Shown in pieces: positions 1 to 64,000 of a DNA stretch of 64,000 bases. Position numbers and translations under genes: made by a program. Origin of the DNA: Lachnospiraceae bacterium P6A3 (lineage in GTDB: Bacteria > Bacillota > Clostridia > Lachnospirales > Lachnospiraceae); NCBI GenBank assembly GCA_000702085.1, contig JNKP01000001.1:1-64000 (forward strand), written 5' to 3'. Below the pieces are notes generated by a model. It was not told where the DNA came from, made no database searches, and saw nothing but the letters and a program-made list of their open reading frames with translations. How positions within the stretch are numbered: the first letter of the stretch is position 1; every line of letters begins with the position of its first letter.

Positions 1-110
1 TCTCTGAAATTTCTATGCCGGTTTCGAGTTCCGGCTTAAATAGGAATTTTCAGGGATGCATTAGTATTGAATTATCAAGGAACTTTGCCGCTCTCGCAAG
101 CGACAGCTTA
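1..110 (-). other. putative rRNA-operon leader
   Basis: This non-coding stretch, read leftward, follows the promoter at 114-142. It contains a compact hairpin (GTCGCTTGCGAGAGCGGC, about 89-106) and then an imperfect long hairpin (4-53) whose outer arms pair CTGAAA with TTTCAG and whose inner arms pair GCCGG with CCGGC. The order of strong promoter, GC-rich small hairpin, and a TTCCTTGATAATTCAAT-like box resembles what I remember of leaders ahead of 16S rRNA genes in Lachnospiraceae. The 16S gene itself would lie outside the window, so the assignment is inferred. No convincing protein is encoded here. Confidence 0.45.
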
Positions 111-113
111 TAT

Positions 114-142
114 AAAATATCACAGTGATATTTTGATGTCAA
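114..142 (-). promoter_or_regulatory. strong promoter with UP-like element
   Basis: On the minus strand a perfect TTGACA (-35, 137-142) is followed after 17 bases by TATTTT (-10, 114-119). Directly upstream (143-172) is an A/T-tract resembling an UP element. It reads leftward out of the window and probably drives a stable-RNA operon. Confidence 0.5.
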
Positions 143-174
143 CAACTTTTTTAAAAAATTTTTTTGAACATAAA

Positions 175-216
175 AAGAAGCCCGTGACACACAAAAAATG
201 CGATCACAGGCTTCTT
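175..216 (-). terminator. Rho-independent terminator
   Basis: The hairpin arms AAGAAGCC and GGCTTCTT, extended by GTGA/TCAC, are followed on the minus strand by TTTTTATG. It lies just after the stop codon of the solute-binding lipoprotein gene and separates it from the rRNA-like promoter. Confidence 0.8.
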
Positions 217-230
217 AAAAATCACCAAAA

Positions 231-2279
231 TTATGATGCCAAATACGCTTCTACTTCTCTGTCAATCGAAGATGCTGCTTCATCCAATGATATCTTGCCG
301 TCAAAGTATTGCTGTGCATAATCAAGTACAATCACTTTAACATTGTAATCTGAGAACTGAAGATTGTTGCATGAATTAAGATGCTGAATAATATAACCCT
401 TCTCTTCTTCACTGGGTGCATATATTCTATATGTCATTCCATCTTTTTCATATTCATACATCAGCATATTATTATTTCTGGGAACAGTGTCTTCAGCCCA
501 GACTTCATACGCACTCTTAATAACCGGAATACCGTTTGTGAGATTATTCTGATAATCCTCACTTAAAAATTGTTTAACAAAGTCCCAGCACTCATTGGTA
601 TATGCATTATCAGAAATGATCATAAAACTCATGGAAGGAACATACACACCACTGCCTGCAGACGATGCGACGGGGATACCAATATCGGTAAAATCACCCT
701 TTGCAGAATAAATAGACTCAAGGTTTAAATCGCCTAAGCTATATCCGGTAATATCATATAAAATATTTGATCCGGCATTCTCTGCTGAAAATTGTTTTAC
801 AGACGCTTCATCTATATCGGAAGGGAGCAAAGATGCTATTTCAAGATATTGCTTAAAACCGTCCGAATCAAAAGAACAGGTTTTATCACTGTAATTTATA
901 TATAAATATCCTCCGTATTCAAGAATTCTATCGAGAAAGATTTGTTTCGTATCTCCAAAAAACAGGACTCTGGTTTCTGCAATAGGTTTATAGACAGAAA
1001 GCAATCCATTTTCGTCCCAGGATTGATCTCTGCCATATAAATCACTGCTGCATATAGCGGTTCTATATGTATATGACGGAACTATAGAATATATGTTTTC
1101 GAGATCATAAAACAATGATATTGATTTATCGCTAAAAGATATATGTTTGGTAACAGAATCATTCTTGAGAATAGATTTAAGATCAACAAATTTATTTACT
1201 TCACCCATTTTAAGACAGAATGATTCATCATATCCGGTTGTATTTAATACCAAATCAGGGCTATATCCGGAAACAAGATCTTCTTTTAATGCAGCCCAGG
1301 CCTTTTCGGAATCACCATCAAATATTTCATCTGAATAATCGTTTATGGTTATTCTGAATCCATTTTTTGAATTATTGAAAGCATCAACAAATTGTTTTAA
1401 TGAGTCATTGACACCGGTACTTGCCAAAACAATAGCTTTGTACCCCAAATTTCTATCGTCCAACCTGTTAAAACAAGCCAGATGTTCATTTCCTTCCAAG
1501 TCTCTGTAAAGGCCGGAAAATGAATCATTATTCAAAATAATGACAGCATCAAAATTACGAGCCAAAACTCCGGAATTTATAAAATCAAAATATTCCGAAA
1601 CATAGTTTAAATCACTGTCAAAAACAGAAATACCGGTAGGATTAAACTTATAGATATTTCCATCTTTTCCGTCAGCAAAATCCTTGTATTCGTAATAAGA
1701 ATACTCAACCGAATCACACTCGGTTACAGAAACGCATTCTCCGTTAGAATTCCAATTCACTTTATAATACTGCAAATCCATTCCATCCGGAATCTCATTA
1801 CTGTTTAAATAACCATACAACTCGCAATCAGCAGATATATTACCATTGTCATCAAAATCAAATCCAAAATACGATATATTTGCGTAATCAAATTTAGATA
1901 AATCAATGGAAAAACTATCACTAAACTTATCAGAATACGAAAAACGATCATTCCTAATCGAGAACGGAAGATCCAACGAGCCGGAAAACAATTCATTCCC
2001 CTGCGTATCAAATCTGATCAAGTAGTAATCACTGAAATTTGAAACAATATCATAAGAACTGAAAACATATCCATATTCCGAATCTCCGGAATAAAGACCG
2101 TTAACATTAAGATTACCGGGAATATAAGAAGTATCAATTTCGCAAATACTAAAACCACCTGTATTCAAAGAGGCTGCGTCAGAAATATAGCTTCCGGATT
2201 CAAGAGAGTTCTGCCCACAACCGGATAATAATATAAGCGAAAGCAGAGAAGTGAAAAAAACAAAAGAAAATTTCTTCAT
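231..2279 (-). CDS. orphan extracellular solute-binding lipoprotein
   Basis: The 682-residue protein has a lipoprotein signal: a hydrophobic stretch at residues 4-19 and a lipobox ending LLSGC, so Cys21 would be lipidated and the protein anchored outside the membrane. Residues about 22-275 are rich in Asp, Ser and Tyr and look like a repeated beta-sheet (propeller-like) domain. From about residue 280 the sequence resembles family 1 (sugar-type) ABC substrate-binding proteins, with a helix like DSLKQFVDAFN and a PDLVLNTTGY strand. No permease or ATPase gene lies beside it. It sits between two terminators, so it is probably transcribed alone, although no clear Shine-Dalgarno is visible upstream. 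The ligand is unknown; it could act as a sensor or adhesin rather than a transporter part. Confidence 0.7.
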   Translation of the reverse strand: MKKFSFVFFTSLLSLILLSGCGQNSLESGSYISDAASLNTGGFSICEIDTSYIPGNLNVNGLYSGDSEYGYVFSSYDIVSNFSDYYLIRFDTQGNELFSGSLDLPFSIRNDRFSYSDKFSDSFSIDLSKFDYANISYFGFDFDDNGNISADCELYGYLNSNEIPDGMDLQYYKVNWNSNGECVSVTECDSVEYSYYEYKDFADGKDGNIYKFNPTGISVFDSDLNYVSEYFDFINSGVLARNFDAVIILNNDSFSGLYRDLEGNEHLACFNRLDDRNLGYKAIVLASTGVNDSLKQFVDAFNNSKNGFRITINDYSDEIFDGDSEKAWAALKEDLVSGYSPDLVLNTTGYDESFCLKMGEVNKFVDLKSILKNDSVTKHISFSDKSISLFYDLENIYSIVPSYTYRTAICSSDLYGRDQSWDENGLLSVYKPIAETRVLFFGDTKQIFLDRILEYGGYLYINYSDKTCSFDSDGFKQYLEIASLLPSDIDEASVKQFSAENAGSNILYDITGYSLGDLNLESIYSAKGDFTDIGIPVASSAGSGVYVPSMSFMIISDNAYTNECWDFVKQFLSEDYQNNLTNGIPVIKSAYEVWAEDTVPRNNNMLMYEYEKDGMTYRIYAPSEEEKGYIIQHLNSCNNLQFSDYNVKVIVLDYAQQYFDGKISLDEAASSIDREVEAYLAS

Positions 2280-2310
2280 GAAATATATATTCCAATCATA
2301 TTCTTATTTA

Positions 2311-2340
2311 AAATGCCGGAGATTTTTATCTCCGGCATTT
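2311..2340 (-). terminator. terminator ending the pilus operon
   Basis: A 12-bp perfect stem (AAATGCCGGAGA / TCTCCGGCATTT) with a 6-base loop lies 8 bases after the stop of the large pseudopilin gene. The T-run is short in either direction, so termination may be partial, with read-through into the lipoprotein gene. Confidence 0.75.
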
Positions 2341-2348
2341 TAGATTTA

Positions 2349-4769
2349 TTAAGGTTTTTTAATGTAAATTACTCCGGATCCTGTGCTGGTATCGCTCAAA
2401 TGGAAAGTCTGACCAGTAATCACAGTCGAGCCAGATGCACTACCTACACTCTGACCCGCTACTCCGGATGAAGCAACCTCATCTATGTAAGGATAAGTGG
2501 TATCAAATACAATTCTGTAATTACCGCTGGGCATAAGAGAATAAGCACCACCTTCAATGTAAATTACTTCAACAGAAACCTTTCTAGCAGGATATGCATC
2601 CTCTTCATAGTTGTTATAAAGATCATAAGAAGTATGATCAGCATCATTTAGAACAACAGGGCCGGGAGCTCCGAAAGATCCGTTCCATTCAATTCTGAAT
2701 TTTGAAAGCAATGTCGAATCGGTAACAGGAACATAATCATCTCCGTCTTTCACCTCAAGTCTATAATGCATACGATAAGCGTCAGTCTGCATGTTACATC
2801 CCGAGAAATAAACAGGAATCTTCACATCGGAATTAGGCATTACATAAGCATTATCTTCATTGTAATAAGTCTTATCATCATAAGTTCCGTTAGAAGGATT
2901 ATAAACATAAGCGGTTGCAGGAGGAACATGACCGGTGCTGGAATCACTGAACACATTTACGCTGTCATAGAAAACATCAAGCTGAACCTTAAAAGTATAA
3001 CCCTTATCAGGCTTAAACAGACATCCGGTACCGCCGCCTTCGTTACAACGAAGCTTTACAAGAAGGTTATCCGAAACAAGATCGGTAGGCTTGTTGTCAT
3101 TCATACCGATAACAAAGGATTTCCATTCGGTAGTACCATCCTCCAAATACCAAAGAGTAGTCCAATACTTAATGTGTTTACCGGCATTTCCATCGATTGC
3201 GGCAATAGAGTTAATTCCTTTGCTGTTCAAATATGCATTATGAACAAGTTCATCGTAGAGAGTATTATTGATATACTGTGAAGAGAACTTACCGACTATG
3301 AACGCAGGAGTACCTCTGTAAATACCTTTTCCAACTTCAGGGAAAGGTCCGGGGCCATTGCTGGTAATCTTCATAGTGTCATAATAAGCAATCCTTCTGA
3401 CAACACCGCCCTGGGTGACACTACCATAGGTAAACCGTGTATAGGTTCCACCATTTTTATCGGTAAGAATCTTGGTAACCTTATTATTAGACTGAACTAA
3501 AGGATTGTTATAAACAGTATTTGCAGGAAGTTCACCGGAATGAACAGCTACAGCAATTACATAAACATCCCTGGGAAGATCTTCAGCAAGTTTAATCTGA
3601 ACAGAAGGAGACCCGGATGTAACTTCGGTAGCATTAATGTATGCAGATGCATCGCTTCCGTCAGAGAATCTGTAAAGGAAAACAACTTCTGAAGGGTCCT
3701 TATATCCATATGTACCTGAATCATAAGGTGCACCAAACTGTCTGGATTCATTTCTGAGACCAAGGTCTACGGTAGCAACTTCATATACGCAGTCCTTTTT
3801 TCCTGCATTAGGATTGCCGGCAGCAGAAGATCTTACAGCCGTATCAACACTAAACTCACACTGGGTTGCTTCTCTAGCAAGAACATGAACAACCTCAGTA
3901 TCAACAAGAGTAGTTCCACCGGCTAAAGTCTTAATTGCAGTAAACTTGTAATCAGCACTGTTTGTAGAAGCAAGCAGCTGATCCTTCAGTTCACAGCGTA
4001 CAGTCCACTTATCGGTGGTGCCCGATACCTGAGTCATGGTCATAGTGAAATCATTGGTTCCACTGAGCTTAACAGGCTGACCAAATGTAGTATTGGTAGA
4101 ATCAAAATTATAAACTACAGCCTGAAACTCAAAATAAGCACCGTTTCCGCTATTCTGACCGGGCTCAAGATATACATAATACTCTCCGCCAATAGGAGGA
4201 ATGTCAAATGCAATAACAGGAGCAGCATCTACAGAACCGCCGCCTGTCGAAATAAAGTCATGGTTTCTTGAACTGGTATCGGTTACGGCGTGATAAGTTC
4301 TTTCGTTTACGTTGAAATCCATAGAAATATTTACATTTCTATTCTTATCAAAAGTAGAGTTGAACTTACAAGCAGTAACATTAGATGCAAGAACACCGGA
4401 TCCCACACTGATTCCTGCAGAATTAACCGCGGTATAATCTACAGTTTTAGCTCCTGCATTATACGATACAGTAACGGTTACCATATCATTTCCTTCAGGA
4501 TGAACAATGGTAAGCGAAGTGCTCTCACCATCACCTGGAGTAACTGTCTTGGCATCGATCAGCCAGTCACAGATAAGATTTGCGGAGACCTGAGCCTCTT
4601 CCTGTACGTCGACTTCAGAAGCGCCTCTCGTATAGCTCCTCGAGCTTACATACATGGCACCGCCGATAGCTATACCGACTACCGAAAGAATAGCCATGGC
4701 AATAACCAGCTCGATGAAAGAGAGACCGGCTGCCCCCAATTTGCCATAATGCTTAAATAGTTTCTTCAT
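2349..4769 (-). CDS. very large minor pseudopilin, possible tip adhesin
   Basis: The protein starts with a type III (prepilin) signal: a basic leader ending GAAG, cleavage before LSFIE with Glu at mature position 5, then a hydrophobic helix. I chose the second of two adjacent ATGs because an AAAGGAG sequence lies 6 bases upstream, giving 806 residues; an upstream in-frame ATG has no ribosome site. Ordinary minor pilins are 150-250 residues, so the beta-rich ectodomain of about 770 residues is exceptional. No enzymatic motif was recognised. It is the last gene of the pilus operon, and its size suggests a tip or adhesin role. The prepilin class is clear; the function of the ectodomain is inference. 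Confidence 0.8.
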   Translation of the reverse strand: MKKLFKHYGKLGAAGLSFIELVIAMAILSVVGIAIGGAMYVSSRSYTRGASEVDVQEEAQVSANLICDWLIDAKTVTPGDGESTSLTIVHPEGNDMVTVTVSYNAGAKTVDYTAVNSAGISVGSGVLASNVTACKFNSTFDKNRNVNISMDFNVNERTYHAVTDTSSRNHDFISTGGGSVDAAPVIAFDIPPIGGEYYVYLEPGQNSGNGAYFEFQAVVYNFDSTNTTFGQPVKLSGTNDFTMTMTQVSGTTDKWTVRCELKDQLLASTNSADYKFTAIKTLAGGTTLVDTEVVHVLAREATQCEFSVDTAVRSSAAGNPNAGKKDCVYEVATVDLGLRNESRQFGAPYDSGTYGYKDPSEVVFLYRFSDGSDASAYINATEVTSGSPSVQIKLAEDLPRDVYVIAVAVHSGELPANTVYNNPLVQSNNKVTKILTDKNGGTYTRFTYGSVTQGGVVRRIAYYDTMKITSNGPGPFPEVGKGIYRGTPAFIVGKFSSQYINNTLYDELVHNAYLNSKGINSIAAIDGNAGKHIKYWTTLWYLEDGTTEWKSFVIGMNDNKPTDLVSDNLLVKLRCNEGGGTGCLFKPDKGYTFKVQLDVFYDSVNVFSDSSTGHVPPATAYVYNPSNGTYDDKTYYNEDNAYVMPNSDVKIPVYFSGCNMQTDAYRMHYRLEVKDGDDYVPVTDSTLLSKFRIEWNGSFGAPGPVVLNDADHTSYDLYNNYEEDAYPARKVSVEVIYIEGGAYSLMPSGNYRIVFDTTYPYIDEVASSGVAGQSVGSASGSTVITGQTFHLSDTSTGSGVIYIKKP

Positions 4770-4807
4770 CATATGCTCCTTTTCCGCAATGATTAATAAA
4801 ACAAGAC

Positions 4808-4835
4808 AACGGGATGAAAATATACTCATCCCGTT
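4808..4835 (-). terminator. intergenic hairpin / attenuator in pilus operon
   Basis: A 10-bp perfect stem (AACGGGATGA / TCATCCCGTT) with an 8-base loop lies between the GspH-like gene and the large pseudopilin, just upstream of the latter's ribosome site. It is followed by a broken T-rich stretch. It probably reduces, but does not abolish, expression of the last gene. Confidence 0.6.
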
Positions 4836-4847
4836 ATCATAATACCA

Positions 4848-5366
4848 TTAAGATAACGACGTTTCAACTCTTCCAGTGAATTTATCAATTTTAACATTCA
4901 TGGTTCTTCTGCCGTTTGTTACTGCAATATTAACAACAGGAGCCGCACCGCCGGTTGTTTTGACACTGCCGTTTCCTCTGTCAAATTCAATCTGAACAGA
5001 AGAAACCGAAGAAAGCGTGGTAGTTCCGGCAACACCGTCATAGGTAATATCTACTGTTAATCCGGGTTTGCCGACAGCAACCAGATCGCCGTAAGGCTGT
5101 CCGTCAACATACATCTGAACATAAACGCTGTCTCCGGGCGCCTGAGAAAGAACAATATAACCGCTCTGCTTTCCCATTGTCAGGTTTCTGGTCTGTTCAA
5201 GAGACGAACCAATCTTCAATCCGCAAGAATTGACCTGTTTATCAGTGGCAACTGTAGTTGAAAGAAATGTAACAGCTCCGATGATCGAAATAATAGCAAG
5301 GACAATAATAATCTCAATCAAGGAAATACCACGGTTATCAATTTTTTTGATATTTTTCTTATCCAT
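4848..5366 (-). CDS. minor pseudopilin (GspH/FimT-like)
   Basis: The 172-residue prepilin has a short basic leader ending in Gly13, then ISLIE with Glu at mature position 5 and a hydrophobic helix (about residues 14-36). This is the signature of substrates of the prepilin peptidase encoded in the same operon. The rest is a small beta-rich domain ending in a MNVKIDKFTG-like strand, as in GspH/FimT minor pilins. It would help initiate or prime assembly of the pilus. It lies 18 bases downstream of the PilX-like gene. Confidence 0.85.
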   Translation of the reverse strand: MDKKNIKKIDNRGISLIEIIIVLAIISIIGAVTFLSTTVATDKQVNSCGLKIGSSLEQTRNLTMGKQSGYIVLSQAPGDSVYVQMYVDGQPYGDLVAVGKPGLTVDITYDGVAGTTTLSSVSSVQIEFDRGNGSVKTTGGAAPVVNIAVTNGRRTMNVKIDKFTGRVETSLS

Positions 5367-5384
5367 AATAAACCTTTCGAAACA

Positions 5385-6320
5385 TTAGCTCTTCTGCCAG
5401 TTTACATAGTATATAAGCTGATACATATTCCAATTATGATAATCGGAGGTAGAGAAACCGCTGCTCCAGTCAAGAGGAGGGAACTGAATGGCAATATCAG
5501 TGGTGACAATTGATCTGTAACCGTTCTGAATGGTTACAACACCGACATTTTTGATCAGAACTCTGCACTCTTTTTCGTTCTTAAGAACTCCGGGATGTGC
5601 GGTATCTTCAACATCCAACACAACAAATGCATCCAAATAATCCTGAGCTGTTGAATAACCATAAAGCTGATCAGTGCAGACCATATACATCTTAGCCGAT
5701 CCATCGGAATTACCGGGGAAATTTCCGGGAATGGATGAGTATGTATTAATGAAACCGATAGGATTATTAGCATATCCGGCATCGGTTATTACGCCGTCAT
5801 TGCACACTATATCACTTACAGGAATACCATCGGCAAGCCCCGTAGGATTAAGAGAAGGGGTAGGAGTACCTGTATAAGTAAGATTATGTAAAATATTCTT
5901 GATAAGAGTAGAAGAAATTACCGTTGAACCGTCAGTACCAACACTGGCTCCACCATACTGTTCAAGCAATATCTTCTTAAATTCTTTCTCAAATTCGGTA
6001 TAAAAATATCTTCTTCTTGCATCAGCAGTCAAAAGATTTGCATATCTTGAATTGGTACGCATATATGCAATATTCATTGCTTCGGAAACAGGAACAATAA
6101 GATTAGACTGCATCCTCTCCAAAGGTATCTCACTGGTATAGAAGGAAATCCTGGTATTAAGATCTGTCTTCTTCATCCTGTAGTTGATACCGGACATATA
6201 GAGAATAACCGTAGCGAGAATACTAACAAAGAGAAGAACTATGATGCAAACAATCATCGCTGATCCCTTGTTATCTCTCACTATTGAATTCTTTTTTCCG
6301 AATAATGATTTCATACGCAT
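5385..6320 (-). CDS. PilX/GspK-like minor pseudopilin
   Basis: A basic leader is followed by KGSAMIV and a long hydrophobic helix, with no Glu at the +5 position. Lack of Glu5 is typical of GspK-type minor pseudopilins, and the GSAM start recalls PilX. The ectodomain is about 270 residues. The start at ATG 6320 overlaps the upstream stop as TGATG, indicating translational coupling; an upstream TTG two codons earlier is less likely. It probably sits at the tip complex of the pseudopilus together with the neighbouring minor pilins. Whether the leader is processed is uncertain. Confidence 0.7.
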   Translation of the reverse strand: MRMKSLFGKKNSIVRDNKGSAMIVCIIVLLFVSILATVILYMSGINYRMKKTDLNTRISFYTSEIPLERMQSNLIVPVSEAMNIAYMRTNSRYANLLTADARRRYFYTEFEKEFKKILLEQYGGASVGTDGSTVISSTLIKNILHNLTYTGTPTPSLNPTGLADGIPVSDIVCNDGVITDAGYANNPIGFINTYSSIPGNFPGNSDGSAKMYMVCTDQLYGYSTAQDYLDAFVVLDVEDTAHPGVLKNEKECRVLIKNVGVVTIQNGYRSIVTTDIAIQFPPLDWSSGFSTSDYHNWNMYQLIYYVNWQKS

Positions 6321-7912
6321 CACCAATTTACAAATTCAGAAGTCATGGTTTCTATTACGTTAGCAGCATCATGAGTTGCACCTGCCGGATATACCGTAAC
6401 TGTGATCTGCCACCTGGACTGGAACAAATGATCAACAGGTCCTGCACCGCTAAGCTCTTCTGCCATATAAGGCATTGAAGCCTGATCCGACAATAAGTGA
6501 GAAACATTGCCATCGGACAAATCTCTTAATCCATTGACATAACCGGGATTTGTAACAAGATAAGAATCAAAATCCGTACGGTTAAAGCAAAGAGTCGTTG
6601 AATGATTAGTTATATGAGATGCAACATTTGATGCAAACGAACCACTGTATGTCTTAAGGCTGCTACCGTCTCTTACATCATAAAGCAGATTGTGATAAAT
6701 ATTAGTTTTAATAGCATTTGATGTAAGATCAAGATTCGGTGCATAATGGTGCTCAGCATCATTATATCCGTCAGGAGTAAACACTCCGTCTTTAAACTGC
6801 TTGAAAATATAAATATCCAAGCTGTCTATAGGAACATCTCCGGGCTGAGGATCAGGGTTAGTTGCAAGTCCGGTCATAGTGTTCTTAATGACAAAATTGT
6901 CATTATAAGTTGCAAGCACTTTATGATCATTCCTCTGAGTAGGAGAAACAGATTTATAAGCAGGATAATAGTAGAAAAATACAGCAGTAACACGATTATT
7001 GATAAGATTCATACCGTCATTGGGAGTCCCATCAAAATCAGCTACGTAAAAAGGAGAGCCACTTGCCATAGTATAATCCGTACTAAGGCTACCGCGGCAT
7101 CCTACATTGTAATCAGTACCGCTTATGGTGATTGTCTTGGCTTCCAGTGAAAACTGACTTGAATTTACTATACCGTCATCATCCGAATCATATCCGGCAC
7201 AATAATACTCGACCTTGATATTCACGCCTGAATCTGAAGCTGTAATAATAATCTTTCTGTCTATAACAATACGGCTGACAATAATATCATTTTCGCTGAA
7301 ATTACTGCTGTGATCGCCGGCAGGAAGTGTGCCGCCGCCAACTCGATACACATTAGAACCGTTAATTACGTCAGCAGCAATTTTCTCAATGATCTTCGAT
7401 TGAGCAACTGCATCTTCTCCGAGTAAAGTTTCTGCATTAGCTTCGGTAAAGTTTGCAGTCATATTGGAACTCATGGATTGGATGGTTGAAGTATCGGTAT
7501 TGTTGCCTGCAATTTCATTGTATTCAACAACCACATCATAAGCTCTTCTGTTGGCATTTCCGGCATCAACAGCATCACCGGATCCGGTAGTTGTTCTTAC
7601 ACCTGTAAGAGTATAGGAACCGGTTGATCCGGTAACTCCGGCAACGGTAAACTGTGTACCATTGTTAAGGATGCTACCGTCAGCAAGTGCCGCTTCAATC
7701 TGGGTAATGCTGACGTTAGCTCCTTTGGTACGTTCAATAATTGCCTGAGCAATGCCTGTTGACTGCATCACTCTCTGGGATCGGAAATTATAACCGGTCG
7801 AATAGACGAAGGCATAAAGCATAGGCACAATAGCTGCAGCAAAAATAGCGATTGCAACCAGGAGCTCAACAAGCGTCATACCTTTATTGTTTTTTCTGAT
7901 CCCTTTGTTCAT
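6320..7912 (-). CDS. PilV-like minor pseudopilin
   Basis: The protein has 530 residues. The leader ends KNNKG at residue 11 and is followed by MTLVE (Glu at mature +5) and a hydrophobic helix with AIAIFAAAIVP, the pattern of PilV/GspI-type minor pilins. The ectodomain is much larger than the usual 120-180 residues and rich in Asn, Ser, Thr and Asp, suggesting an exposed adhesive or structural domain. A GGAG sequence stands 5 bases before the ATG. It is coupled to the next gene by a TGATG overlap. The prepilin class is certain; the assignment to the PilV type is moderate. Confidence 0.8.
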   Translation of the reverse strand: MNKGIRKNNKGMTLVELLVAIAIFAAAIVPMLYAFVYSTGYNFRSQRVMQSTGIAQAIIERTKGANVSITQIEAALADGSILNNGTQFTVAGVTGSTGSYTLTGVRTTTGSGDAVDAGNANRRAYDVVVEYNEIAGNNTDTSTIQSMSSNMTANFTEANAETLLGEDAVAQSKIIEKIAADVINGSNVYRVGGGTLPAGDHSSNFSENDIIVSRIVIDRKIIITASDSGVNIKVEYYCAGYDSDDDGIVNSSQFSLEAKTITISGTDYNVGCRGSLSTDYTMASGSPFYVADFDGTPNDGMNLINNRVTAVFFYYYPAYKSVSPTQRNDHKVLATYNDNFVIKNTMTGLATNPDPQPGDVPIDSLDIYIFKQFKDGVFTPDGYNDAEHHYAPNLDLTSNAIKTNIYHNLLYDVRDGSSLKTYSGSFASNVASHITNHSTTLCFNRTDFDSYLVTNPGYVNGLRDLSDGNVSHLLSDQASMPYMAEELSGAGPVDHLFQSRWQITVTVYPAGATHDAANVIETMTSEFVNW

Positions 7913-7952
7913 AATGTCTCCAATTTCAATAAGTTATTTGCCGATAACAATA

Positions 7953-8645
7953 TCAATCAGCTTCAACGCTGGTGGTAACACCAAAGAGGTTAGAAAGACC
8001 GGTCTCATACTCAACAACCTGAGGCTGTTCGTAATCGCATCCTGCGCCCTGTACATAATAGAAGCTGAGGAGAGATTCGCCTTCTACGTAGCCTTCTTCA
8101 TTGAGATGATATGACATATTACCGATTGCAAGATCATAATTACCGGTAAGAACCTCATCAATCATGCCTTTGAGACCTTCATATGAAACCTTACCCTCAT
8201 AAGAAACATCAAATTTTCTGAATCTGATCTCCTGATCATAGCCTTCAATCTGTGCAGCGTTTACAACGTCTGCAGGAATTACGGAAATATTTTCGGGAGT
8301 TGCAAATCCAATCTGAGTAAGATCAAATACGTTACCGGATGCACCATGAAGGTTGAATGCTTCATAAACACCATCTTCGTATCTTGCACTTCCGGCATAG
8401 CTTGCAAATACCTTTTTAATAGCCTCGGTCATAGTCTCAGTGTCTTTGATATTCTGCTCTTCGGTATCATAGTACATCTGAAGAGCTGCTATTCTGGTTC
8501 TGAGATTCTGATTCTCAGCTTCTATGGAAGTAGCTTTGCTTTCCATATTTCTGTATCCGACAAAAAACGCTATAGCGATCAAAGCAATGGAAACGGCAAT
8601 TGCCATATAAAATCTTGACTTATCATCAATATTATTCTTTTTCAT
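7953..8645 (-). CDS. pilO: PilO-like pilus alignment protein
   Basis: The 230-residue protein has one N-terminal membrane segment (about residues 13-30), a short coiled-coil (about 36-60, with ATSIEAENQNLRTRIAAL), and a C-terminal domain about 150 residues long that could form the ferredoxin-like fold of PilO. PilO pairs with PilN to link PilM at the cytoplasmic face to the rest of the pilus machine. The position immediately after the PilM-PilN fusion (stop/start overlap TAATG) supports this. Direct sequence identity is weak, as is usual for PilO. Confidence 0.7.
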   Translation of the reverse strand: MKKNNIDDKSRFYMAIAVSIALIAIAFFVGYRNMESKATSIEAENQNLRTRIAALQMYYDTEEQNIKDTETMTEAIKKVFASYAGSARYEDGVYEAFNLHGASGNVFDLTQIGFATPENISVIPADVVNAAQIEGYDQEIRFRKFDVSYEGKVSYEGLKGMIDEVLTGNYDLAIGNMSYHLNEEGYVEGESLLSFYYVQGAGCDYEQPQVVEYETGLSNLFGVTTSVEAD

Positions 8646-10549
8646 TATTGTGCTGCCTCCTCGGGTACATTTACGTTACTCTCAACAACAACCTGTTCCT
8701 GAGGAACATATACACAAGTTACTGTAAAAGCAACATATCTTCTGCAGATATACTTCTCGCCGGTTTTAGCATCAACTCCGGTATAGTATGTTCCGATATG
8801 ATTAACTGTATAAACAGTCTTGCCTTCTTCGGCTTCATCATCGGCAGCTTCTTCATCATCAGCATCCGCATCCTTGGCGTCTTCTGCTTCCTCTTCAGCC
8901 TCTTCCTCTTCTTCATCGGCATCGAGATCGTGAATAACTACATCATCTCCAAGGGCGTTGATTTCCTCTTCAGAAAGTCTGTCTTCCTTCTCTTCAAGTT
9001 TCTCAAGAGAAACGCTCTGAACAGAATCAAATCCTCTGAGAGTTTCAAGAATACCGATAGCCTGGTTCCTATCGAGAACTTCAACCGTCATGGTGAATTC
9101 CTCGTCATCGGATGTAAACTCAGAAATGGTCATATCTTTAGGCATCTTAACCTCAAGTTCCTCAAGGAATTCGAGAATTCCATCGGAGGATCTCTGGGTC
9201 ATGCTCTCGCCGGTAACAACACCTCTGTAAAACTCAAGAACCGCAGCATATCTGTTATAGATAGCTTCAGACTCAAGATATCTCTGTTCGGTAGCCTTAA
9301 GAGTCTTATTATCGTCCTGAGCTGTCTTCATATCAAAGAATCCCTTGGCAACAAACGCCAAAGAAACAACAACGCCAAGAGTAACAACAAGAGGAACAAG
9401 TTTTCCTAAATTAGTAGCATTCTTGGCTTTATTTGATTTAGCTCTTGAGAAGAAACCAACAGGAGCATAAATCGCACCGATAGATGCTACATAGTTATAA
9501 AGGTCGGCATTGTCTCCAAGAACCGAATACGATACATTTTCAAGCTTTCTGAGAACGCTGACCTTAAGTCCGAGTTCGTTGGAAAGCAAATGTGAAATAC
9601 CGTTAATCGCACCGCCGGCACCGCAGATATAGCAAAGATCAAGAGGGTTTGAAGAGTTGGTCGAATTGTAGTAATTGATAACTCTCTGAATACCCTTTAC
9701 AAGATCTTCGAGGCTGTCGGTAACAGCCTGACGGGCATTGGTCATTGCCTGGCCTTCGGAAGGCTCGGGCATATCCTCACTGTCGGTAATAGCGGTAGCT
9801 TCATTGAGAGTCTTTCTGATGCAGGCTCTCTTCATTGCTATATTACGAGCATCAAACTCACTTACAGCCTGGAATGCGGGCTGATGCATGATTTCCTTAA
9901 TAGCAGGAAGGAAACCGAATCCGATATTTCTCTGAAGAAGAAGGCTCTCATTCTTGATAACGAGAACAGATGTCGAGTTCTCTTCTATCTTAAGAACCAT
10001 CTTACACTGGGTCTTATTTTCACTCTTGAGAACCTGATATACGGAGTTTGCAACGTTGTCAACCTGTACAAGTACAAGTCCGCAGGAAGCTGCAAGCTGT
10101 TTATAGCTCTCAACGAGGTTATTTTCTGCTGCCATAATGGAAACACGAAGTTTTCCGGCATCCTTACCCTCATCGATGGTACCAAGTACGGTATATGCAA
10201 CCTGATAATTGTCAAGATCGATGGGGAAGTAATCAGACAGATTAGTCTGGATCATGGAATCGAGCTGAGCTGCCTTCATCTGAGGAAGCTGCTGCTCACG
10301 GGTTACTATCTTAGTTGAAGAGATAGTAAAGATTACGTTCTTGGTTCCCTTAATTCTGTTAGAAACCAGTGCGGTTCTGATGGCATTAGCCACAGCGTCA
10401 GGGTTAATGAGATATCCGTCATTAATGGAATTCTCCGGTGTGTTGCAGACTACATGATAATATACCCTGGGATTTGTCGTCTTGTAGTCCATCTGGACGA
10501 TACGGATCGTCGTGTTACTGAGCTCAATGCTTAGAATCTTGGAAGCCAT
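8645..10549 (-). CDS. pilM: PilM-PilN fusion protein
   Basis: The 634-residue protein combines two normally separate pilus parts. Residues 1 to about 370 form an actin-like PilM domain (start ILSIELSNTTIRIVQMDY, later CGAGGAINGI). A membrane helix follows at about 383-402, then a coiled region and a PilN-like periplasm-type domain (about 450-518, with FLEELEVKMPKDMTISEF). An acidic stretch (about 541-577, nearly all Glu, Asp and Ala) precedes a short C-terminal beta region of about 55 residues. In most bacteria PilM binds a short N-terminal tail of a separate PilN; here the link is covalent. The protein should connect the PilB motor to PilO. GAGGGTAGG precedes the ATG. Confidence 0.85.
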   Translation of the reverse strand: MASKILSIELSNTTIRIVQMDYKTTNPRVYYHVVCNTPENSINDGYLINPDAVANAIRTALVSNRIKGTKNVIFTISSTKIVTREQQLPQMKAAQLDSMIQTNLSDYFPIDLDNYQVAYTVLGTIDEGKDAGKLRVSIMAAENNLVESYKQLAASCGLVLVQVDNVANSVYQVLKSENKTQCKMVLKIEENSTSVLVIKNESLLLQRNIGFGFLPAIKEIMHQPAFQAVSEFDARNIAMKRACIRKTLNEATAITDSEDMPEPSEGQAMTNARQAVTDSLEDLVKGIQRVINYYNSTNSSNPLDLCYICGAGGAINGISHLLSNELGLKVSVLRKLENVSYSVLGDNADLYNYVASIGAIYAPVGFFSRAKSNKAKNATNLGKLVPLVVTLGVVVSLAFVAKGFFDMKTAQDDNKTLKATEQRYLESEAIYNRYAAVLEFYRGVVTGESMTQRSSDGILEFLEELEVKMPKDMTISEFTSDDEEFTMTVEVLDRNQAIGILETLRGFDSVQSVSLEKLEEKEDRLSEEEINALGDDVVIHDLDADEEEEEAEEEAEDAKDADADDEEAADDEAEEGKTVYTVNHIGTYYTGVDAKTGEKYICRRYVAFTVTCVYVPQEQVVVESNVNVPEEAAQ

Positions 10550-10578
10550 ATCCTACCCTCTTTAAAAAATTTATTATG

Positions 10579-10599
10579 AACAGATAACCATTATCTGTT
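10579..10599 (-). terminator. intergenic hairpin, possible attenuator
   Basis: A 9-bp stem (AACAGATAA / TTATCTGTT) with a 3-base loop lies between the peptidase gene and the pilMN gene, followed on the minus strand by an A/T-rich stretch including six Ts. It may tune the ratio of peptidase/pilin to the assembly proteins. Confidence 0.4.
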
Positions 10600-10610
10600 A
10601 CATTCAATAA

Positions 10611-11408
10611 TCAAAACCCTATAAAAGTAACTGTCAAACTACTCAAATAGTTCAAATATGCGGAAATCATCTGTTCACCCGCAAATATCGAAATAACAAT
10701 ACCTGCAGATAAATAAGGACCCATTGCAAGCATATGAGACTCTCCGCTTATCTTCATACGTGCAATATGAATAACGGATCCCAAAATACAACCAAGGAAA
10801 AAGGCCAGGATAACCAATTTCCATCCAAGCAGAAGACCTGCGGCCCCCATAAGCTTGACGTCACCGCCTCCGATGCCTCTTCCCTTGGTCGCATAATAGA
10901 TCAATAAAAGTGGAATACTGACTGATACCAGGCCGATAATATATTCCGGCCAAGAATTGTGATCTAAGATAAATTCATAGATCAGCCTTATCGTACCCAA
11001 TACCAGTATAAAAATGTTAAATCCGACCGGTATTTCGTACGTACGAAAATCGATCACACTAAGTGCGATCAGGCTGCTGATAAGTCCGCAATACAGAAGG
11101 GTTGTAACGCTCATATCAAACAGCAGATAAGTAACCAACCACATCGTTCCGTTCAGAGCCTCTATAAGAGGATACTGGACCGAAAGTTTGGTCTTGCACT
11201 TCCTGCATCTACCCCGAAGAGTAAGCCAACTGAAAAGTGGGATGAGATCATACCACTCAAGCTGGTAACCGCAAGTCATACAATGAGACCTGGTCTTTAC
11301 AAATTCTTCCTTCTTCGGGATCCGGTAGATCAGCACATTTAAGAAGCTGCCTACCGTAATCCCAAAGAGAAAGAACACTATTCCGATGTAAATGCGGAAA
11401 TAAAACAT
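10611..11408 (-). CDS. pilD: prepilin peptidase (leader peptidase/methyltransferase)
   Basis: This membrane aspartyl protease cleaves and N-methylates prepilins. The 265-residue protein has the N-terminal methyltransferase-type domain with two zinc CxxC pairs (Cys43/46 and Cys68/71). The two catalytic aspartates are in DFRTYEIP (Asp120) and the GGGD motif (Asp183). About eight membrane helices are visible. It begins 9 bases after the major pilin stop. Its substrates are the five prepilin-type proteins of this operon. The family assignment is secure. Confidence 0.93.
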   Translation of the reverse strand: MFYFRIYIGIVFFLFGITVGSFLNVLIYRIPKKEEFVKTRSHCMTCGYQLEWYDLIPLFSWLTLRGRCRKCKTKLSVQYPLIEALNGTMWLVTYLLFDMSVTTLLYCGLISSLIALSVIDFRTYEIPVGFNIFILVLGTIRLIYEFILDHNSWPEYIIGLVSVSIPLLLIYYATKGRGIGGGDVKLMGAAGLLLGWKLVILAFFLGCILGSVIHIARMKISGESHMLAMGPYLSAGIVISIFAGEQMISAYLNYLSSLTVTFIGF

Positions 11409-11417
11409 TAAGCTAAA

Positions 11418-11813
11418 TTATGACGCAGCTGCCTTGTAGTTAGAAGCGCCGGACTCGGTGGTAAGATCGAAAGATGCAGCAGTAACTGAGCAGGTGCCGG
11501 TAATTGCGTTGTAGCTAGCTGAGAAAGTGGGATGAGTTCCACCGATGGTAGCTGAGCAGCTAGGCTCTTCGGAAATGGTAGAAAGTGAAGTGAAGTTTCC
11601 TGATGCGATAGAGCCTGATCCGGTAAGAGATCCGTCAGCGATGTCAGCAAGAACTGCTTCTCTGATCTCCTGAGCGGTCTGGATGTCACGGCTTCTTCTG
11701 GACTGCTCAACGTACTTGATGAACTGAGGTGCAAGAACACCTACAAGTACTGCCATGATAGCAATAACGATGATGAGTTCTACGAGTGAAAAACCTTTGT
11801 TGTCCTTCTTCAT
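11418..11813 (-). CDS. pilA: major type IV pilin-like protein
   Basis: The 131-residue prepilin has a 7-residue leader (MKKDNKG), FSLVE with Glu at mature +5, and a classical hydrophobic N-terminal helix. A small Ser/Thr/Ala-rich domain follows, with a Cys pair (about Cys84 and Cys101) that could form a disulfide. Shortness, position after pilC and a strong ribosome site (AAAGGAGAG, 6 bases before the ATG) make it the likely major subunit. The leader and helix resemble competence (ComGC) and type IVa pilins. The C-terminus ends in Ala-rich residues without a sorting signal. Confidence 0.88.
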   Translation of the reverse strand: MKKDNKGFSLVELIIVIAIMAVLVGVLAPQFIKYVEQSRRSRDIQTAQEIREAVLADIADGSLTGSGSIASGNFTSLSTISEEPSCSATIGGTHPTFSASYNAITGTCSVTAASFDLTTESGASNYKAAAS

Positions 11814-11897
11814 AATAATCTCTCCTTTAAATAAATGAATTGGTTTTATATCTCAAACGCCTCTGCCCTTCTACACAGGCGATTGATTCGAAATGAA

Positions 11898-13112
11898 TTA
11901 CAGATTGTCGAGGCCCTGATACATTGCAAGCATGGGAGCCATAACCGCACCGATAAGCACGCCGACTATAAGAGCAAGCACAATAATGATCATAGGCTCG
12001 AGCATTGCCATGAACGACTGAACTGCCATCTCAACTTCTTCCTCATAATATTCAGCGTTCTTATTGAGCATATCCTCGATATTACCGGTTTCCTCGCCGA
12101 TTCTTACCATGTAGTAAACCATCGGAGGGAAGATACCCGCCTCTTCAAGAGGTCTGGAAAGAGGCTGACCGATTGTAATCTCTTCCTTAGCATGTTCAAG
12201 TGCTTCACGGAAGTAGATATTCGTCATGACGCCGGAAGTGATATCAACTGCTTCAACAAGGGGAAGGCCGGCTCCGATAAGAGTACTGAGAGTTCTGGAC
12301 ATAAGTGCCGAAGCACTCTTAACGGTTATTTCATGTGTAAGAATGAATTTAATCGCAATCTTACCGAAGAAATGTTTTCCCTGATCCGTATTCTTAAAGG
12401 TAATAATTCCAAATGCTATAGCTCCGATAACAGGAACAATTATAAACCAATAATTCTTCAGTCCGTCACTCATCGCAACAACCGCTTTTGTTATTGCGGG
12501 AAGTTCCGTATCAAGCTCCGCAAACATCGAAGTATATGTAGGAATAACGACTTCGAGCATTACTATAACGACGGCAATAGCAACGAGCACAACGATGATG
12601 GGGTAAATCATTGCTTTCTTAATGAGAGCCTGGGTCTTGCTGGTTCTTTCAAACTGCTTACCCATTCTGTCAAAAGCGATGTCCAATGAACCTGACGCCT
12701 CGCCGGCAGTGACCATGCTGATAAGCAGAGAAGGAAAAATCGTAGGAAATTCAGCCATTGCTCCGGATAAGGTCATACCGGTTTCGGTACTTGTCTTAAC
12801 ATCAAAGATTGCCTCTCTGAGTTTCTTATTCTCAGTGGACTCTCCGAGCATCTGGAGTGAATCAAGAATCGTAACACCGGCTCTGATCATGGACACGAAC
12901 TGTCTACAGAAAACCGATAAGTCTCTGACATTAGGTCCCTTTGACAAGTCAAAACTGAGATTCTTGTTAAAAGCATTTTGTGAGCCGAGGCTTACGACTG
13001 TGAGCCCCTGAGCCTTAACGCTGTCTCTGGCTCTGTCGATATTGTCGGCCTCAAGGGATCCCTTTATCAGTTTTCCCTCAGTATTCATAGCTTCATAAGC
13101 GAATGTTGCCAC
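11898..13112 (-). CDS. pilC: PilC/GspF inner-membrane platform protein
   Basis: The 404-residue protein has two repeated GspF domains (about residues 65-190 and 270-390) and three membrane helices, the normal size for PilC. It forms the membrane platform on which the PilB motor works. The signature GEASGSLD in the first repeat and GEETGNIEDML in the second are visible. The start is a GTG placed 7 bases after AGGAGGG. It is the first gene of the pilus operon, whose extension ATPase lies 25 kb away on the same strand. Confidence 0.93.
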   Translation of the reverse strand: MATFAYEAMNTEGKLIKGSLEADNIDRARDSVKAQGLTVVSLGSQNAFNKNLSFDLSKGPNVRDLSVFCRQFVSMIRAGVTILDSLQMLGESTENKKLREAIFDVKTSTETGMTLSGAMAEFPTIFPSLLISMVTAGEASGSLDIAFDRMGKQFERTSKTQALIKKAMIYPIIVVLVAIAVVIVMLEVVIPTYTSMFAELDTELPAITKAVVAMSDGLKNYWFIIVPVIGAIAFGIITFKNTDQGKHFFGKIAIKFILTHEITVKSASALMSRTLSTLIGAGLPLVEAVDITSGVMTNIYFREALEHAKEEITIGQPLSRPLEEAGIFPPMVYYMVRIGEETGNIEDMLNKNAEYYEEEVEMAVQSFMAMLEPMIIIVLALIVGVLIGAVMAPMLAMYQGLDNL

Positions 13113-13146
13113 GTGAGAACCCTCCTCAATTTCTTGTGCTGTAGTA

Positions 13147-13175
13147 ATAATAATATTAAAAATTTATAAAATCAA
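13147..13175 (-). promoter_or_regulatory. putative promoter of the pilC operon
   Basis: TTGATT (-35, 13170-13175), 17 bases, then TATTAT (-10, 13147-13152), about 35 bases before the pilC GTG. It lies in an A/T-rich 158-base gap after the glycan island. It would make the pilus operon independent of the upstream glycan genes. Confidence 0.5.
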
Positions 13176-13270
13176 TCGATTTATGTAAAAAAATTAAATA
13201 AATCTTAATTTTTTACTATATTTCACAAATTGAAATCTTGCTTTTGTGCAACATAAACCACAAAATCCAC

Positions 13271-15118
13271 TTATAAAGAACTATTTTGGGGCTTAAACAA
13301 GCTTAAAACACCTATATTGGTGTTATATTCCCCTATGCAGACATAATTATACCCTGTATTTTTCTCCAACTCTCCGATATAATCTTGTAGCGTCATTAAT
13401 TGTTCGGGGCGTGATAACGAATCCACCGCATAGCTTCCGCCACCGTCTTCCATCTCAGTTTTCTGATCTTCAGATATAAATCCGTCAGAAGCAACAAGCA
13501 CAAGGCATTCTTTCGATAGCTCCGGCATTTTATAATCCTGATCTTCGGTCATCTCAGCAAGCGTAATATACACTTCATCAGATTCCGCAACTACAGGACT
13601 GAGCCATATCATATCCCTGACAAATCTTGCATATATATAGCAGTCTTCTCCTTCCAGATTGGAAATCAGTTCATTCTCTCCCATCGTATCAAACTTAAAA
13701 CTGCCGATATACCTATTGGATAAAATGCAGAGGGCTGTGATTGCAATTAATGAAACAGCCGTAATAATCCTTTTAGCGTTCGTTTTTACGGCAAGTAATA
13801 CTTGAGAATATAAAATAAAGGCCACAGAGAAAAAGAAAATCAAAAACAATGTCATAGCCGCAAAGAAATATCTTTCGGAATATCCCATACCGTAAAGTCT
13901 GGCAGATATGGGAATGATCAGCAGATACATAACGGAAGCAAGAAGTGCAATATACATGGATCCGTGAAGCTTTTTTGCAAACCCGAATACGGTTTTAAAA
14001 ATACTGATTACCCTGCTCTTTAAAGCCATAATAATCTTTTTCATCCATTGTTCATTTCTGAACAAGAACGCAAGAAGTGCTAATACAATAAGAAGCATTA
14101 AAACAATGCCAAGCACCTCAAAAATGTTTAGGAAATTAAAATCAATGCTGAATCCCACGGTTCCGCCAAAGAAATGTATATTGGCCAACCTGAGATCCCA
14201 GGAATAGGGATACTTATAATATCCCGTAGATGACTTGCCTGTGCTTGCTGCGGCAATCGAAGCCTCCGTTTCTATCCCAATATAGGGAAGAAGGAAATTC
14301 AGAGAGTAAGGATAGATAACAAACGACAGCACAACCGCAGCCAGCATTAAAGTGCACAATATAAAGAAGTCTCTGATGCGCTTTTTAAAAAGTAATGCTA
14401 TCGCAAAAAAACCGGTGATGAAAAAAGCAATCACAAGGAAATAAAAATGTGTCATGCAGCCAAGAAGCGCTGTAACAGGAAGAAGCAGATAATACTTAAG
14501 ACATTTGCCCTTTTCTGTTTTCAAAATTTTAGTCATCAGATAAAAAAGCAACAGGGTAAAGAATGTAAACATATGGTAAATACGAAGATAGAGGAAATTC
14601 GCCGTACCGCATCCGGAGAATATGTAATAGAGCACGCAGAGAATCCCGCACTTTGAAGATGCGGTAAACTCATAACAGATCAAATATACGAATATTACAC
14701 ATAAAGCAAAAAAGAAAAGGCTGATAGAAAAAGCATAATACCAGGAGAATGATCCGGGAAACAACGAAGAAACAGTATGAAGTATCAGCGCATACAAAAC
14801 CGGACTCAGATCATATCTCTTGTTATACAGAACAGAATCGTAAGCAAAACGCTCGTCATCAGATACTGTTATATAATCCTTAAAAACTTCGCCCTTAACC
14901 CATTCGTCGACATTTATACGGCAGTCATCCGTATCATAGCCGTAAACATTTGCCTGATAATAGCTGTTGGCAAAGCCGTAGCTCCAGACTTCATCCACAT
15001 GATGTCCGTCACGAGTTGAAAATATCAAGATCAACCTTACAATTCCGAAAATAATAAGACCTGCAAGAATAAAAGCAGGATTAATCTTATTGGATTTGAT
15101 TTTTAAATCTGAAGTCAT
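13271..15118 (-). CDS. GT-C family membrane glycosyltransferase (GT39/ArnT-like)
   Basis: The protein has about 615 residues if started at the ATG 10 bases after the rfbH stop; an upstream ATG would overlap rfbH by 50 bases. About 12 membrane helices are visible. The first extracytoplasmic loop holds HHVDEVWSY, with the Asp-Glu pair typical of polyprenyl-phosphate-sugar transferases of the PMT/ArnT type. The C-terminal 120 residues are soluble. It would transfer a sugar from an undecaprenyl carrier to a surface acceptor. It is the last gene of the glycan island and lies just before pilC, so a glycan or a pilin acceptor is possible. The sugar is unknown. Confidence 0.75.
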   Translation of the reverse strand: MTSDLKIKSNKINPAFILAGLIIFGIVRLILIFSTRDGHHVDEVWSYGFANSYYQANVYGYDTDDCRINVDEWVKGEVFKDYITVSDDERFAYDSVLYNKRYDLSPVLYALILHTVSSLFPGSFSWYYAFSISLFFFALCVIFVYLICYEFTASSKCGILCVLYYIFSGCGTANFLYLRIYHMFTFFTLLLFYLMTKILKTEKGKCLKYYLLLPVTALLGCMTHFYFLVIAFFITGFFAIALLFKKRIRDFFILCTLMLAAVVLSFVIYPYSLNFLLPYIGIETEASIAAASTGKSSTGYYKYPYSWDLRLANIHFFGGTVGFSIDFNFLNIFEVLGIVLMLLIVLALLAFLFRNEQWMKKIIMALKSRVISIFKTVFGFAKKLHGSMYIALLASVMYLLIIPISARLYGMGYSERYFFAAMTLFLIFFFSVAFILYSQVLLAVKTNAKRIITAVSLIAITALCILSNRYIGSFKFDTMGENELISNLEGEDCYIYARFVRDMIWLSPVVAESDEVYITLAEMTEDQDYKMPELSKECLVLVASDGFISEDQKTEMEDGGGSYAVDSLSRPEQLMTLQDYIGELEKNTGYNYVCIGEYNTNIGVLSLFKPQNSSL

Positions 15119-15128
15119 TTTTGTTCTT

Positions 15129-16472
15129 TCAGCTAAGCGATTTGAGTATGATCTTAGCAATATAGTATATTTTTTCATCCGTCATTCCGGGATAAACGCC
15201 GACCCAAAAACTGTCATTCATAATAATGTCAGTATTGGTAAGTTTAGAAGCAATACGATATCCTGTCCCTTTGCTACGAAGATCATCAAAACAGGGATGC
15301 TTAACAAGATTTCCGGCAAAAAGCATGCGGGTCTGAACACCATGTGATTCAAGATTATCAACCACAGTTTTTCTGGATACACCTTCTTTGCAGGTAACGA
15401 TGAACCCAAACCATGAAGGATCGGAATTAATGTCCGCTCCGGGAAGGATAAGTTTATCCTCAGCTCCTCCTTTAGCAAGAAGTTCTTTCAGAAGAGAATG
15501 GTTATGCCTTCTTCTCTCCGCAAAATACGGCATCTTATCAATCTGGGCGCATCCTATTGAAGCCTGAAGATCCGTGGCTTTAAGATTATATCCGAAATGT
15601 GAATACACATATTTATGATCATAACCTTCGGGAAGCTCGCCGAATTTACCATCAAATCTGTGACCGCACATGTTATCGTGGCCGGAAGGACATATGCAGT
15701 CTCGCCCCCAGTCCCTCATGGAACGTATTATTCTATGAAGAAGCGGATTGTTGGTATATACCGCACCGCCTTCTCCCATAGTCATGTGATGAGGAGGATA
15801 AAAGCTGGATGTACCGATGTCCCCTATCGTTCCTGTATAATGCCACTCTTCGTTTATACGAACTCTGCTCCCCAATGCATCACAATTATCTTCTACAAGC
15901 CATAAATTATATTTATCGCAAAACTCTTTAACCGCTTTAAGATCAAACGGATTTCCGAGAGTATGAGCGATCATTACGGCTTTGGTCTTATCGGACAGCG
16001 CATTTTCAAGCAAATTTATATCAATATTATATTCGGGAATGGTTACATCTACGAATACGGGAACCGCATCGTATTGAATTATCGGTGTAACAGTCGTGGG
16101 AAATCCTGCGGCAACGGTAATCACCTCATCACCACGCTTCACACTTCTGTCTCCGAGAAGCGGAGAAGTCAGAGTCATAAATGCCAGCAAATTGGCGGAG
16201 GACCCTGAATTAACCAAAGAGCAGTATTTTACATTCAAATAGTCCGACAGCTTCTTTTCAAATTCATCCGTGTATCTGCCGGAAGTAAGCCAGAATTCAA
16301 GAGCGGAATCTACGAGATTCACCATCTCTTTTTCATCATACACTCTGGAAGCATATGGAATCCTGTCGCCCTCATTAAAGCTGTCGTTTGAAGCGTGATA
16401 GTTTCTTGCATACTCGGCAACAAGATCAAGTATTTCTTTTTTAGCTTCTTCCTGCGTCTTCATTCTTGTCAT
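15129..16472 (-). CDS. rfbH: RfbH-type CDP-4-keto-6-deoxyglucose 3-dehydratase (E1)
   Basis: This enzyme removes the 3-hydroxyl of CDP-4-keto-6-deoxy-D-glucose, the key step to 3,6-dideoxysugars. It has a PMP-dependent aminotransferase fold. The usual catalytic Lys is replaced by His in SSFYPPHHMTMGEGG (about residue 229), the hallmark of E1. A Cys-rich segment (CICPSGHDNMC, about 259-269) fits the [2Fe-2S] cluster region of this family. Length and the FGYNLKATDLQA motif also match. Three in-frame starts are possible; I use the middle ATG, but homology also allows the ATG three codons later. The partner reductase E3 is not in the window. It overlaps the upstream GT2 gene. Confidence 0.9.
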   Translation of the reverse strand: MTRMKTQEEAKKEILDLVAEYARNYHASNDSFNEGDRIPYASRVYDEKEMVNLVDSALEFWLTSGRYTDEFEKKLSDYLNVKYCSLVNSGSSANLLAFMTLTSPLLGDRSVKRGDEVITVAAGFPTTVTPIIQYDAVPVFVDVTIPEYNIDINLLENALSDKTKAVMIAHTLGNPFDLKAVKEFCDKYNLWLVEDNCDALGSRVRINEEWHYTGTIGDIGTSSFYPPHHMTMGEGGAVYTNNPLLHRIIRSMRDWGRDCICPSGHDNMCGHRFDGKFGELPEGYDHKYVYSHFGYNLKATDLQASIGCAQIDKMPYFAERRRHNHSLLKELLAKGGAEDKLILPGADINSDPSWFGFIVTCKEGVSRKTVVDNLESHGVQTRMLFAGNLVKHPCFDDLRSKGTGYRIASKLTNTDIIMNDSFWVGVYPGMTDEKIYYIAKIILKSLS

Positions 16473-17424
16473 CTGTCTCTTCAAAATTTATTCGCTTCTC
16501 TTCTACAACGATTGGCCTGTTAATGGTTCTGGTATTTATGTTAAGAATATACTCACCCATAAAGCCCATAAAGGCCAGCTGAACCGCACCTATCAAAAAC
16601 ATACCTATGATCATCGGCGCATATCCTGCATTAAAGTTATACCAATTGGTAAGCTTTAAAATAAGATAAACAAACGCAACGATAACATCTATAAATCCTA
16701 TAATGAATCCGAGCCATGTCATAAGCCTGAGTCCGACTTTGGTATAAGAGGTTATACTGAGCATGGCAGCATCATATAATGAATAGAAATTATTATGAGT
16801 CTTTCCTGCTCTTCTCTTGGGCTGAACATATTCAACCATCTTGAGATTAAAGCCTTCACCGTATTCGGCGACAATTCCTCTCATAAAAGGAAGCGGATCG
16901 TTAAGTTCTCTTAAAAGTTTCACAAACGACTGATCATACAATCCAAAGCCCGTAAAGTGCTCAATCATCTTAACGGAAGACATACCTTTGATAAGTTTGT
17001 AATAAAGCGTTCTTAGAAAATAAATAAATCCGTTTTCTTTGCTGGATGATTTTACTCCGCTTACAATCTTATGTCCTTTTTCCCATTCATGTACAAATAC
17101 GGGAATCATTTCAACGGGATCCTGAAAATCCGCACAAATGGGAATCACACAATCCCCGTATAAGGAACAAATACCATGAAAAGGAGAATTAAACTGGCCG
17201 AAATTGGTGACATTAAAAATAGCCTTGAATTTCTTATTCTCAAGACACTGTTTCTCAATAAGTTCCCTGGTGCGATCCGTGGATGCATTATCCACATAAC
17301 AGATCTCATAATCATACTCGGGAAGCTTTTCAGATATTTCTTTGGCAACCGCATTGCCTATTTCAACAATATTCTCTTCTTCGTTAAAGCAGGGAATCAT
17401 TATACTGATCTTCTTCATCGGCAA
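16441..17424 (-). CDS. GtrB/DPM1-like polyprenyl-phosphate glycosyltransferase
   Basis: The GT2 catalytic domain (residues 1-230) starts with SIMIPCFNEEENI, has VDNASTDRT and DFQDP for nucleotide-sugar and metal binding, and a QPKRRAGKTH motif near its end. Two membrane helices follow (about 232-256 and 268-295). This layout is that of undecaprenyl-phosphate sugar transferases (GtrB, ArnC), which supply lipid-linked sugar to GT-C enzymes like the neighbouring one. The start is probably TTG, 9 bases after AAGGAG; the ATG two codons later is 15 bases away. It overlaps the upstream SDR gene by 41 bases. Confidence 0.85.
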   Translation of the reverse strand: MPMKKISIMIPCFNEEENIVEIGNAVAKEISEKLPEYDYEICYVDNASTDRTRELIEKQCLENKKFKAIFNVTNFGQFNSPFHGICSLYGDCVIPICADFQDPVEMIPVFVHEWEKGHKIVSGVKSSSKENGFIYFLRTLYYKLIKGMSSVKMIEHFTGFGLYDQSFVKLLRELNDPLPFMRGIVAEYGEGFNLKMVEYVQPKRRAGKTHNNFYSLYDAAMLSITSYTKVGLRLMTWLGFIIGFIDVIVAFVYLILKLTNWYNFNAGYAPMIIGMFLIGAVQLAFMGFMGEYILNINTRTINRPIVVEEKRINFEETDDKNEDAGRS

Positions 17425-18295
17425 ATCTCAGTACTCCTTCGTTAAATGAAATAACCGGTGTCCATCCGGTATGCTCTTTTATTTTAGATATATCAGGCTT
17501 TAAAGAAACAAAAGGATCGGCTTTATCACCGTATCGTATCTTACCTCTGTAGCCGAACAGCTCTTTTGCTTCTTCAGTAAATTCCTTAAGCGGTTTATAG
17601 TCTCCGCTGGCAATATTATATACCTCACCGGCATGCCCGCTCTCGCCAATACTGACTATCGCCTTGGCGCCATCAGTCACATGGAGATAATCCCAATATT
17701 GTTCGCAGCTGCTTAAATATATATCCGCATTCATCCGAAGCGATCTGATCAAATCGGGAAGCATTCTTCCGTGAGGTTCACGGTCACCGTACAAACTGAA
17801 TATCCTGCCCCATACCCATTCAATGCCGAGTTCATCGGCTCTTTTATGGGACAGATTCATAGCCGCCAGTTTCGCTGCACCATATGCACTAAAAGGCTCA
17901 GGCGTTGTTTCTTCGGTAATCTCACCTGAGCAAATACCATACTCTGCCTGTGACCCGATACCGATAAATCTACGGCATTTTAATCTTGATGAACTCTCCA
18001 ACGCTTTCATGCAATAGTCTATGTTTTCATCCTGAACCTTTTTGTCATTCCGATCCCCAAACCAGGCAAGATGAAAAAACAGATCGGGAGTATCATATAC
18101 AAAATCCGAAATCTTATCAAAATCTGAACAATCGAGTTCTATACGATGTAGATTTCCCGATAAAGCGTTCAGTCTTCGATTATGCGCTGAGCCGGGGCGA
18201 AGAATCGCATATACTTCATATCCGCGATTAAGCAATTCTCTTGTAGTACTGTATCCTGCGAATCCGGCAGCTCCGGTAATTATAGCCTTAGGCAT
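17384..18295 (-). CDS. NAD-dependent epimerase/dehydratase (CDP-sugar reductase candidate)
   Basis: The 303-residue extended short-chain dehydrogenase has the N-terminal nucleotide motif GAAGFAG and a catalytic YGAAK (about residue 140). It lies between rfbG and rfbH. In 3,6-dideoxyhexose pathways this position is usually held by a 4-keto reductase or epimerase (abequose, paratose, tyvelose or yersiniose synthases). With the thiamine-diphosphate enzyme nearby, a YerF-like reduction is one option. The fold is clear; the substrate is inferred from context. It starts 4 bases after the rfbG stop. Confidence 0.8.
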   Translation of the reverse strand: MPKAIITGAAGFAGYSTTRELLNRGYEVYAILRPGSAHNRRLNALSGNLHRIELDCSDFDKISDFVYDTPDLFFHLAWFGDRNDKKVQDENIDYCMKALESSSRLKCRRFIGIGSQAEYGICSGEITEETTPEPFSAYGAAKLAAMNLSHKRADELGIEWVWGRIFSLYGDREPHGRMLPDLIRSLRMNADIYLSSCEQYWDYLHVTDGAKAIVSIGESGHAGEVYNIASGDYKPLKEFTEEAKELFGYRGKIRYGDKADPFVSLKPDISKIKEHTGWTPVISFNEGVLRFADEEDQYNDSLL

Positions 18296-18299
18296 ATAC

Positions 18300-19376
18300 T
18301 TATCCCAAAAAATCTTTTATCTGATCATCCATACACAGTCTGATATCATGTCCGGATTTCCAGACTTTAGTCCATTCAACAGTCTTATTAACCGCTGTTT
18401 CAAGATTCCATCGAGGTTTCCAGTCAAATGTACCTTTTAGTTTAGAACAATCAAGCTTTAAGAACGATGCTTCATGGGGACCGTCATCACATTTATCGAT
18501 GCGTTTAAGCCCTTCTCCCCAATATTTAATAAACAGATCCACAAGATCCCCTGTTTTAAAACAGTCAGAAAGTTCAGGCCCCACGTTATAATATCCGGAT
18601 AGTGAATTATCTTCATACTGAAGTGAAGCAATCATCAGATATACATATACAGGTTCCAGCACATGCTGATAAGGTCTGATCGAATAAGGATTCCTTACTA
18701 CGATATCCGCGCCCGAAACAGCCGCTCTAACGCAATCAGGTATAATCCTGTCTGCAGCAAAGTCGCCTCCACCGATGACATTTCCTGCACGTGCTGTAGA
18801 TATGGCAGTTCCGCCGGCTTCGAAGAAGCTCTTCTTATAACTGTGAGTGACAAGTTCGGAACAGGACTTGGAGTTTGAATAAGGATCATATCCGTCCAGC
18901 GGATCATCTTCGGTAAATCCTCTGCCTGTTTCTTTATTCTCATATACCTTATCGGTAGTTACATTGACAAAAGATCTTACACAGTCATTAAGCCTGATGC
19001 ATTCAAGCACATTAACTGTGCCCATTACATTGGTCGAATAGGTATTAACCGGATCATCATATCCGGCACGGACTATCGGTTGAGCTGCCATATGAATGAC
19101 TATATCAGGTCTGTATTCATCAAATACTTTTTTCAAATGATCAAGGTCCCTGATATCACCGATAATACTTATAATCTGATCTTTAATTCCGCAAAGTTCA
19201 AAGAGATTCGGCTCGGAATCGGGTTCAAGAGAATATCCGATAACATTTGCACCTGCATTTACAAGCATAACGGACATCCAGGATCCCTTAAATCCTGTAT
19301 GTCCGGTTATAAGCACCTTTTTTCTCTTATAAAAAGAAAGATCAAATTTCATATAGGAACTACTTAGTCCTCCCAT
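18300..19376 (-). CDS. rfbG: CDP-glucose 4,6-dehydratase
   Basis: It converts CDP-glucose to CDP-4-keto-6-deoxyglucose. The nucleotide-binding motif GHTGFKG is near residue 25, the catalytic Thr/Asp/Lys area appears as NVTTDKVYEN, and the active-site Tyr-Lys pair as YSNSK. The 358-residue length and the YDPYSNSK and RAGNVIGGGD blocks are characteristic of RfbG. The first ATG overlaps the end of rfbF by 13 bases; a second ATG eight codons later has poor spacing to GGGAGGA, so the true start is unsettled. It acts directly after RfbF and before RfbH. Confidence 0.93.
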   Translation of the reverse strand: MGGLSSSYMKFDLSFYKRKKVLITGHTGFKGSWMSVMLVNAGANVIGYSLEPDSEPNLFELCGIKDQIISIIGDIRDLDHLKKVFDEYRPDIVIHMAAQPIVRAGYDDPVNTYSTNVMGTVNVLECIRLNDCVRSFVNVTTDKVYENKETGRGFTEDDPLDGYDPYSNSKSCSELVTHSYKKSFFEAGGTAISTARAGNVIGGGDFAADRIIPDCVRAAVSGADIVVRNPYSIRPYQHVLEPVYVYLMIASLQYEDNSLSGYYNVGPELSDCFKTGDLVDLFIKYWGEGLKRIDKCDDGPHEASFLKLDCSKLKGTFDWKPRWNLETAVNKTVEWTKVWKSGHDIRLCMDDQIKDFLG

Positions 19377-20146
19377 TTCTTCCAGGGGGCTTTTCCGCCT
19401 TCAAGAAGCTTTTCAAGAAGTTCTTTTTCTCTTACATTATCCATGCACTGCCAGAAACCCTTGTGCATGTATGACATAAGCTGTCCGCTTTCAGCCAGTT
19501 TCTCCAGAGGTTCATGCTCAAAAACAGTGTTATCCCCTTCAATAAGATCAAAGACTTCAGGATTAAGCACCATATATCCGGCATTTATCGGAGTACTGTC
19601 ACTCAGTTTTTTCTCACGGAAGGATTTGACCGCATTATCTCCGCCGATATCCAAAATACCCTTTGACTGATCCTGCAATACCGCTGTAAGCGTAGCAGTC
19701 TTACCATGTTTCTTGTGGAAATCCACCAGATCGGAGATGTTTACATCACAGACTCCGTCTCCGTATGTCATAAGAAAAGGTTCATCTCCGACATAATCAC
19801 GTATTCTTTTAATACGTCCGCCGGTCATAGTATTAAGTCCGGTATCAACAACGGTAACCTTCCATGCCTCGGCACGTGATTCATGGATAATCTCCACATC
19901 CCTTCCGGATGAATAATCGAAAGTAATATCACTGCTGTTAATAAAATAATCCGCGAACCACTGTTTTACGGTTTGCTGTTTGTATCCGGCGCAGATGATA
20001 AACTCGTTAAATCCGTAATATGAATAGCACTTCATAATATGCCAAAGGATAGGCATACCACCAATCTCAATAAGCGGTTTAGGTACATATGCTGTTTCTT
20101 CCGATATCCTGGTCCCAAGACCTCCGGCTAAAAGTACTACTTTCAT
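19364..20146 (-). CDS. rfbF: glucose-1-phosphate cytidylyltransferase
   Basis: It makes CDP-glucose from CTP and glucose-1-phosphate, the entry step of CDP-dideoxysugar synthesis. The N-terminus carries LAGGLGTRISEET and the VPKPL segment of sugar nucleotidyltransferases; MTYGDGVCDVNI and the C-terminal GFWQCMDNVREKELLE are typical of RfbF. Its 260 residues match the family length. It heads the rfbF-rfbG-SDR-GT2-rfbH run, which is tightly packed or overlapping, and lies 23 bases after the thiamine-diphosphate enzyme. Confidence 0.94.
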   Translation of the reverse strand: MKVVLLAGGLGTRISEETAYVPKPLIEIGGMPILWHIMKCYSYYGFNEFIICAGYKQQTVKQWFADYFINSSDITFDYSSGRDVEIIHESRAEAWKVTVVDTGLNTMTGGRIKRIRDYVGDEPFLMTYGDGVCDVNISDLVDFHKKHGKTATLTAVLQDQSKGILDIGGDNAVKSFREKKLSDSTPINAGYMVLNPEVFDLIEGDNTVFEHEPLEKLAESGQLMSYMHKGFWQCMDNVREKELLEKLLEGGKAPWKKWED

Positions 20147-20169
20147 AGGATTACCCCTTTATAAGAAAC

Positions 20170-21948
20170 TCATTCCCAATTCATACATTCATTCAGTTCT
20201 TCTCTGTCAAGCAAAGGGAACATATCCTGCAACGGTCTGCTTTCCATCTGCCCTTTTTCATTCATGTAATTGCTCTGCTTGGGAAGTACCTTTTGCATTA
20301 TATCAGCTTTTACGACACAAATCACAGGTCCGCCATATTCAAAAACTTCTTTTACCGACTCAGTCAGATTATCTTCATCGGATAATTTCACGGATTTTAT
20401 ACCAAATGCATCGGCTACTTTGTTCATATCAGGAAGAGAAAGACCAGATTCCACGGTACATCCGGTCAAATGTCCATTAAAATTTCCGTTCTGAGAATGC
20501 CAGATCATGCTGTATCCGCTGTTATCGGCAACAAATATCTTAACAGGCAGATTCAGTCTCTTAATAATCTCAAGTTCCTGCATATTCATGGCAATGCTTC
20601 CGTCTCCGGTAACACATATAACTCTTCTTCCATTCGATCCTATGCAGCTGCCGATGCAGGCTGGCACATCATAGCCCATAGCCGCCATACTTTTATTCAG
20701 AAATGCTCTCTGTCCTTTTTTCAGTCTGAGCATTTTCATTCCGATGTCAACCGTCGTTCCTGAGCTTGTAAACTGATATATATCATCAGATGTCATTTCA
20801 TCCGAGATACAGTCAAAAAGCTTATATAGACTGACAAAGCCGGAACGGGGCGCCTGTTCGGGAATTTCAACAGGGTATTTTGTCTTTATTTCTATACAAT
20901 GGTCAATCCAGGCAGAAAGATCATCTCTTTTCAGAAGAGTTCTTCTCAATAGCAATGCATCAATAAACGCCCCGGCATCAGATTTGATTTTCATCTGAGG
21001 ATGCAGGCTCTTTTTATTCATTTCATTCTCATCGATATCAACCATCACATGAAATGCATTTTTCAGGTATCCCGCAAAATTGTAGCCTGTATTAAGAAGG
21101 CTTAACCTGGCACCTATAGACAAAACAAAATCCGCATTCTGCAGAATCAGATTAGCGCTTCTGTGGCCGACAATATTAGGACGTCCGAAATAAAGCGGAT
21201 GTTCTTCTTCCAGCAGGTCGACGCCGTTCCAGGAAGTGAAAACAGGCGTTCCAAGAGTTTCTATAAGTTCACGTGATTTATCTGCAGCATGAGATAACCT
21301 GACCCCGTTACCCAATATAACAGCAGGTCTCTTCGACTTCATAAAAGCCTGAATAATTTCATCTATATCAGAATCGGAAATACTTGATTTTTCATCATCG
21401 GCATTAAATCCTATCAGGTTATCAGGATCAATATCCATAGCCTGAATATCCAGCGGTATATCAATCCATACAGCACCCGGGCGGTCTGATACCGCAATAT
21501 GGGCGGCCTTTTCCATCTCATAACGTATATTTTTCTCATCCATTATACGAACAGCATATTTGGAATAGGCTTTAACCATGGAAATAATATCAACTTCCTG
21601 TATGCCAAACTGACGTATGTTCTGATCACCCACCAGGTCAGCCCTCTTAGCCTGACCTGAAATAAAGATTACCGGAACGGAATCCATATATGCACCGCAA
21701 AGACCGGTTATGGCATTGGTAGCTCCGGGTCCGCTGGTCACAAGACAAACACCATATCCTTCTCTTATGCGTGCGTAACTTTCCGCCGCGATGGAAGCAC
21801 CCTGTTCATGAAGCATAAACACGCCTTTAACAGAATTGCTGCACCCCAATGAATTGTTAAGGTGCATTGCTCCTCCGCCCGTCACGCAGAAAACTTTATC
21901 CACGCCCAATCCGGATATAAAATTGATCACATAATCAGATAACTTCAT
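20170..21948 (-). CDS. thiamine-diphosphate enzyme, acetolactate synthase-like (YerE candidate)
   Basis: The 592-residue protein has the three-domain layout of the acetohydroxyacid synthase family: an N-terminal domain with the catalytic Glu in HEQGAS (Glu48), a central domain, and a C-terminal domain with GDGSIAMNMQE to VADNSGY, the thiamine-diphosphate/Mg motif. Housekeeping acetolactate synthases normally lie with ilv genes; this one lies between an aldolase and rfbF. In Yersinia, YerE is an enzyme of this family that adds a two-carbon unit from pyruvate to the CDP-3,6-dideoxy-4-ketohexose, giving yersiniose. A similar branching reaction is my inference. Other 2-keto acids could be the donor. 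Confidence 0.75.
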   Translation of the reverse strand: MKLSDYVINFISGLGVDKVFCVTGGGAMHLNNSLGCSNSVKGVFMLHEQGASIAAESYARIREGYGVCLVTSGPGATNAITGLCGAYMDSVPVIFISGQAKRADLVGDQNIRQFGIQEVDIISMVKAYSKYAVRIMDEKNIRYEMEKAAHIAVSDRPGAVWIDIPLDIQAMDIDPDNLIGFNADDEKSSISDSDIDEIIQAFMKSKRPAVILGNGVRLSHAADKSRELIETLGTPVFTSWNGVDLLEEEHPLYFGRPNIVGHRSANLILQNADFVLSIGARLSLLNTGYNFAGYLKNAFHVMVDIDENEMNKKSLHPQMKIKSDAGAFIDALLLRRTLLKRDDLSAWIDHCIEIKTKYPVEIPEQAPRSGFVSLYKLFDCISDEMTSDDIYQFTSSGTTVDIGMKMLRLKKGQRAFLNKSMAAMGYDVPACIGSCIGSNGRRVICVTGDGSIAMNMQELEIIKRLNLPVKIFVADNSGYSMIWHSQNGNFNGHLTGCTVESGLSLPDMNKVADAFGIKSVKLSDEDNLTESVKEVFEYGGPVICVVKADIMQKVLPKQSNYMNEKGQMESRPLQDMFPLLDREELNECMNWE

Positions 21949-21954
21949 AACGTA

Positions 21955-23562
21955 TCACTTTTCTTCATAAATACTGGGAGTTAAAAATGAAATATTCATT
22001 CGCCCTTCCAAAGAATCCGATAATTCTTTAAACATAGCTTTTATCTCATTGTTCAGTTCAACCCATTTGTTCTCCGGATTCAGATTAGGAAGTGATTTAT
22101 CGGCATAGCTGTCATCATAATCTTCTTTGAATCCGTCAAAACCCGCAATATATACATCTTTAACACCAATCCTGTTTAAAAGCCTCAAAGCAAGAATCAC
22201 AGCATTATCATAATGATCCCAGCCTCTTTGAATTACAAGATTGTAATTAACTATATATTCATTGATATCAGAATCCGTATGGATATTGGACAGAATAATC
22301 TTCTCCAGTTTATTGAACGTTTTAGGGTAAGTGTTCCTGGCATAATCATATCTGACACTGTTGGAGATAAACAGATAATCGGGAACATATAATTTATTAA
22401 TCGAATTGACTTCAATAACGACAGGATTGTCCGTTGAGACAAATCCGGATATCTTCTCGTGATAATCCACGGAAGTCCTGCCTGGTGCAATGAGAAGCAC
22501 CTTTCTGTCGGTCATCAGTAATCTGAGTTTTTCAACAGCAGCAGAATCATCCACATATCTGCTCTGATTTTCTATATACTTCTGCTCAAGCACATCGTAA
22601 TCATATTTCCTGCGCTCTTCTACAGATAACGATTCAATTATGGATCTAAGATCTCTGGAATTAATCCTGTGGTTATAGTTAAGATACGAAATATTGTTAA
22701 CATGGCACTGATACAGTCCGGAAATAAAATATTCCGTGGAATACCCCCATGCAAACCGTTCATGAATACTCTTAATATACATATCGATGGCATCCATAAC
22801 AGCATTGAGGTCATATCCGCGATTCAGGATTTTATTCAGATAGCCGGCAACAAGCTCGGTAGTAGCATTTCCCGCTCCTCTTCCCATTCCGCTGAGAGTC
22901 GAGTCAACTATGATATTTCTCCTATCCTTAAGAAGCTCGACAAAGTGTATGCAAAGAGCGAAAGCCAATTGCTGATTATTATGGGCATGAAGTCCGAGTT
23001 CGATATCCGTATCAAGATGAGAATCAAGTACGGAAACAATTCTTTCCAAATCCGAAGGATACATAGCCCCGAAGGTATCTACAACAGATAACGCCACCGG
23101 TTTAAATTCATTCATCAAACCGGAAAGTCCGATAAGATCTTCATCCGAATAAGCAAGGGTATTTGCTGCCTGAAACAAAATTTTATAACCTTTTTTTCTT
23201 ATCTCCGATCCTATGCTGATAGCTTCATTATGCTTTCCGTGAGGAAAAACAATTCTTACGGCATCAATAGTCTTCCCATCACATTCAGGCAAAACAGAAG
23301 CGTCATATCTGTTCCAATCAATCATGGCGCAGTACATGACTTTTTCATCCTTTTTATTAATGTATGGAAGCGCATCGGAAGGAACATGATAATAGGTAGT
23401 CCCCTCTTTATATTCCGGGTCCTTAAGCCAGCCGCACTCAATTATATCAACATGAGCATCCTGCAGCTTGCTGATAATACCGCGCATTGCAGGTTTTCCG
23501 AATTCACCATTATTTATATATGCCCCGTCACGGAGGGTACAATCAAGCAAACTAATCTTCAT
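21955..23562 (-). CDS. HMGL-like aldolase with unassigned C-terminal domain
   Basis: The N-terminal 300 residues resemble the DRE-TIM metallolyase family (HMG-CoA lyase, 4-hydroxy-2-oxovalerate aldolase, isopropylmalate synthase): LLDCTLRDGAYIN at the start, LGLHAHNNQQLA for the metal-binding His pair, and STLSGMGRGAGN. The C-terminal 230 residues contain KVLLIAPGRTS and VYIAGFDGF and look like a separate Rossmann-type domain that I cannot name. The pairing with the next gene, 6 bases away, suggests one handles a 2-keto acid used or released by the other. The substrate is unknown. This fusion is longer than typical pathway aldolases (about 340-400 residues). Confidence 0.7.
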   Translation of the reverse strand: MKISLLDCTLRDGAYINNGEFGKPAMRGIISKLQDAHVDIIECGWLKDPEYKEGTTYYHVPSDALPYINKKDEKVMYCAMIDWNRYDASVLPECDGKTIDAVRIVFPHGKHNEAISIGSEIRKKGYKILFQAANTLAYSDEDLIGLSGLMNEFKPVALSVVDTFGAMYPSDLERIVSVLDSHLDTDIELGLHAHNNQQLAFALCIHFVELLKDRRNIIVDSTLSGMGRGAGNATTELVAGYLNKILNRGYDLNAVMDAIDMYIKSIHERFAWGYSTEYFISGLYQCHVNNISYLNYNHRINSRDLRSIIESLSVEERRKYDYDVLEQKYIENQSRYVDDSAAVEKLRLLMTDRKVLLIAPGRTSVDYHEKISGFVSTDNPVVIEVNSINKLYVPDYLFISNSVRYDYARNTYPKTFNKLEKIILSNIHTDSDINEYIVNYNLVIQRGWDHYDNAVILALRLLNRIGVKDVYIAGFDGFKEDYDDSYADKSLPNLNPENKWVELNNEIKAMFKELSDSLEGRMNISFLTPSIYEEK

Positions 23563-23606
23563 AAATATTACTTACAATACCTGTCTCTTTTTATCGTGCA
23601 TACATT

Positions 23607-23636
23607 CAAATACTTATGCTGAGATATACTTGTCAA
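23607..23636 (-). promoter_or_regulatory. possible internal promoter before aldolase gene
   Basis: A perfect TTGACA (23631-23636) is followed after 18 bases by TATTTG (23607-23612), in the 79-base gap between the cytidylyltransferase and the aldolase. It could give the sugar module its own transcription start. The -10 match is poor. Confidence 0.3.
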
Positions 23637-23641
23637 TAAAA

Positions 23642-24058
23642 CTACTGTTTCTTTAGCTCTTCCTTAATTGAAGACGACGATATTCCTTGTGTCCTTTTAA
23701 GTCTTACTATTTTTTTATTATGCTCTGTACACCATTCACAGATATCATCAAATCTTTTGCCGATATGATCTTCACCAAGGGCCAGAATATCAAAGCCCTC
23801 CTTTTCTTCTATCATCTGGAGAGCTTCTACGCCTACAGTATTATACACAATAACACTATCCACCATGCGCAAAGACTCAAGTATTTCAACGCGTTCTTCA
23901 GTACTGTAAAGAATCTGTGCTTCAGGTTTATAATCCCTGATGTATTCGCCGCTTTGAACAGCAACAATCAAATAGTCCGCGTGTTCCTTACATTGTTTGA
24001 AAAGACGTAAATGTCCAAGATGAAAATAATCAAAAACACCAAAAGTTAATATTTTCAT
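23642..24058 (-). CDS. TagD-like cytidylyltransferase
   Basis: The 138-residue nucleotidyltransferase has FGVFDYFHLGH at residues 6-16 (the HxGH motif) and RTQGISSSSI near the C-terminus, the two signatures of glycerol-3-phosphate and related cytidylyltransferases. It would form a CDP-alcohol from CTP and a phosphorylated alcohol. The neighbouring LicD transferase uses such donors in known systems. Glycerol-3-phosphate is the default substrate, but the company of a glycyl radical enzyme and an ornithine-cyclodeaminase relative leaves room for an unusual alcohol. Confidence 0.85.
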   Translation of the reverse strand: MKILTFGVFDYFHLGHLRLFKQCKEHADYLIVAVQSGEYIRDYKPEAQILYSTEERVEILESLRMVDSVIVYNTVGVEALQMIEEKEGFDILALGEDHIGKRFDDICEWCTEHNKKIVRLKRTQGISSSSIKEELKKQ

Positions 24059-24072
24059 ACTATCATTCCCTA

Positions 24073-25017
24073 TTAAACATAGAAATTCTCATCAGGTCTG
24101 AAATCATCAACATATTTGCCGGATGATAAACCAAATATTTTATATGCATAATATAGATCGGTAATCGCCAAACCCAGATTATAAACCAAAACTCTATCAG
24201 AATCTTTTTCTCTTGCAGGAATATTACCGTTTAAAATATCATCAGTCAGAGATACTTTTTTATATTCTTTAAAGTATTTGAACCCTTGAGCGCGATGCAT
24301 ATCCGATACAATGATGTGATCAAAAGCAAGATCGCATTCCATAAAGCCACGCATATGAACAGGAAGGATTGTGCAACCAGGTTTATATATTTCCGGGTCA
24401 CAAAAATCTTTTTCAGCGTAAGATACTGATGAAATGATCAAATCAGAATCTTTCATCAAATCATCATAAGTATCACATATAACAAAATCAATATTGTTAC
24501 GATCAGTATAACGATTCATGAATCTTTCAGCATGGTCTTTATACCTATATAACTTAACCGTTATATGTTTATTTCCGATAACGTCAAAAAGTATATCTCC
24601 GATTGCAGTCCCAATATTGCCAAGCCCAACCATAGATACAATCTCATAGTCATCAACGAAATTAATAATAGAATGTACTGCGACAGCAGCAGTTCTTAAC
24701 GTAGTAATAAGATTACCGTCCAGAATTGCCAATAAATCGGAGGTATTGTAATCATACAAAAAAATCTGTGCATCCATATTCAACCCGCCGGCATTTCTAC
24801 GGTTTTCACTTCTGTTAATAACTTTTAATCCAAAAACTTTTTCATCCGGTAAAAGGCAGGACATGATATTGCAATAATCGCTGCCCTCCATCGGAATCCT
24901 TACTTTTTCCGGAAGGACAAATCGATCTCTGTTTCTAAGAACATAATCAATCCATTCAAGATGCATTTTTGAAGATATCTTTAAATTTTTAATTTCATTA
25001 AAGTCAATTATTTTCAT
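24073..25017 (-). CDS. ornithine cyclodeaminase / mu-crystallin family protein
   Basis: The 314-residue protein has a Rossmann nucleotide motif GLGNIGTAIGD (about residue 132) and the family's N-terminal dimer domain with KVINRSENR and LLAILDGNLITTLRTAA. Members are NAD(P)-dependent and act on imines: ornithine cyclodeaminase, alanine dehydrogenase, ketimine reductase, or synthases of N-substituted amino acids. In a glycan cluster it may make an unusual amino acid or amine to decorate the polymer. The specific reaction is not deducible. It overlaps the LicD gene by 4 bases (ATGA). Confidence 0.75.
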   Translation of the reverse strand: MKIIDFNEIKNLKISSKMHLEWIDYVLRNRDRFVLPEKVRIPMEGSDYCNIMSCLLPDEKVFGLKVINRSENRRNAGGLNMDAQIFLYDYNTSDLLAILDGNLITTLRTAAVAVHSIINFVDDYEIVSMVGLGNIGTAIGDILFDVIGNKHITVKLYRYKDHAERFMNRYTDRNNIDFVICDTYDDLMKDSDLIISSVSYAEKDFCDPEIYKPGCTILPVHMRGFMECDLAFDHIIVSDMHRAQGFKYFKEYKKVSLTDDILNGNIPAREKDSDRVLVYNLGLAITDLYYAYKIFGLSSGKYVDDFRPDENFYV

Positions 25018-25925
25018 GAGCGCATCTCCTTAATTTTCTCATAATAGGGAATATCCGGGTCAATTATTAAATTTCCGTTTAACTGATGACCTGATTTAGA
25101 CTCTATAGGAGTCATATAATTTTCACCGTAATATCGTTTTAAAACTTCATCAAATTTTTTAGGAGCAGGTACTTGTGTGAATTCAAAATCCAAATAAACC
25201 GGTTTGCCAAAAAAGTCGGAAGGAAACACCCTGTATTTTTTTAAATCGGTATAATACGAAACCTTGTCCAGGTATCTCCCAAATCTGCGGCCGCAAATAA
25301 ATTCAAACAACCTGTATGATCTCTTATCGCCCAATCGTTCTATGTGCTTCAGATATTTATTTCTTATCTCGCGTTCTTCCGGTCCAACATTTTCAGGCCC
25401 AAACATTTTTTCAATAAACGCTTTCTGCCATTTTCGTATATGATTAAATCTACTTATCCTTTTTTTCTCGTTTTTTCTAACATAATCAACAGGAAAGATA
25501 TCTAAAAATATACCCTGATTAAACCCAACAAGTAGTGCTTCATTAGGAAGCATTGCAGTAGATAAAGAATGCCTTAATTGAGCATGAGTGCGAAAATAGT
25601 TTTTTTCCGAATACGCGGACTGAAGAAAATATGGATATGCAAACTCCTGAGAATAATTACGAATAAGCTTATTATAATCAGCCCTCATCATTATTACATC
25701 TATATCATCATCCCACGGAATAAATCCCTTATCTCTTACAGCGCCAAGCAAAGTTCCGCTGTCAACATAGTAAACAAGATTATGTTTTTTACACACATAA
25801 TCCAATTGAGACAACATTTCAAGAAGAATAGCCCAAGTCTTTTTTCTGGTCTCACTTATATGATATCCGTTTCTATCTTCAGGATGATAAAACGCATCAG
25901 GTATATTTATATTTTTATCCTTCAT
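25014..25925 (-). CDS. LicD-family phosphotransferase
   Basis: The 303-residue protein contains the LicD signature in the first third: YYVDSGTLLGAVRDKGF then PWDDDIDV, the Asp-rich metal site. LicD proteins transfer a phosphoryl-alcohol (phosphocholine in pneumococcus; other groups elsewhere) from a CDP donor to a glycan. The CDP donor could come from the TagD-like enzyme two genes downstream. No CTP:phosphocholine (LicC-type) gene or choline uptake gene is in the window, so choline is not implied. It overlaps the flippase stop by 4 bases. Confidence 0.85.
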   Translation of the reverse strand: MKDKNINIPDAFYHPEDRNGYHISETRKKTWAILLEMLSQLDYVCKKHNLVYYVDSGTLLGAVRDKGFIPWDDDIDVIMMRADYNKLIRNYSQEFAYPYFLQSAYSEKNYFRTHAQLRHSLSTAMLPNEALLVGFNQGIFLDIFPVDYVRKNEKKRISRFNHIRKWQKAFIEKMFGPENVGPEEREIRNKYLKHIERLGDKRSYRLFEFICGRRFGRYLDKVSYYTDLKKYRVFPSDFFGKPVYLDFEFTQVPAPKKFDEVLKRYYGENYMTPIESKSGHQLNGNLIIDPDIPYYEKIKEMRS

Positions 25926-27373
25926 ATAACACCCTTACTATCAAGCGTATTTTTGGAAAAAATAATGTTCCACATGTCCTTTATTGTATTATCCTTAAAA
26001 ATTACAAGTATAAGGGGGTAAGCGACCAATCCGATGAATATTTGCAACAAAACCACAAAATGGTTTGAAAACATTTTTCCGGTAAAATAAACCAACCCAA
26101 ACATTATTGCACCAGCTATAAGTTTCTTCCACAGACAGGTAAATATATATATAAAAGACATAAAACCATTGCTCATTTTGACGTATAAAAATGAAATTGT
26201 CATTTCGGCTATAAGTGTCGCAATTACAGCCCCCAAAGCGTCATACTTAGGTATTAATAACAGATTTAATAATAGATTTATCGCAGCACCGGTAATAATA
26301 TATTTTGAACTCTGACTTCTTTTACCCGACGGAGTATAATACTGACTACCCAGGCAGTGGCTCACTCCTACAATGATTACAAGAGGTGACATAACACATA
26401 AAATCACAACCGCAGGAGTAAACTCTTCGCCAAGATATATAGGAATAAAATTTTCTGCTATTCCGATCACCCCAAAAGCCGCCCCTACGCTTAACATCAA
26501 AATCAAATCTATTGATTTATTTATTATTTTCTTTATTTCATCATATTCTTTGTTTTTAAATAAATATGAAACTCTTACCGTCAATACTGAATTAATAGCG
26601 CTGTAAGCGAACACCTTTAATACAGCTATAAGCTTTGTAGCCTCTTCATAATAACCGTTCTGATAGGAATTCCGAGTAATGATACCAATAAGAGTTTTAT
26701 CAAGAACCGTATATATGGATATAGCTATGGTAGGAATAAAATATACAAGCGATTGTCTGAAATGTCGTTTAATTTCAAGGTTTTTAAAACCTGTAAATTT
26801 GATCATCCCCGGCAAAAGCATCCATGTTGACACGCTTCCCAAAAGAGAAAAGCAGGAATAAATCAAGCAATATACATATATATCCCGTGGAGAACGGACA
26901 AACAAAAATAATGAGATAGTTGCAGCTATTTTTATAATAGTGTCACGAAAAACCAGTTTTTTGATCTGTTCCAAGCCGTTAAAAAACCAGGAAACATCCA
27001 GCATTGTACTCAGCAAAAAAGGAGTCAGTGCCATGAAATAATACTTATACTCATTTGATATGCATATTAAAACAGTCCATAAACACAAGCTGATCGACGA
27101 GGTAATAACAGAAACAGATTCAATTCCCCAAAAAAGAAAACTGAGTTTTTCTTTATCATCCCTGTTTTGTGATATTTCTCTGGAGCCATATGTCATGGTA
27201 CCCAAAGCACCGAATATCATAAAATACACAAGAATAGAATAAGTATAGCTATAATTTCCGACACCGTCAGCACCCAATACACGGGCTACATAAGGTGTTG
27301 TTACAAACGGGATCAAAAGATTCAGGGCCTCGTATACTATTCTAAAAACTATATTTTTCTTAACGCTGGGCAT
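25922..27373 (-). CDS. Wzx-type polysaccharide flippase
   Basis: The 483-residue, strongly hydrophobic protein has about 12-14 membrane helices. The N-terminus NIVFRIVYEALNLLIPFVTTPYVARVLGADGVG is typical of the polysaccharide-transport (PST/Wzx) branch of the MOP superfamily. It would flip the undecaprenyl-linked repeat unit to the outside. A single flippase gene suggests that one repeat-unit glycan is made here. No Wzy polymerase was recognised with confidence; the YfhO or GT-C proteins do not replace it in known systems. The gene is visibly A/T-rich. Confidence 0.88.
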   Translation of the reverse strand: MPSVKKNIVFRIVYEALNLLIPFVTTPYVARVLGADGVGNYSYTYSILVYFMIFGALGTMTYGSREISQNRDDKEKLSFLFWGIESVSVITSSISLCLWTVLICISNEYKYYFMALTPFLLSTMLDVSWFFNGLEQIKKLVFRDTIIKIAATISLFLFVRSPRDIYVYCLIYSCFSLLGSVSTWMLLPGMIKFTGFKNLEIKRHFRQSLVYFIPTIAISIYTVLDKTLIGIITRNSYQNGYYEEATKLIAVLKVFAYSAINSVLTVRVSYLFKNKEYDEIKKIINKSIDLILMLSVGAAFGVIGIAENFIPIYLGEEFTPAVVILCVMSPLVIIVGVSHCLGSQYYTPSGKRSQSSKYIITGAAINLLLNLLLIPKYDALGAVIATLIAEMTISFLYVKMSNGFMSFIYIFTCLWKKLIAGAIMFGLVYFTGKMFSNHFVVLLQIFIGLVAYPLILVIFKDNTIKDMWNIIFSKNTLDSKGVI

Positions 27374-27398
27374 AAGGCATGATTGTTATAAAAGTTAA

Positions 27399-28193
27399 TT
27401 AAAAATCAATAATTTCAACATCCGGGCAGTTCTTTAACAGTTCATCATATACATACTTAAGTTTTGTGTCGGACAATTCATCAAATTCAGTATAATCCAG
27501 TCCAATTTTCCTATACTTCGAAGCGGCAAGATTATGCACTTTAAATATTTGAATTTTTAAGTCTCCATATTCTTTTAGAAAGTCCAATAAAGCATGTATA
27601 TTTTCATCATTATATGTATATGGTTCTACCAGAGGGATTCGGAGAATCATTTTATCTCTATATCTATTAGAAACCTCTTTAAAATTCCTAAGAAAAACAG
27701 ATACATCTCCGCCTAGATATCTTATGCATTGATCCGGAACTAAATTTTTTATATCAACAATAAAATTATCAATATAATCAAAGGAATACATTAATTGCTT
27801 TTCAGAAGCAAAGAGCGACGTTTCAATCCATTGAGAAATTCCCAGACCTTTTATTCTTTTCAAAACATTCTCAATACGATATAGGGAAATTAACGGTTCA
27901 CCTCCGGAATACGTGATACCTCCGTCATGTTTATAAAAATCTGCGTCCCTGAGAAGCAATTCAAGGACCTCATCTTCAGTCATTAGTTTCCCATAACTTT
28001 TTGTGAAGCCATTTTCCTCAAAATCAAATATTTCATATGACAAATTCTCAGGATTAGAACACCAAGGGCATCGCAGATTACATCCTTTCAAAAATACGGT
28101 TGTCCTTATGCCGGAACCATCGTGCACGCAAAACCGTTGGATATTACCGATAATAATCCGCTTATCAGGGTTGAGTTCGACATCTGAAATCAT
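27399..28193 (-). CDS. glycyl radical enzyme activase (radical SAM)
   Basis: The 264-residue radical SAM protein has the cluster motif CNLRCPWC (Cys38, Cys42, Cys45), preceded by the activase-specific VHDGSGIRTTVFLKG, and a YSGGEPL motif for AdoMet binding. It lacks the 8-Cys ferredoxin insert found in most activases of non-PFL glycyl radical enzymes and has only a short insert there (about residues 50-75). It should abstract hydrogen from the glycine of the partner enzyme, whose stop overlaps its start (ATGA). This tight coupling makes the partner assignment firm. Confidence 0.9.
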   Translation of the reverse strand: MISDVELNPDKRIIIGNIQRFCVHDGSGIRTTVFLKGCNLRCPWCSNPENLSYEIFDFEENGFTKSYGKLMTEDEVLELLLRDADFYKHDGGITYSGGEPLISLYRIENVLKRIKGLGISQWIETSLFASEKQLMYSFDYIDNFIVDIKNLVPDQCIRYLGGDVSVFLRNFKEVSNRYRDKMILRIPLVEPYTYNDENIHALLDFLKEYGDLKIQIFKVHNLAASKYRKIGLDYTEFDELSDTKLKYVYDELLKNCPDVEIIDF

Positions 28194-30226
28194 GCTGCTT
28201 TACCTTCATTTTTTAAAGCTCTTTCAATGAGCATATCTTTATATTTTTCCGGCAAATCAACGTAAAATGCACTAAATCCCCATACCCTGACAATTAAGTT
28301 CTTATAGTTTTCCGGATGTTTTTTTGCATCAATAAGTGTTTCACTGCTTACAACGTTCATCTGCATCTGGAAAAAGCCTTTTTCAATACTTACTTTAACC
28401 AGATCAACACATTTACTGAAATTCTTTTCCAAAAACACAGGATTGATCATAAAATCAATCACATTACCGTTTATTCCATATCCGGAATAATCCAGTTGTG
28501 AAGCAAAAGAAATCAACTCGGTATAAGCAATATTTTTATCGCAGGAGATATGAGTATTCAGCGGTTTATGTGATTTTCTTCCGTCAAATGTAGCAGTGGT
28601 ATATTTTCCATCCATAAGGTAATTGGGAGAACTTAATCCAATCTTATAACCGCCCCCAAACCTGTTAGATTGACCAGCCAAAGCATTTTTAGCATAGCCA
28701 AACACTTTGTTTGTTAAAGAAATGCATTTTTGATCATCCCTGCCAAAGAATTCTTCCGAAGAAGTAAGTTCTTCAATAAGGCTTTCTTTACCGGCATAGT
28801 TTTTCTTTAACACCTTCCTTACATCATGTATAGTCATCCTGTTCTCGACAAATACTATTTTCTCCAAATTCAGCAGGGAATTTACGGCATTAGAAAGACC
28901 ATCCGAAAGCAAGCCATAATTATTATACTTTGCTCCTCCCTCAGAAATATCTTTTCGACTTATAATACAATCCTCAAAAAATATAGACAGTAACGGAGAC
29001 GGTTCCCATATATTTCTATCAACCTCACCTGCTCTTTTCTTCACATAATCCTGAATCATCCGGCCATAAATATCGTATACATCTTCAATAGTCTCTGCCG
29101 AATCGATGTTACTATCATCCATCATATCGACAAAAATCTTTGCAAAAGGGATAGTAACTAAATTATTCTGATCCATGGATTTTCCTATAATCACAGGTTC
29201 CCAGCAAGCTGAGACACCATAATTATACGAATCATTCGTATCAAAACCGTAATCCGAAAGCAAAGGAATAATAACATCATCATTAGAAAACAACGGACTT
29301 CCGTTTCCGGTAGCAATACATTCCAATGATTTTTCAATTAAATCTTCAGGCATATCCCTGGTTACTCTTAACAATAATTTGGGATCCGGAAGATTCAAAT
29401 TCTTAATTATTTCAAGAAAGGCATATGTATAATAATTTGCAAAATATCCGGTTTCATTATTTGATCCGCCGAGAATCATTAATTGTCCTGTGTCACCCAA
29501 AAGTGCCTGACTTTTAACAGAATAGAACCTATGTAACTGAATACAAAAATCCTTTAATATTTCGTTAGTCTCTTTTTTATCTTTAATCTCAAAAGAATCA
29601 AGCAATAGATCAATTCTTCCAAGTCCCATTAAAGTGTGACCGGTCTGAATAAGCAAAGAATTAAACAATAAAATTCTTTGAAGTGCATCCGTCAATGAAC
29701 TCGCACGGGAAATTTTTATTGATTTTAAATTCTCAATAATTTCGTTATTGTATTGCCCATCCAAGGAAGATAGTCTCTCACAAATCTTGTCGATATACTT
29801 TTCAACAACATTCAGAAGTCGTACATAATCGTTTTTGTCACCCTGAAGATCAATAATTTTATTCTTTATTTCTTCCAGAGAATTATTAATGACAAAAGAG
29901 TAATCAACCGGCATATTGCCTATAACCGGATATCTGTTATTAAAATATATCTTTTCATCTATATGATAATAGAACCTTGACTGAGAATCATATTCAACAG
30001 GCATCTTGTCTATAAGATTATCTATTTGTATGACTTTGTCATTGTTACAGAATATAATTTTCAAGCCAAACAGAGAAAACATACTCTTAAATCCATACAT
30101 TACAAGTGGTATAATCCCTCTCCGGCTTGCATGTTTTGAATAAAAATATAAAGCCCTTTTATAAATGATCACAGGGATTTGATATATTTTTATATTTTTC
30201 TCATAAAATAAATCAATTATCTTCAT
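28190..30226 (-). CDS. glycyl radical enzyme in a glycan cluster, substrate unknown
   Basis: The 678-residue protein matches the pyruvate-formate-lyase-like superfamily. The radical loop near the C-terminus reads LIVRVWGFSAFYVDL, with Gly650 as the expected radical site. The active-site loop reads SACWEP, giving Cys341 and Glu343; the single Cys followed by x-Glu matches eliminases (diol/glycerol dehydratase, choline lyase, hydroxyproline dehydratase), not PFL, which has two adjacent Cys. It is shorter than most members (about 760-880). It is embedded between a GT2 gene (1 base away) and its activase. A dehydration or C-X elimination on a metabolite used for the glycan is the best inference. 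Confidence 0.88.
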   Translation of the reverse strand: MKIIDLFYEKNIKIYQIPVIIYKRALYFYSKHASRRGIIPLVMYGFKSMFSLFGLKIIFCNNDKVIQIDNLIDKMPVEYDSQSRFYYHIDEKIYFNNRYPVIGNMPVDYSFVINNSLEEIKNKIIDLQGDKNDYVRLLNVVEKYIDKICERLSSLDGQYNNEIIENLKSIKISRASSLTDALQRILLFNSLLIQTGHTLMGLGRIDLLLDSFEIKDKKETNEILKDFCIQLHRFYSVKSQALLGDTGQLMILGGSNNETGYFANYYTYAFLEIIKNLNLPDPKLLLRVTRDMPEDLIEKSLECIATGNGSPLFSNDDVIIPLLSDYGFDTNDSYNYGVSACWEPVIIGKSMDQNNLVTIPFAKIFVDMMDDSNIDSAETIEDVYDIYGRMIQDYVKKRAGEVDRNIWEPSPLLSIFFEDCIISRKDISEGGAKYNNYGLLSDGLSNAVNSLLNLEKIVFVENRMTIHDVRKVLKKNYAGKESLIEELTSSEEFFGRDDQKCISLTNKVFGYAKNALAGQSNRFGGGYKIGLSSPNYLMDGKYTTATFDGRKSHKPLNTHISCDKNIAYTELISFASQLDYSGYGINGNVIDFMINPVFLEKNFSKCVDLVKVSIEKGFFQMQMNVVSSETLIDAKKHPENYKNLIVRVWGFSAFYVDLPEKYKDMLIERALKNEGKAA

Positions 30227-30227
30227 A

Positions 30228-31115
30228 TTAATCTACCTTATCAATTTTCACCCTCATAAACATGCCGGCAACGGTTCCTCTGAAAATTGTAAAAGCCTTA
30301 TGAATTTTATGATCTGTTCTACCGAAAAGGACACGAAGGATCATCAAATCGTGAAATAACAATATCTTTATAAATGACCTTAATCCCCTAATACGATAAG
30401 TCACGGTAGTATTACGATAAAAATAATAGAATCTGTTAATACGATCTTTGGGAGTGTTAAATATATCGACGCCGATATTCTCTTTCATGTAATGATAGAC
30501 AGTACTGTTTCCAATTAAGAAGCCTTTGTATCCTTGTCTTAGGATTCTCGTGGAATACTCACCATCATCTCCCCAAATAAAATATTTTTTAATGGGAAGA
30601 CCTACTTCTTTAACAACTGCAGACGGAATAAACATCGCAACAAAAGATGTATGAGAAATTTCGACAATCCCATCAGCGATATACTCATTCCAGCGGTAAA
30701 CCGTGCCGGGAATGTTCATCATGCAGGGCATATCATCCTTGAACAAAACATTACTGGTAAGAAAACCAATCTTCTCACGATGCAAAGTACTCAACGATGA
30801 TACCAAAACCTCAAGAGATGATTCGGTCACAATAGTGTCATCATCCATAATCCAAAGATAATCGCATCCTATTTCATAGGCACTTTTTATTCCATAATAA
30901 AATCCGCCGGCACCTCCGAGATTATTCTCCAGATTAATAATCTTAAACCTGTCATCTTCGGAAAACTCGGATAAATATTCTGTCGTTCCGTCAGTGCTGG
31001 CATTATTAACTATGATCAATTTATTCAATTTATATGATTGCTCCAACAGCTTAGATATACATAATTTCAAAAGTTCCAGTCGGTTATAAGTTACTACAAC
31101 TGCATTTACAAGCAT
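30228..31115 (-). CDS. GT2 glycosyltransferase
   Basis: The 295-residue GT-A enzyme starts VNAVVVTYNRLELLK, has VNNASTDGT for nucleotide binding, WIMDDDTIV as the metal (DxD) site and a GGAGGF loop. These features, and FIWGDDGEYSTRI later, resemble rhamnosyl- and galactofuranosyltransferases of the GlfT2/WbbL type. It should add one sugar to the lipid-linked unit at the cytoplasmic face. The strong site AAGGAG lies before its ATG. It precedes the glycyl radical enzyme gene. Confidence 0.87.
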   Translation of the reverse strand: MLVNAVVVTYNRLELLKLCISKLLEQSYKLNKLIIVNNASTDGTTEYLSEFSEDDRFKIINLENNLGGAGGFYYGIKSAYEIGCDYLWIMDDDTIVTESSLEVLVSSLSTLHREKIGFLTSNVLFKDDMPCMMNIPGTVYRWNEYIADGIVEISHTSFVAMFIPSAVVKEVGLPIKKYFIWGDDGEYSTRILRQGYKGFLIGNSTVYHYMKENIGVDIFNTPKDRINRFYYFYRNTTVTYRIRGLRSFIKILLFHDLMILRVLFGRTDHKIHKAFTIFRGTVAGMFMRVKIDKVD

Positions 31116-31165
31116 ATCGGTACTCCTTATAAATCTTACAATTCTATCCTTATCATGAAATATAA

Positions 31166-32173
31166 TTAAGCATAGCCAAATATTCTCTTAATAAATCTTA
31201 TTCTCAGTAACAATCCTGCAATGAGCATGATCAATATTGGTTTTATAAATATCAATATCACAGAAAAAAAATCTACCGAAAATCCAAATACGTCAATAAT
31301 TAATCGATCCCACGGAAACAAGTTCAATTCAATAATATGAATACATAAAATCAGCAAACTGTACCGTCCAAAAAACGCAATAATTCTTTTAATAAAGCTT
31401 GTATCATTTCTAAAAGCATAACTGAATCCTATTATTATCACTGCGCCGGCCAATGATGCCAAAACATCCCAAAAACCTTTGCCATAATAATTTCGTGATA
31501 TCAAAAAGCCTTGATAATCAAAAACAAATCTAATCCATATAACAGACAAAACAAAGGTCCCGATTGTTTTTATCTCCGAATCAATTCCGGTAAAATCTAT
31601 TTTTCCGGCAAGCCATCCCAAATAGACATACAAAGAACAGCAAAGCCCAGCTTGAATACTCATAGGAAACCAGAAGAACATTTTTGATGTGCAATATCCT
31701 AATGCAAATGCTACTGCTATCAAAATCACTCTGATTCTATAATCAAGCTTCAGAGTGTATTTGACAATGGATGTAGCTATAAAAGATGCCGGGAGGAACC
31801 AGATTGCACCAATTTGAGGAATATAAAAAGGATACAAATAAGTATTACCGGCCCCATACAAGGAAGCAAACAGCCATCTTTTCAGTTCTCCGATTGCATC
31901 TCCATTAAGAGCCCCCTCGAACGTCCCTAAGACAATGATAACCGCACAAGTAACAATATATGGAATCATAAGTCTTAAAAAACGTGATATTACATATTCT
32001 TTTATGCTCCTTGTTTCATTGATAAAATACCCGGAAATTAGCAGAAAAACAGGAATGTGATATGTATAAACAATTCTGTTAATTGAATCGATCCCCATAT
32101 GCCCGACGATAATACTAAGAATCGCTATTCCCTTTGCAATATCCAAATATTCTAATCGTTTTCCGGATTCCAT
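31166..32173 (-). CDS. acyltransferase family 3 membrane protein
   Basis: The 335-residue protein has about ten membrane helices. The first segment carries RLEYLDIAKGIAILSIIVGH, where the family's conserved Asp, Lys/Arg and His lie, and a VYTYHIPVFLLISGYF block. Acyltransferase-3 proteins move acetyl or other acyl groups onto exported sugars (fucose 4-O-acetylase-like). It probably acetylates the glycan made in this cluster. It lies between two GT2 genes on the same strand. Confidence 0.85.
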   Translation of the reverse strand: MESGKRLEYLDIAKGIAILSIIVGHMGIDSINRIVYTYHIPVFLLISGYFINETRSIKEYVISRFLRLMIPYIVTCAVIIVLGTFEGALNGDAIGELKRWLFASLYGAGNTYLYPFYIPQIGAIWFLPASFIATSIVKYTLKLDYRIRVILIAVAFALGYCTSKMFFWFPMSIQAGLCCSLYVYLGWLAGKIDFTGIDSEIKTIGTFVLSVIWIRFVFDYQGFLISRNYYGKGFWDVLASLAGAVIIIGFSYAFRNDTSFIKRIIAFFGRYSLLILCIHIIELNLFPWDRLIIDVFGFSVDFFSVILIFIKPILIMLIAGLLLRIRFIKRIFGYA

Positions 32174-32182
32174 AACTGTATT

Positions 32183-33100
32183 CTACGCCTTCCATCCGGG
32201 TTTATATATCGGGTGAATACCCATATTCCCTTTAATACCGTCTTTGATGGCTGCATTAACAACTTTAATTTTTGAAGGCTTAAGCGAAATAAAAGCAAAT
32301 ACCCTTCTTCTTACGATTCTCCAGAAATATGACCATTTATCAAAATGTTCTTTGTACATGACCACAATATTTCTGCTTGCATAGTAATCTCTCCAGGACG
32401 TTATATCCGCAGGAGGAGTATTATCAACATGAGTTATCTTAACAGATGTTGTACACACAATCCTGCCCGTCTTTTTCATTCTTATCGAATGTTCAAGGTC
32501 ATCCTGATAGATAAAGAAATCTTTTCTCGGAAGTCCGGCCATCAGCAGTTTATTTCTGTTCAGGAAGGTTCCCACAAATGAATACATATCGATATCAAAG
32601 ACGCTCTTTTCATACCAGCTTTGCGGTATGGGCATATCCATTAATCCAAATACAGTTTTTTTCAATCTGAATCTTTGAATATTTGAATAATTACCGTCAC
32701 TTCCGCATACACCGCAAACAGCAGCAATTCCCGATATCTCTGAAGCTCTTTCGTTGATGAAATCCCTTGCTTTCTCGAAAGCATCAAGTTCGGGATATGC
32801 ATCGTCATCCGCAACCCAGATCCAGTCAATATCTTCATATTTCTGCATTGCTTCAAGGCCGGAATAAAAACCTCCGCTCCCGCCGGTGTTAGACTCAAGG
32901 GATATGACCTCTTTCTGAACCCCTTCATCTTCAGCCAGCCACGATTCCAGAAACTCTTTAGTTCCGTCATCGCTGCAATTATCTACAACAACTATCCTTT
33001 CAGGCGTATATGTCTGAGCTGTATAACACCTAATAGATTTTCGAAGATGATCTATTCTATTGTAGGTAACGATTACTGCTCCAAAGTTTAAGGAACTCAT
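32183..33100 (-). CDS. GT2 glycosyltransferase
   Basis: The 305-residue GT-A glycosyltransferase has FGAVIVTYNRIDHLRKSI at the start, VVDNCSDDGT, and WVADDDAYPEL as the metal site. It is related to the other GT2 gene of this operon (same GGSGGF loop). It would add another sugar of the repeat unit. It starts 3 bases downstream of a YfhO gene and is followed after 9 bases by the acyltransferase gene. Confidence 0.87.
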   Translation of the reverse strand: MSSLNFGAVIVTYNRIDHLRKSIRCYTAQTYTPERIVVVDNCSDDGTKEFLESWLAEDEGVQKEVISLESNTGGSGGFYSGLEAMQKYEDIDWIWVADDDAYPELDAFEKARDFINERASEISGIAAVCGVCGSDGNYSNIQRFRLKKTVFGLMDMPIPQSWYEKSVFDIDMYSFVGTFLNRNKLLMAGLPRKDFFIYQDDLEHSIRMKKTGRIVCTTSVKITHVDNTPPADITSWRDYYASRNIVVMYKEHFDKWSYFWRIVRRRVFAFISLKPSKIKVVNAAIKDGIKGNMGIHPIYKPGWKA

Positions 33101-33103
33101 AAC

Positions 33104-35533
33104 TCAATTCTTTCTCATTGCATGTTTACGCAAACAAATACAAATAAAAATATATACAAGCAAAGATACGATCGATATTATCAATCCCGGAACGAGACCC
33201 TCAGGTATATATTTAATACTTATCTCATGAAATCCTTTATCTATAGGAATTACCATAAGTGCATTTCTGTAAGCTAAATACTCGGTTTTCACTCCGTCCA
33301 CATAAACATTGTATCCTTTTTCATAAGGAAGTGTCATCAAAACATCTGAATCGTCCTCTAATTCAATTTCCATTACTATCCCGGATTTATCTATTTTACT
33401 GAGCTTGGCTCCATTTACACAGGATATGATGTTTTTATAAGCATTTTCATCGAGATAATAAATCAAAACCTCGCCCATTTCGCTTGCGGAGGTTTCTAAG
33501 CAAAGTGAATGTTCATCATCTGCTTCCAGATAACCCAGATCAACGCAATAACTGTATTGATTATTGCCGTAGTCTCCGTCATAAATTTCGTCAAACACAT
33601 ATTTTCTGACGATTTTTTTATGCATATATCCCCTATCGGCTTCAGTTTCGTCCGCCAAGTCTTCATCGTCATATTTATATTCCACATACATGTAATAATG
33701 GCCGGATCTATGTGAAATGAAGCTATAATCATAGGATTCTCCGTTTTGCTCGACAGTTTCGGGAATAAATAACAAAGCAGGTTCTTCGTCAGAAGAAAAC
33801 AGCTCGGTATAAACAGTATTTAAGTTTTCAAAAGGATTCTCTATAAATTCATCCTGTTCATCCGTGACCGAACTGTTTACCGCATATCCGATAGGAAGTA
33901 CGTCAGTATTTTCATACAAAGAATAAACATCATATTTGTTAATCGGATCATATTGATCGGACATATCTATCCAGTACGACAGTATGTATCTCGCATTAAA
34001 AAGACTCGCCAGAGGTGGGGTAAACCCCTTTTCTCCAAGGTTATGATAAATGCAATTTACACCCATATCCCTGAAGAACATGTTTACATTGTAATTATAG
34101 CTGGAGCTGAATCTTGATATTCCGTCATAACCAAAGAGGGCCCCGTCAAAATTAGAATACTTGTAATTTGATATTACACGTCCGTATCCCGCTGTATCAT
34201 CCAAGTTGTCATAAGGTATCAGTCTTTCCTGAACATCGCAGATTTTCTTATATTCCGAGGTTAATGAATAACCGCATTCCGTACCTATTCCGGCAAGAAT
34301 ATATGATCCGTTAAGATATAATTCAATAAAAGTATAAAAAACACACAGATATTTAAGCAGGCCAAATAAAGAAGAAGTTTTAATCTTAGACTCTGACAGT
34401 TTGATTACACCTCTGGCCGCAAAACATATCATAAAAAACACAAAGGTATATGCATATCTGACAGAAAAACATACCGGTTCTCTGAAGCCGTGCCAGGCTC
34501 TGTCCAAAGGTCCGATAATAAAGGAAGCAAAGTAAAATACAACTACCAAAAATGCAGTTGTTCTTGATCTCAGGTTTTGTTTTCCATAAAGCAGCCAAAA
34601 TAATACCAAGACAAGCACAACAGTCCCGCAATAAATGTTGGGAGATGCATTGAAATCAACACCTGCATAGCTTTGGGGTTTAAAACTTGTCAAAACATCA
34701 AATAAGGTATTCTTGATAAAATCTCCCGTTTCCGTAACAGCACCTTCCGATAATTTACCTCTGTTAAAATCCAGTATTGAAGGCAGAAGCACAAACATAG
34801 AGACGAGTGCGGATATAATCCCATGAATTGCAAATCGAATAAACCGTTGGATTCTATCACGCAGAGTAATATCTTCTTCGCTCAATCTGAACAACGCATA
34901 AAGTATCAATGCAATGATATTCATATAAGCGATGTAATAATCACATATTATGCAAAGAGACATAAGTGCGATAAATCCTGAGCTGTTATTCCCATAGATT
35001 ATTTCATCCAGGAATAAAGCAAGAAGGGGTAACAAAATGATGGCATCATACCACATCGGTGCCATAAAATACATGAAATTATAGGACATCAGAGCATAGC
35101 AAACGGATAAGATCAGAGCTGTCAAACCGGACAATTTATATTTTCTGTTCTTATGCAAAAAGGTACACATGGTAAGCCCGCAAAGGCCTACTTTACCCAA
35201 GACCATAAAATAGATTGCTTCGGGCAAGTATTTCACGGGCACAAATTTGTAAATAAAATCAAGCGGAGAAACACACAATACAAACGTACTATAATAATTG
35301 CCGCCCAGAGCACCGGACATGGAATGCAAAATATTATCGTATCCCATACCGGAATTTGATATATATCCGTAAAGCGATAGGAACAGTGCTTTAAGGTCAT
35401 ATGTAAGCACCATAAAATCTCCGCCAGGATATATACCCAAGCCTGCAAAAGACAAGGCCATAACTAAAGCGGGTATCAGGAAAGATAAAATATATATTTT
35501 TGTATTATTTTGACGTTTTTCTTTCTTTTCCAT
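33104..35533 (-). CDS. YfhO-family membrane glycosyltransferase-like protein
   Basis: The 809-residue protein has about 12 membrane helices in the first 430 residues, an extracytoplasmic domain of about 340 residues and a final helix followed by a basic tail. Features shared with its two paralogues in this window are GIYPGGDFMVLTYDLKALFLSLYG after the first helix and the MSGALGGNYY loop. YfhO proteins are GT-C-like and in Bacillus/Listeria relatives are needed for glycosylation of lipoteichoic acid. The sugar and acceptor here are unknown. It overlaps the upstream YfhO gene by 29 bases. Confidence 0.85.
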   Translation of the reverse strand: MEKKEKRQNNTKIYILSFLIPALVMALSFAGLGIYPGGDFMVLTYDLKALFLSLYGYISNSGMGYDNILHSMSGALGGNYYSTFVLCVSPLDFIYKFVPVKYLPEAIYFMVLGKVGLCGLTMCTFLHKNRKYKLSGLTALILSVCYALMSYNFMYFMAPMWYDAIILLPLLALFLDEIIYGNNSSGFIALMSLCIICDYYIAYMNIIALILYALFRLSEEDITLRDRIQRFIRFAIHGIISALVSMFVLLPSILDFNRGKLSEGAVTETGDFIKNTLFDVLTSFKPQSYAGVDFNASPNIYCGTVVLVLVLFWLLYGKQNLRSRTTAFLVVVFYFASFIIGPLDRAWHGFREPVCFSVRYAYTFVFFMICFAARGVIKLSESKIKTSSLFGLLKYLCVFYTFIELYLNGSYILAGIGTECGYSLTSEYKKICDVQERLIPYDNLDDTAGYGRVISNYKYSNFDGALFGYDGISRFSSSYNYNVNMFFRDMGVNCIYHNLGEKGFTPPLASLFNARYILSYWIDMSDQYDPINKYDVYSLYENTDVLPIGYAVNSSVTDEQDEFIENPFENLNTVYTELFSSDEEPALLFIPETVEQNGESYDYSFISHRSGHYYMYVEYKYDDEDLADETEADRGYMHKKIVRKYVFDEIYDGDYGNNQYSYCVDLGYLEADDEHSLCLETSASEMGEVLIYYLDENAYKNIISCVNGAKLSKIDKSGIVMEIELEDDSDVLMTLPYEKGYNVYVDGVKTEYLAYRNALMVIPIDKGFHEISIKYIPEGLVPGLIISIVSLLVYIFICICLRKHAMRKN

Positions 35534-37910
35534 ATCTGACGATCAAACAAATATATAAAGTCAAAAATACTGCAGAAATCAGAACTCCAAGTTTTAATCC
35601 GGGCGGATAAAATTTTATAACAACATGGTTTTCTCCGCTGATCAAATGCACTTTCAGCAGTACATTTCTGTATTCCGAGTAATCCGTTTTTTTGCCGTTG
35701 ACGGTAATGTTATAGCCATTTTCATAGGGAAGTGTCAGCAATATATCCGAATCCCTATCGGAATACCAATCCAGTACAATCTCCCTGTTATCTATCTTCG
35801 TAATCTCCGGTCCATTTACCCGGGAAGCCAGAAGGCCTAATTTATCATCATCCAGATAAACAAGGAATATATCGCCGGATTCGGTATAGGGAGCATCCAA
35901 AGCAAGTGTATACTCTTCTCCCGCCTCCAAACAACCTGCATCCGCACAATACCTGTATCCGAACTGTCCGTATTCGCCGGTTTCCAGACCATTTATTGAA
36001 TACATCAGTATTCTGTGATAATCAACTTCGGATTCACCCGCATAAGTAGAAGGATCTTCGGACACTCCCCTGTAAAACCAATAATGTCCGTCTTTCTGAG
36101 GAGTGAAGCATATTGTAACCGTATCCGCCGGATCATCCGTAACAAGATCATATTCCTGAGGAACAAACACTTCGGAATCCGGTCCGAAAATATCGGAATA
36201 GATGGCATTGATATTGTCAAACGGATTAGGATCAAATGGAACCACGGAATTTAAGTAATCGTCGTTCAATCTGACACACAATGGTAGCACATCTGGATTT
36301 TTATATAGTGTGTAAGCTTTATACTCACCATATTTCTCAAAGCAATCCGAATAATCCTGTATATACGAAACATAATATCCGACATCAAAAAGACTCATAG
36401 TTGCAGGGTTCAATCCGGACGAAGAAACATGGTTGTAATATGAGTCTATTCCCAGTGCATATAAAAACCTGATCAGAGAGTCGTTATAACTGGAACTGAA
36501 CATCTCAATTCCGTCATATCCGAACAGCAATCCGTCCCACGAGGAATAATTATAGTTTTTCTCAATTCTGGAATACTCACGTTCATTATCCAGCAAGGTA
36601 TCAAGGCTGTCAGATATTCTCTCATACTCACTTCGTAAAACAAATTGATAATCAACGTGTATCTTCGAAACGATAAATGATCCGTTTAATATAAGTTCAA
36701 TTATAGTGTACATGCTTATTACACCAAGAACCGGTTTTATATAAGCACGAGCTTCAAAGAATTTCCCAATTGATGAAACACCTCTCATAGCAAAGCAGAT
36801 CATAAAGAAACAAAAGGTAAAAGAATACCTGCAAGGGAAAGCCAGAGGATCACGAAAGCCGTGCCAGATTCTGTCAATGGGAGAAATAATAAACGAGCAA
36901 AAATACAGAATAAGAACAATTACCGCAGCAATTCTGTGGTGAACATTGATCTTACGGTTAAATAAATAAATCAATACAAACAATAAAACTATACATCCGC
37001 AAAAAATATTCGGAACCTGATCTATGCCAAGATTTGAATATGCCTGGGGAAGCATATTTCTCAGTACCTTTAAAGCAGAAAACTTAAAGGTATTTTGCGA
37101 ATATACAGAAGTCTCAGAAGCAAGTTTTCCGCGGGAATAATCCGATATAACAGGAACAAGAATAAAACCGGTTAAACCGGCAGATATAAAACCATGGATT
37201 GCAAAAGAGAATAATCTCTTAAAAGAAAGCTTTATCGAAAGGCCTTCTTCCGTAAGTCTGAAAAAGAAATATATGATCAAAGCAAGCACACACATATATG
37301 CTATGTAATAATCACATATAATGCATAAAGCAGTTACCGCAATGAAACGTACGCTCTTCTTTCCTGCGATAATATCCTCCGTAAACAATGCCATTAAGGG
37401 AAGAAGCATCATTACGTCAAACCACATAGGAGCCAGAAAATATGCAAAACTATAGGACGACAGAGAATAACAGCAGGAAAGAACAACCGTCATAAGAGCC
37501 GGAATCTTATACTTGGGATTTTTTCTGAGAAAAATATTGCAGAAAAGTCCACATAACCCGATTCTGAAAAGTATCATGAAATATATTGCATCAGGCAGAC
37601 TTTTCAAAGAGCAAAACGAATATACAAAATCCAGAGGGGAAACGCACAAAACATATGTGCCGTAATAATTTCCACCAAGTCCTCCGGACATTGAATAAAA
37701 GATATTATCCAAACCGGGACCGGAATTTGAAACATTTCCATACAGAGATAAAAACAGGGTTTTCAGATCATAGGTTAAAACCAGATATTTGCTGCCGGGA
37801 TATATGCCTATACCGAAAAAAGCAATCGCAACAACAATTACAGGAATCACAAAAGAAAGTAATTCCGGTAAAAATGTTATCAGTTTACTTTTATCCCTCT
37901 TTAATCCCAT
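35505..37910 (-). CDS. YfhO-family membrane glycosyltransferase-like protein
   Basis: It is a close paralogue of the next gene, with the same architecture: about 12 helices, a long extracytoplasmic domain and a last helix near the C-terminus. The shared signatures GIYPGSKYLVLTYDLKTLFLSLYG and MSGGLGGNYYGTYVLCVSPLDF are present. I start it at an ATG; an in-frame TTG three codons upstream is also possible, and neither has a clear ribosome site. It follows pilB after a hairpin and is the first gene of the glycan island in the direction of transcription. Confidence 0.85.
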   Translation of the reverse strand: MGLKRDKSKLITFLPELLSFVIPVIVVAIAFFGIGIYPGSKYLVLTYDLKTLFLSLYGNVSNSGPGLDNIFYSMSGGLGGNYYGTYVLCVSPLDFVYSFCSLKSLPDAIYFMILFRIGLCGLFCNIFLRKNPKYKIPALMTVVLSCCYSLSSYSFAYFLAPMWFDVMMLLPLMALFTEDIIAGKKSVRFIAVTALCIICDYYIAYMCVLALIIYFFFRLTEEGLSIKLSFKRLFSFAIHGFISAGLTGFILVPVISDYSRGKLASETSVYSQNTFKFSALKVLRNMLPQAYSNLGIDQVPNIFCGCIVLLFVLIYLFNRKINVHHRIAAVIVLILYFCSFIISPIDRIWHGFRDPLAFPCRYSFTFCFFMICFAMRGVSSIGKFFEARAYIKPVLGVISMYTIIELILNGSFIVSKIHVDYQFVLRSEYERISDSLDTLLDNEREYSRIEKNYNYSSWDGLLFGYDGIEMFSSSYNDSLIRFLYALGIDSYYNHVSSSGLNPATMSLFDVGYYVSYIQDYSDCFEKYGEYKAYTLYKNPDVLPLCVRLNDDYLNSVVPFDPNPFDNINAIYSDIFGPDSEVFVPQEYDLVTDDPADTVTICFTPQKDGHYWFYRGVSEDPSTYAGESEVDYHRILMYSINGLETGEYGQFGYRYCADAGCLEAGEEYTLALDAPYTESGDIFLVYLDDDKLGLLASRVNGPEITKIDNREIVLDWYSDRDSDILLTLPYENGYNITVNGKKTDYSEYRNVLLKVHLISGENHVVIKFYPPGLKLGVLISAVFLTLYICLIVRYGKERKTSK

Positions 37911-37940
37911 AAGAACCAAACCGGCTTATTAATACAGATA

Positions 37941-37965
37941 AACGGCGACAATAAATGTCGCCGTT
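37941..37965 (-). terminator. terminator-like hairpin after pilB
   Basis: A 10-bp perfect stem (AACGGCGACA / TGTCGCCGTT) with a 5-base loop lies 26 bases after the pilB stop and is followed by a T-rich but interrupted tail. It marks the border between pilB and the glycan island. Confidence 0.65.
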
Positions 37966-37990
37966 CATAAAATTCATGACTAAGCAATCA

Positions 37991-39694
37991 TTATGAATCA
38001 AAGGAAATTCTGCACATTTCGGAATAGCTGGTAGTTCCGTCAAGAACGTACTCCGTACCCGACATATGAAGAGTATGCATTCCTTCCGCAAGAGCTTCCT
38101 CTTTGATCTGACCTACGGTTGCTCTTCTTGAAATAGTCTCTCTCATGTGCTCGGTGATAACCATGATCTCGTAAACACCGATTCGGCCTTTATATCCGAG
38201 GTTGTCACACTGCTGGCATCCGTTGGGCTCATAAATGGTAATATCCTCATTCATGCGCTCGGGAGGAATATTCATGACCTCTTTCTCGGTAATGGTCGCA
38301 AGACGAGGCTTCTTACAAAGAGGGCAAAGCCTTCTTACGAGACGCTGTGCGATAACGCCGATAACGGAGTCTGCAATGAGGTAAGGCTCAAGTCCCATGT
38401 CCTCAAGTCTGGTGATGGTCGCAGCCGAGGAGTTGGTATGCAGGGTTGAAACGACAAGGTGACCGGTGATAGATGCCTGAACTGCTATTCTCGCGGTTTC
38501 CTCGTCTCGAATCTCTCCGATCATGATAATGTCAGGGTCTTGTCGGAGAATTGACCTGAGGGCCGATGCGAATGTCAGATCCGCTTTGTTATTGGTCTGT
38601 ACCTGGTTGATACCGTCAACGTTAGTCTCGACAGGATCCTCAACCGTGATGATGTTAACCGCATCGGAGTTAAGTTCCGAAAGTGCGGTATACAGTGTTG
38701 TTGATTTACCGGATCCGGTAGGTCCCGTAACGAGAATGATTCCGTTGGGGTGAGCAAGAAGTGAATCAAACTGCTTCTCTTCGTAGTCCTTAAGACCAAG
38801 CTTACTCTTCTCTCTCTTCATACCGGACTTGGAGTTAAGTCTCATAACGACCTTCTCACCAAATACGGTAGGCAGAACGGATACACGGATATCATACTCG
38901 ACATGGTCGACTATCTGAGTGATACGACCGTCCTGAGGTTTTCTTTTCTCAGCGATATCCATACCGCCGATAACCTTGATACGTGCAACAAGTGCGCTGA
39001 GGAATACCAGCTCGTATCTTGCTCTCTCATAGAGCACACCGTCGATTCTGAAACGGACACGAACCTGTCTCTCGAGTGCCTCTATATGAATATCGGAAGT
39101 TCTCTGACGAACCGCCTTCTCGATCATTTCCTTAACGATCTTAACGATAGGCGAATTTGCAACGTCTTCATCGTGCTGTGATGTATCTTCGTCCTGAACG
39201 AGACCTTTCTCTTTAGCGAACTTTTCAAGGTCTTCAGTATTGGACTTCTGACCGAAATATTTATCAAGGGATTCGACGATACCTGACGTCGTAGCCACAT
39301 AGGGCTGGATCTCCAGGTTTGTCAGCATGCTGACGTCTTCCTGAGTGTCGAAATCAAGAGGATCGGCAACTGCGAGATTTAAGATATTGGGGTTATTCTC
39401 ATCGTATCCGAAGGGAATAACCTTCTTTTTATTCAGAAGTTCGTAGTTAACAAGTTTAAGAACATTTTCGGGAATGTCTACATCCTTGATTCTTACGTAG
39501 GGCAGATCCATCTGCCTTGAAAGTACCTTAGCAATCTCCTCCTCAGAAACAATGCCGGCTTCAACAAAGTACTCTCCGAGCTTTTGACCTTTCTTTTTAG
39601 ACTCTTCAAGTGCTTGTTCTAGGGCCTCCTCCGTTATAAAACCATCTTCAACAAGAGCCTCCCCCAGTCTTACTCTTTTAAAATTTCTTGCCAT
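37991..39694 (-). CDS. pilB: pilus extension ATPase PilB/GspE
   Basis: The 567-residue hexameric ATPase powers pilin polymerisation. The N-terminal MshEN-type domain begins RLGEALVEDGFITEEALEQAL, close to the motif that binds cyclic di-GMP in MshE, but with Glu in place of the usual Gln. Walker A is GPTGSGKST (324-332), Walker B lies in DPDIIMIGE (Glu394), and zinc-type Cys pairs are at 457/460 and 493/496. No retraction ATPase (PilT) is in the window. It is separated from pilC by the whole glycan island. Confidence 0.95.
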   Translation of the reverse strand: MARNFKRVRLGEALVEDGFITEEALEQALEESKKKGQKLGEYFVEAGIVSEEEIAKVLSRQMDLPYVRIKDVDIPENVLKLVNYELLNKKKVIPFGYDENNPNILNLAVADPLDFDTQEDVSMLTNLEIQPYVATTSGIVESLDKYFGQKSNTEDLEKFAKEKGLVQDEDTSQHDEDVANSPIVKIVKEMIEKAVRQRTSDIHIEALERQVRVRFRIDGVLYERARYELVFLSALVARIKVIGGMDIAEKRKPQDGRITQIVDHVEYDIRVSVLPTVFGEKVVMRLNSKSGMKREKSKLGLKDYEEKQFDSLLAHPNGIILVTGPTGSGKSTTLYTALSELNSDAVNIITVEDPVETNVDGINQVQTNNKADLTFASALRSILRQDPDIIMIGEIRDEETARIAVQASITGHLVVSTLHTNSSAATITRLEDMGLEPYLIADSVIGVIAQRLVRRLCPLCKKPRLATITEKEVMNIPPERMNEDITIYEPNGCQQCDNLGYKGRIGVYEIMVITEHMRETISRRATVGQIKEEALAEGMHTLHMSGTEYVLDGTTSYSEMCRISFDS

Positions 39695-39736
39695 AAAATA
39701 ATTCCTTTCGATAACTTAAGATGGTACAACAAATGG

Positions 39737-39745
39737 ATTATAGCA
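39737..39745 (-). promoter_or_regulatory. extended -10 promoter of pilB
   Basis: On the minus strand TGCTATAAT, an exact extended -10 element, lies about 45 bases before the pilB ATG. A -35 at proper spacing is weak, as is common with extended -10 promoters. The 224-base region is shared with the divergent plus-strand operon. Confidence 0.6.
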
Positions 39746-39918
39746 CCGATTCGTACAAAATAATACAATTTAAGTAAAAATATCCAATAAATCAAGTGCA
39801 ATTCTTTGAATTATGTGATATTATTACAAATATGTGAGGGGGAGAATAAATATTCTATTAATTCTCCGCTTTGATTTTTATTTTAGTTTCACAAATTTTC
39901 ACCGGAGGTCATTAACAA

Positions 39919-41802
39919 ATGCCAAAGAAAGTTTATAACTCAACTTACGGAACTTCAATGAGAAGACTTGTGGGAGCTCAGAAAGTCAAGGATTTGAAGC
40001 TTGAGGTAGACGACAGCGATTACGAGAAGACCCTGATAAACGGTAAAGCTTTTATCAAATCCGCAGGGTCAAGTACAGAGAGCTGTGAAACGTTCGAATT
40101 TGCATCTACCGATATCAAGGACGTAAGACGCGAAGAATATCAGGGATCCGAGGCTATTGTGATCGATGCTACCGTAGAGACTATGTACGGTAAGAAATCA
40201 ACCAAGGTAATCCTTCCCAATCTCAAAAACGCAAACGAAGCGTATGACCTTCTTCTTTCTTTCAAACAGAAGAACGATGCAGCAAGACAGGCATCGGGCG
40301 GAAGACCTATTTCCGGCGGAGCAAGACCCATTTCCAACGGTTCACGCCCCGTTCCTCCTTCGGCTGCAAGAGCTACCTCAAACGGTGCACGCCCTGCTCC
40401 CGAGCAGCCTGTTCCCACTCCCGTTCCTACTCCGGTGCCCACTCCCGCACCCACTCCCGTTCCGGTAGCACCTTCGAATGAAAATGTATATACAGGTCCC
40501 GTTTCAGCAAGGACTATTACTCCTTCACCTTCAGTTGCAATGAATGAAGCTCTCAGAGGAAATGAGGCACCCGCAGGTCCTCTTCCCGTTCAGAAGCCTC
40601 TTCACGGTTCTGCTGAAGAAGCTGCACAGCAGGCTCATGCCGATGCGCCCGGTTCTCTCGTTCGCACCGCTCCTACTCCTGCACCTGTACAGCCCAGCAA
40701 TCTCGGAAATGCACTTTTCACTCCCGGAGCTTCACCTGCTCCCGCACCCGCTCCTGCTCCCGCATCAGCGATTGCTACTCCTGCACCCACTCCCGCAGCA
40801 CCCGCCAAGGATCCTGCAGATACCGCATCCTTCGAAGACAAGCTCAAGAAAATCGAAGTTATGCATGAGATGGGCGTCATGAACGACGATGACTATAAGA
40901 GCAAGAAGCTCGAGCTCATCTGCAAGGAGAAGGGACTCGACAAGTTCTACGAGAAGATTCAGAAAGTGCTTATCTCCAAGAGTACCGGTCTTATCACAGA
41001 CGATGATTATAATAAGCAGGTTCGCGCTATTGTTGATCCCTGCTTTGATCCCAATGTTTCCGATCTTGATGATTTCAGAGGAAATGTAGCAATGATCCCC
41101 GTTATCAAGATCAGCGGACTCATCTCCGATTCCGAGTTTAATAAGCTCTCCGATTCTCTCGTAGACGGAACCGCTTATGACGACGAAGACAATAATGAAA
41201 AGTTCATCATGAATCTCAAGAAGCAGGCTATCCTTAAGGATGCAGAAATCCTTTCCGAGAGCGACTACTCCAATGAGATCAACAGACTTAAACTTGCACT
41301 CAATCCCAAGTCCACCGATGACCGTGACGCCCTCAAGGCTAAGCTCGGCAGATGGCCCGCTATGGTTGAGGCAGGTGTTATTACCACAGATGATTTCGAA
41401 GCAAAACGCACCAGACTTATTGCAGATCTTGACGGTATCGATTCCACCAATGCAGATACACTCAAGTCCAAGATCAAGAAGCTGATGCTTCTCAAAGAGT
41501 GCGAATGGCTTTCAGCAAGTGAGCTTGATGCGAAGAAGGCAGAGATCGTCAGCACCATCTCTTCCAACTCCGACGAAGTCACCAGAATGTCTCTCCACAA
41601 AGTCGCTGTTGAAGGCGGCCTTGAGACCGACGCAGAATACGATGCTGCTAAGAATCAGATTGTTGCCGACATCACCTCTCCCGTCAACGGAGATATGGAT
41701 CTGTTCAAGAAAAAGATCGAGCTTCTTACCAGGATTCACGATGCAGGCATTATCAACGATTCCGAATTTGGAGATTTCAAGAACAAGCTGCTTGATCTTT
41801 AA
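39919..41802 (+). CDS. protein with Pro/Ala-rich linker and SHOCT-like repeats
   Basis: The 627-residue cytoplasmic-looking protein has no signal or membrane segment. An N-terminal domain of about 115 residues resembles a small beta domain. A Pro/Ala/Thr-rich linker follows (about 116-295, with PTPVPTP repeats). The rest consists of about six degenerate SHOCT-like units of the form L-x-x-hydrophobic-x-x-M-x-E-x-G-hydrophobic-x-x-x-D-(Y/F)-x-x-K-x-x-hydrophobic. I do not know its function; SHOCT units are thought to mediate protein oligomerisation. GGAGG precedes the ATG. It heads an operon with a kinase and phosphatase, so it may be a substrate or scaffold. Confidence 0.75.
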   Translation: MPKKVYNSTYGTSMRRLVGAQKVKDLKLEVDDSDYEKTLINGKAFIKSAGSSTESCETFEFASTDIKDVRREEYQGSEAIVIDATVETMYGKKSTKVILPNLKNANEAYDLLLSFKQKNDAARQASGGRPISGGARPISNGSRPVPPSAARATSNGARPAPEQPVPTPVPTPVPTPAPTPVPVAPSNENVYTGPVSARTITPSPSVAMNEALRGNEAPAGPLPVQKPLHGSAEEAAQQAHADAPGSLVRTAPTPAPVQPSNLGNALFTPGASPAPAPAPAPASAIATPAPTPAAPAKDPADTASFEDKLKKIEVMHEMGVMNDDDYKSKKLELICKEKGLDKFYEKIQKVLISKSTGLITDDDYNKQVRAIVDPCFDPNVSDLDDFRGNVAMIPVIKISGLISDSEFNKLSDSLVDGTAYDDEDNNEKFIMNLKKQAILKDAEILSESDYSNEINRLKLALNPKSTDDRDALKAKLGRWPAMVEAGVITTDDFEAKRTRLIADLDGIDSTNADTLKSKIKKLMLLKECEWLSASELDAKKAEIVSTISSNSDEVTRMSLHKVAVEGGLETDAEYDAAKNQIVADITSPVNGDMDLFKKKIELLTRIHDAGIINDSEFGDFKNKLLDL

Positions 41803-41827
41803 TACTCCGGGAGCATCCACGTAGGTC

Positions 41828-43720
41828 ATGAATAAATACGATATAAGCAGACTTTGCTTACGTTGCATGAGGATCAGTGACGATAATGACATTTGTCCTT
41901 TCTGCGGCCATAACAAGATCGGCGAAAAGACATGGCAAAATGCACTGACTCCCGGCACGATTTTAAACAATAAAATACTTATCGGTAATATCCTGGGCAA
42001 GGGCGGATACGGAATCACCTATATAGGTTTCGATCTGCTCCTTGAATACAGGGTCGCAATCAAGGAATTCTTTCCCGAAGATCTCGTTACACGAGCTGAA
42101 GACGGCCTTACTCTCGTAGTTCAGGACGAAGTCAATTCCGACGCATACGAAGAAGAAACCCAGGCATATTTACGTGAGGCAAGGATCCTTGCCGAATATT
42201 CCAAAAATCCCGGTATAGTTTCCATTAAAGACCTGTTTTATCAGAATAATACAGGTTATATTGTTATGGAATATCTTGAGAACGGGAACCTGTTCAAATA
42301 TGTCGATAACCACGGCGGATGGCTTCCTTCCGACCGCGCTCTCACACTAATTGAGCCCATTATCGACATTCTCGGAGATCTTCATCAGTCGGGTCTCATT
42401 CACCGAGACGTATCTCCCGACAACATAATGCTTGATAAAGACGGATCGATCAAACTGATCGACTTCGGCGGATCGCGTAAAAACGGTGCCAAGTCCAAGC
42501 AGGAATTCCTCGGAAAATGGGGATTTGCTCCTCCGGAGCAGATGTTCTCACGTATATCCGAGCAGGGTCCCTGGACGGATATCTACGGTATCTGCTCTAC
42601 GCTCTATTATCTGTGCACGGGAGATATACCTCAGTCTGCCATCGAGCGTGAAGATAACGATCTGATCACTCCGATAAACAGCTATAACATCGATCTTGAC
42701 CCCGGTATCGGGGAGTCCATCATGAAGGGACTTTCCATGAAGCCGGAGGACAGACAGCAGACCATCGATGAACTTTATTTTGACCTCTATTCTATCCGCC
42801 GTACTTCCAAGCAGTCTCATGCTCAGGAAGCTGTTGCGGAACGCAGGGTCATTGTAATGGATCATGACGGCAGAGTCTGGTTCGGTTCATATCCCATGAA
42901 CGAACTCACTCCCGAGAATATCACCAGTGATATCGAGTGTGCCGAATATGATGAAAACAATACAGCTATCGTAAATGAGGAGAAGTATTATCGTCTCCCC
43001 GTTTATAAGAATGCAAAGAGCAAGGAATCTTCCAACTTCCTGTCCGGTGTCTTTAATCTTAAGCACGGCAGAGTCAAGGATGGTTACAAGTATTTTAAAT
43101 ACAATGCCATTCCCTGGCGTGTTGTTAACGATTCAAAAGGAAGAACCACTCTCATCAGCGAATACATTCTTGATTACCTGCCTTTCAACGGCACCACTTA
43201 TCTGAAGTATTCGGACAGAGATATTGTCAAAGTTAAGACCGGAATTTACTGGGGCGATTCAAAGCTCAGAGCATGGCTCAATTCCGCGTTCATTAATATG
43301 GCATTCTCGGCACAGGAGAAGATCAAGCTTCATTTCACCAAGATCTCCACTCCTACTTCGGCTCTTGATGACAGATATACCAATGATAAAGTGTATATCC
43401 CGTCCCTTGACGAGCTTTATTACGGTTTCGATACATCCAAGGATCGCATAGACAGATCCAAGAAAAATAAAGACAACGTATATTGCACGGCACCCATTTC
43501 GCAGTACACCGCTGCACTCCCCAGGGATCCGGATTTCGTTCCCTGCTTCGGATTAAGATCGAGAGGACAGTTCTCCAAGGATATGTCCTTCCTTGCCAGC
43601 GAAGACTGTTTCGGCCAGCTTATCGGACGTGAAGGCCCCGAAAACTGGATGCTTAATAAACGTTGCGGAATCAGACCTGTTATTTGTGTCAGCAGTGATT
43701 CCATCAAGAGGATTTCATAA
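41828..43720 (+). CDS. Hanks-type Ser/Thr kinase fused to DUF6273-like domain
   Basis: The 630-residue protein has a zinc-ribbon-like start (Cys10/13 and Cys23/26), then a kinase domain: glycine loop GKGGYG (57-62), Lys79 in VAIKE, catalytic HRD (Asp194), DFG (212-214) and APPE. All catalytic residues are present, so it should be active. There is no membrane helix or PASTA repeat, unlike PrkC. The C-terminal part (about 345-625) looks like DUF6273, with WRVVNDSKGRTTLIS and ending GIRPVICV, a domain often found on surface or signalling proteins of Clostridia, role unknown. It lies 25 bases after the SHOCT-like gene and 3 bases before the phosphatase. Confidence 0.9.
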   Translation: MNKYDISRLCLRCMRISDDNDICPFCGHNKIGEKTWQNALTPGTILNNKILIGNILGKGGYGITYIGFDLLLEYRVAIKEFFPEDLVTRAEDGLTLVVQDEVNSDAYEEETQAYLREARILAEYSKNPGIVSIKDLFYQNNTGYIVMEYLENGNLFKYVDNHGGWLPSDRALTLIEPIIDILGDLHQSGLIHRDVSPDNIMLDKDGSIKLIDFGGSRKNGAKSKQEFLGKWGFAPPEQMFSRISEQGPWTDIYGICSTLYYLCTGDIPQSAIEREDNDLITPINSYNIDLDPGIGESIMKGLSMKPEDRQQTIDELYFDLYSIRRTSKQSHAQEAVAERRVIVMDHDGRVWFGSYPMNELTPENITSDIECAEYDENNTAIVNEEKYYRLPVYKNAKSKESSNFLSGVFNLKHGRVKDGYKYFKYNAIPWRVVNDSKGRTTLISEYILDYLPFNGTTYLKYSDRDIVKVKTGIYWGDSKLRAWLNSAFINMAFSAQEKIKLHFTKISTPTSALDDRYTNDKVYIPSLDELYYGFDTSKDRIDRSKKNKDNVYCTAPISQYTAALPRDPDFVPCFGLRSRGQFSKDMSFLASEDCFGQLIGREGPENWMLNKRCGIRPVICVSSDSIKRIS

Positions 43721-43723
43721 GTA

Positions 43724-44515
43724 ATGGGCATTTATGCTATAAGTGACTTGCATGGTCATTACAGCACATATATTAAGCTTCTCAATAAACTTAAGTTTTC
43801 CGATGATGACTTTTTATATGTTGTTGGTGACGTAATTGACAGAGGAAGGGATGGTCTTAAGATCATCCTTGATGTCATGCAACGAAAAAATGCCGAAATG
43901 ATCCTCGGAAATCACGAATATATGATGATCGAGGCTATCGATTACATCCGTAAAAACGAGTCCGAAGGTAAAACAAAAAAGGAAGATCTTGGAGAAGCAT
44001 TTACACCCGTGGATCTGTGGTTCCATCCCGCTAACGGGGGAAAGCCTACCTACAACGCTTTTTGCAGACTTGACAGAGAAACCCAGGACAAGATCATGGA
44101 TTATCTCAAGAGCCTGAGACTTATCAAAAGAGTAACCGTAGACGGCAAACATTATCACATATCCCACTCCTATTCCGTAGGATATAAATTCGGCAAAGAA
44201 TTGTTCTATAAAGATGCACTTGTAGATGCGGAATCGGTTGTATGGGATTCCCTGGTTGATGACAGACCTCCCATCGATATGCTGGAACATGACTGGTTTG
44301 CATATCCTGATGATACTTATATCGTAGGTCATGTATTTACCCAGAGGCTCGGATGTATGGACGACAAAGGCCGCGGAAAGATATGTAGGCTTCAGAGACG
44401 AGGCGGAATCGATGTAGTGGACGTTGATTGCGGAATGGCGCTTAATGCAAGATCCAGCCGTATCGGATGTTTCGAACTCGGAACCGAAAAAGAAATCTAT
44501 GTAACATATAAATAA
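43724..44515 (+). CDS. PPP-family metallophosphatase
   Basis: The 263-residue protein has the three metal motifs of PPP phosphatases: DLHGH (Asp8, His10), GDVIDRG (Asp36, Asp39, Arg40) and GNHE (62-65), and a C-terminal VGHVFTQ with another metal ligand. It is therefore a protein phosphatase (PrpA/lambda type) or a related phosphoesterase such as ApaH. Immediate linkage (3 bases) to a Ser/Thr kinase favours protein dephosphorylation as a reversing partner. It is the last gene of its operon and is followed by a strong terminator. Confidence 0.87.
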   Translation: MGIYAISDLHGHYSTYIKLLNKLKFSDDDFLYVVGDVIDRGRDGLKIILDVMQRKNAEMILGNHEYMMIEAIDYIRKNESEGKTKKEDLGEAFTPVDLWFHPANGGKPTYNAFCRLDRETQDKIMDYLKSLRLIKRVTVDGKHYHISHSYSVGYKFGKELFYKDALVDAESVVWDSLVDDRPPIDMLEHDWFAYPDDTYIVGHVFTQRLGCMDDKGRGKICRLQRRGGIDVVDVDCGMALNARSSRIGCFELGTEKEIYVTYK

Positions 44516-44545
44516 AAAGCGGACGGTCAACCGTCCGCTTTTTTT
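44514..44545. terminator. bidirectional terminator between convergent operons
   Basis: A 13-bp perfect stem (AAAAAGCGGACGG / CCGTCCGCTTTTT) with loop TCAA has A/T tracts on both sides. It ends the kinase-phosphatase operon on the plus strand and the leuS-sortase-YfhO operon on the minus strand, and touches the YfhO stop codon. Confidence 0.93.
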
Positions 44546-46898
44546 ATAATCTTATCTCTATACTATGCTCTCCCGCTTCTATACCGGGAACAGACAGAAG
44601 GGAGCCGGCAAATCTCTCCGTATCGGTTTTTAAGCCATCTACGAGCACTTCTATATCACTTGAATAAGGAATTGTAAGGAGCAGCGTCTGACCGTTTTCA
44701 CAGGCCGCTACAGTGCCTTCTATCCTGTCAGCCTTCATCTCAGTAATAATAAATCTTGACCTGTTCAGCTGTGAATATATCTCATCAAGCTTTTCGAGAT
44801 CCAGTGTATAAAGAAATGCCTCTCTGTAATCATCCGTCCCTTCTATCACTACAGTTATCTCTTTATCTGTATCAAAATTTCCGAGCCTTATATTATATGC
44901 CTTCTGATATCCGGTAAATACGGCGATCACATGATCATCCACTGAAACTATGATCATATCCGAATCAGACTTGGTCTCATAATCAAGCTCCGATTCGTTC
45001 AGCAGTTCAAAATTCAGATATATATTCTTTCCTGCAGGAGCGGTAAAGGTAATCTCCCTCTTGATCAGATCTCTTATGAGCGGCTTTCCGTCTGCTCCGA
45101 TATCGGAGCTGAGTCCCGGTACCGTTTTGATAACCTCATCATAATCCAGCCTTTCGAGAGGATAATCATCCAAACCCGTTATCCTTCCGACAAACAGATT
45201 CTGATTCACGAAGGGATTCTTTCCAAATACGGGATCCGGGCCCGAAATTAAACCGGAAATCATATAACCGATTCCCAGCGAATAAGGATTAGCGCTTAAG
45301 GTGGCAAATCCGTTTGATGTAAGAAATTCATATCCGTGATCCGCATGCCCTTTATGAATCATGTAATCTATGCCCAGAAACATGTCCGTAAGGATTGTGG
45401 TTCCCTCATCACAAGCCTTGTAATGATACTGAAGGAGTCCCAGGTTCTTATAAAGCCTGAGCATATCAGGGTCATAAGATGATGAAAAATAATCCGGTCC
45501 GTTATATCCGAGCAGCATGCAATCGGATGAAGTAAATTCGTAATCCTTGGAAATACGGGAAAGCGACAGTCCTTCGGCAGCTGTCAGGGAATGGGCCTCT
45601 GCCGCTTCCACCAGGTCTGAAGTCGTATCAATAAAAATCCTGTAATCCGAAAGTGTGGCTGAAGGAAGGGTCTTAAGCTCCATAGTTATCTGCCTGCTTC
45701 CGTTTATCACAAGAAGAACCGAGATAATAAGAAGCAAGATTTGCTGAATTCTGAGCTTACACTTGATTTCTTTTACCCCTTCGGTCGCAAGAACCATCAC
45801 AAAGAAAACAAAGAGAAAAGAAAACCTGTGGGGATATGCCACCGGATCCCTGAACATATGCCATATACGATACATGGGTCTCAGCATAAAGCTCATTATA
45901 AATATTCCGAAAATAATCGATGAAACAACCGCCAATGATTTCTGTTTTTTCTTAACAAGATAATAAACGGAAAGTCCAAGCATAATCAGAGTGCAATATA
46001 CAGACGGACTTCCTTCGCTGTATAATCCGCCGAAGCTTCCGCACAAAAACTGCTTAAGAAGGTCGAAGGGACCTGTGACAATAAAGCTTCCATCGGAGTA
46101 TACCCCCGCATCGTAGGCTTTTCCCTTTATCAGCTCGCGTATTACGGGAAGCATGATCAGTCCGGCTATGGCAGAACCGATAAGTGAATACATTGCAAAC
46201 CTGCAATAGCCAAAACATGCTTTTTTCAGGGGCATCTTTCTTTCAACGGGGATATATACCGCATACAGAATCAGAAACAGACATACCATATATGCGGAAT
46301 AATAATGGGTAAGAATACAAAGAAACAGTAATAAAGAATAGATAAGTGCGTATTTGATGCTGCGGCGAAATCCTTCATTTTTATAAAGCTGCTCCATGCT
46401 TACAGCTATAAGGGGAAGCCAGAAAAGGGTATCCAGATACATCGGAAGTATAAACAAAGTAACTGCCGCCGAAGACAATGCATAACAAACAGACAAAGAT
46501 AGTATCTTAACAGGCTCTTTAACGCCTCTGCTTATGGCAAAGAATGCAAATGAAGCTGCTAATAATCCTGCTTTCAATATATCAACCAATACAATCGCAT
46601 CGGGTAAATGTGAGACATCGAAAAACAGATAAACAAATGACAATGGTGATGCCAAATAATAAGCAATAAGTCCCGCAAGAGGCGTGCCCAAAGAGCCTTC
46701 GAAAGTATATTTCAACTCGGACAAGTGCCTTACCCTGCTCATATAGGAATAGAAAGAAACAAACTGCTCTTTCATATCAAAAATAAGAAGAGTCCTCTCA
46801 CTACCGGGATATATCCCCGAAACGACAAATATCACGGCAGCAAGTAGTGCGGCCGTGATAAACGCTACGGGAATGTAATAATATGTCTTCTTATTCAT
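44544..46898 (-). CDS. YfhO-family membrane glycosyltransferase-like protein (third copy)
   Basis: The 784-residue protein has about 12 helices plus a C-terminal extracytoplasmic domain. It shares GIYPGSERTLLIFDMKEQFVSFYS and the FRDPVAYPHRFSF block with the two YfhO copies in the glycan island but is more distant. Unlike them it ends without a clear last helix. I start it at the ATG overlapping the upstream stop (ATGA) rather than 66 bases earlier, indicating coupling to the surface-protein gene. The link suggests it may glycosylate a wall component or the surface protein; that is inference. Confidence 0.83.
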   Translation of the reverse strand: MNKKTYYYIPVAFITAALLAAVIFVVSGIYPGSERTLLIFDMKEQFVSFYSYMSRVRHLSELKYTFEGSLGTPLAGLIAYYLASPLSFVYLFFDVSHLPDAIVLVDILKAGLLAASFAFFAISRGVKEPVKILSLSVCYALSSAAVTLFILPMYLDTLFWLPLIAVSMEQLYKNEGFRRSIKYALIYSLLLFLCILTHYYSAYMVCLFLILYAVYIPVERKMPLKKACFGYCRFAMYSLIGSAIAGLIMLPVIRELIKGKAYDAGVYSDGSFIVTGPFDLLKQFLCGSFGGLYSEGSPSVYCTLIMLGLSVYYLVKKKQKSLAVVSSIIFGIFIMSFMLRPMYRIWHMFRDPVAYPHRFSFLFVFFVMVLATEGVKEIKCKLRIQQILLLIISVLLVINGSRQITMELKTLPSATLSDYRIFIDTTSDLVEAAEAHSLTAAEGLSLSRISKDYEFTSSDCMLLGYNGPDYFSSSYDPDMLRLYKNLGLLQYHYKACDEGTTILTDMFLGIDYMIHKGHADHGYEFLTSNGFATLSANPYSLGIGYMISGLISGPDPVFGKNPFVNQNLFVGRITGLDDYPLERLDYDEVIKTVPGLSSDIGADGKPLIRDLIKREITFTAPAGKNIYLNFELLNESELDYETKSDSDMIIVSVDDHVIAVFTGYQKAYNIRLGNFDTDKEITVVIEGTDDYREAFLYTLDLEKLDEIYSQLNRSRFIITEMKADRIEGTVAACENGQTLLLTIPYSSDIEVLVDGLKTDTERFAGSLLSVPGIEAGEHSIEIRL

Positions 46899-49162
46899 CG
46901 AGCTTTTTTCCTGATAAAGATCAAAAACAGACCGGATATGACAAGCATTCCACAAACAAGCCATCTTGCAATGCTTAAAGACTTCATTCTGCCTGTAAAG
47001 GAAGTGTCTGCCGAGGTAACCGCAGGCCCTCCCGAAGCAGCTCGCAGTGTAACTTCGGATGTTATGATATCCGAATCTTCAAGTTCCTCTCCGGTAGAAC
47101 ACAGTGCAAAGATACTCAGATGATATGTAGTAAACCTTGCATAAGAATTTCCGTTATTGCTGACAATCGTAACGGGAATATCTTCAAGCTGTCCGTTTCT
47201 GTCAACCGTAAGTATAACGAGCTTTTTGCCCATTAGTGATTCGGGAACGGGTATGGCTACTTCCAGTCCCTGATTTCCCAGCTTTGTAATGGGGATATTC
47301 GAAGAATCGGTAAGCGTAAGCTCATATAAAACCATATCTCCGTTATATTTTCCGTTAAGGAAATCATTTGCCCTGTTCAAAGCCCTGTCAAAGCTTACGG
47401 AGGAATCAAGCTGACTGATATGAAGAGTAAATGCTCTGTCCGCACCGTCAAGATAGCTCTCCGCACCGGGAAGGCCGGTTACCGTTACACCGGCATTAGC
47501 CTTATCTTCTGCCGAATCTCTGTATCCCGCATTGGAAAGTCTCTGTGTAGTCTCTTCATAGGTAATGTTAAGTCCCGTAGCAGCCGACAGGTCGTCAAAT
47601 GCTCCGACTCCGATATTTACTATTCTGTCGGGAACATCCTTAATACTGATACCTGTTCCCGCAAATGCCCTGTCGAGTATCTCGGTCTCATTTCCTCCGA
47701 AAGAAACCTCTTCAAGATTGGAACATCCTGCGAAAGCTTCCTCTCCTATGCTTACAAGAGTAGAAGGTAGGGATAAAGTCTTCATGGATGTAACGTCCTT
47801 AAATGCTCCCGCAGCAATTATCCTGACGCCTGCAGGAATGCTTACATTGGAACTGTGTCCCCTGTATGCGATAAGCGCTCCCCCGCTTACAAGGAAGTCT
47901 CCGCCCGAAGCGTTCAGATCGGCATCAAGATTATTATTGATATTTCCTACAGTAGATAAGAATCCGTCAACCCAGGGAGTTCCCGAAAAAGCATAGGGCT
48001 CAATCTTCATAATGCTCTGAGGAAGGTTAACGCTTCCAAGTCTCGGGCAATGATAAAAGGCGCCGTAATCTATTGTCTCCACACCGTCTGGCAGTGTAAC
48101 GGAGACTACATCAGTCCTGGAAAAAGCAAACTGACCGATCTCCGAAATACCGTTCGGGAGGCTCATATTCTCCAGATCATCAGACATATAATATGCCTTA
48201 TCCGCTACTATCATGGAATCCACGATTGTGTATTTGGGAATGGATGAGGAATATATAACCGTCTCCGAAGGAATATTTGCGGGTGTATCGTCCGGTTTAT
48301 CGATAGTTGAACTGCCTTCTATAACATGGAGAGACGAATTATCCATGAAAACAACGGCGGTATTTCCTACCACATGGCTCTCTCCGTATACATTGGGATT
48401 CTGATTGTAAGCTACTGCGGTATAAGTTCCGTCGGGTCTCTGGGTTATCTCATACTGTGTTGTATAAGCACCCGGTTCTTCAACAGGTTCATCTTCACTT
48501 GATGAATCACCGTTTCCGGATACATCGTTATTATCATCCGTATCGGTATCAGAAGGATCGGGATCGTCAATCCTGCCCGTATCTTCATATACGGGGAACT
48601 GAGCCTGTCTTGTATAAAACCCCTTTGCATATTCCCATGCGTAAGAGCCCTCGGGTGCAAAGATTACCAGCTTATAGCATCCGTCGAAGGCTGATTCATG
48701 AATGATATGTGTTTTTTCGGTTATGGTGATGGATTCAAGATTTACGTCATCTTCAAAGGCATATATGCCGATTGAAGTGACATTGGCAGGAATGGTCATG
48801 GTGACAAGGCCCATGCAGTTTGCAAAGACGAAGTCATCGATCTTGGTAAGTCCCGTTCCTATTACAACTGTTTCAAGATTATCGCAGTCCCAGAAGGCAT
48901 ACTCATTAATCTTCCTTACACTGTTAGGAATCGTAACTTTGCGGATATTATCATTATCCCTGAAAGCATCCGTTGCGATCTCGATAACCGAGGAAGGAAT
49001 GACTACATCAGATCTTGTTCCGTTGTAAGAAAGGAGTGTCCCGGACCCCGATATAGAAAACTCGGGGACGGATGCAGCATCCGCCCCCAGAGGAGGAAGC
49101 TGCATCACGAGTAAAGCGACTATTATCAGGATCACTCCCAACAGCTTTCTGATTCTTTTCAT
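46895..49162 (-). CDS. BspA-like leucine-rich repeat surface protein
   Basis: The 755-residue protein has a signal peptide (to about residue 28, ending ADA) and two blocks of LRR_5/BspA repeats (about 30-190 and 325-520; units such as TIPNSVRKINEYAFWDCDNLETV), separated by a Asp/Ser-rich linker (about 195-225). A C-terminal helix followed by RKKAR anchors it in the membrane. I see no clear sortase motif before the helix. BspA proteins bind host or bacterial surface proteins in other species. It lies 18 bases after the larger LRR gene. Confidence 0.87.
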   Translation of the reverse strand: MKRIRKLLGVILIIVALLVMQLPPLGADAASVPEFSISGSGTLLSYNGTRSDVVIPSSVIEIATDAFRDNDNIRKVTIPNSVRKINEYAFWDCDNLETVVIGTGLTKIDDFVFANCMGLVTMTIPANVTSIGIYAFEDDVNLESITITEKTHIIHESAFDGCYKLVIFAPEGSYAWEYAKGFYTRQAQFPVYEDTGRIDDPDPSDTDTDDNNDVSGNGDSSSEDEPVEEPGAYTTQYEITQRPDGTYTAVAYNQNPNVYGESHVVGNTAVVFMDNSSLHVIEGSSTIDKPDDTPANIPSETVIYSSSIPKYTIVDSMIVADKAYYMSDDLENMSLPNGISEIGQFAFSRTDVVSVTLPDGVETIDYGAFYHCPRLGSVNLPQSIMKIEPYAFSGTPWVDGFLSTVGNINNNLDADLNASGGDFLVSGGALIAYRGHSSNVSIPAGVRIIAAGAFKDVTSMKTLSLPSTLVSIGEEAFAGCSNLEEVSFGGNETEILDRAFAGTGISIKDVPDRIVNIGVGAFDDLSAATGLNITYEETTQRLSNAGYRDSAEDKANAGVTVTGLPGAESYLDGADRAFTLHISQLDSSVSFDRALNRANDFLNGKYNGDMVLYELTLTDSSNIPITKLGNQGLEVAIPVPESLMGKKLVILTVDRNGQLEDIPVTIVSNNGNSYARFTTYHLSIFALCSTGEELEDSDIITSEVTLRAASGGPAVTSADTSFTGRMKSLSIARWLVCGMLVISGLFLIFIRKKAR

Positions 49163-49180
49163 CTGAAATCCTTTTTAGGT

Positions 49181-52100
49181 TTACTGTTTTCTGACCGGTC
49201 TGTTATTACCGTTATCAGCCTTAACAGGCTTTGCAACCTTCTTATCTCTCATCGCAAAGAGTGCGATGGAAATTGCAAAGAGTGCAATGGATATGAACCA
49301 CTTGGGATGGATGAAATCTGCGGTCTTGGGAGTATTATCAAGTCCTCCGTTTCCGCTGCCAGATCCGTCGGAACCTGCGGTCATCTCAACGGTATTAACA
49401 TAAATTACATACGGCGAGAAGTGAGTACATGTAAAGGTTACGCAAGGTACTCCGTTGATGGTGGTGAAGTTTGCATTCAGGCCATCTATCTCACCGTTAG
49501 TTATAACGGCAACCTTGTTATTGGCTGCATACTGGATCATGGAATCGGGAAGAGGCAATGTAATAGTTATGGTAAGACCCGATGTATCATGGATCTGTGT
49601 GGTTCCTGCGGCATCGTAAAGGCTGATGTCCATAGGGAAGTAAACTATATTGTCCAGCGATCCGTATTTCTTAAGCAGCGCGTCCAGAACCTGCTTATCC
49701 GCAGTCTGACTCTGAGTGATCTTAATGGTGAAGTTATCGGTGGATCCGTTAACCGTAGCCGATACGACACCGGTATTGGAAAGACCGTTCTTCTCGATTA
49801 CTACTGTAGTTCCGCTGCTTCTGGGAACGTTTCCGGTTGAAGGCCAGTAATTGGTATTACCGTTATTTCCTCCTGTGCCGGACCCTCCGCCGTTGGTTCC
49901 GTTATTTCCTCTTCCTGATGTGGAAGCTACGAAATTAGCGGTTACCGTTACATTCTCCGCAGGCATAGTTACTACGGTCGATGACAATACCTTGGAGGCA
50001 ATGGGAGTGGATGCGGGTGAAACGGACCAGCTTCCGAATTCCTTACCTGTTCCGGGATCATCAGCAAGGATTATTACATTGGATCCCGCTATATAGCTTC
50101 CGGATCCGGAACCTCCGACAACCGTCAGCGTATAATACGTAGCCTTGGTATCGGTTTCTTTGTTATCGCTTGAACTACCCTCTTTATACTGGGCAATCGT
50201 TACGGTATCTGCGGTAATGGATGTAAGATCTCCGCTCCAGCCCGTAAATGTATATCCTTCTCTTTCAGGTGCCATAAGCGAAGGCGCAGCCTCTCCGTTA
50301 GCAACCTTCATGGTAAAGAGAACCGTTGAAGCATCATATGAATAATAAGTTACCGTCCACTTATCCGAATCGGTATTATTGCCGTTGTTAGCGGTATACT
50401 GAGCAAGTGTAACCGTATTCTGAGTGATTCCGGTAAGCACTCCGCTCCAGCCTGTAAATGTATAGCCGTCTCTTACGGGGCCTGCATATACAGGTGCATC
50501 TTCTCCATCCTTAACCTTAGCTGTATAAACTATTGTAGATCCGTCATAGGTGTAATAAGTTACGGTCCAGTAACCGTCACCCTGAGGGCTCCATCCTGCA
50601 AATACATCCTGATCACTGTCGGTAGGAGTGGTTTTACCCTGCCAGCCTATGAAGTCATATCCTGCTCTGTAAGGAACACGGACAAGATCTGCTGCATTCT
50701 CTCCCGCTGCTACATAAACAGTGTCATAAAGATCGGTAAATTCCGAGTCATAATAGAACCTTACTCTGTACTTATCCTCGTTGGGATCTCTCTCTTCGTA
50801 CTGAGCGAAGCATACGGTATCTCCTGAAATGTCTTCATATGAAGGATCCCAGCCCGTAAACTTCCATCCGTCCTTAACATAAGGAGTGGGAGGAACGGCA
50901 TCTTCTCCGCCCATGATAACCTGTACGTCACCTATCTGTGTATACTTGATGGTGGTTCCGAATGCTGCATCATCTGCCGCATGATAGAACTTAACATCAA
51001 AGTATTCGGTCTTAGGCGCTGCAGTATATGTATATCCGTTCAGATCGGCATATGACTGCATATAAGAGCCTTCGGGTGCGCAAATGGTCACATTGGAATT
51101 ATTGGTATGATCTCCTGTCTGGGTTGAAGGATCCCATCCGGTGGATTTCATATGATCAAACGCACTGGTTCCCACAAGGTTAAGTGCCTGAGTCGCTTCC
51201 AGATACTCCAGAGTGCTGTCCTCAAACGCATAGTCCTTAATTGTTGTTGTGGAGAAAGGAAGCTTAACATTTCTGAGGGAATCCATCTCTTCGAAACAAT
51301 GTGAAGGAATGGTGGTGATATTGGTTCCGGTAAGATCTACCTCCTTAATATCATTGCATTCCGCAAATGCTTCACTGCTGATGGCATTTATTCCCGCAGT
51401 CTCCGTTGCATTTACATACTTGGCGCTTCTTGCGGGCAGGCACTCAAGAAGTGCAAGCTTGGTCCCGCTTGAATCCGTGGAATAAATAATCGAATCGTCA
51501 CATACGAAGTTAGGGCTTCCGTTAAAATCAACATCAGCAAGCTTATCGCATCCTCTGAAGGGTGCAACACCGAGAGTTGAAATAGAATCGTCAACGGATA
51601 CGGAAGTCAGATTCGAGCAGTCCTCGAATGCATGTCTTTCGATGGTATTAATATCACCGTTAAGATCAACGGTATTCAAATTGGTATCACCGGAGAAACA
51701 ATGATCACCGATGGTGGAAATCGGGCAATACGCTTCAAGAGTAGCAAGTCCGGTACATCCGTAGAAAGCAAAATCCTGAAGATTCTTGGTATCCGAACCC
51801 ATAAGAGTCAGGGAAGTAAGATTCGGACACTCCGCAAAATCTGCGTTCGGAACATTATTAACGGTAACAGGCGTAGTGCCTCCGTAGGGTGTATAAGTTA
51901 CAGTTACCTTTTCTACCTTGACATCGGGAGGACAGGATTCATTTGTAATATCATCAGACGAACAAGTGGGGTCCTTTACAGCCTCAATATCATTGATTCC
52001 GTAGAGCGTAACTCCCATAGCATCGGAAGAACTTGCGGTCTTTCTGAAGAAGAGACCGTTTTTGATTGCATCAACACCAAGAGGAATCACAAGATTATGA

Positions 52101-54475
52101 GTGGCATTAACAAATGCTATCTGGTCTTCTGTTGCAATTCCGTTATTGTAATCCTGCTGAGCACTTGCGATGGCATCCTTCTGAGCAGTGGTCAGATAGG
52201 AAGTATCGGGATTGGTATAACTAGCAAGAGCTGAGGTATCGGACAAAACTGGGAAATCAACCAGTGTTGCCTTGCCTGTCTGACCGGTAGGATCGTCGAG
52301 AACAAACTCTATTTCCTGGCATGAAGGATAACCTGACAGGAATTTTGCAAAGGAAGGTGACTGGGAAGCATTATTAAATCTTCCCAGGTAGCTCATCGCA
52401 TACTGATATGGAGTTGCATCTGCATCAATGGTTCCTACAAAATAGAGCTGAACCGCAGGTTTATTGCTTACGGTCATATCCGAAGCACTGTAAAGCTGGA
52501 AGGTTCTGCCGGAAATGGTAACCGTACCTGTAGTACAATCGGACGAATGAGCACCTGAAAGATCCTGTGTCTTAAACGCATCGGTACCTATCTGAACCGT
52601 ATCGGTCTCAAAATATACATACTGAAGGTTATGACATCCTCTGAATGCCTCGTCTCCGATGGATTCAAGGGTAGAGGGAATGGTAACCATGGTGAGGGTA
52701 CAGATATTGGCAAATGCCTGTCTTCCGATAGACTTAATATAATTGGGTCCGATATATTCAGGCATCGTAAGGGTATAAACAACGCCTTCAACCGTAGCAC
52801 TCTTAAGGTTATTGTTACCGTCCACAAGGTATCTTGCGGTTCCTCCGCCCTCTTCGGTTATGGTCTTCTCAAAATAGGTGGTGGGATAATAATTATATGC
52901 GATCTGCTCATCCCTGCAGGTAAGATGAACCTTACCCCACTTATTCATGGGTGATTCCTCAACCTGACTTCCGGTTTCAATACCGGCAATATAGAAATTG
53001 GGACTAAGATCTTCAAGCCAATCCGCAAAGGTCAGAGATACACCGTCTCCTGCACCGGATGCTTCCTCGGAATCATCGATGAAGTCCATATCGGTATTAT
53101 GGGTGATCAGTCTTTCAAGCGAATAACACTCAAGGAAATTCGAGATATTAACATCCGATTCGGTATACATCTCGGGGAACTCGATCTCTACAAGATCGGA
53201 GCATCCGTAGAAGACACCGTTACCGAGATATCTGAGAGATGAATTTGCAACATTCTCACCGTAAATACGGCATTCTGTCATATGTTTACAGTTCTGGAAT
53301 ACGCCGTCGCAAAGAAGCTTTACGGATTTGGGAACCGTAAAGGACGTCAGTGTTGTACAGTTTTTAAAGGCATACGCACCTATAACGGAAAGGTTGGTAT
53401 CATAGGGAAGCGTGATGCTGGTAAGGCTGGAGCAATACTCAAAGGAGTGATTTCCGATAGCCTTAAGACCGTCGGAGAAAGTAAAGCTGTTAAGACCGGT
53501 GCAATTGTAGAAAGCATAGTCTCCGATACCGTTCAGATTGGTACCGGTGGTCAGATTAACGATATTACCGTTTCCGTAGAATATACCCTGTGATGAATCG
53601 GTAATCTTCTTAATATGATAATTGCCCGATGAGTCTATTTCGATATACTGGTTTGCGATATATCTGACAGGTGCATTGGAAATTCGCTGATGTGACTGGT
53701 CAGTACCTACCTGTACAATATCCGCGGGTTCGGTTTCAGAGAAATCAAGGCTTACACCGGTAGCAGGTCTGAAGTCTGAAGTGTTAAACCAATACAGATC
53801 TTCCTCGCTTATGCCTGCCCACTCGGAACGGGTGGATGCATAGCAGGGATAATAAGCATACTCTGTGTGAGATCCCGAAACATTTCCGGAAACATCATAA
53901 TCGGTTACCGTCTTCTCCACGCGGTAGAAAAGGTAATTTCCGGATTTTCCTACTGCAACGTTTGCCGATGTTGATGAACCGTCATTGGTATTGTAAGCAA
54001 GATACGCGTCAACAGTATTGGGAATGGTAAGATTTCCTCCGGGTAGTGAACCGGGGGTGTTGTATTTAAGAATAAATGCATACTTCATATTACCGTCTTC
54101 ACTCTGACGGCCTTCCTCGGAAACGTATGCAAACTGATATAAGCTGTCTTCACTGGTATATACGGTTACATCAGTGATATCATCTGCATTTCCCGATGAT
54201 GAAACAGGCTTGATATAGGGAACGGAGGTGCTTGCGGAGGTAAGCAGAGTATCAACAGCAGATTTTCTGGGATCGCTGCTCGGAAGTCCGGACGCCTGTC
54301 CCAGCTCATATCTGAGATCAAAATCGGGAGCATCCGTAAAAGTTGCCGCCTCAGTATTACCGCCTTGATAGCTTGAGGTAGGAATAGCTGCAACTATAAC
54401 GCTGGATGCAAGGAAAAGTGCACCCACCGTCTTACGTACAGACCTCTTAATTCTTCTTGTTTTCTTTTTCATCAA
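49181..54475 (-). CDS. giant BspA-like LRR protein with InlB-type repeats and sorting signal
   Basis: The 1764-residue protein has a basic signal peptide, LRR_5 repeats spread over about residues 270-1190 with long insertions, then four InlB B-type/Listeria-Bacteroides repeats (about 1210-1460, ending in motifs like GYTFTGWSG) and a related beta repeat (about 1480-1545). A Gly/Asn-rich linker and another beta domain lead to TPKTAD (1715-1720), a hydrophobic helix and a long basic tail. TPKTAD followed by helix and positive charges looks like a noncanonical sorting signal for the sortase encoded immediately upstream. Host-cell or particle adhesion is likely by analogy. Confidence 0.88.
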   Translation of the reverse strand: MMKKKTRRIKRSVRKTVGALFLASSVIVAAIPTSSYQGGNTEAATFTDAPDFDLRYELGQASGLPSSDPRKSAVDTLLTSASTSVPYIKPVSSSGNADDITDVTVYTSEDSLYQFAYVSEEGRQSEDGNMKYAFILKYNTPGSLPGGNLTIPNTVDAYLAYNTNDGSSTSANVAVGKSGNYLFYRVEKTVTDYDVSGNVSGSHTEYAYYPCYASTRSEWAGISEEDLYWFNTSDFRPATGVSLDFSETEPADIVQVGTDQSHQRISNAPVRYIANQYIEIDSSGNYHIKKITDSSQGIFYGNGNIVNLTTGTNLNGIGDYAFYNCTGLNSFTFSDGLKAIGNHSFEYCSSLTSITLPYDTNLSVIGAYAFKNCTTLTSFTVPKSVKLLCDGVFQNCKHMTECRIYGENVANSSLRYLGNGVFYGCSDLVEIEFPEMYTESDVNISNFLECYSLERLITHNTDMDFIDDSEEASGAGDGVSLTFADWLEDLSPNFYIAGIETGSQVEESPMNKWGKVHLTCRDEQIAYNYYPTTYFEKTITEEGGGTARYLVDGNNNLKSATVEGVVYTLTMPEYIGPNYIKSIGRQAFANICTLTMVTIPSTLESIGDEAFRGCHNLQYVYFETDTVQIGTDAFKTQDLSGAHSSDCTTGTVTISGRTFQLYSASDMTVSNKPAVQLYFVGTIDADATPYQYAMSYLGRFNNASQSPSFAKFLSGYPSCQEIEFVLDDPTGQTGKATLVDFPVLSDTSALASYTNPDTSYLTTAQKDAIASAQQDYNNGIATEDQIAFVNATHNLVIPLGVDAIKNGLFFRKTASSSDAMGVTLYGINDIEAVKDPTCSSDDITNESCPPDVKVEKVTVTYTPYGGTTPVTVNNVPNADFAECPNLTSLTLMGSDTKNLQDFAFYGCTGLATLEAYCPISTIGDHCFSGDTNLNTVDLNGDINTIERHAFEDCSNLTSVSVDDSISTLGVAPFRGCDKLADVDFNGSPNFVCDDSIIYSTDSSGTKLALLECLPARSAKYVNATETAGINAISSEAFAECNDIKEVDLTGTNITTIPSHCFEEMDSLRNVKLPFSTTTIKDYAFEDSTLEYLEATQALNLVGTSAFDHMKSTGWDPSTQTGDHTNNSNVTICAPEGSYMQSYADLNGYTYTAAPKTEYFDVKFYHAADDAAFGTTIKYTQIGDVQVIMGGEDAVPPTPYVKDGWKFTGWDPSYEDISGDTVCFAQYEERDPNEDKYRVRFYYDSEFTDLYDTVYVAAGENAADLVRVPYRAGYDFIGWQGKTTPTDSDQDVFAGWSPQGDGYWTVTYYTYDGSTIVYTAKVKDGEDAPVYAGPVRDGYTFTGWSGVLTGITQNTVTLAQYTANNGNNTDSDKWTVTYYSYDASTVLFTMKVANGEAAPSLMAPEREGYTFTGWSGDLTSITADTVTIAQYKEGSSSDNKETDTKATYYTLTVVGGSGSGSYIAGSNVIILADDPGTGKEFGSWSVSPASTPIASKVLSSTVVTMPAENVTVTANFVASTSGRGNNGTNGGGSGTGGNNGNTNYWPSTGNVPRSSGTTVVIEKNGLSNTGVVSATVNGSTDNFTIKITQSQTADKQVLDALLKKYGSLDNIVYFPMDISLYDAAGTTQIHDTSGLTITITLPLPDSMIQYAANNKVAVITNGEIDGLNANFTTINGVPCVTFTCTHFSPYVIYVNTVEMTAGSDGSGSGNGGLDNTPKTADFIHPKWFISIALFAISIALFAMRDKKVAKPVKADNGNNRPVRKQ

Positions 54476-54501
54476 AGGTTGCCCTCCGTATGCACGAAAA
54501 A

Positions 54502-55674
54502 CTAATTAATCTTTCTGGCCACAACCGCAAACCGGCCGTTATCTTCCTGATAATCACAGGTGGAAAGTGTCAGCAGATGATCTCCCCACACTGCGGTAAC
54601 TCCTGTATCATAAAGTGACATCTCGGCCATTTCATTCATATAGGAATTGAATTCTTCAGGTCCGTTGGCATCTATGAACTCATAATATTTAAACGAAATA
54701 TCATTCTCGTACTTCAGGGATGTTCTGAAGGCAAACATCACTTCATATTCGCCGTGTTCATAAATAGTGTCGAACTTTATGATCCTGTGATTCCTGTAAA
54801 AGTCCTCACTCTCGTATTTCACGAGGTTTCCGAACATATTTCCGCTCATCATATGATGACCATACAGAATCAGGTTATCGGAGGGTTTTAAAGCATCACA
54901 GTCACAATCCATGAATATACACCCGTTTTTGTCATTCTCCTGGTTAAAACCATGAGTCAGGTAATATTCGTTGTCGGTTGTCTGCATGACAGGATAGCTT
55001 AAAAAGACTCCACCGTTTATATCGGCTATTTCGAGCCATCCGATTAGCTTTTTGTTTTTATTATATATATCAATATATTCCGGGAGGATGTCGGGAGCCT
55101 CTTCCTCGTCCACATAATGGATGATGGTATCGGGCTTATCCTCAGTATTCTCGCCGTTTGCGAGTAACGTTTCCCTGGCCGCCTGGTCCCTCAGGTTGCC
55201 GAGAAGATCGGTGGTATTTGAAGATCTTTGTTTGGTGATATTATAGATGGCTATGTAGAGAATGCAGGCTGCCGCAACAAATAACGAAGAAAAAAGGATT
55301 ATCTTCCTGGTCTTCTCCTGCTGTTCAAGGATCTTTCTGGCCTGAGCATCCAGCTCTTCATCGGGTTTAAGCGGCTTTTTGACGGTGGTTCTCTTGACAT
55401 TTACCCGAAGATCCTGCTTTTCCTCGGATTCTTTTTCCTTACTTTCCATCGAATCTATGATCTTATCGACCTCTTCGATGAAATCCTCACCGAGAACAGT
55501 TCCGAAATTGATCCTTCCGCTATGAAGTTTCCTGGAGAGGAGCTTCAGATCCGAAAGCGACATATTATCCATGGAGCCCTTGATCCTGTCGATCGCGGCT
55601 TTGTCGGCATTTGCTGCCGAAATCTCCTTGTCGCCCCGGAACTTTCTGCCCTCGATTATTACGATCTTGTCCAT
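54502..55674 (-). CDS. class B-like sortase
   Basis: The 390-residue transpeptidase attaches proteins to the cell wall. A membrane helix lies at about 124-145 after a long cytoplasmic N-terminus (unusual; many sortases have fewer than 30 residues there). The catalytic residues are His273 (YGHHM), Cys373 (TLSTC) and Arg381 (NGRFAVVARK). The following gene has a candidate substrate signal (TPKTAD). The ATG lies 5 bases after the leuS stop and has no visible Shine-Dalgarno, so translation may depend on coupling to leuS. Confidence 0.9.
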   Translation of the reverse strand: MDKIVIIEGRKFRGDKEISAANADKAAIDRIKGSMDNMSLSDLKLLSRKLHSGRINFGTVLGEDFIEEVDKIIDSMESKEKESEEKQDLRVNVKRTTVKKPLKPDEELDAQARKILEQQEKTRKIILFSSLFVAAACILYIAIYNITKQRSSNTTDLLGNLRDQAARETLLANGENTEDKPDTIIHYVDEEEAPDILPEYIDIYNKNKKLIGWLEIADINGGVFLSYPVMQTTDNEYYLTHGFNQENDKNGCIFMDCDCDALKPSDNLILYGHHMMSGNMFGNLVKYESEDFYRNHRIIKFDTIYEHGEYEVMFAFRTSLKYENDISFKYYEFIDANGPEEFNSYMNEMAEMSLYDTGVTAVWGDHLLTLSTCDYQEDNGRFAVVARKIN

Positions 55675-55679
55675 TAGGA

Positions 55680-58094
55680 TTATTTAACTACAAAGTTTAC
55701 AAGCTTTCCGGGAACATAGATCTCTTTAACAATCTCTTTGCCCTCAATCTTAGCCGCAACCGTTTCTTTAGCTCTTGCGATCATGGTCTCCTTGGAGGCA
55801 TTTCTGTCCTCCTCAAAGGTTCCGCGGAGCTTGCCGAGTACCTGAACGGCGATGGTAACAGTATCTTCTACGCACTTTGCTTCGTCGTACTCGGGCCATT
55901 TAGCCTGATATACTCTTCCTTCGAAGCCTTCGATTTCCCAGAGTTCCTCAGTAATGTGTGGAGCTACGGGATTAAGGAGAAGGAGGAATGTCTTAAGATC
56001 CGCCTTGGTAATGCTTCCTGCCTTATAGAAATCATTGATAAGGCTCATGAGTGCTGCAATACCGGTGTTGTACTTAAGCGTCTCGAAATCTCCGGATACT
56101 TTTCTGATGGTCTGATGAATCTTAACCTCAAGATCCTTGCTGTATTCGCCACCGTCCTTAACGATGTCCTGAAGTTTCCATACTCTGTCGAGGAATCTTC
56201 TGCAGCCCTGAACGCCTTCCATGCTCCAGTTAGCAGCCTGATCGAAGGCACCGATGAACATCTCATAGGTTCTGAGAGTATCTGCGCCGTACTCCTCGAT
56301 GATATCGTCGGGATTTACAACATTACCGCGGGACTTGGACATCTTCTCACCGTTAGATCCGAGGATCATTCCGTGTGAAGTACGCTTTGCATAAGGCTCC
56401 TTGGTAGGAACGATACCCTGATCATAGAGGAATCTGTGCCAGAATCTGGAATAAAGAAGATGAAGGGTTGTGTGCTCCATTCCTCCGTTATACCAGTCAA
56501 CGGGAAGCCAGTATTTAAGCGCTTCCTGTGATGCAAGCTCTTTATCGTTGGTAGGATCGGTATATCTGAGGAAATACCATGATGATCCTGCCCACTGAGG
56601 CATGGTATCCGTTTCACGCTTTGCGGGGCCTCCGCAACAAGGGCATGTTACATTAACCCAGGAATCCATAGCGGCAAGAGGTGACTCACCGTTGTCTCCG
56701 GGCATATATGACTCAACCTCGGGAAGTTCGAGAGGAAGGTCTTCTTCCTTGAGAGGTACATATCCGCACTTATCACAGTGGATGATGGGAATAGGCTCAC
56801 CCCAATATCTCTGACGTGAGAATACCCAGTCACGAAGCTTATAGTTGGTCTTGGCATGACCGATTCCTTTTTCTTCAAGGAACTCGGTAATCTTCTTCTT
56901 AGCTTCGGCAACGGAAAGTCCGTCAAGGAAACCTGAATTTACAAGCTTTCCTTCGGCAACATCGGTATAAACCTGCTCGGTTACGGGCTTGTCGCTTCCT
57001 GCTACAACCTCGATGATGGGAAGATTAAACTTCTTTGCAAACTCCCAGTCTCTTTCGTCATGTGCGGGAACCGCCATGATGGCACCGGTTCCGTAGCTCA
57101 TAAGAACATAGTCGGAAATCCAGATGGGTATCTCTTTATCGTTAACGGGATCGATGGCGGTAAGTCCGTTAAGGCATACGCCGGTCTTATCCTTCGCAAG
57201 CTCGGTTCTCTCAAAATCCGACTTTCTGGAAGCCTCTTCACGATATTTAACAACTTCATCGTAATTAGTGATGCGGTCCTTGTACTTCTCGATGTAAGGA
57301 TGCTCGGGGCTCATAACCATGTATGTGGCACCGAAAAGAGTATCGGGTCTGGTGGTATAAACTGTAAGCTTATCCTCGGTTCCGGTAAGCTTAAAATCAA
57401 CCTCTGCACCGGTGGAACGACCGATCCAGTTTCTCTGCTGGGTCTTAACACGCTCTATATAATCAACGCTGTCGAGTCCTTCAAGAAGCTTATCCGCATA
57501 CTCGGTGATCTTGAGCATCCACTGTGACTGCATCTTACGGACAACGGGAGCTCCGCATCTTTCGCATACACCGTTTACTACTTCCTCGTTTGCAAGGCCT
57601 ACCTTACATGAAGTACACCAGTTAATGGGCATCTGGGTCTTATAAGCAAGTCCTGCGTTGAAGAGTTTAAGGAATATCCACTGAGTCCAGTGATAGTATC
57701 CGGGATCTGTGGTATTAACCTCTCTGTCCCAATCAAAGGAGTAACCGATGGAATGAAGCTGCTCTTTGAAACGCGCAACGTTATTCTTGGTTACGATCTT
57801 GGGATGAATCTTATTCTTGATGGCATAGTTCTCTGTGGGAAGGCCGAATGCATCCCAGCCCATGGGAAAGAGAACGTTATATCCCTGCATACGACGCTTT
57901 CTGGAAACTATGTCAAGTGCGGTATAAGGACGGGGATGTCCTACATGTAGTCCCTGGCCCGAAGGATAAGGGAATTCAACAAGCGCATAATACTTGGGCT
58001 TGGAAAAATCATTTGTTGCGGCAAAGGCTTTCTCATCGTCCCATACCTTCTGCCACTTGGGCTCCACACTGTGATGATCGTAAACAGCTGCCAT
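55680..58094 (-). CDS. leuS: leucyl-tRNA synthetase
   Basis: It charges tRNA-Leu with leucine. The 804-residue class I synthetase has HVGH (50-53) and PRPYTALD as the HIGH region, KMSKS at about residue 580, zinc-type Cys pairs (CTSC and CERC, about 170-190) and an editing domain with [14 protein letters not shown]. Length is normal for bacterial LeuRS. A good AGGAG lies before the ATG. No T-box motif is found in the short leader, although many Firmicutes regulate leuS that way. It is the first gene of a run that includes a sortase and two surface proteins. Confidence 0.97.
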
Positions 58095-58157
58095 TTTGAT
58101 ATATCTCCTATTTCATAAAAATTCGCCTATTGGGCATAAATACCCATAATTTCTTTA

Positions 58158-58186
58158 ATTTTATTACACCTTGTGCATAAACGCAA
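58158..58186 (-). promoter_or_regulatory. putative leuS promoter
   Basis: TTGCGT (-35), 17 bases, TAAAAT (-10), about 64 bases before the leuS ATG. The -35 is weak. The leader after it holds a small TGGGTA/TGCCCA hairpin but no T-box consensus. Confidence 0.45.
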
Positions 58187-58230
58187 GGCTAAAAGCTATC
58201 AAACCACTATATATTGTGGCATAACAAAGG

Positions 58231-58307
58231 GACATGACAAAGGGGACGCTACTATTTTGTCAGGTGGTTCCTTCTGACAAAATAGTAGCGTCCCCGGTTG
58301 TCATGTC
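58231..58307. repeat. REP-like palindromic element
   Basis: Two arms of 33-34 bases form an almost perfect inverted repeat: GACATGACAA, a one- or two-base mismatch (A against GG), then a 22-base block starting GGGGACGCTACTATTTTG, around a 10-base loop. The sequence resembles REP-type elements that I associate with Y1 (REP-associated) transposases. It starts 4 bases after the EF-G-paralogue stop and may also act as a terminator or 3'-end stabiliser. No transposase gene is in the window. Confidence 0.8.
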
Positions 58308-58310
58308 TGT

Positions 58311-60404
58311 TTATTCGGTTATATTGCCTTCAGCAACCTTCTGCGCTCTTGCCGCAACTTCAGCTTCCTGAACATCCGAAGGAGCCTGCTCATATCTGGC
58401 AAATTCGAAAGAGTAATCGCCCATGCCTGCTGTCATGGATCTGATAACGGTTCCATATCCGAAGAGTGAACTCTCGGGAATCTCGGCTTCGATAAGAGTC
58501 TTTCCGTTTCCTGCGGGATTCATTCCGAGCACTCTGCCGCGTCTCTTGTTGAGGTCGCCCATTACATCACCGGTGTTCTCATCGGGAGCGGTAACCTTAA
58601 GGGTCATGATGGGCTCAAGAAGAACAGGCTTAGCCTTCATGAAGCCGTCCCTGAATGCCATCGAAGCGGCAGTCTTGAATGCCATTTCGGAGGAGTCAAC
58701 GGGATGATATGATCCGTCGTAAAGAACTGCCTTTACTCCGATAACGGGATAAGCCGCAAGCGGTCCTCTTGTAACGGATTCTGCAATACCCTTTTCAACA
58801 GCAGGGAAGAAGTTCTTGGGAACTGCGCCGCCTACAACTTCCTGATCAAATACATACTGCTGCTCGGGATCATCGCAAGGTGAGAACTTCATCTTAACGT
58901 GTCCGTACTGTCCGTGTCCGCCGGTCTGTTTCTTGTACTTGGCCTCTACATCGGCGGTTCCTCTGATGGTTTCTCTGTAAGCAACCTTGGGAGTTGAAAG
59001 GTCGATGACAACCTTGTACTCGTTCTCAAGTCTGGACTTGATGATCTCCAGATGCATATCGCCCATACCGTAAAGGAGTGTCTGATGGTTCTCGGCATCG
59101 TTGACATTCTTCATGGTGAGGTCTTCATGTCCGATCTTCTGAAGTGCCTGTGAGATCTTGTCGATATCAGCCTTATCCTTGGGCTTATATCTCATGAATG
59201 TGTAAGGCTTGGATATATCGAACATACCGAACTTGATGGGATTAGCCTTGGTTGAAAGGCTGTTTCCGGTACGAGCCTGTGAAAGCTTGGCAAGTGCTCC
59301 AAGATCTCCTGCATGAAGCTCGGGAACTTCGATAGGCTTATTGCCTTGGAGAACATAGAGTCTTCCGATCTTCTCTTCAACATCCTTGTCGATGTTGTAA
59401 ATAAGGTCGTCGGTTTTAAGTACTCCGGAGTTGACCTTGATAAGGCTGTACTTTCCGATGAAGGGATCAACGATGGTCTTCCATACGTAAGCCGATTTAG
59501 CCTTGGAGAAGTCATAATCACAATTATAGATCTCACCGGTCTTGGTTGCGATACCTGCAACGGTTCTTACATCGGGACCGGGGAAGTACTTGATGACGTC
59601 ATCAAGAAGTGCATATGCACCCTTACAGGTGATTGATGAACCCATGGTTACGGGAACAATGCTTCCGTCACAGATATTGGCTCTGAGAGCTGCTCTGATC
59701 TCCGCATCCGAGAACTTCTCACCGGAGAAGTATCTGTCCATCATTTCCTCGGAAGTTTCCGCTACTGCTTCCATGAGGGATTCTCTGTACTGCTCAAGAT
59801 AAGGCTTGTTGTAATCGGGAACATCGGTGGGAACTACATCCTTACCCTGCCACATCTGACCCTGCTCTGAAACGATGTTAACGTAACCCACAAGCTCTTC
59901 ATCTTTTCTGATGGGAAGATGGAAAGGAGCGATCTTCTTGCCGTAAAGAGCGATAAGATCTTCAACGACCTGACGATAGGATGCGGTGTCCACATCCATG
60001 TTGGATACATATATGATTCTGGGAAGCTTATACTTCTCGCAAAGATCCCATGCTTTTCTGGTTCCCACTTCAACGCCGCTTCTTCCGTTTACAACTATAA
60101 TTGCTGCACCGGCTGCGGAAACTGCTTCTTCAACTTCTCCGACAAAATCGAAATAACCCGGAGTGTCGATTATATTTATCTTATGATCCTCCCACTCTAC
60201 GGGAATTACGGATGCGGAAATGGAGAAACCCCTCTTCTGTTCTTCCTTGCCGTAATCGCTCAGAGTATTTCCGTCTGCCACGGTCCCCATTCGGGAAGTA
60301 AGACCTGTAATGTAGCCGAAGCTCTCTGCGAGAGTAGTCTTGCCGCTTCCTCCGTGACCGAGTAGAACAACGTTGCGGATCTTGTCTGTGGTATAAACTT
60401 TCAT
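58311..60404 (-). CDS. EF-G paralogue with altered GTP-binding motif
   Basis: The 697-residue translational GTPase has domains I-V as in elongation factor G. I start at an ATG 5 bases after a perfect AGGAGG. G1 is GHGGSGKTT (not the AHVDAGKTT of canonical EF-G), G3 is DTPGYFDF, but G4 reads SNMD instead of NKMD. Such changes mark the EF-G-like paralogue family of Clostridia, so a normal fusA is expected elsewhere. It is a single gene with its own promoter. It may act in ribosome recycling, stress or have a modified nucleotide preference; this is unproven. Confidence 0.88.
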   Translation of the reverse strand: MKVYTTDKIRNVVLLGHGGSGKTTLAESFGYITGLTSRMGTVADGNTLSDYGKEEQKRGFSISASVIPVEWEDHKINIIDTPGYFDFVGEVEEAVSAAGAAIIVVNGRSGVEVGTRKAWDLCEKYKLPRIIYVSNMDVDTASYRQVVEDLIALYGKKIAPFHLPIRKDEELVGYVNIVSEQGQMWQGKDVVPTDVPDYNKPYLEQYRESLMEAVAETSEEMMDRYFSGEKFSDAEIRAALRANICDGSIVPVTMGSSITCKGAYALLDDVIKYFPGPDVRTVAGIATKTGEIYNCDYDFSKAKSAYVWKTIVDPFIGKYSLIKVNSGVLKTDDLIYNIDKDVEEKIGRLYVLQGNKPIEVPELHAGDLGALAKLSQARTGNSLSTKANPIKFGMFDISKPYTFMRYKPKDKADIDKISQALQKIGHEDLTMKNVNDAENHQTLLYGMGDMHLEIIKSRLENEYKVVIDLSTPKVAYRETIRGTADVEAKYKKQTGGHGQYGHVKMKFSPCDDPEQQYVFDQEVVGGAVPKNFFPAVEKGIAESVTRGPLAAYPVIGVKAVLYDGSYHPVDSSEMAFKTAASMAFRDGFMKAKPVLLEPIMTLKVTAPDENTGDVMGDLNKRRGRVLGMNPAGNGKTLIEAEIPESSLFGYGTVIRSMTAGMGDYSFEFARYEQAPSDVQEAEVAARAQKVAEGNITE

Positions 60405-60476
60405 GAGGACCTCCTGAAAATGGTATTTGTGCAAATTTTACAAATATTCTGAAAATTTATAGAATCGCACATACAT

Positions 60477-60505
60477 ATTTTACAGTAAAACGGTTTTTGT
60501 ATCAA
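60477..60505 (-). promoter_or_regulatory. promoter of the EF-G paralogue gene
   Basis: TTGATA (-35, 60500-60505), exactly 17 bases, TAAAAT (-10, 60477-60482), about 73 bases before the ATG. Both boxes match five of six consensus bases. Confidence 0.7.
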
Positions 60506-60562
60506 CACTAAATAGTGCATAAATTATTAGACAAATAATTTAATAAAAGCGCCACATAAAAA

Positions 60563-60586
60563 ACTCCGGCGATTTCTCGCCGGAGT
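60563..60586 (-). terminator. terminator of the small lipoprotein gene
   Basis: A 10-bp stem (ACTCCGGCGA / TCGCCGGAGT) with a 4-base loop is followed on the minus strand by TTTTTTATG. It separates the lipoprotein from the EF-G promoter. Confidence 0.9.
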
Positions 60587-60630
60587 ATATGTACGCCTTC
60601 AGAGCAAAACCCAAAAAGCGCATCGAAATA

Positions 60631-61206
60631 TCAGAAATTAAAGGTCGCAGTATCAACAAGCTCGCGAATATCAAGAGGTACGGTTTCCTCGGGTTTATGC
60701 ATCATGTCAAAATAGACATACATTTTTTCTTCGGGGAATATCAAAAGATCGCACTCGTGACAAGTCCCTGCTGCTCCGTTGAATTTTATGCGGCTGATAA
60801 ATGCATTACGGTTATCTGCCGTTACATAAGGATCCATCTTCTTTGTAACAATTACATCATTGGCACCGTCTTCATTGCGAAGCTTTTCAAGTGCATAACC
60901 AAAATAGTTATCTTCTCCCGCATATTCGGTAAAATATCCATACTCCAAAACATAATAATATGTGTCAGTTCCGGGATAGCTGTAAACAGTCACATCTCCC
61001 ATATCTCTGGAGGTCCAGGATTCACCAATCTTAAAAGTAATATCTTCAAAAGCGACAACTTCAACCACAAGATCATTATCAACAATCTGTTCCTGACTTC
61101 CCGAATCCCCCGAACCCGCGCATCCGGTCATTCCGATCATCAAGGCAAAGATCATCAATAAGCTTAATAAAACGGAACATCTTTTACTGCAAATACGTTT
61201 TTTCAT
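60631..61206 (-). CDS. small lipoprotein of unknown function
   Basis: The protein has about 191 residues, with a strongly basic start, a hydrophobic segment and a lipobox MTGC, so it is likely a membrane-anchored lipoprotein. I use the ATG 6 bases after GAGGG; the one two codons earlier is too close. The mature part has a Gly/Ser/Gln-rich tether and a compact domain with one Cys pair (CHEC). No family recognised. It is a single gene between its own promoter and a strong terminator. Confidence 0.75.
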   Translation of the reverse strand: MKKRICSKRCSVLLSLLMIFALMIGMTGCAGSGDSGSQEQIVDNDLVVEVVAFEDITFKIGESWTSRDMGDVTVYSYPGTDTYYYVLEYGYFTEYAGEDNYFGYALEKLRNEDGANDVIVTKKMDPYVTADNRNAFISRIKFNGAAGTCHECDLLIFPEEKMYVYFDMMHKPEETVPLDIRELVDTATFNF

Positions 61207-61243
61207 AATCATCCCTCACAAAAAATATAAATTTACAAAAACA

Positions 61244-61267
61244 GGGAGCCTGCCAAAGCAAGCCCCC
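61244..61267 (-). terminator. hairpin after tyrA, also in the lipoprotein leader
   Basis: A 10-bp stem with two G-U pairs (GGGGGCTTGC / GCAGGCTCCC), 4-base loop, followed by TGTTTTTG. It is placed to end tyrA transcription, but it also lies a few bases inside the transcript expected from the promoter at 61278-61306. Confidence 0.65.
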
Positions 61268-61277
61268 TTGCATATTT

Positions 61278-61306
61278 ATAATATTGTATATTTATGCAGA
61301 TATCAA
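61278..61306 (-). promoter_or_regulatory. promoter of the small lipoprotein gene
   Basis: TTGATA (61301-61306), exactly 17 bases, TATTAT (61278-61283). The expected start is immediately upstream of the hairpin at 61244-61267. Confidence 0.6.
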
Positions 61307-61359
61307 GCGTTATAGCTTTACCTTGTAAACAGCTATCGGGATAACAGTGATCCCCGGGT

Positions 61360-62448
61360 TCAAATACCGTGTAAAATATAACCTTTGCCTTTAAGAATAT
61401 CCGATGCTTTTTCTTTGCTCTCCGCATCCCAGAATCCAACGGTCATGTCTCCGCCGATATACTCACGGTTATGCTGGATTCCGATGTTCTTGATATTGAT
61501 TCCGTTAACTGCAAGGATTGTGGCAACGGATGCAATGGCACCGGGTTCATCGGAAATATCGATCGAGAATTTATGCGAATCTTTGATGGGGCCCGCACTC
61601 AGAGTATTAAAGGAATTTCTGTAGGTTCCCGCATCGTCGAAGAGATTGGAAATATAATCTCCGTCAGCCTTATCAACCTTATCTCTTATCTCGGAAAGTC
61701 TGTCTATAAGATCCCCGAGAAATCCGGAAATGTTAACCTCGTTGGATAAGCAGATTTCCTTCCACATGGCAGGTGATGAAGATGCCACTCTCGTAATATC
61801 TTTAAATCCTCCCGCAGCAACGGTCTTCATAAGTCCGTCGCTGTAATCATTGTTTTTAACGAGTTCAACAAGTGCAGCGGCAGCAAGATGGGGAATGTGG
61901 CTCACACCGGCAACGATCCTGTCATGCTTTTCGGCATTCATGATAATGGGAATTGCGCCGACACATTCGGCAAGATCTCTTATCACTTCAGCCTTTTTAT
62001 CACCCTCTTCAAAAGGAGTAATTATATAATAAGCATTTCTGTAAAGATCCTTGGAAGAGGCGATATAGCCCGTTCTCTCGGAACCCGCCATGGGATGTCC
62101 GCCTACGAAATGCTCTTTAAGGCCTGCGTCTTCGGCAGCTTTCATGATGGAACATTTGACGGAGCTCACATCCGTAACTATAGTTTTCTCACCCACAAAC
62201 GGAGCCAGTGTCTTAAGTGCTTCAGCATTTGTGATAACGGGAAGGCATAAGAAAATTACATCACACTCTTTAAAGCCTTCTCCTATTTCATGAAGGGCGA
62301 TATCCACAACGCCGTCAGCCTTGGCATCTTCAAGAGCCTTAGGGCTTCTGTTATATGCAACGATCACATTCTCGGGATTGTGATTTTTAAGTGCCCTTGC
62401 AAGGGAACCTCCGATAAGTCCGAGGCCTATAAATCCGTATTTACTCAT
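61360..62448 (-). CDS. tyrA: prephenate dehydrogenase with C-terminal ACT domain
   Basis: It oxidises prephenate to 4-hydroxyphenylpyruvate for tyrosine synthesis. The 362-residue protein has the NAD motif GLGLIGGS, GGHPMAGSE (the family's signature, near residue 120) and VAGVSHIPHLAAAALV. The last 75 residues (FSIDISDEPGAIASVATIL) form an ACT domain, likely for tyrosine feedback control. The start ATG overlaps the stop of the VanZ-like gene (ATGA), so the genes are coupled. No other aromatic pathway gene is in the window. Confidence 0.95.
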   Translation of the reverse strand: MSKYGFIGLGLIGGSLARALKNHNPENVIVAYNRSPKALEDAKADGVVDIALHEIGEGFKECDVIFLCLPVITNAEALKTLAPFVGEKTIVTDVSSVKCSIMKAAEDAGLKEHFVGGHPMAGSERTGYIASSKDLYRNAYYIITPFEEGDKKAEVIRDLAECVGAIPIIMNAEKHDRIVAGVSHIPHLAAAALVELVKNNDYSDGLMKTVAAGGFKDITRVASSSPAMWKEICLSNEVNISGFLGDLIDRLSEIRDKVDKADGDYISNLFDDAGTYRNSFNTLSAGPIKDSHKFSIDISDEPGAIASVATILAVNGINIKNIGIQHNREYIGGDMTVGFWDAESKEKASDILKGKGYILHGI

Positions 62449-62972
62449 CTGTTCTTCTTCCGGTCTTTGATCAAAAATATTACAAAACAAAACAATGCGC
62501 TTCCGAAGGTATCAAGAAGTACATCCCAAACACTGGCGTATCTTCCGGGCACGAAATACTGATGAAGCTCATCAAATGCCGCCAGGATAAATACCAAAAC
62601 ATTACAGGAAACGTAAAGAGTTCTTCCTCTGCCGCCGTTTTTTCTGAATTCGCTTATTACAGGTAAGAAAGATCCCGTAAAAAGAGAACCGAGAACGCCG
62701 TACTCGCACAGATGCGCAAGCTTTCTCAAAGGATGTTCAAAGTATCCCGCAAGAGTCAGCACATCCGACGGGTCATGATCCGAGAATGAATAAAAGAATT
62801 TCGCGATTCCTTCCGCAATCTCAAAACTCAGCGACCCCGAAGCATCAGCATCCTGGGCGGAAAATCTGTTTATTACCAGAAAATAGAAAAAAAGTGCAAG
62901 CATAAAGAAAATCGCGCATCGCACTTTTTTCCGGGTTTCCGCAGTTTTCAGAACCCTTAAATATATTCTCAC
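62445..62972 (-). CDS. VanZ-like membrane protein
   Basis: The 175-residue protein has four membrane helices and the VanZ-family motifs RKLAHLCEYGVLGSL and FDELHQYFVPGRYASVWDVLLDTFGS. VanZ gives low-level teicoplanin resistance in enterococci, but most relatives have no proven role. It is coupled at both ends by ATGA overlaps, with the PilZ gene before and tyrA after. Confidence 0.88.
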   Translation of the reverse strand: MRIYLRVLKTAETRKKVRCAIFFMLALFFYFLVINRFSAQDADASGSLSFEIAEGIAKFFYSFSDHDPSDVLTLAGYFEHPLRKLAHLCEYGVLGSLFTGSFLPVISEFRKNGGRGRTLYVSCNVLVFILAAFDELHQYFVPGRYASVWDVLLDTFGSALFCFVIFLIKDRKKNR

Positions 62973-63310
62973 TGCTGATTCATATTGGTAACGGTCTGAT
63001 ATGTAGCGATTCTCTGGGCTTCCATCTCGGGAAGACCTACAAATGATGAACCGTAGAAATAGTCGTCACCCTTTTTTTCGATTCTTACAATTTCAAGGAA
63101 AGTATGGAGAACTTCCTTGGTCCAGATCTCAAGAAAGCTTTCGTAAACGGCACCGATTTCGAGTGCCTTATTACACTTAAAGCCAACACCGCCCTTGGAT
63201 ACATCGGTAATGTCGATGGTTACTTCTTCGCCCGCTTCATCTGAATCAAGCCTCTTGATCATGAGCTTTGAAGTCATTTCGGATCTCTGTGAATGTCTCT
63301 TTTCCTCCAT
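62969..63310 (-). CDS. PilZ-domain protein, possible cyclic-di-GMP receptor
   Basis: The 113-residue protein is almost only a PilZ domain. The DVSKGGVGF block matches the DxSxxG half of the ligand motif, and an Arg-containing N-terminus (KRHSQRSEM) could give the RxxxR half, although the spacing looks slightly irregular. PilZ proteins transmit cyclic di-GMP signals to motility, pili or polysaccharide synthesis, all of which fit this window. It has a strong AGGAGGT site before the ATG and lies 9 bases after queA. Confidence 0.83.
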   Translation of the reverse strand: MEEKRHSQRSEMTSKLMIKRLDSDEAGEEVTIDITDVSKGGVGFKCNKALEIGAVYESFLEIWTKEVLHTFLEIVRIEKKGDDYFYGSSFVGLPEMEAQRIATYQTVTNMNQQ

Positions 63311-63319
63311 GTGTACCTC

Positions 63320-64000
63320 CTAGATAAATAAACATGCATCGCCGAAACTAAAGAATCTGTATCTTTCACGTACCGCTTCTTCATATGCGGCAAGAACTTT
63401 CTCCCTGCCCGCAAATGCGGAAACGAGCATTACAAGTGTTGATTCGGGAAGGTGAAAATTGGTGATCAGTCCTTCCATTATCTTAAACTCATATCCCGGA
63501 TAAATAAATATATCCGTGTCCCCGGATCCGGGTTTTACTTCAAAGCCTGTACCGTCAGCCTTCCTGACTGCGCTGCTTTCAACTGTTCTGCAGCTTGTGG
63601 TACCTACACATATAATCCTGCCGCCCGCAGCTTTTGTATCATTGATGATCTTAGCCGTCTCAGGTGTTACCTCATAGCTTTCCGTATGCATCTTGTGATC
63701 CGTGATCACATCTTCTTTAACGGGTCTGAAGGTCCCAAGCCCTACATGAAGAGTAACATAGGCCAGCTTAACTCCTTTTGCTTCAAGTTCTTTCAGAAGT
63801 TCCGGAGTAAAATGAAGTCCTGCGGTGGGAGCAGCAGCCGATCCGTCAAATTTGGCATAAACCGTATTGTATCTGGTCGGATCGGTCAGCTTATGTGTAA
63901 TGTACGGAGGAAGAGGCATCTCTCCGAGCTTGTCGAGAACCTCTTCGAATATTCCGTCAAATTCAAATCTAACTATCCTGTTTCCGCCCTCGATTACTTC
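63320..64000 (-). CDS. queA: QueA, tRNA preQ1 ribosyltransferase-isomerase (partial)
   Basis: The gene runs off the right edge; 227 C-terminal codons are present and the frame is open to the last base. QueA transfers the ribosyl part of AdoMet to preQ1 in tRNA to give epoxyqueuosine. Family blocks seen are [37 protein letters not shown] and TNFHLPEST. It starts the run queA-PilZ-VanZ-tyrA on the minus strand. Confidence 0.95.

Follow-up and report, generated by a model that had tools for sequence, protein, structure and literature searches.

Why should a glycyl radical enzyme (GRE) be encoded among genes for the assembly of a surface glycan? GREs are oxygen-sensitive and otherwise known mainly from nutrient breakdown. 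In the window (the whole stretch of 64,000 nucleotides analysed here), the genes of a GRE and its activase are embedded in a same-strand run of surface-glycan genes, with the following features.

23642..24058, minus strand: cytidylyltransferase-like protein, same gene run; nearest family glycerol-3-phosphate cytidylyltransferase, 75 of 165.4 bits (NCBIfam)
24073..25017, minus strand: reductase-like protein of the OCD/mu-crystallin family, same gene run (Pfam, NCBIfam)
25014..25925, minus strand: LicD family protein in this gene run, uncertain member of the module (Pfam)
25922..27373, minus strand: Wzx-type flippase (Polysacc_synt), not grouping with the clade formed by other GRE-linked flippases (Pfam, tree)
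27399..28193, minus strand: radical SAM GRE activase, 264 aa, without ferredoxin insert, ATGA-coupled to the GRE (ORF, Pfam, NCBIfam)
28190..30226, minus strand: GRE, 678 aa, with Cys341, Trp342, Glu343 and Gly650 (ORF, Pfam, NCBIfam, PDB search, alignment)
30228..31115, minus strand: GT2 glycosyltransferase, closest to GlfT1 among NCBIfam models with 88 of 330 bits (ORF, NCBIfam)
32183..33100, minus strand: another GT2, upstream, belonging to the same broad group; 160 bits with the GT2 profile (profile search)

The tight packing described in the initial annotation was recovered in the letters themselves. The plus strand reads TCAT at 28190-28193, which is ATGA on the coding strand, where the GRE and activase genes overlap, and a single base (30227) separates the GRE ORF from the end of the GT2 ORF (30228). 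Pfam confirmed both the nearby flippase and LicD. No shell protein gene was found among 10 window proteins by Pfam, or by eye in the ORF lists. A promoter and terminator scan gave counts near those of shuffled sequences (60 versus 67.5, sd 9.0, and 13 versus 10.0, sd 3.8, respectively).

The window GRE exceeded the Pfam cut-offs for the PFL-like (2.1e-55) and Gly_radical (6.1e-14) families, the C-terminal glycyl radical loop scoring 52.9 bits with PF01228 (cut-off 22.2). Pfam and the motif RVWGFSAFY, which contains Gly650, agree with the radical loop as first annotated; the Cys-x-Glu site CWEP is likewise present, although it spans Cys341-Trp342-Glu343-Pro344 and hence 341-344 rather than 341-343. 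Solved GREs in the PDB were matched from 1.7e-50 in a single-sequence search and from 3.2e-84 with a seven-sequence profile. The latter homology, over profile positions 75-664, would imply the ten-stranded GRE barrel for the window protein; an AlphaFold2 model built from two sequences only had a mean pLDDT of 39. Cys341-Trp342-Glu343 is the Cys-x-Glu motif of the GRE eliminase class, and an eliminase-type role fits this site, because the conserved Glu of a related GRE is assigned to deprotonation of the substrate OH (PMC6453916). The protein is also shorter than most GREs, as proposed: 340 residues precede its catalytic Cys, compared with 418-499 in 13 reference GREs, 11 of which were taken from stop to stop, so that their counts are perhaps slightly high; the annotated PflD and YbiW have 418 and 440.

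The activase scored 206.6 bits with TIGR02494 (cut-off 174.35), and its CxxxCxxC motif comprises Cys38, Cys42 and Cys45. Its reported lack of a ferredoxin-type insert holds for the window but not clade-wide. The insert is missing in six of eight aligned clade activases, the window's included, and the two others (L028 and L030) retain a Cys-bearing insert. Outside this eight-sequence alignment, the L117 and L118 activases also have Cys-bearing stretches in the sequence listing.

Fourteen loci, including that of the window, carry a GRE of this type (38-47% identity to the window GRE), and an activase gene accompanies it in every one. Glycan genes were found at 14/14 of these loci by Pfam of selected neighbours, versus 0/9 loci of the sister clade by tblastn. 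The 13 intact members form a single clade with support of 100/100, separate in the tree from CutC, HypD, PflD, YbiW and a glycerol-dehydratase-like GRE. A divergent GRE clade linked to surface-glycan assembly is thus supported, the divergence being in line with the initial annotation. The pair is not an isolated recent insertion, yet it is patchy: among 31 genomes of the genus, only the window's own carries it. For relatives in viral contigs, 14 stretches fitted a pattern and none was confirmed.

Could this be the chance occurrence, in a glycan locus, of an ordinary catabolic enzyme, be it a diol dehydratase, a choline lyase or a hydroxyproline dehydratase? We consider this hardly credible. 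Superfamily and Cys-x-Glu are shared, and CutC and HypD, the enzymes of choline and hydroxyproline catabolism, likewise work with a radical SAM activase. However, the window GRE reached only 157.3 bits with the choline TMA-lyase CutC model TIGR04394 (cut-off 1050) and 162.2 bits with the hydroxyproline dehydratase HypD model NF043068 (cut-off 1100), so that its relatives are not these characterised catabolic enzymes; the separate clade, the 14/14 glycan loci and differing substrate-site residues (see below) point the same way. With TIGR01774, the formate C-acetyltransferase/glycerol dehydratase subfamily, it scored 238.2 bits against a cut-off of 678.2.

A non-catalytic or degenerate GRE, retained for a structural role or to switch glycan assembly in response to oxygen, is very improbable too. 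Oxygen cleaves glycyl radicals, which would suit a switch, and both the GT2 fusion described below and the GRE gene of the G098 member, interrupted by a stop, could be read in this way. Nevertheless, radical and catalytic residues are retained in 13/13 intact members, with RVWGFS and both the Cys and the Glu of Cys-x-Glu in every one, and the activase gene is never missing from the 14 loci. The catalytic Cys is also present in 9/9 sister GREs and 13/13 reference GREs.

The residues around the active site bear on the substrate. Cys433, Glu435 and His281 of the B12-independent glycerol dehydratase 1r8w align with Cys341, Glu343 and His197 of the window GRE, but its Asp447 aligns with Asn355, and the His of its GH..DY segment (which we take to be His164) aligns, via a glycerol-dehydratase-like relative, with Asn104. 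In all 13 intact clade members, Asn104 and Asn355 take the place of this His and of Asp447, the substrate-binding residues of glycerol/propanediol dehydratase. The nine uncharacterised sister GREs (L034-L042), also short and 28-32% identical to the window GRE, all share with it A-C-W-E, RVWG, GDxGQ, Lys283 and the Asn in place of His (9/9), and each has an activase (9/9); in both clades Asn occupies the column that holds His in 11/13 reference GREs. They differ in that Pro precedes the Asn355 column in 8/9 sister GREs, where the glycan clade has Asn, and in that the genes beside the sister GREs are of sugar-type transport, kinase and catabolism.

Among characterised enzymes, E. coli PflD and YbiW resemble the clade in the GRE fold (by homology), in Cys-x-Glu and, on our reading, in sugar-type substrates; with the seven-sequence profile, PflD was the second-best PDB match (2.5e-76). 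Sugar substrates have a precedent here, since both enzymes cleave 1,5-anhydrohexitol 6-phosphates (PMC12441222). On the other hand, their identity to the window GRE is about 25%, their N-terminal part is longer, and their motifs differ, with GCVE/GCIE instead of ACWE, RVAG instead of RVWG, and His at the position of the clade's Asn; the PflD gene lies near PTS genes, not glycan genes.

The most direct tie to glycan assembly comes from the glycosyltransferase. A GlfT1-like GT2 lies directly upstream of the GRE in 6/14 loci. In L118 this GT2 is fused to the GRE (988 aa), and in L113 a GT2 is fused to the activase (746 aa), both in draft genomes; the GT2 half of the L118 fusion is 50% identical to the GT2 (30228..31115) adjoining the window GRE. 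Both natural fusions tie a GT2 to the GRE or to its activase. Of the early proposal that the GRE makes a glycan building block or modifies a precursor, the tie to surface-glycan assembly has thus held (14/14 loci, two fusions). Since GT2 is the fusion partner and the sister clade lies in sugar-type loci, we consider a sugar a better candidate substrate than choline, hydroxyproline or a small diol, and the radical enzyme probably acts on a coat sugar by radical chemistry.

On balance, and arguing from sequence, we lean towards a GT-coupled, sugar-directed GRE eliminase that would tailor a surface-glycan unit before export. The anaerobic glycan-tailoring module would consist of GT2, GRE and activase, often plus a Wzx flippase, with the GRE as its catalytic part. 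The activase would generate a radical on Gly650, which would pass to Cys341; Cys341 would abstract hydrogen from the sugar, Glu343 would accept the OH proton, and a C-O bond would break. Dehydration of a vicinal diol may yield a deoxy-aldehyde or deoxy-keto sugar, or the ring may open, as in the GREs that cleave anhydrosugar phosphates. The substrate would be the sugar handled by the partner GT2, either while still on the nucleotide donor or once newly transferred to the lipid carrier, and we infer that the modified unit would then be exported. A wider proposal, which we put forward only tentatively, concerns GREs as editors of sugars in glycan assembly: a family coupled to glycosyltransferases would act directly on the nucleotide- or lipid-linked sugar and give deoxy or carbonyl sugars under anoxic conditions only.

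This sugar-tailoring reading is supported by the GRE and activase in 14/14 loci, by glycan genes in 14/14 versus 0/9 sister loci, and by the grouping of 9/10 GRE-linked flippases. Several observations speak against it: no GlfT1-like GT2 was found in the examined stretch of 6/14 loci; the window flippase falls outside the GRE-linked clade, and G188 has a flippase of that group and no GRE; no common sugar-donor pathway was found; the structure model was of low confidence; and both fusions come from draft genomes. In the flippase tree, which lacks one of 18 background flippase loci (L056), the nine cluster at 100/97, and this cluster also takes in a single flippase whose locus has no GRE. Wzx was thus ruled out as a strict GRE partner; the relation is an association.

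Alternatively, the GRE might make a free small building block (from a polyol, an amino alcohol, or a choline- or phosphonate-like compound) that, once CTP-activated, LicD or some other transferase would attach. We judge this unlikely. Known Cys-x-Glu GREs act on small substrates, LicD and cytidylyltransferase-like genes adjoin the pair in the window, L032 has a LicD-like gene as well as a protein in which a nucleotidyltransferase is fused to PEP mutase, and L028 has an IspD-SDR protein. However, such genes are not common to the loci: nothing but the GRE, the activase and Wzx is found in seven or more of the first eight, and of the 13 loci other than the window's, L032 alone gave a tblastn match with window LicD, so that LicD lies outside the conserved core of the module. 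Moreover, the fusion partner is a GT2, not a cytidylyltransferase or LicD, and Asn104 and Asn355 stand where glycerol dehydratase has His and Asp.

A GRE that acts on the sugar without dehydration, as a radical epimerase or isomerase or as a C-C or ring-opening lyase, seems more doubtful still. No shared reductase or aminotransferase was found in the conserved module of the first eight loci, and a redox-neutral, self-contained step needs none; YbiW and PflD do open a ring (PMC12441222). Against this, the Cys-x-Glu arrangement of GRE eliminases is kept in 13/13 members. We know of no GRE epimerase.

To our knowledge, GREs with assigned function act in catabolism, in central metabolism or in the supply of DNA precursors. 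In the titles and abstract beginnings returned by searches of a collection of open-access papers we found no report of a GRE in glycan assembly, although GRE surveys may mention one, and no paper of that collection combines 'glycyl radical' with 'glycosyltransferase family 2'. If the sugar-tailoring reading is right, a GRE that takes part in glycan assembly and occurs fused to a glycosyltransferase would bring radical C-O chemistry to the polymers of the cell surface. Anaerobe glycans would then be predicted to contain sugars so far unseen in them, and the make-up of the coat would be linked with the absence of oxygen. With so small a module and a natural GT2-GRE fusion, the idea is directly testable.

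As for the sugar itself, galactofuranose would be a guess from the GlfT1-like GT2s. UDP-galactofuranose was rejected as a common source of substrate: the UDP-galactopyranose mutase model TIGR00031 had matches in 8/8 clade genomes searched, seven of them over cut-off, but 91/100 genomes of the family match too, which makes it uninformative. A heptose pathway as common source was also discarded, PF13580 (SIS) having no match in 2/8 genomes, the window's own among them; GmhA/HddA-like genes were seen by eye in some GRE loci.

The glycyl radical enzyme (GRE) in the window is encoded within a run of glycan genes on the minus strand. The initial annotation had described it as an ORF joined to its activase by an ATGA overlap and lying 1 base from a GT2 gene, and we recovered exactly this arrangement, the single base separating the GRE start from the GT2 ORF end.

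27399-28193, minus strand, activase ORF, 264 aa
28190-30226, minus strand, GRE ORF, 678 aa
30228-31115, minus strand, GT2 ORF, adjoining the GRE

On the same strand, 3' of the activase, Pfam identified a Wzx-type flippase, LicD, an OCD-family protein, cytidylyltransferase-like and HMGL-like proteins and an acetolactate-synthase-like TPP enzyme, after which the CDP-sugar genes come next (by-eye reading). Since the intergenic gaps are short, the glycan run is likely a single transcription unit. The GC content is 33-34 % over 24001-32000 versus 43-49 % over 38001-60000, as would fit an island that is variable or acquired. At 15129-21948, genes resembling the CDP-3,6-dideoxyhexose route (by-eye reading) accompany the acetolactate-synthase-like TPP enzyme, whose top PDB match is 8rph, and a branched sugar is perhaps their product. 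Type IV pilus or type II secretion-like genes flank the run at 2349-13112 and 37991-39694 (by-eye reading).

By its sequence, the 28190-30226 product is a GRE. It exceeded the Pfam cut-offs for PF02901 (189 bits) and PF01228 (52.9 bits), and as a single-sequence query it matched GREs in the PDB with E values from 1.7e-50. A profile of seven relatives gave 8id0 (3.2e-84), PflD (2.5e-76) and glycerol dehydratase (1.6e-75) as best PDB matches. The protein fell below every NCBIfam cut-off among the 12 families in its match list, and the activase passed that of TIGR02494. The remaining Gly_radical matches of the same genome were read by eye as a class III ribonucleotide reductase and a pyruvate formate-lyase. 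The ORF of the latter (L004:818-3054; G000:C1 near 1025166-1027441) stops short of the glycyl radical part, which lies on a separate 107-aa ORF followed by a PflA-like gene; either the enzyme is split or the sequence contains an error.

A contig scan returned a single relative of the window GRE, from Hungatella hathewayi, with 43 % identity over residues 83-674. Hungatella carries the label Lachnospiraceae and its genome (G046) belongs to the same family as the window, which places the window in Lachnospiraceae. Whole-genome searches at E ≤ 1e-40 gave matches in 20 of 200 genomes of the family, four of them (own included) at least 40 % identical. At 1e-55, matches came from 10 of 392 genomes of the order, seven of these (own included) belonging to the clade, and from 2 of 398 genomes of the phylum, namely the window's own and a sister-clade member. 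At 1e-30, the own genome was the sole match among the 31 of the genus. These genome samples overlap, so the counts are not additive. With the Hungatella GRE as query and a threshold of 1e-80, 11 of 397 genomes of the family matched, every one in the clade. In total we collected 14 clade loci, window included, of which 13 are from the window's family and one (G210) from another family of the same order. Identity to the window GRE was 38-47 % for the 12 other intact clade GREs (606-667 aligned columns), 28-32 % for the sister clade and 23-28 % for 13 references. In G098 (L029:4827-7022), a stop interrupts the GRE and the shortened activase ORF reaches 212 aa, with the flippase intact; this GRE is perhaps a decaying copy.

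A maximum-likelihood tree built from 35 GREs (G098 omitted) set the 13 intact clade GREs apart by a branch of length 1.49 (support 100/100). The nine sister GREs formed a second group (100/100) and the references, few and hand-picked by us, a third (100/99); among the references were CutC, HypD, a glycerol-dehydratase-like protein, and PflD and YbiW of E. coli. An earlier 29-row tree agreed. Asn104, Asp245, Lys283, Trp649, the Ala preceding the catalytic Cys and the Trp between Cys and Glu were each present in 13/13 clade and 9/9 sister GREs and in 0/13 references, which carry Gly before the Cys (13), Ala for Trp649 (13) and His (11), Asp (1) or Gln (1) for Asn104. Asn355 was found in 13/13, 9/9 and 1/13, respectively (Asp in five references), and Asp281 in 12/13 clade (one Glu) and 9/9 sister GREs; His197 was less uniform, with 12/13 in the clade and Asn in 7/9 sisters. 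Glycerol dehydratase has His and Asp where the clade has Asn104 and Asn355, which suggests that the substrate differs. The clade GREs are short because their N-terminal part is short: 304-352 residues precede the Cys versus 418-499 in the references, and 332-361 in 7/9 sister GREs (419 and 448 in two longer open frames).

The genomic setting tied the clade to glycan genes. An activase gene occurs with the GRE in 14/14 loci, once as a fusion, and a flippase lies at most a few genes away in ten, with L117 as an eleventh (~8 kb away). Among selected neighbours scanned, glycan genes passed Pfam cut-offs in all 14 loci. Using tblastn with 13 glycan proteins from clade loci, we found matches in 13/14 clade and 0/9 sister loci, counts that include self-matches for loci that supplied queries; L028 had no such match, yet Pfam identified WbsX there. 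Gene order ran GT2-GRE-activase-Wzx in the window, G440 and G1018, GT2-GRE-Wzx-activase in Hungatella and G1068, and GRE-Wzx-activase in G545 and G1031, with further orders elsewhere; in the first eight loci, the genes shared by at least seven are GRE, activase and Wzx alone. Such variation in order, together with the differences among the other genes, speaks against a single block having simply been inherited. Comparison of loci backs the biosynthetic GRE in glycan assembly proposed in the initial annotation, with GT2 fusion as an added link, and the window GRE very probably belongs to glycan assembly. Near LicD in one GRE locus, L032:2558-4567 encodes a nucleotidyltransferase-PEP mutase fusion (Pfam), probably for a phosphonate on the glycan. 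DAHP synthase family genes lie near the GRE in two loci (L005:102-953 and L117:15028-16038; 57 % mutual identity).

In a tree of 28 flippases, 9 of 10 GRE-linked flippases and that of G188 grouped together (100/97); the window flippase lay outside, nearest to background flippases. The Hungatella flippase matched 21/200 family genomes at 1e-80, only three at ≥50 % identity: itself, G098 (with GRE) and G188, which had no GRE relative in its genome at 1e-40 and none seen in its 20-kb stretch.

A profile built from GT2s that adjoin the GRE or are fused to it set this partner type apart from the other GT2s of these loci. Eight partner-type proteins, including a second copy in L117, scored 360-436 bits, seven of these eight being profile members; the second window GT2 scored 160, the L113 fusion 103 and the remaining listed proteins <50 bits. 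This partner type lies directly upstream of the GRE in 6/14 loci (window, Hungatella, G440, G1018, G1068, G1080), is fused to it in G1091 and, by this profile, is absent from the examined stretches of six others; in G993 it is the activase that carries a fused GT2, of a more distant kind. An L032 neighbour protein had no NCBIfam match and fell under the Pfam GT2 cut-off. The G1091 fusion (L118) is a single open frame of 988 aa, in which residues 5-295 share 50 % identity with the window's adjoining GT2 and 371-985 share 41 % with its GRE; it passes the Pfam cut-offs for GT2, PFL-like and Gly_radical and keeps C-W-E and RVWGFS. The G993 fusion (L113), a single open frame of 746 aa, joins a GT2 (residues 4-238, 27 % to the window GT2) to an activase (494-744, 41 %). 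Both come from draft genomes and assembly error is possible, but it would be needed twice. The best evidence for the radical enzyme working with the glycosyltransferase comes from these fusions. We lean slightly towards a sugar-directed eliminase coupled to GT2. GlfT1 was the top NCBIfam glycosyltransferase match for seven partner GT2s at 47-88 bits (cut-off 330), and hence these are no true GlfT1 proteins. The exocyclic diol on furanose hexoses is a natural dehydratase target; galactofuranose as substrate would be a guess drawn only from these GlfT1-like GT2s.

Beyond the observed genes, motifs, linkage and fusions, the chemistry may follow known GREs: the radical would first be placed on Gly650 and pass to Cys341, which would abstract a hydrogen, Glu343 would deprotonate the substrate, and the leaving group would be lost last. 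For IseG, PMC6453916 assigns the deprotonation to a conserved Glu. E. coli YbiW and PflD, as described in PMC12441222, cleave 1,5-anhydroglucitol- and 1,5-anhydromannitol-6-phosphate, and on that account GREs can act on sugars.

The sister GREs are candidates for sugar or alditol dehydratases. An activase was present in 9/9 sister loci, and tblastn found sugar ABC transporter-like parts in seven (not L039 or L042), some matches being weak (e.g. L038, L040); in the five sister loci queried with Pfam, the presence of an ABC ATPase or a solute-binding protein was confirmed. An FGGY kinase occurs in L034 (Pfam) and L039 (tblastn), and DeoC in L034 (Pfam) and L036 (tblastn); a kinase and DeoC by the GRE would fit conversion of a polyol or sugar to a 2-deoxy sugar. 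The xylose-isomerase-like protein of L039 was slightly below its Pfam cut-off. As a group, the L034-L042 loci combine short GREs bearing A-C-W-E and RVWG with neighbouring sugar-type transporter genes, and L034 adds both an FGGY kinase and DeoC.
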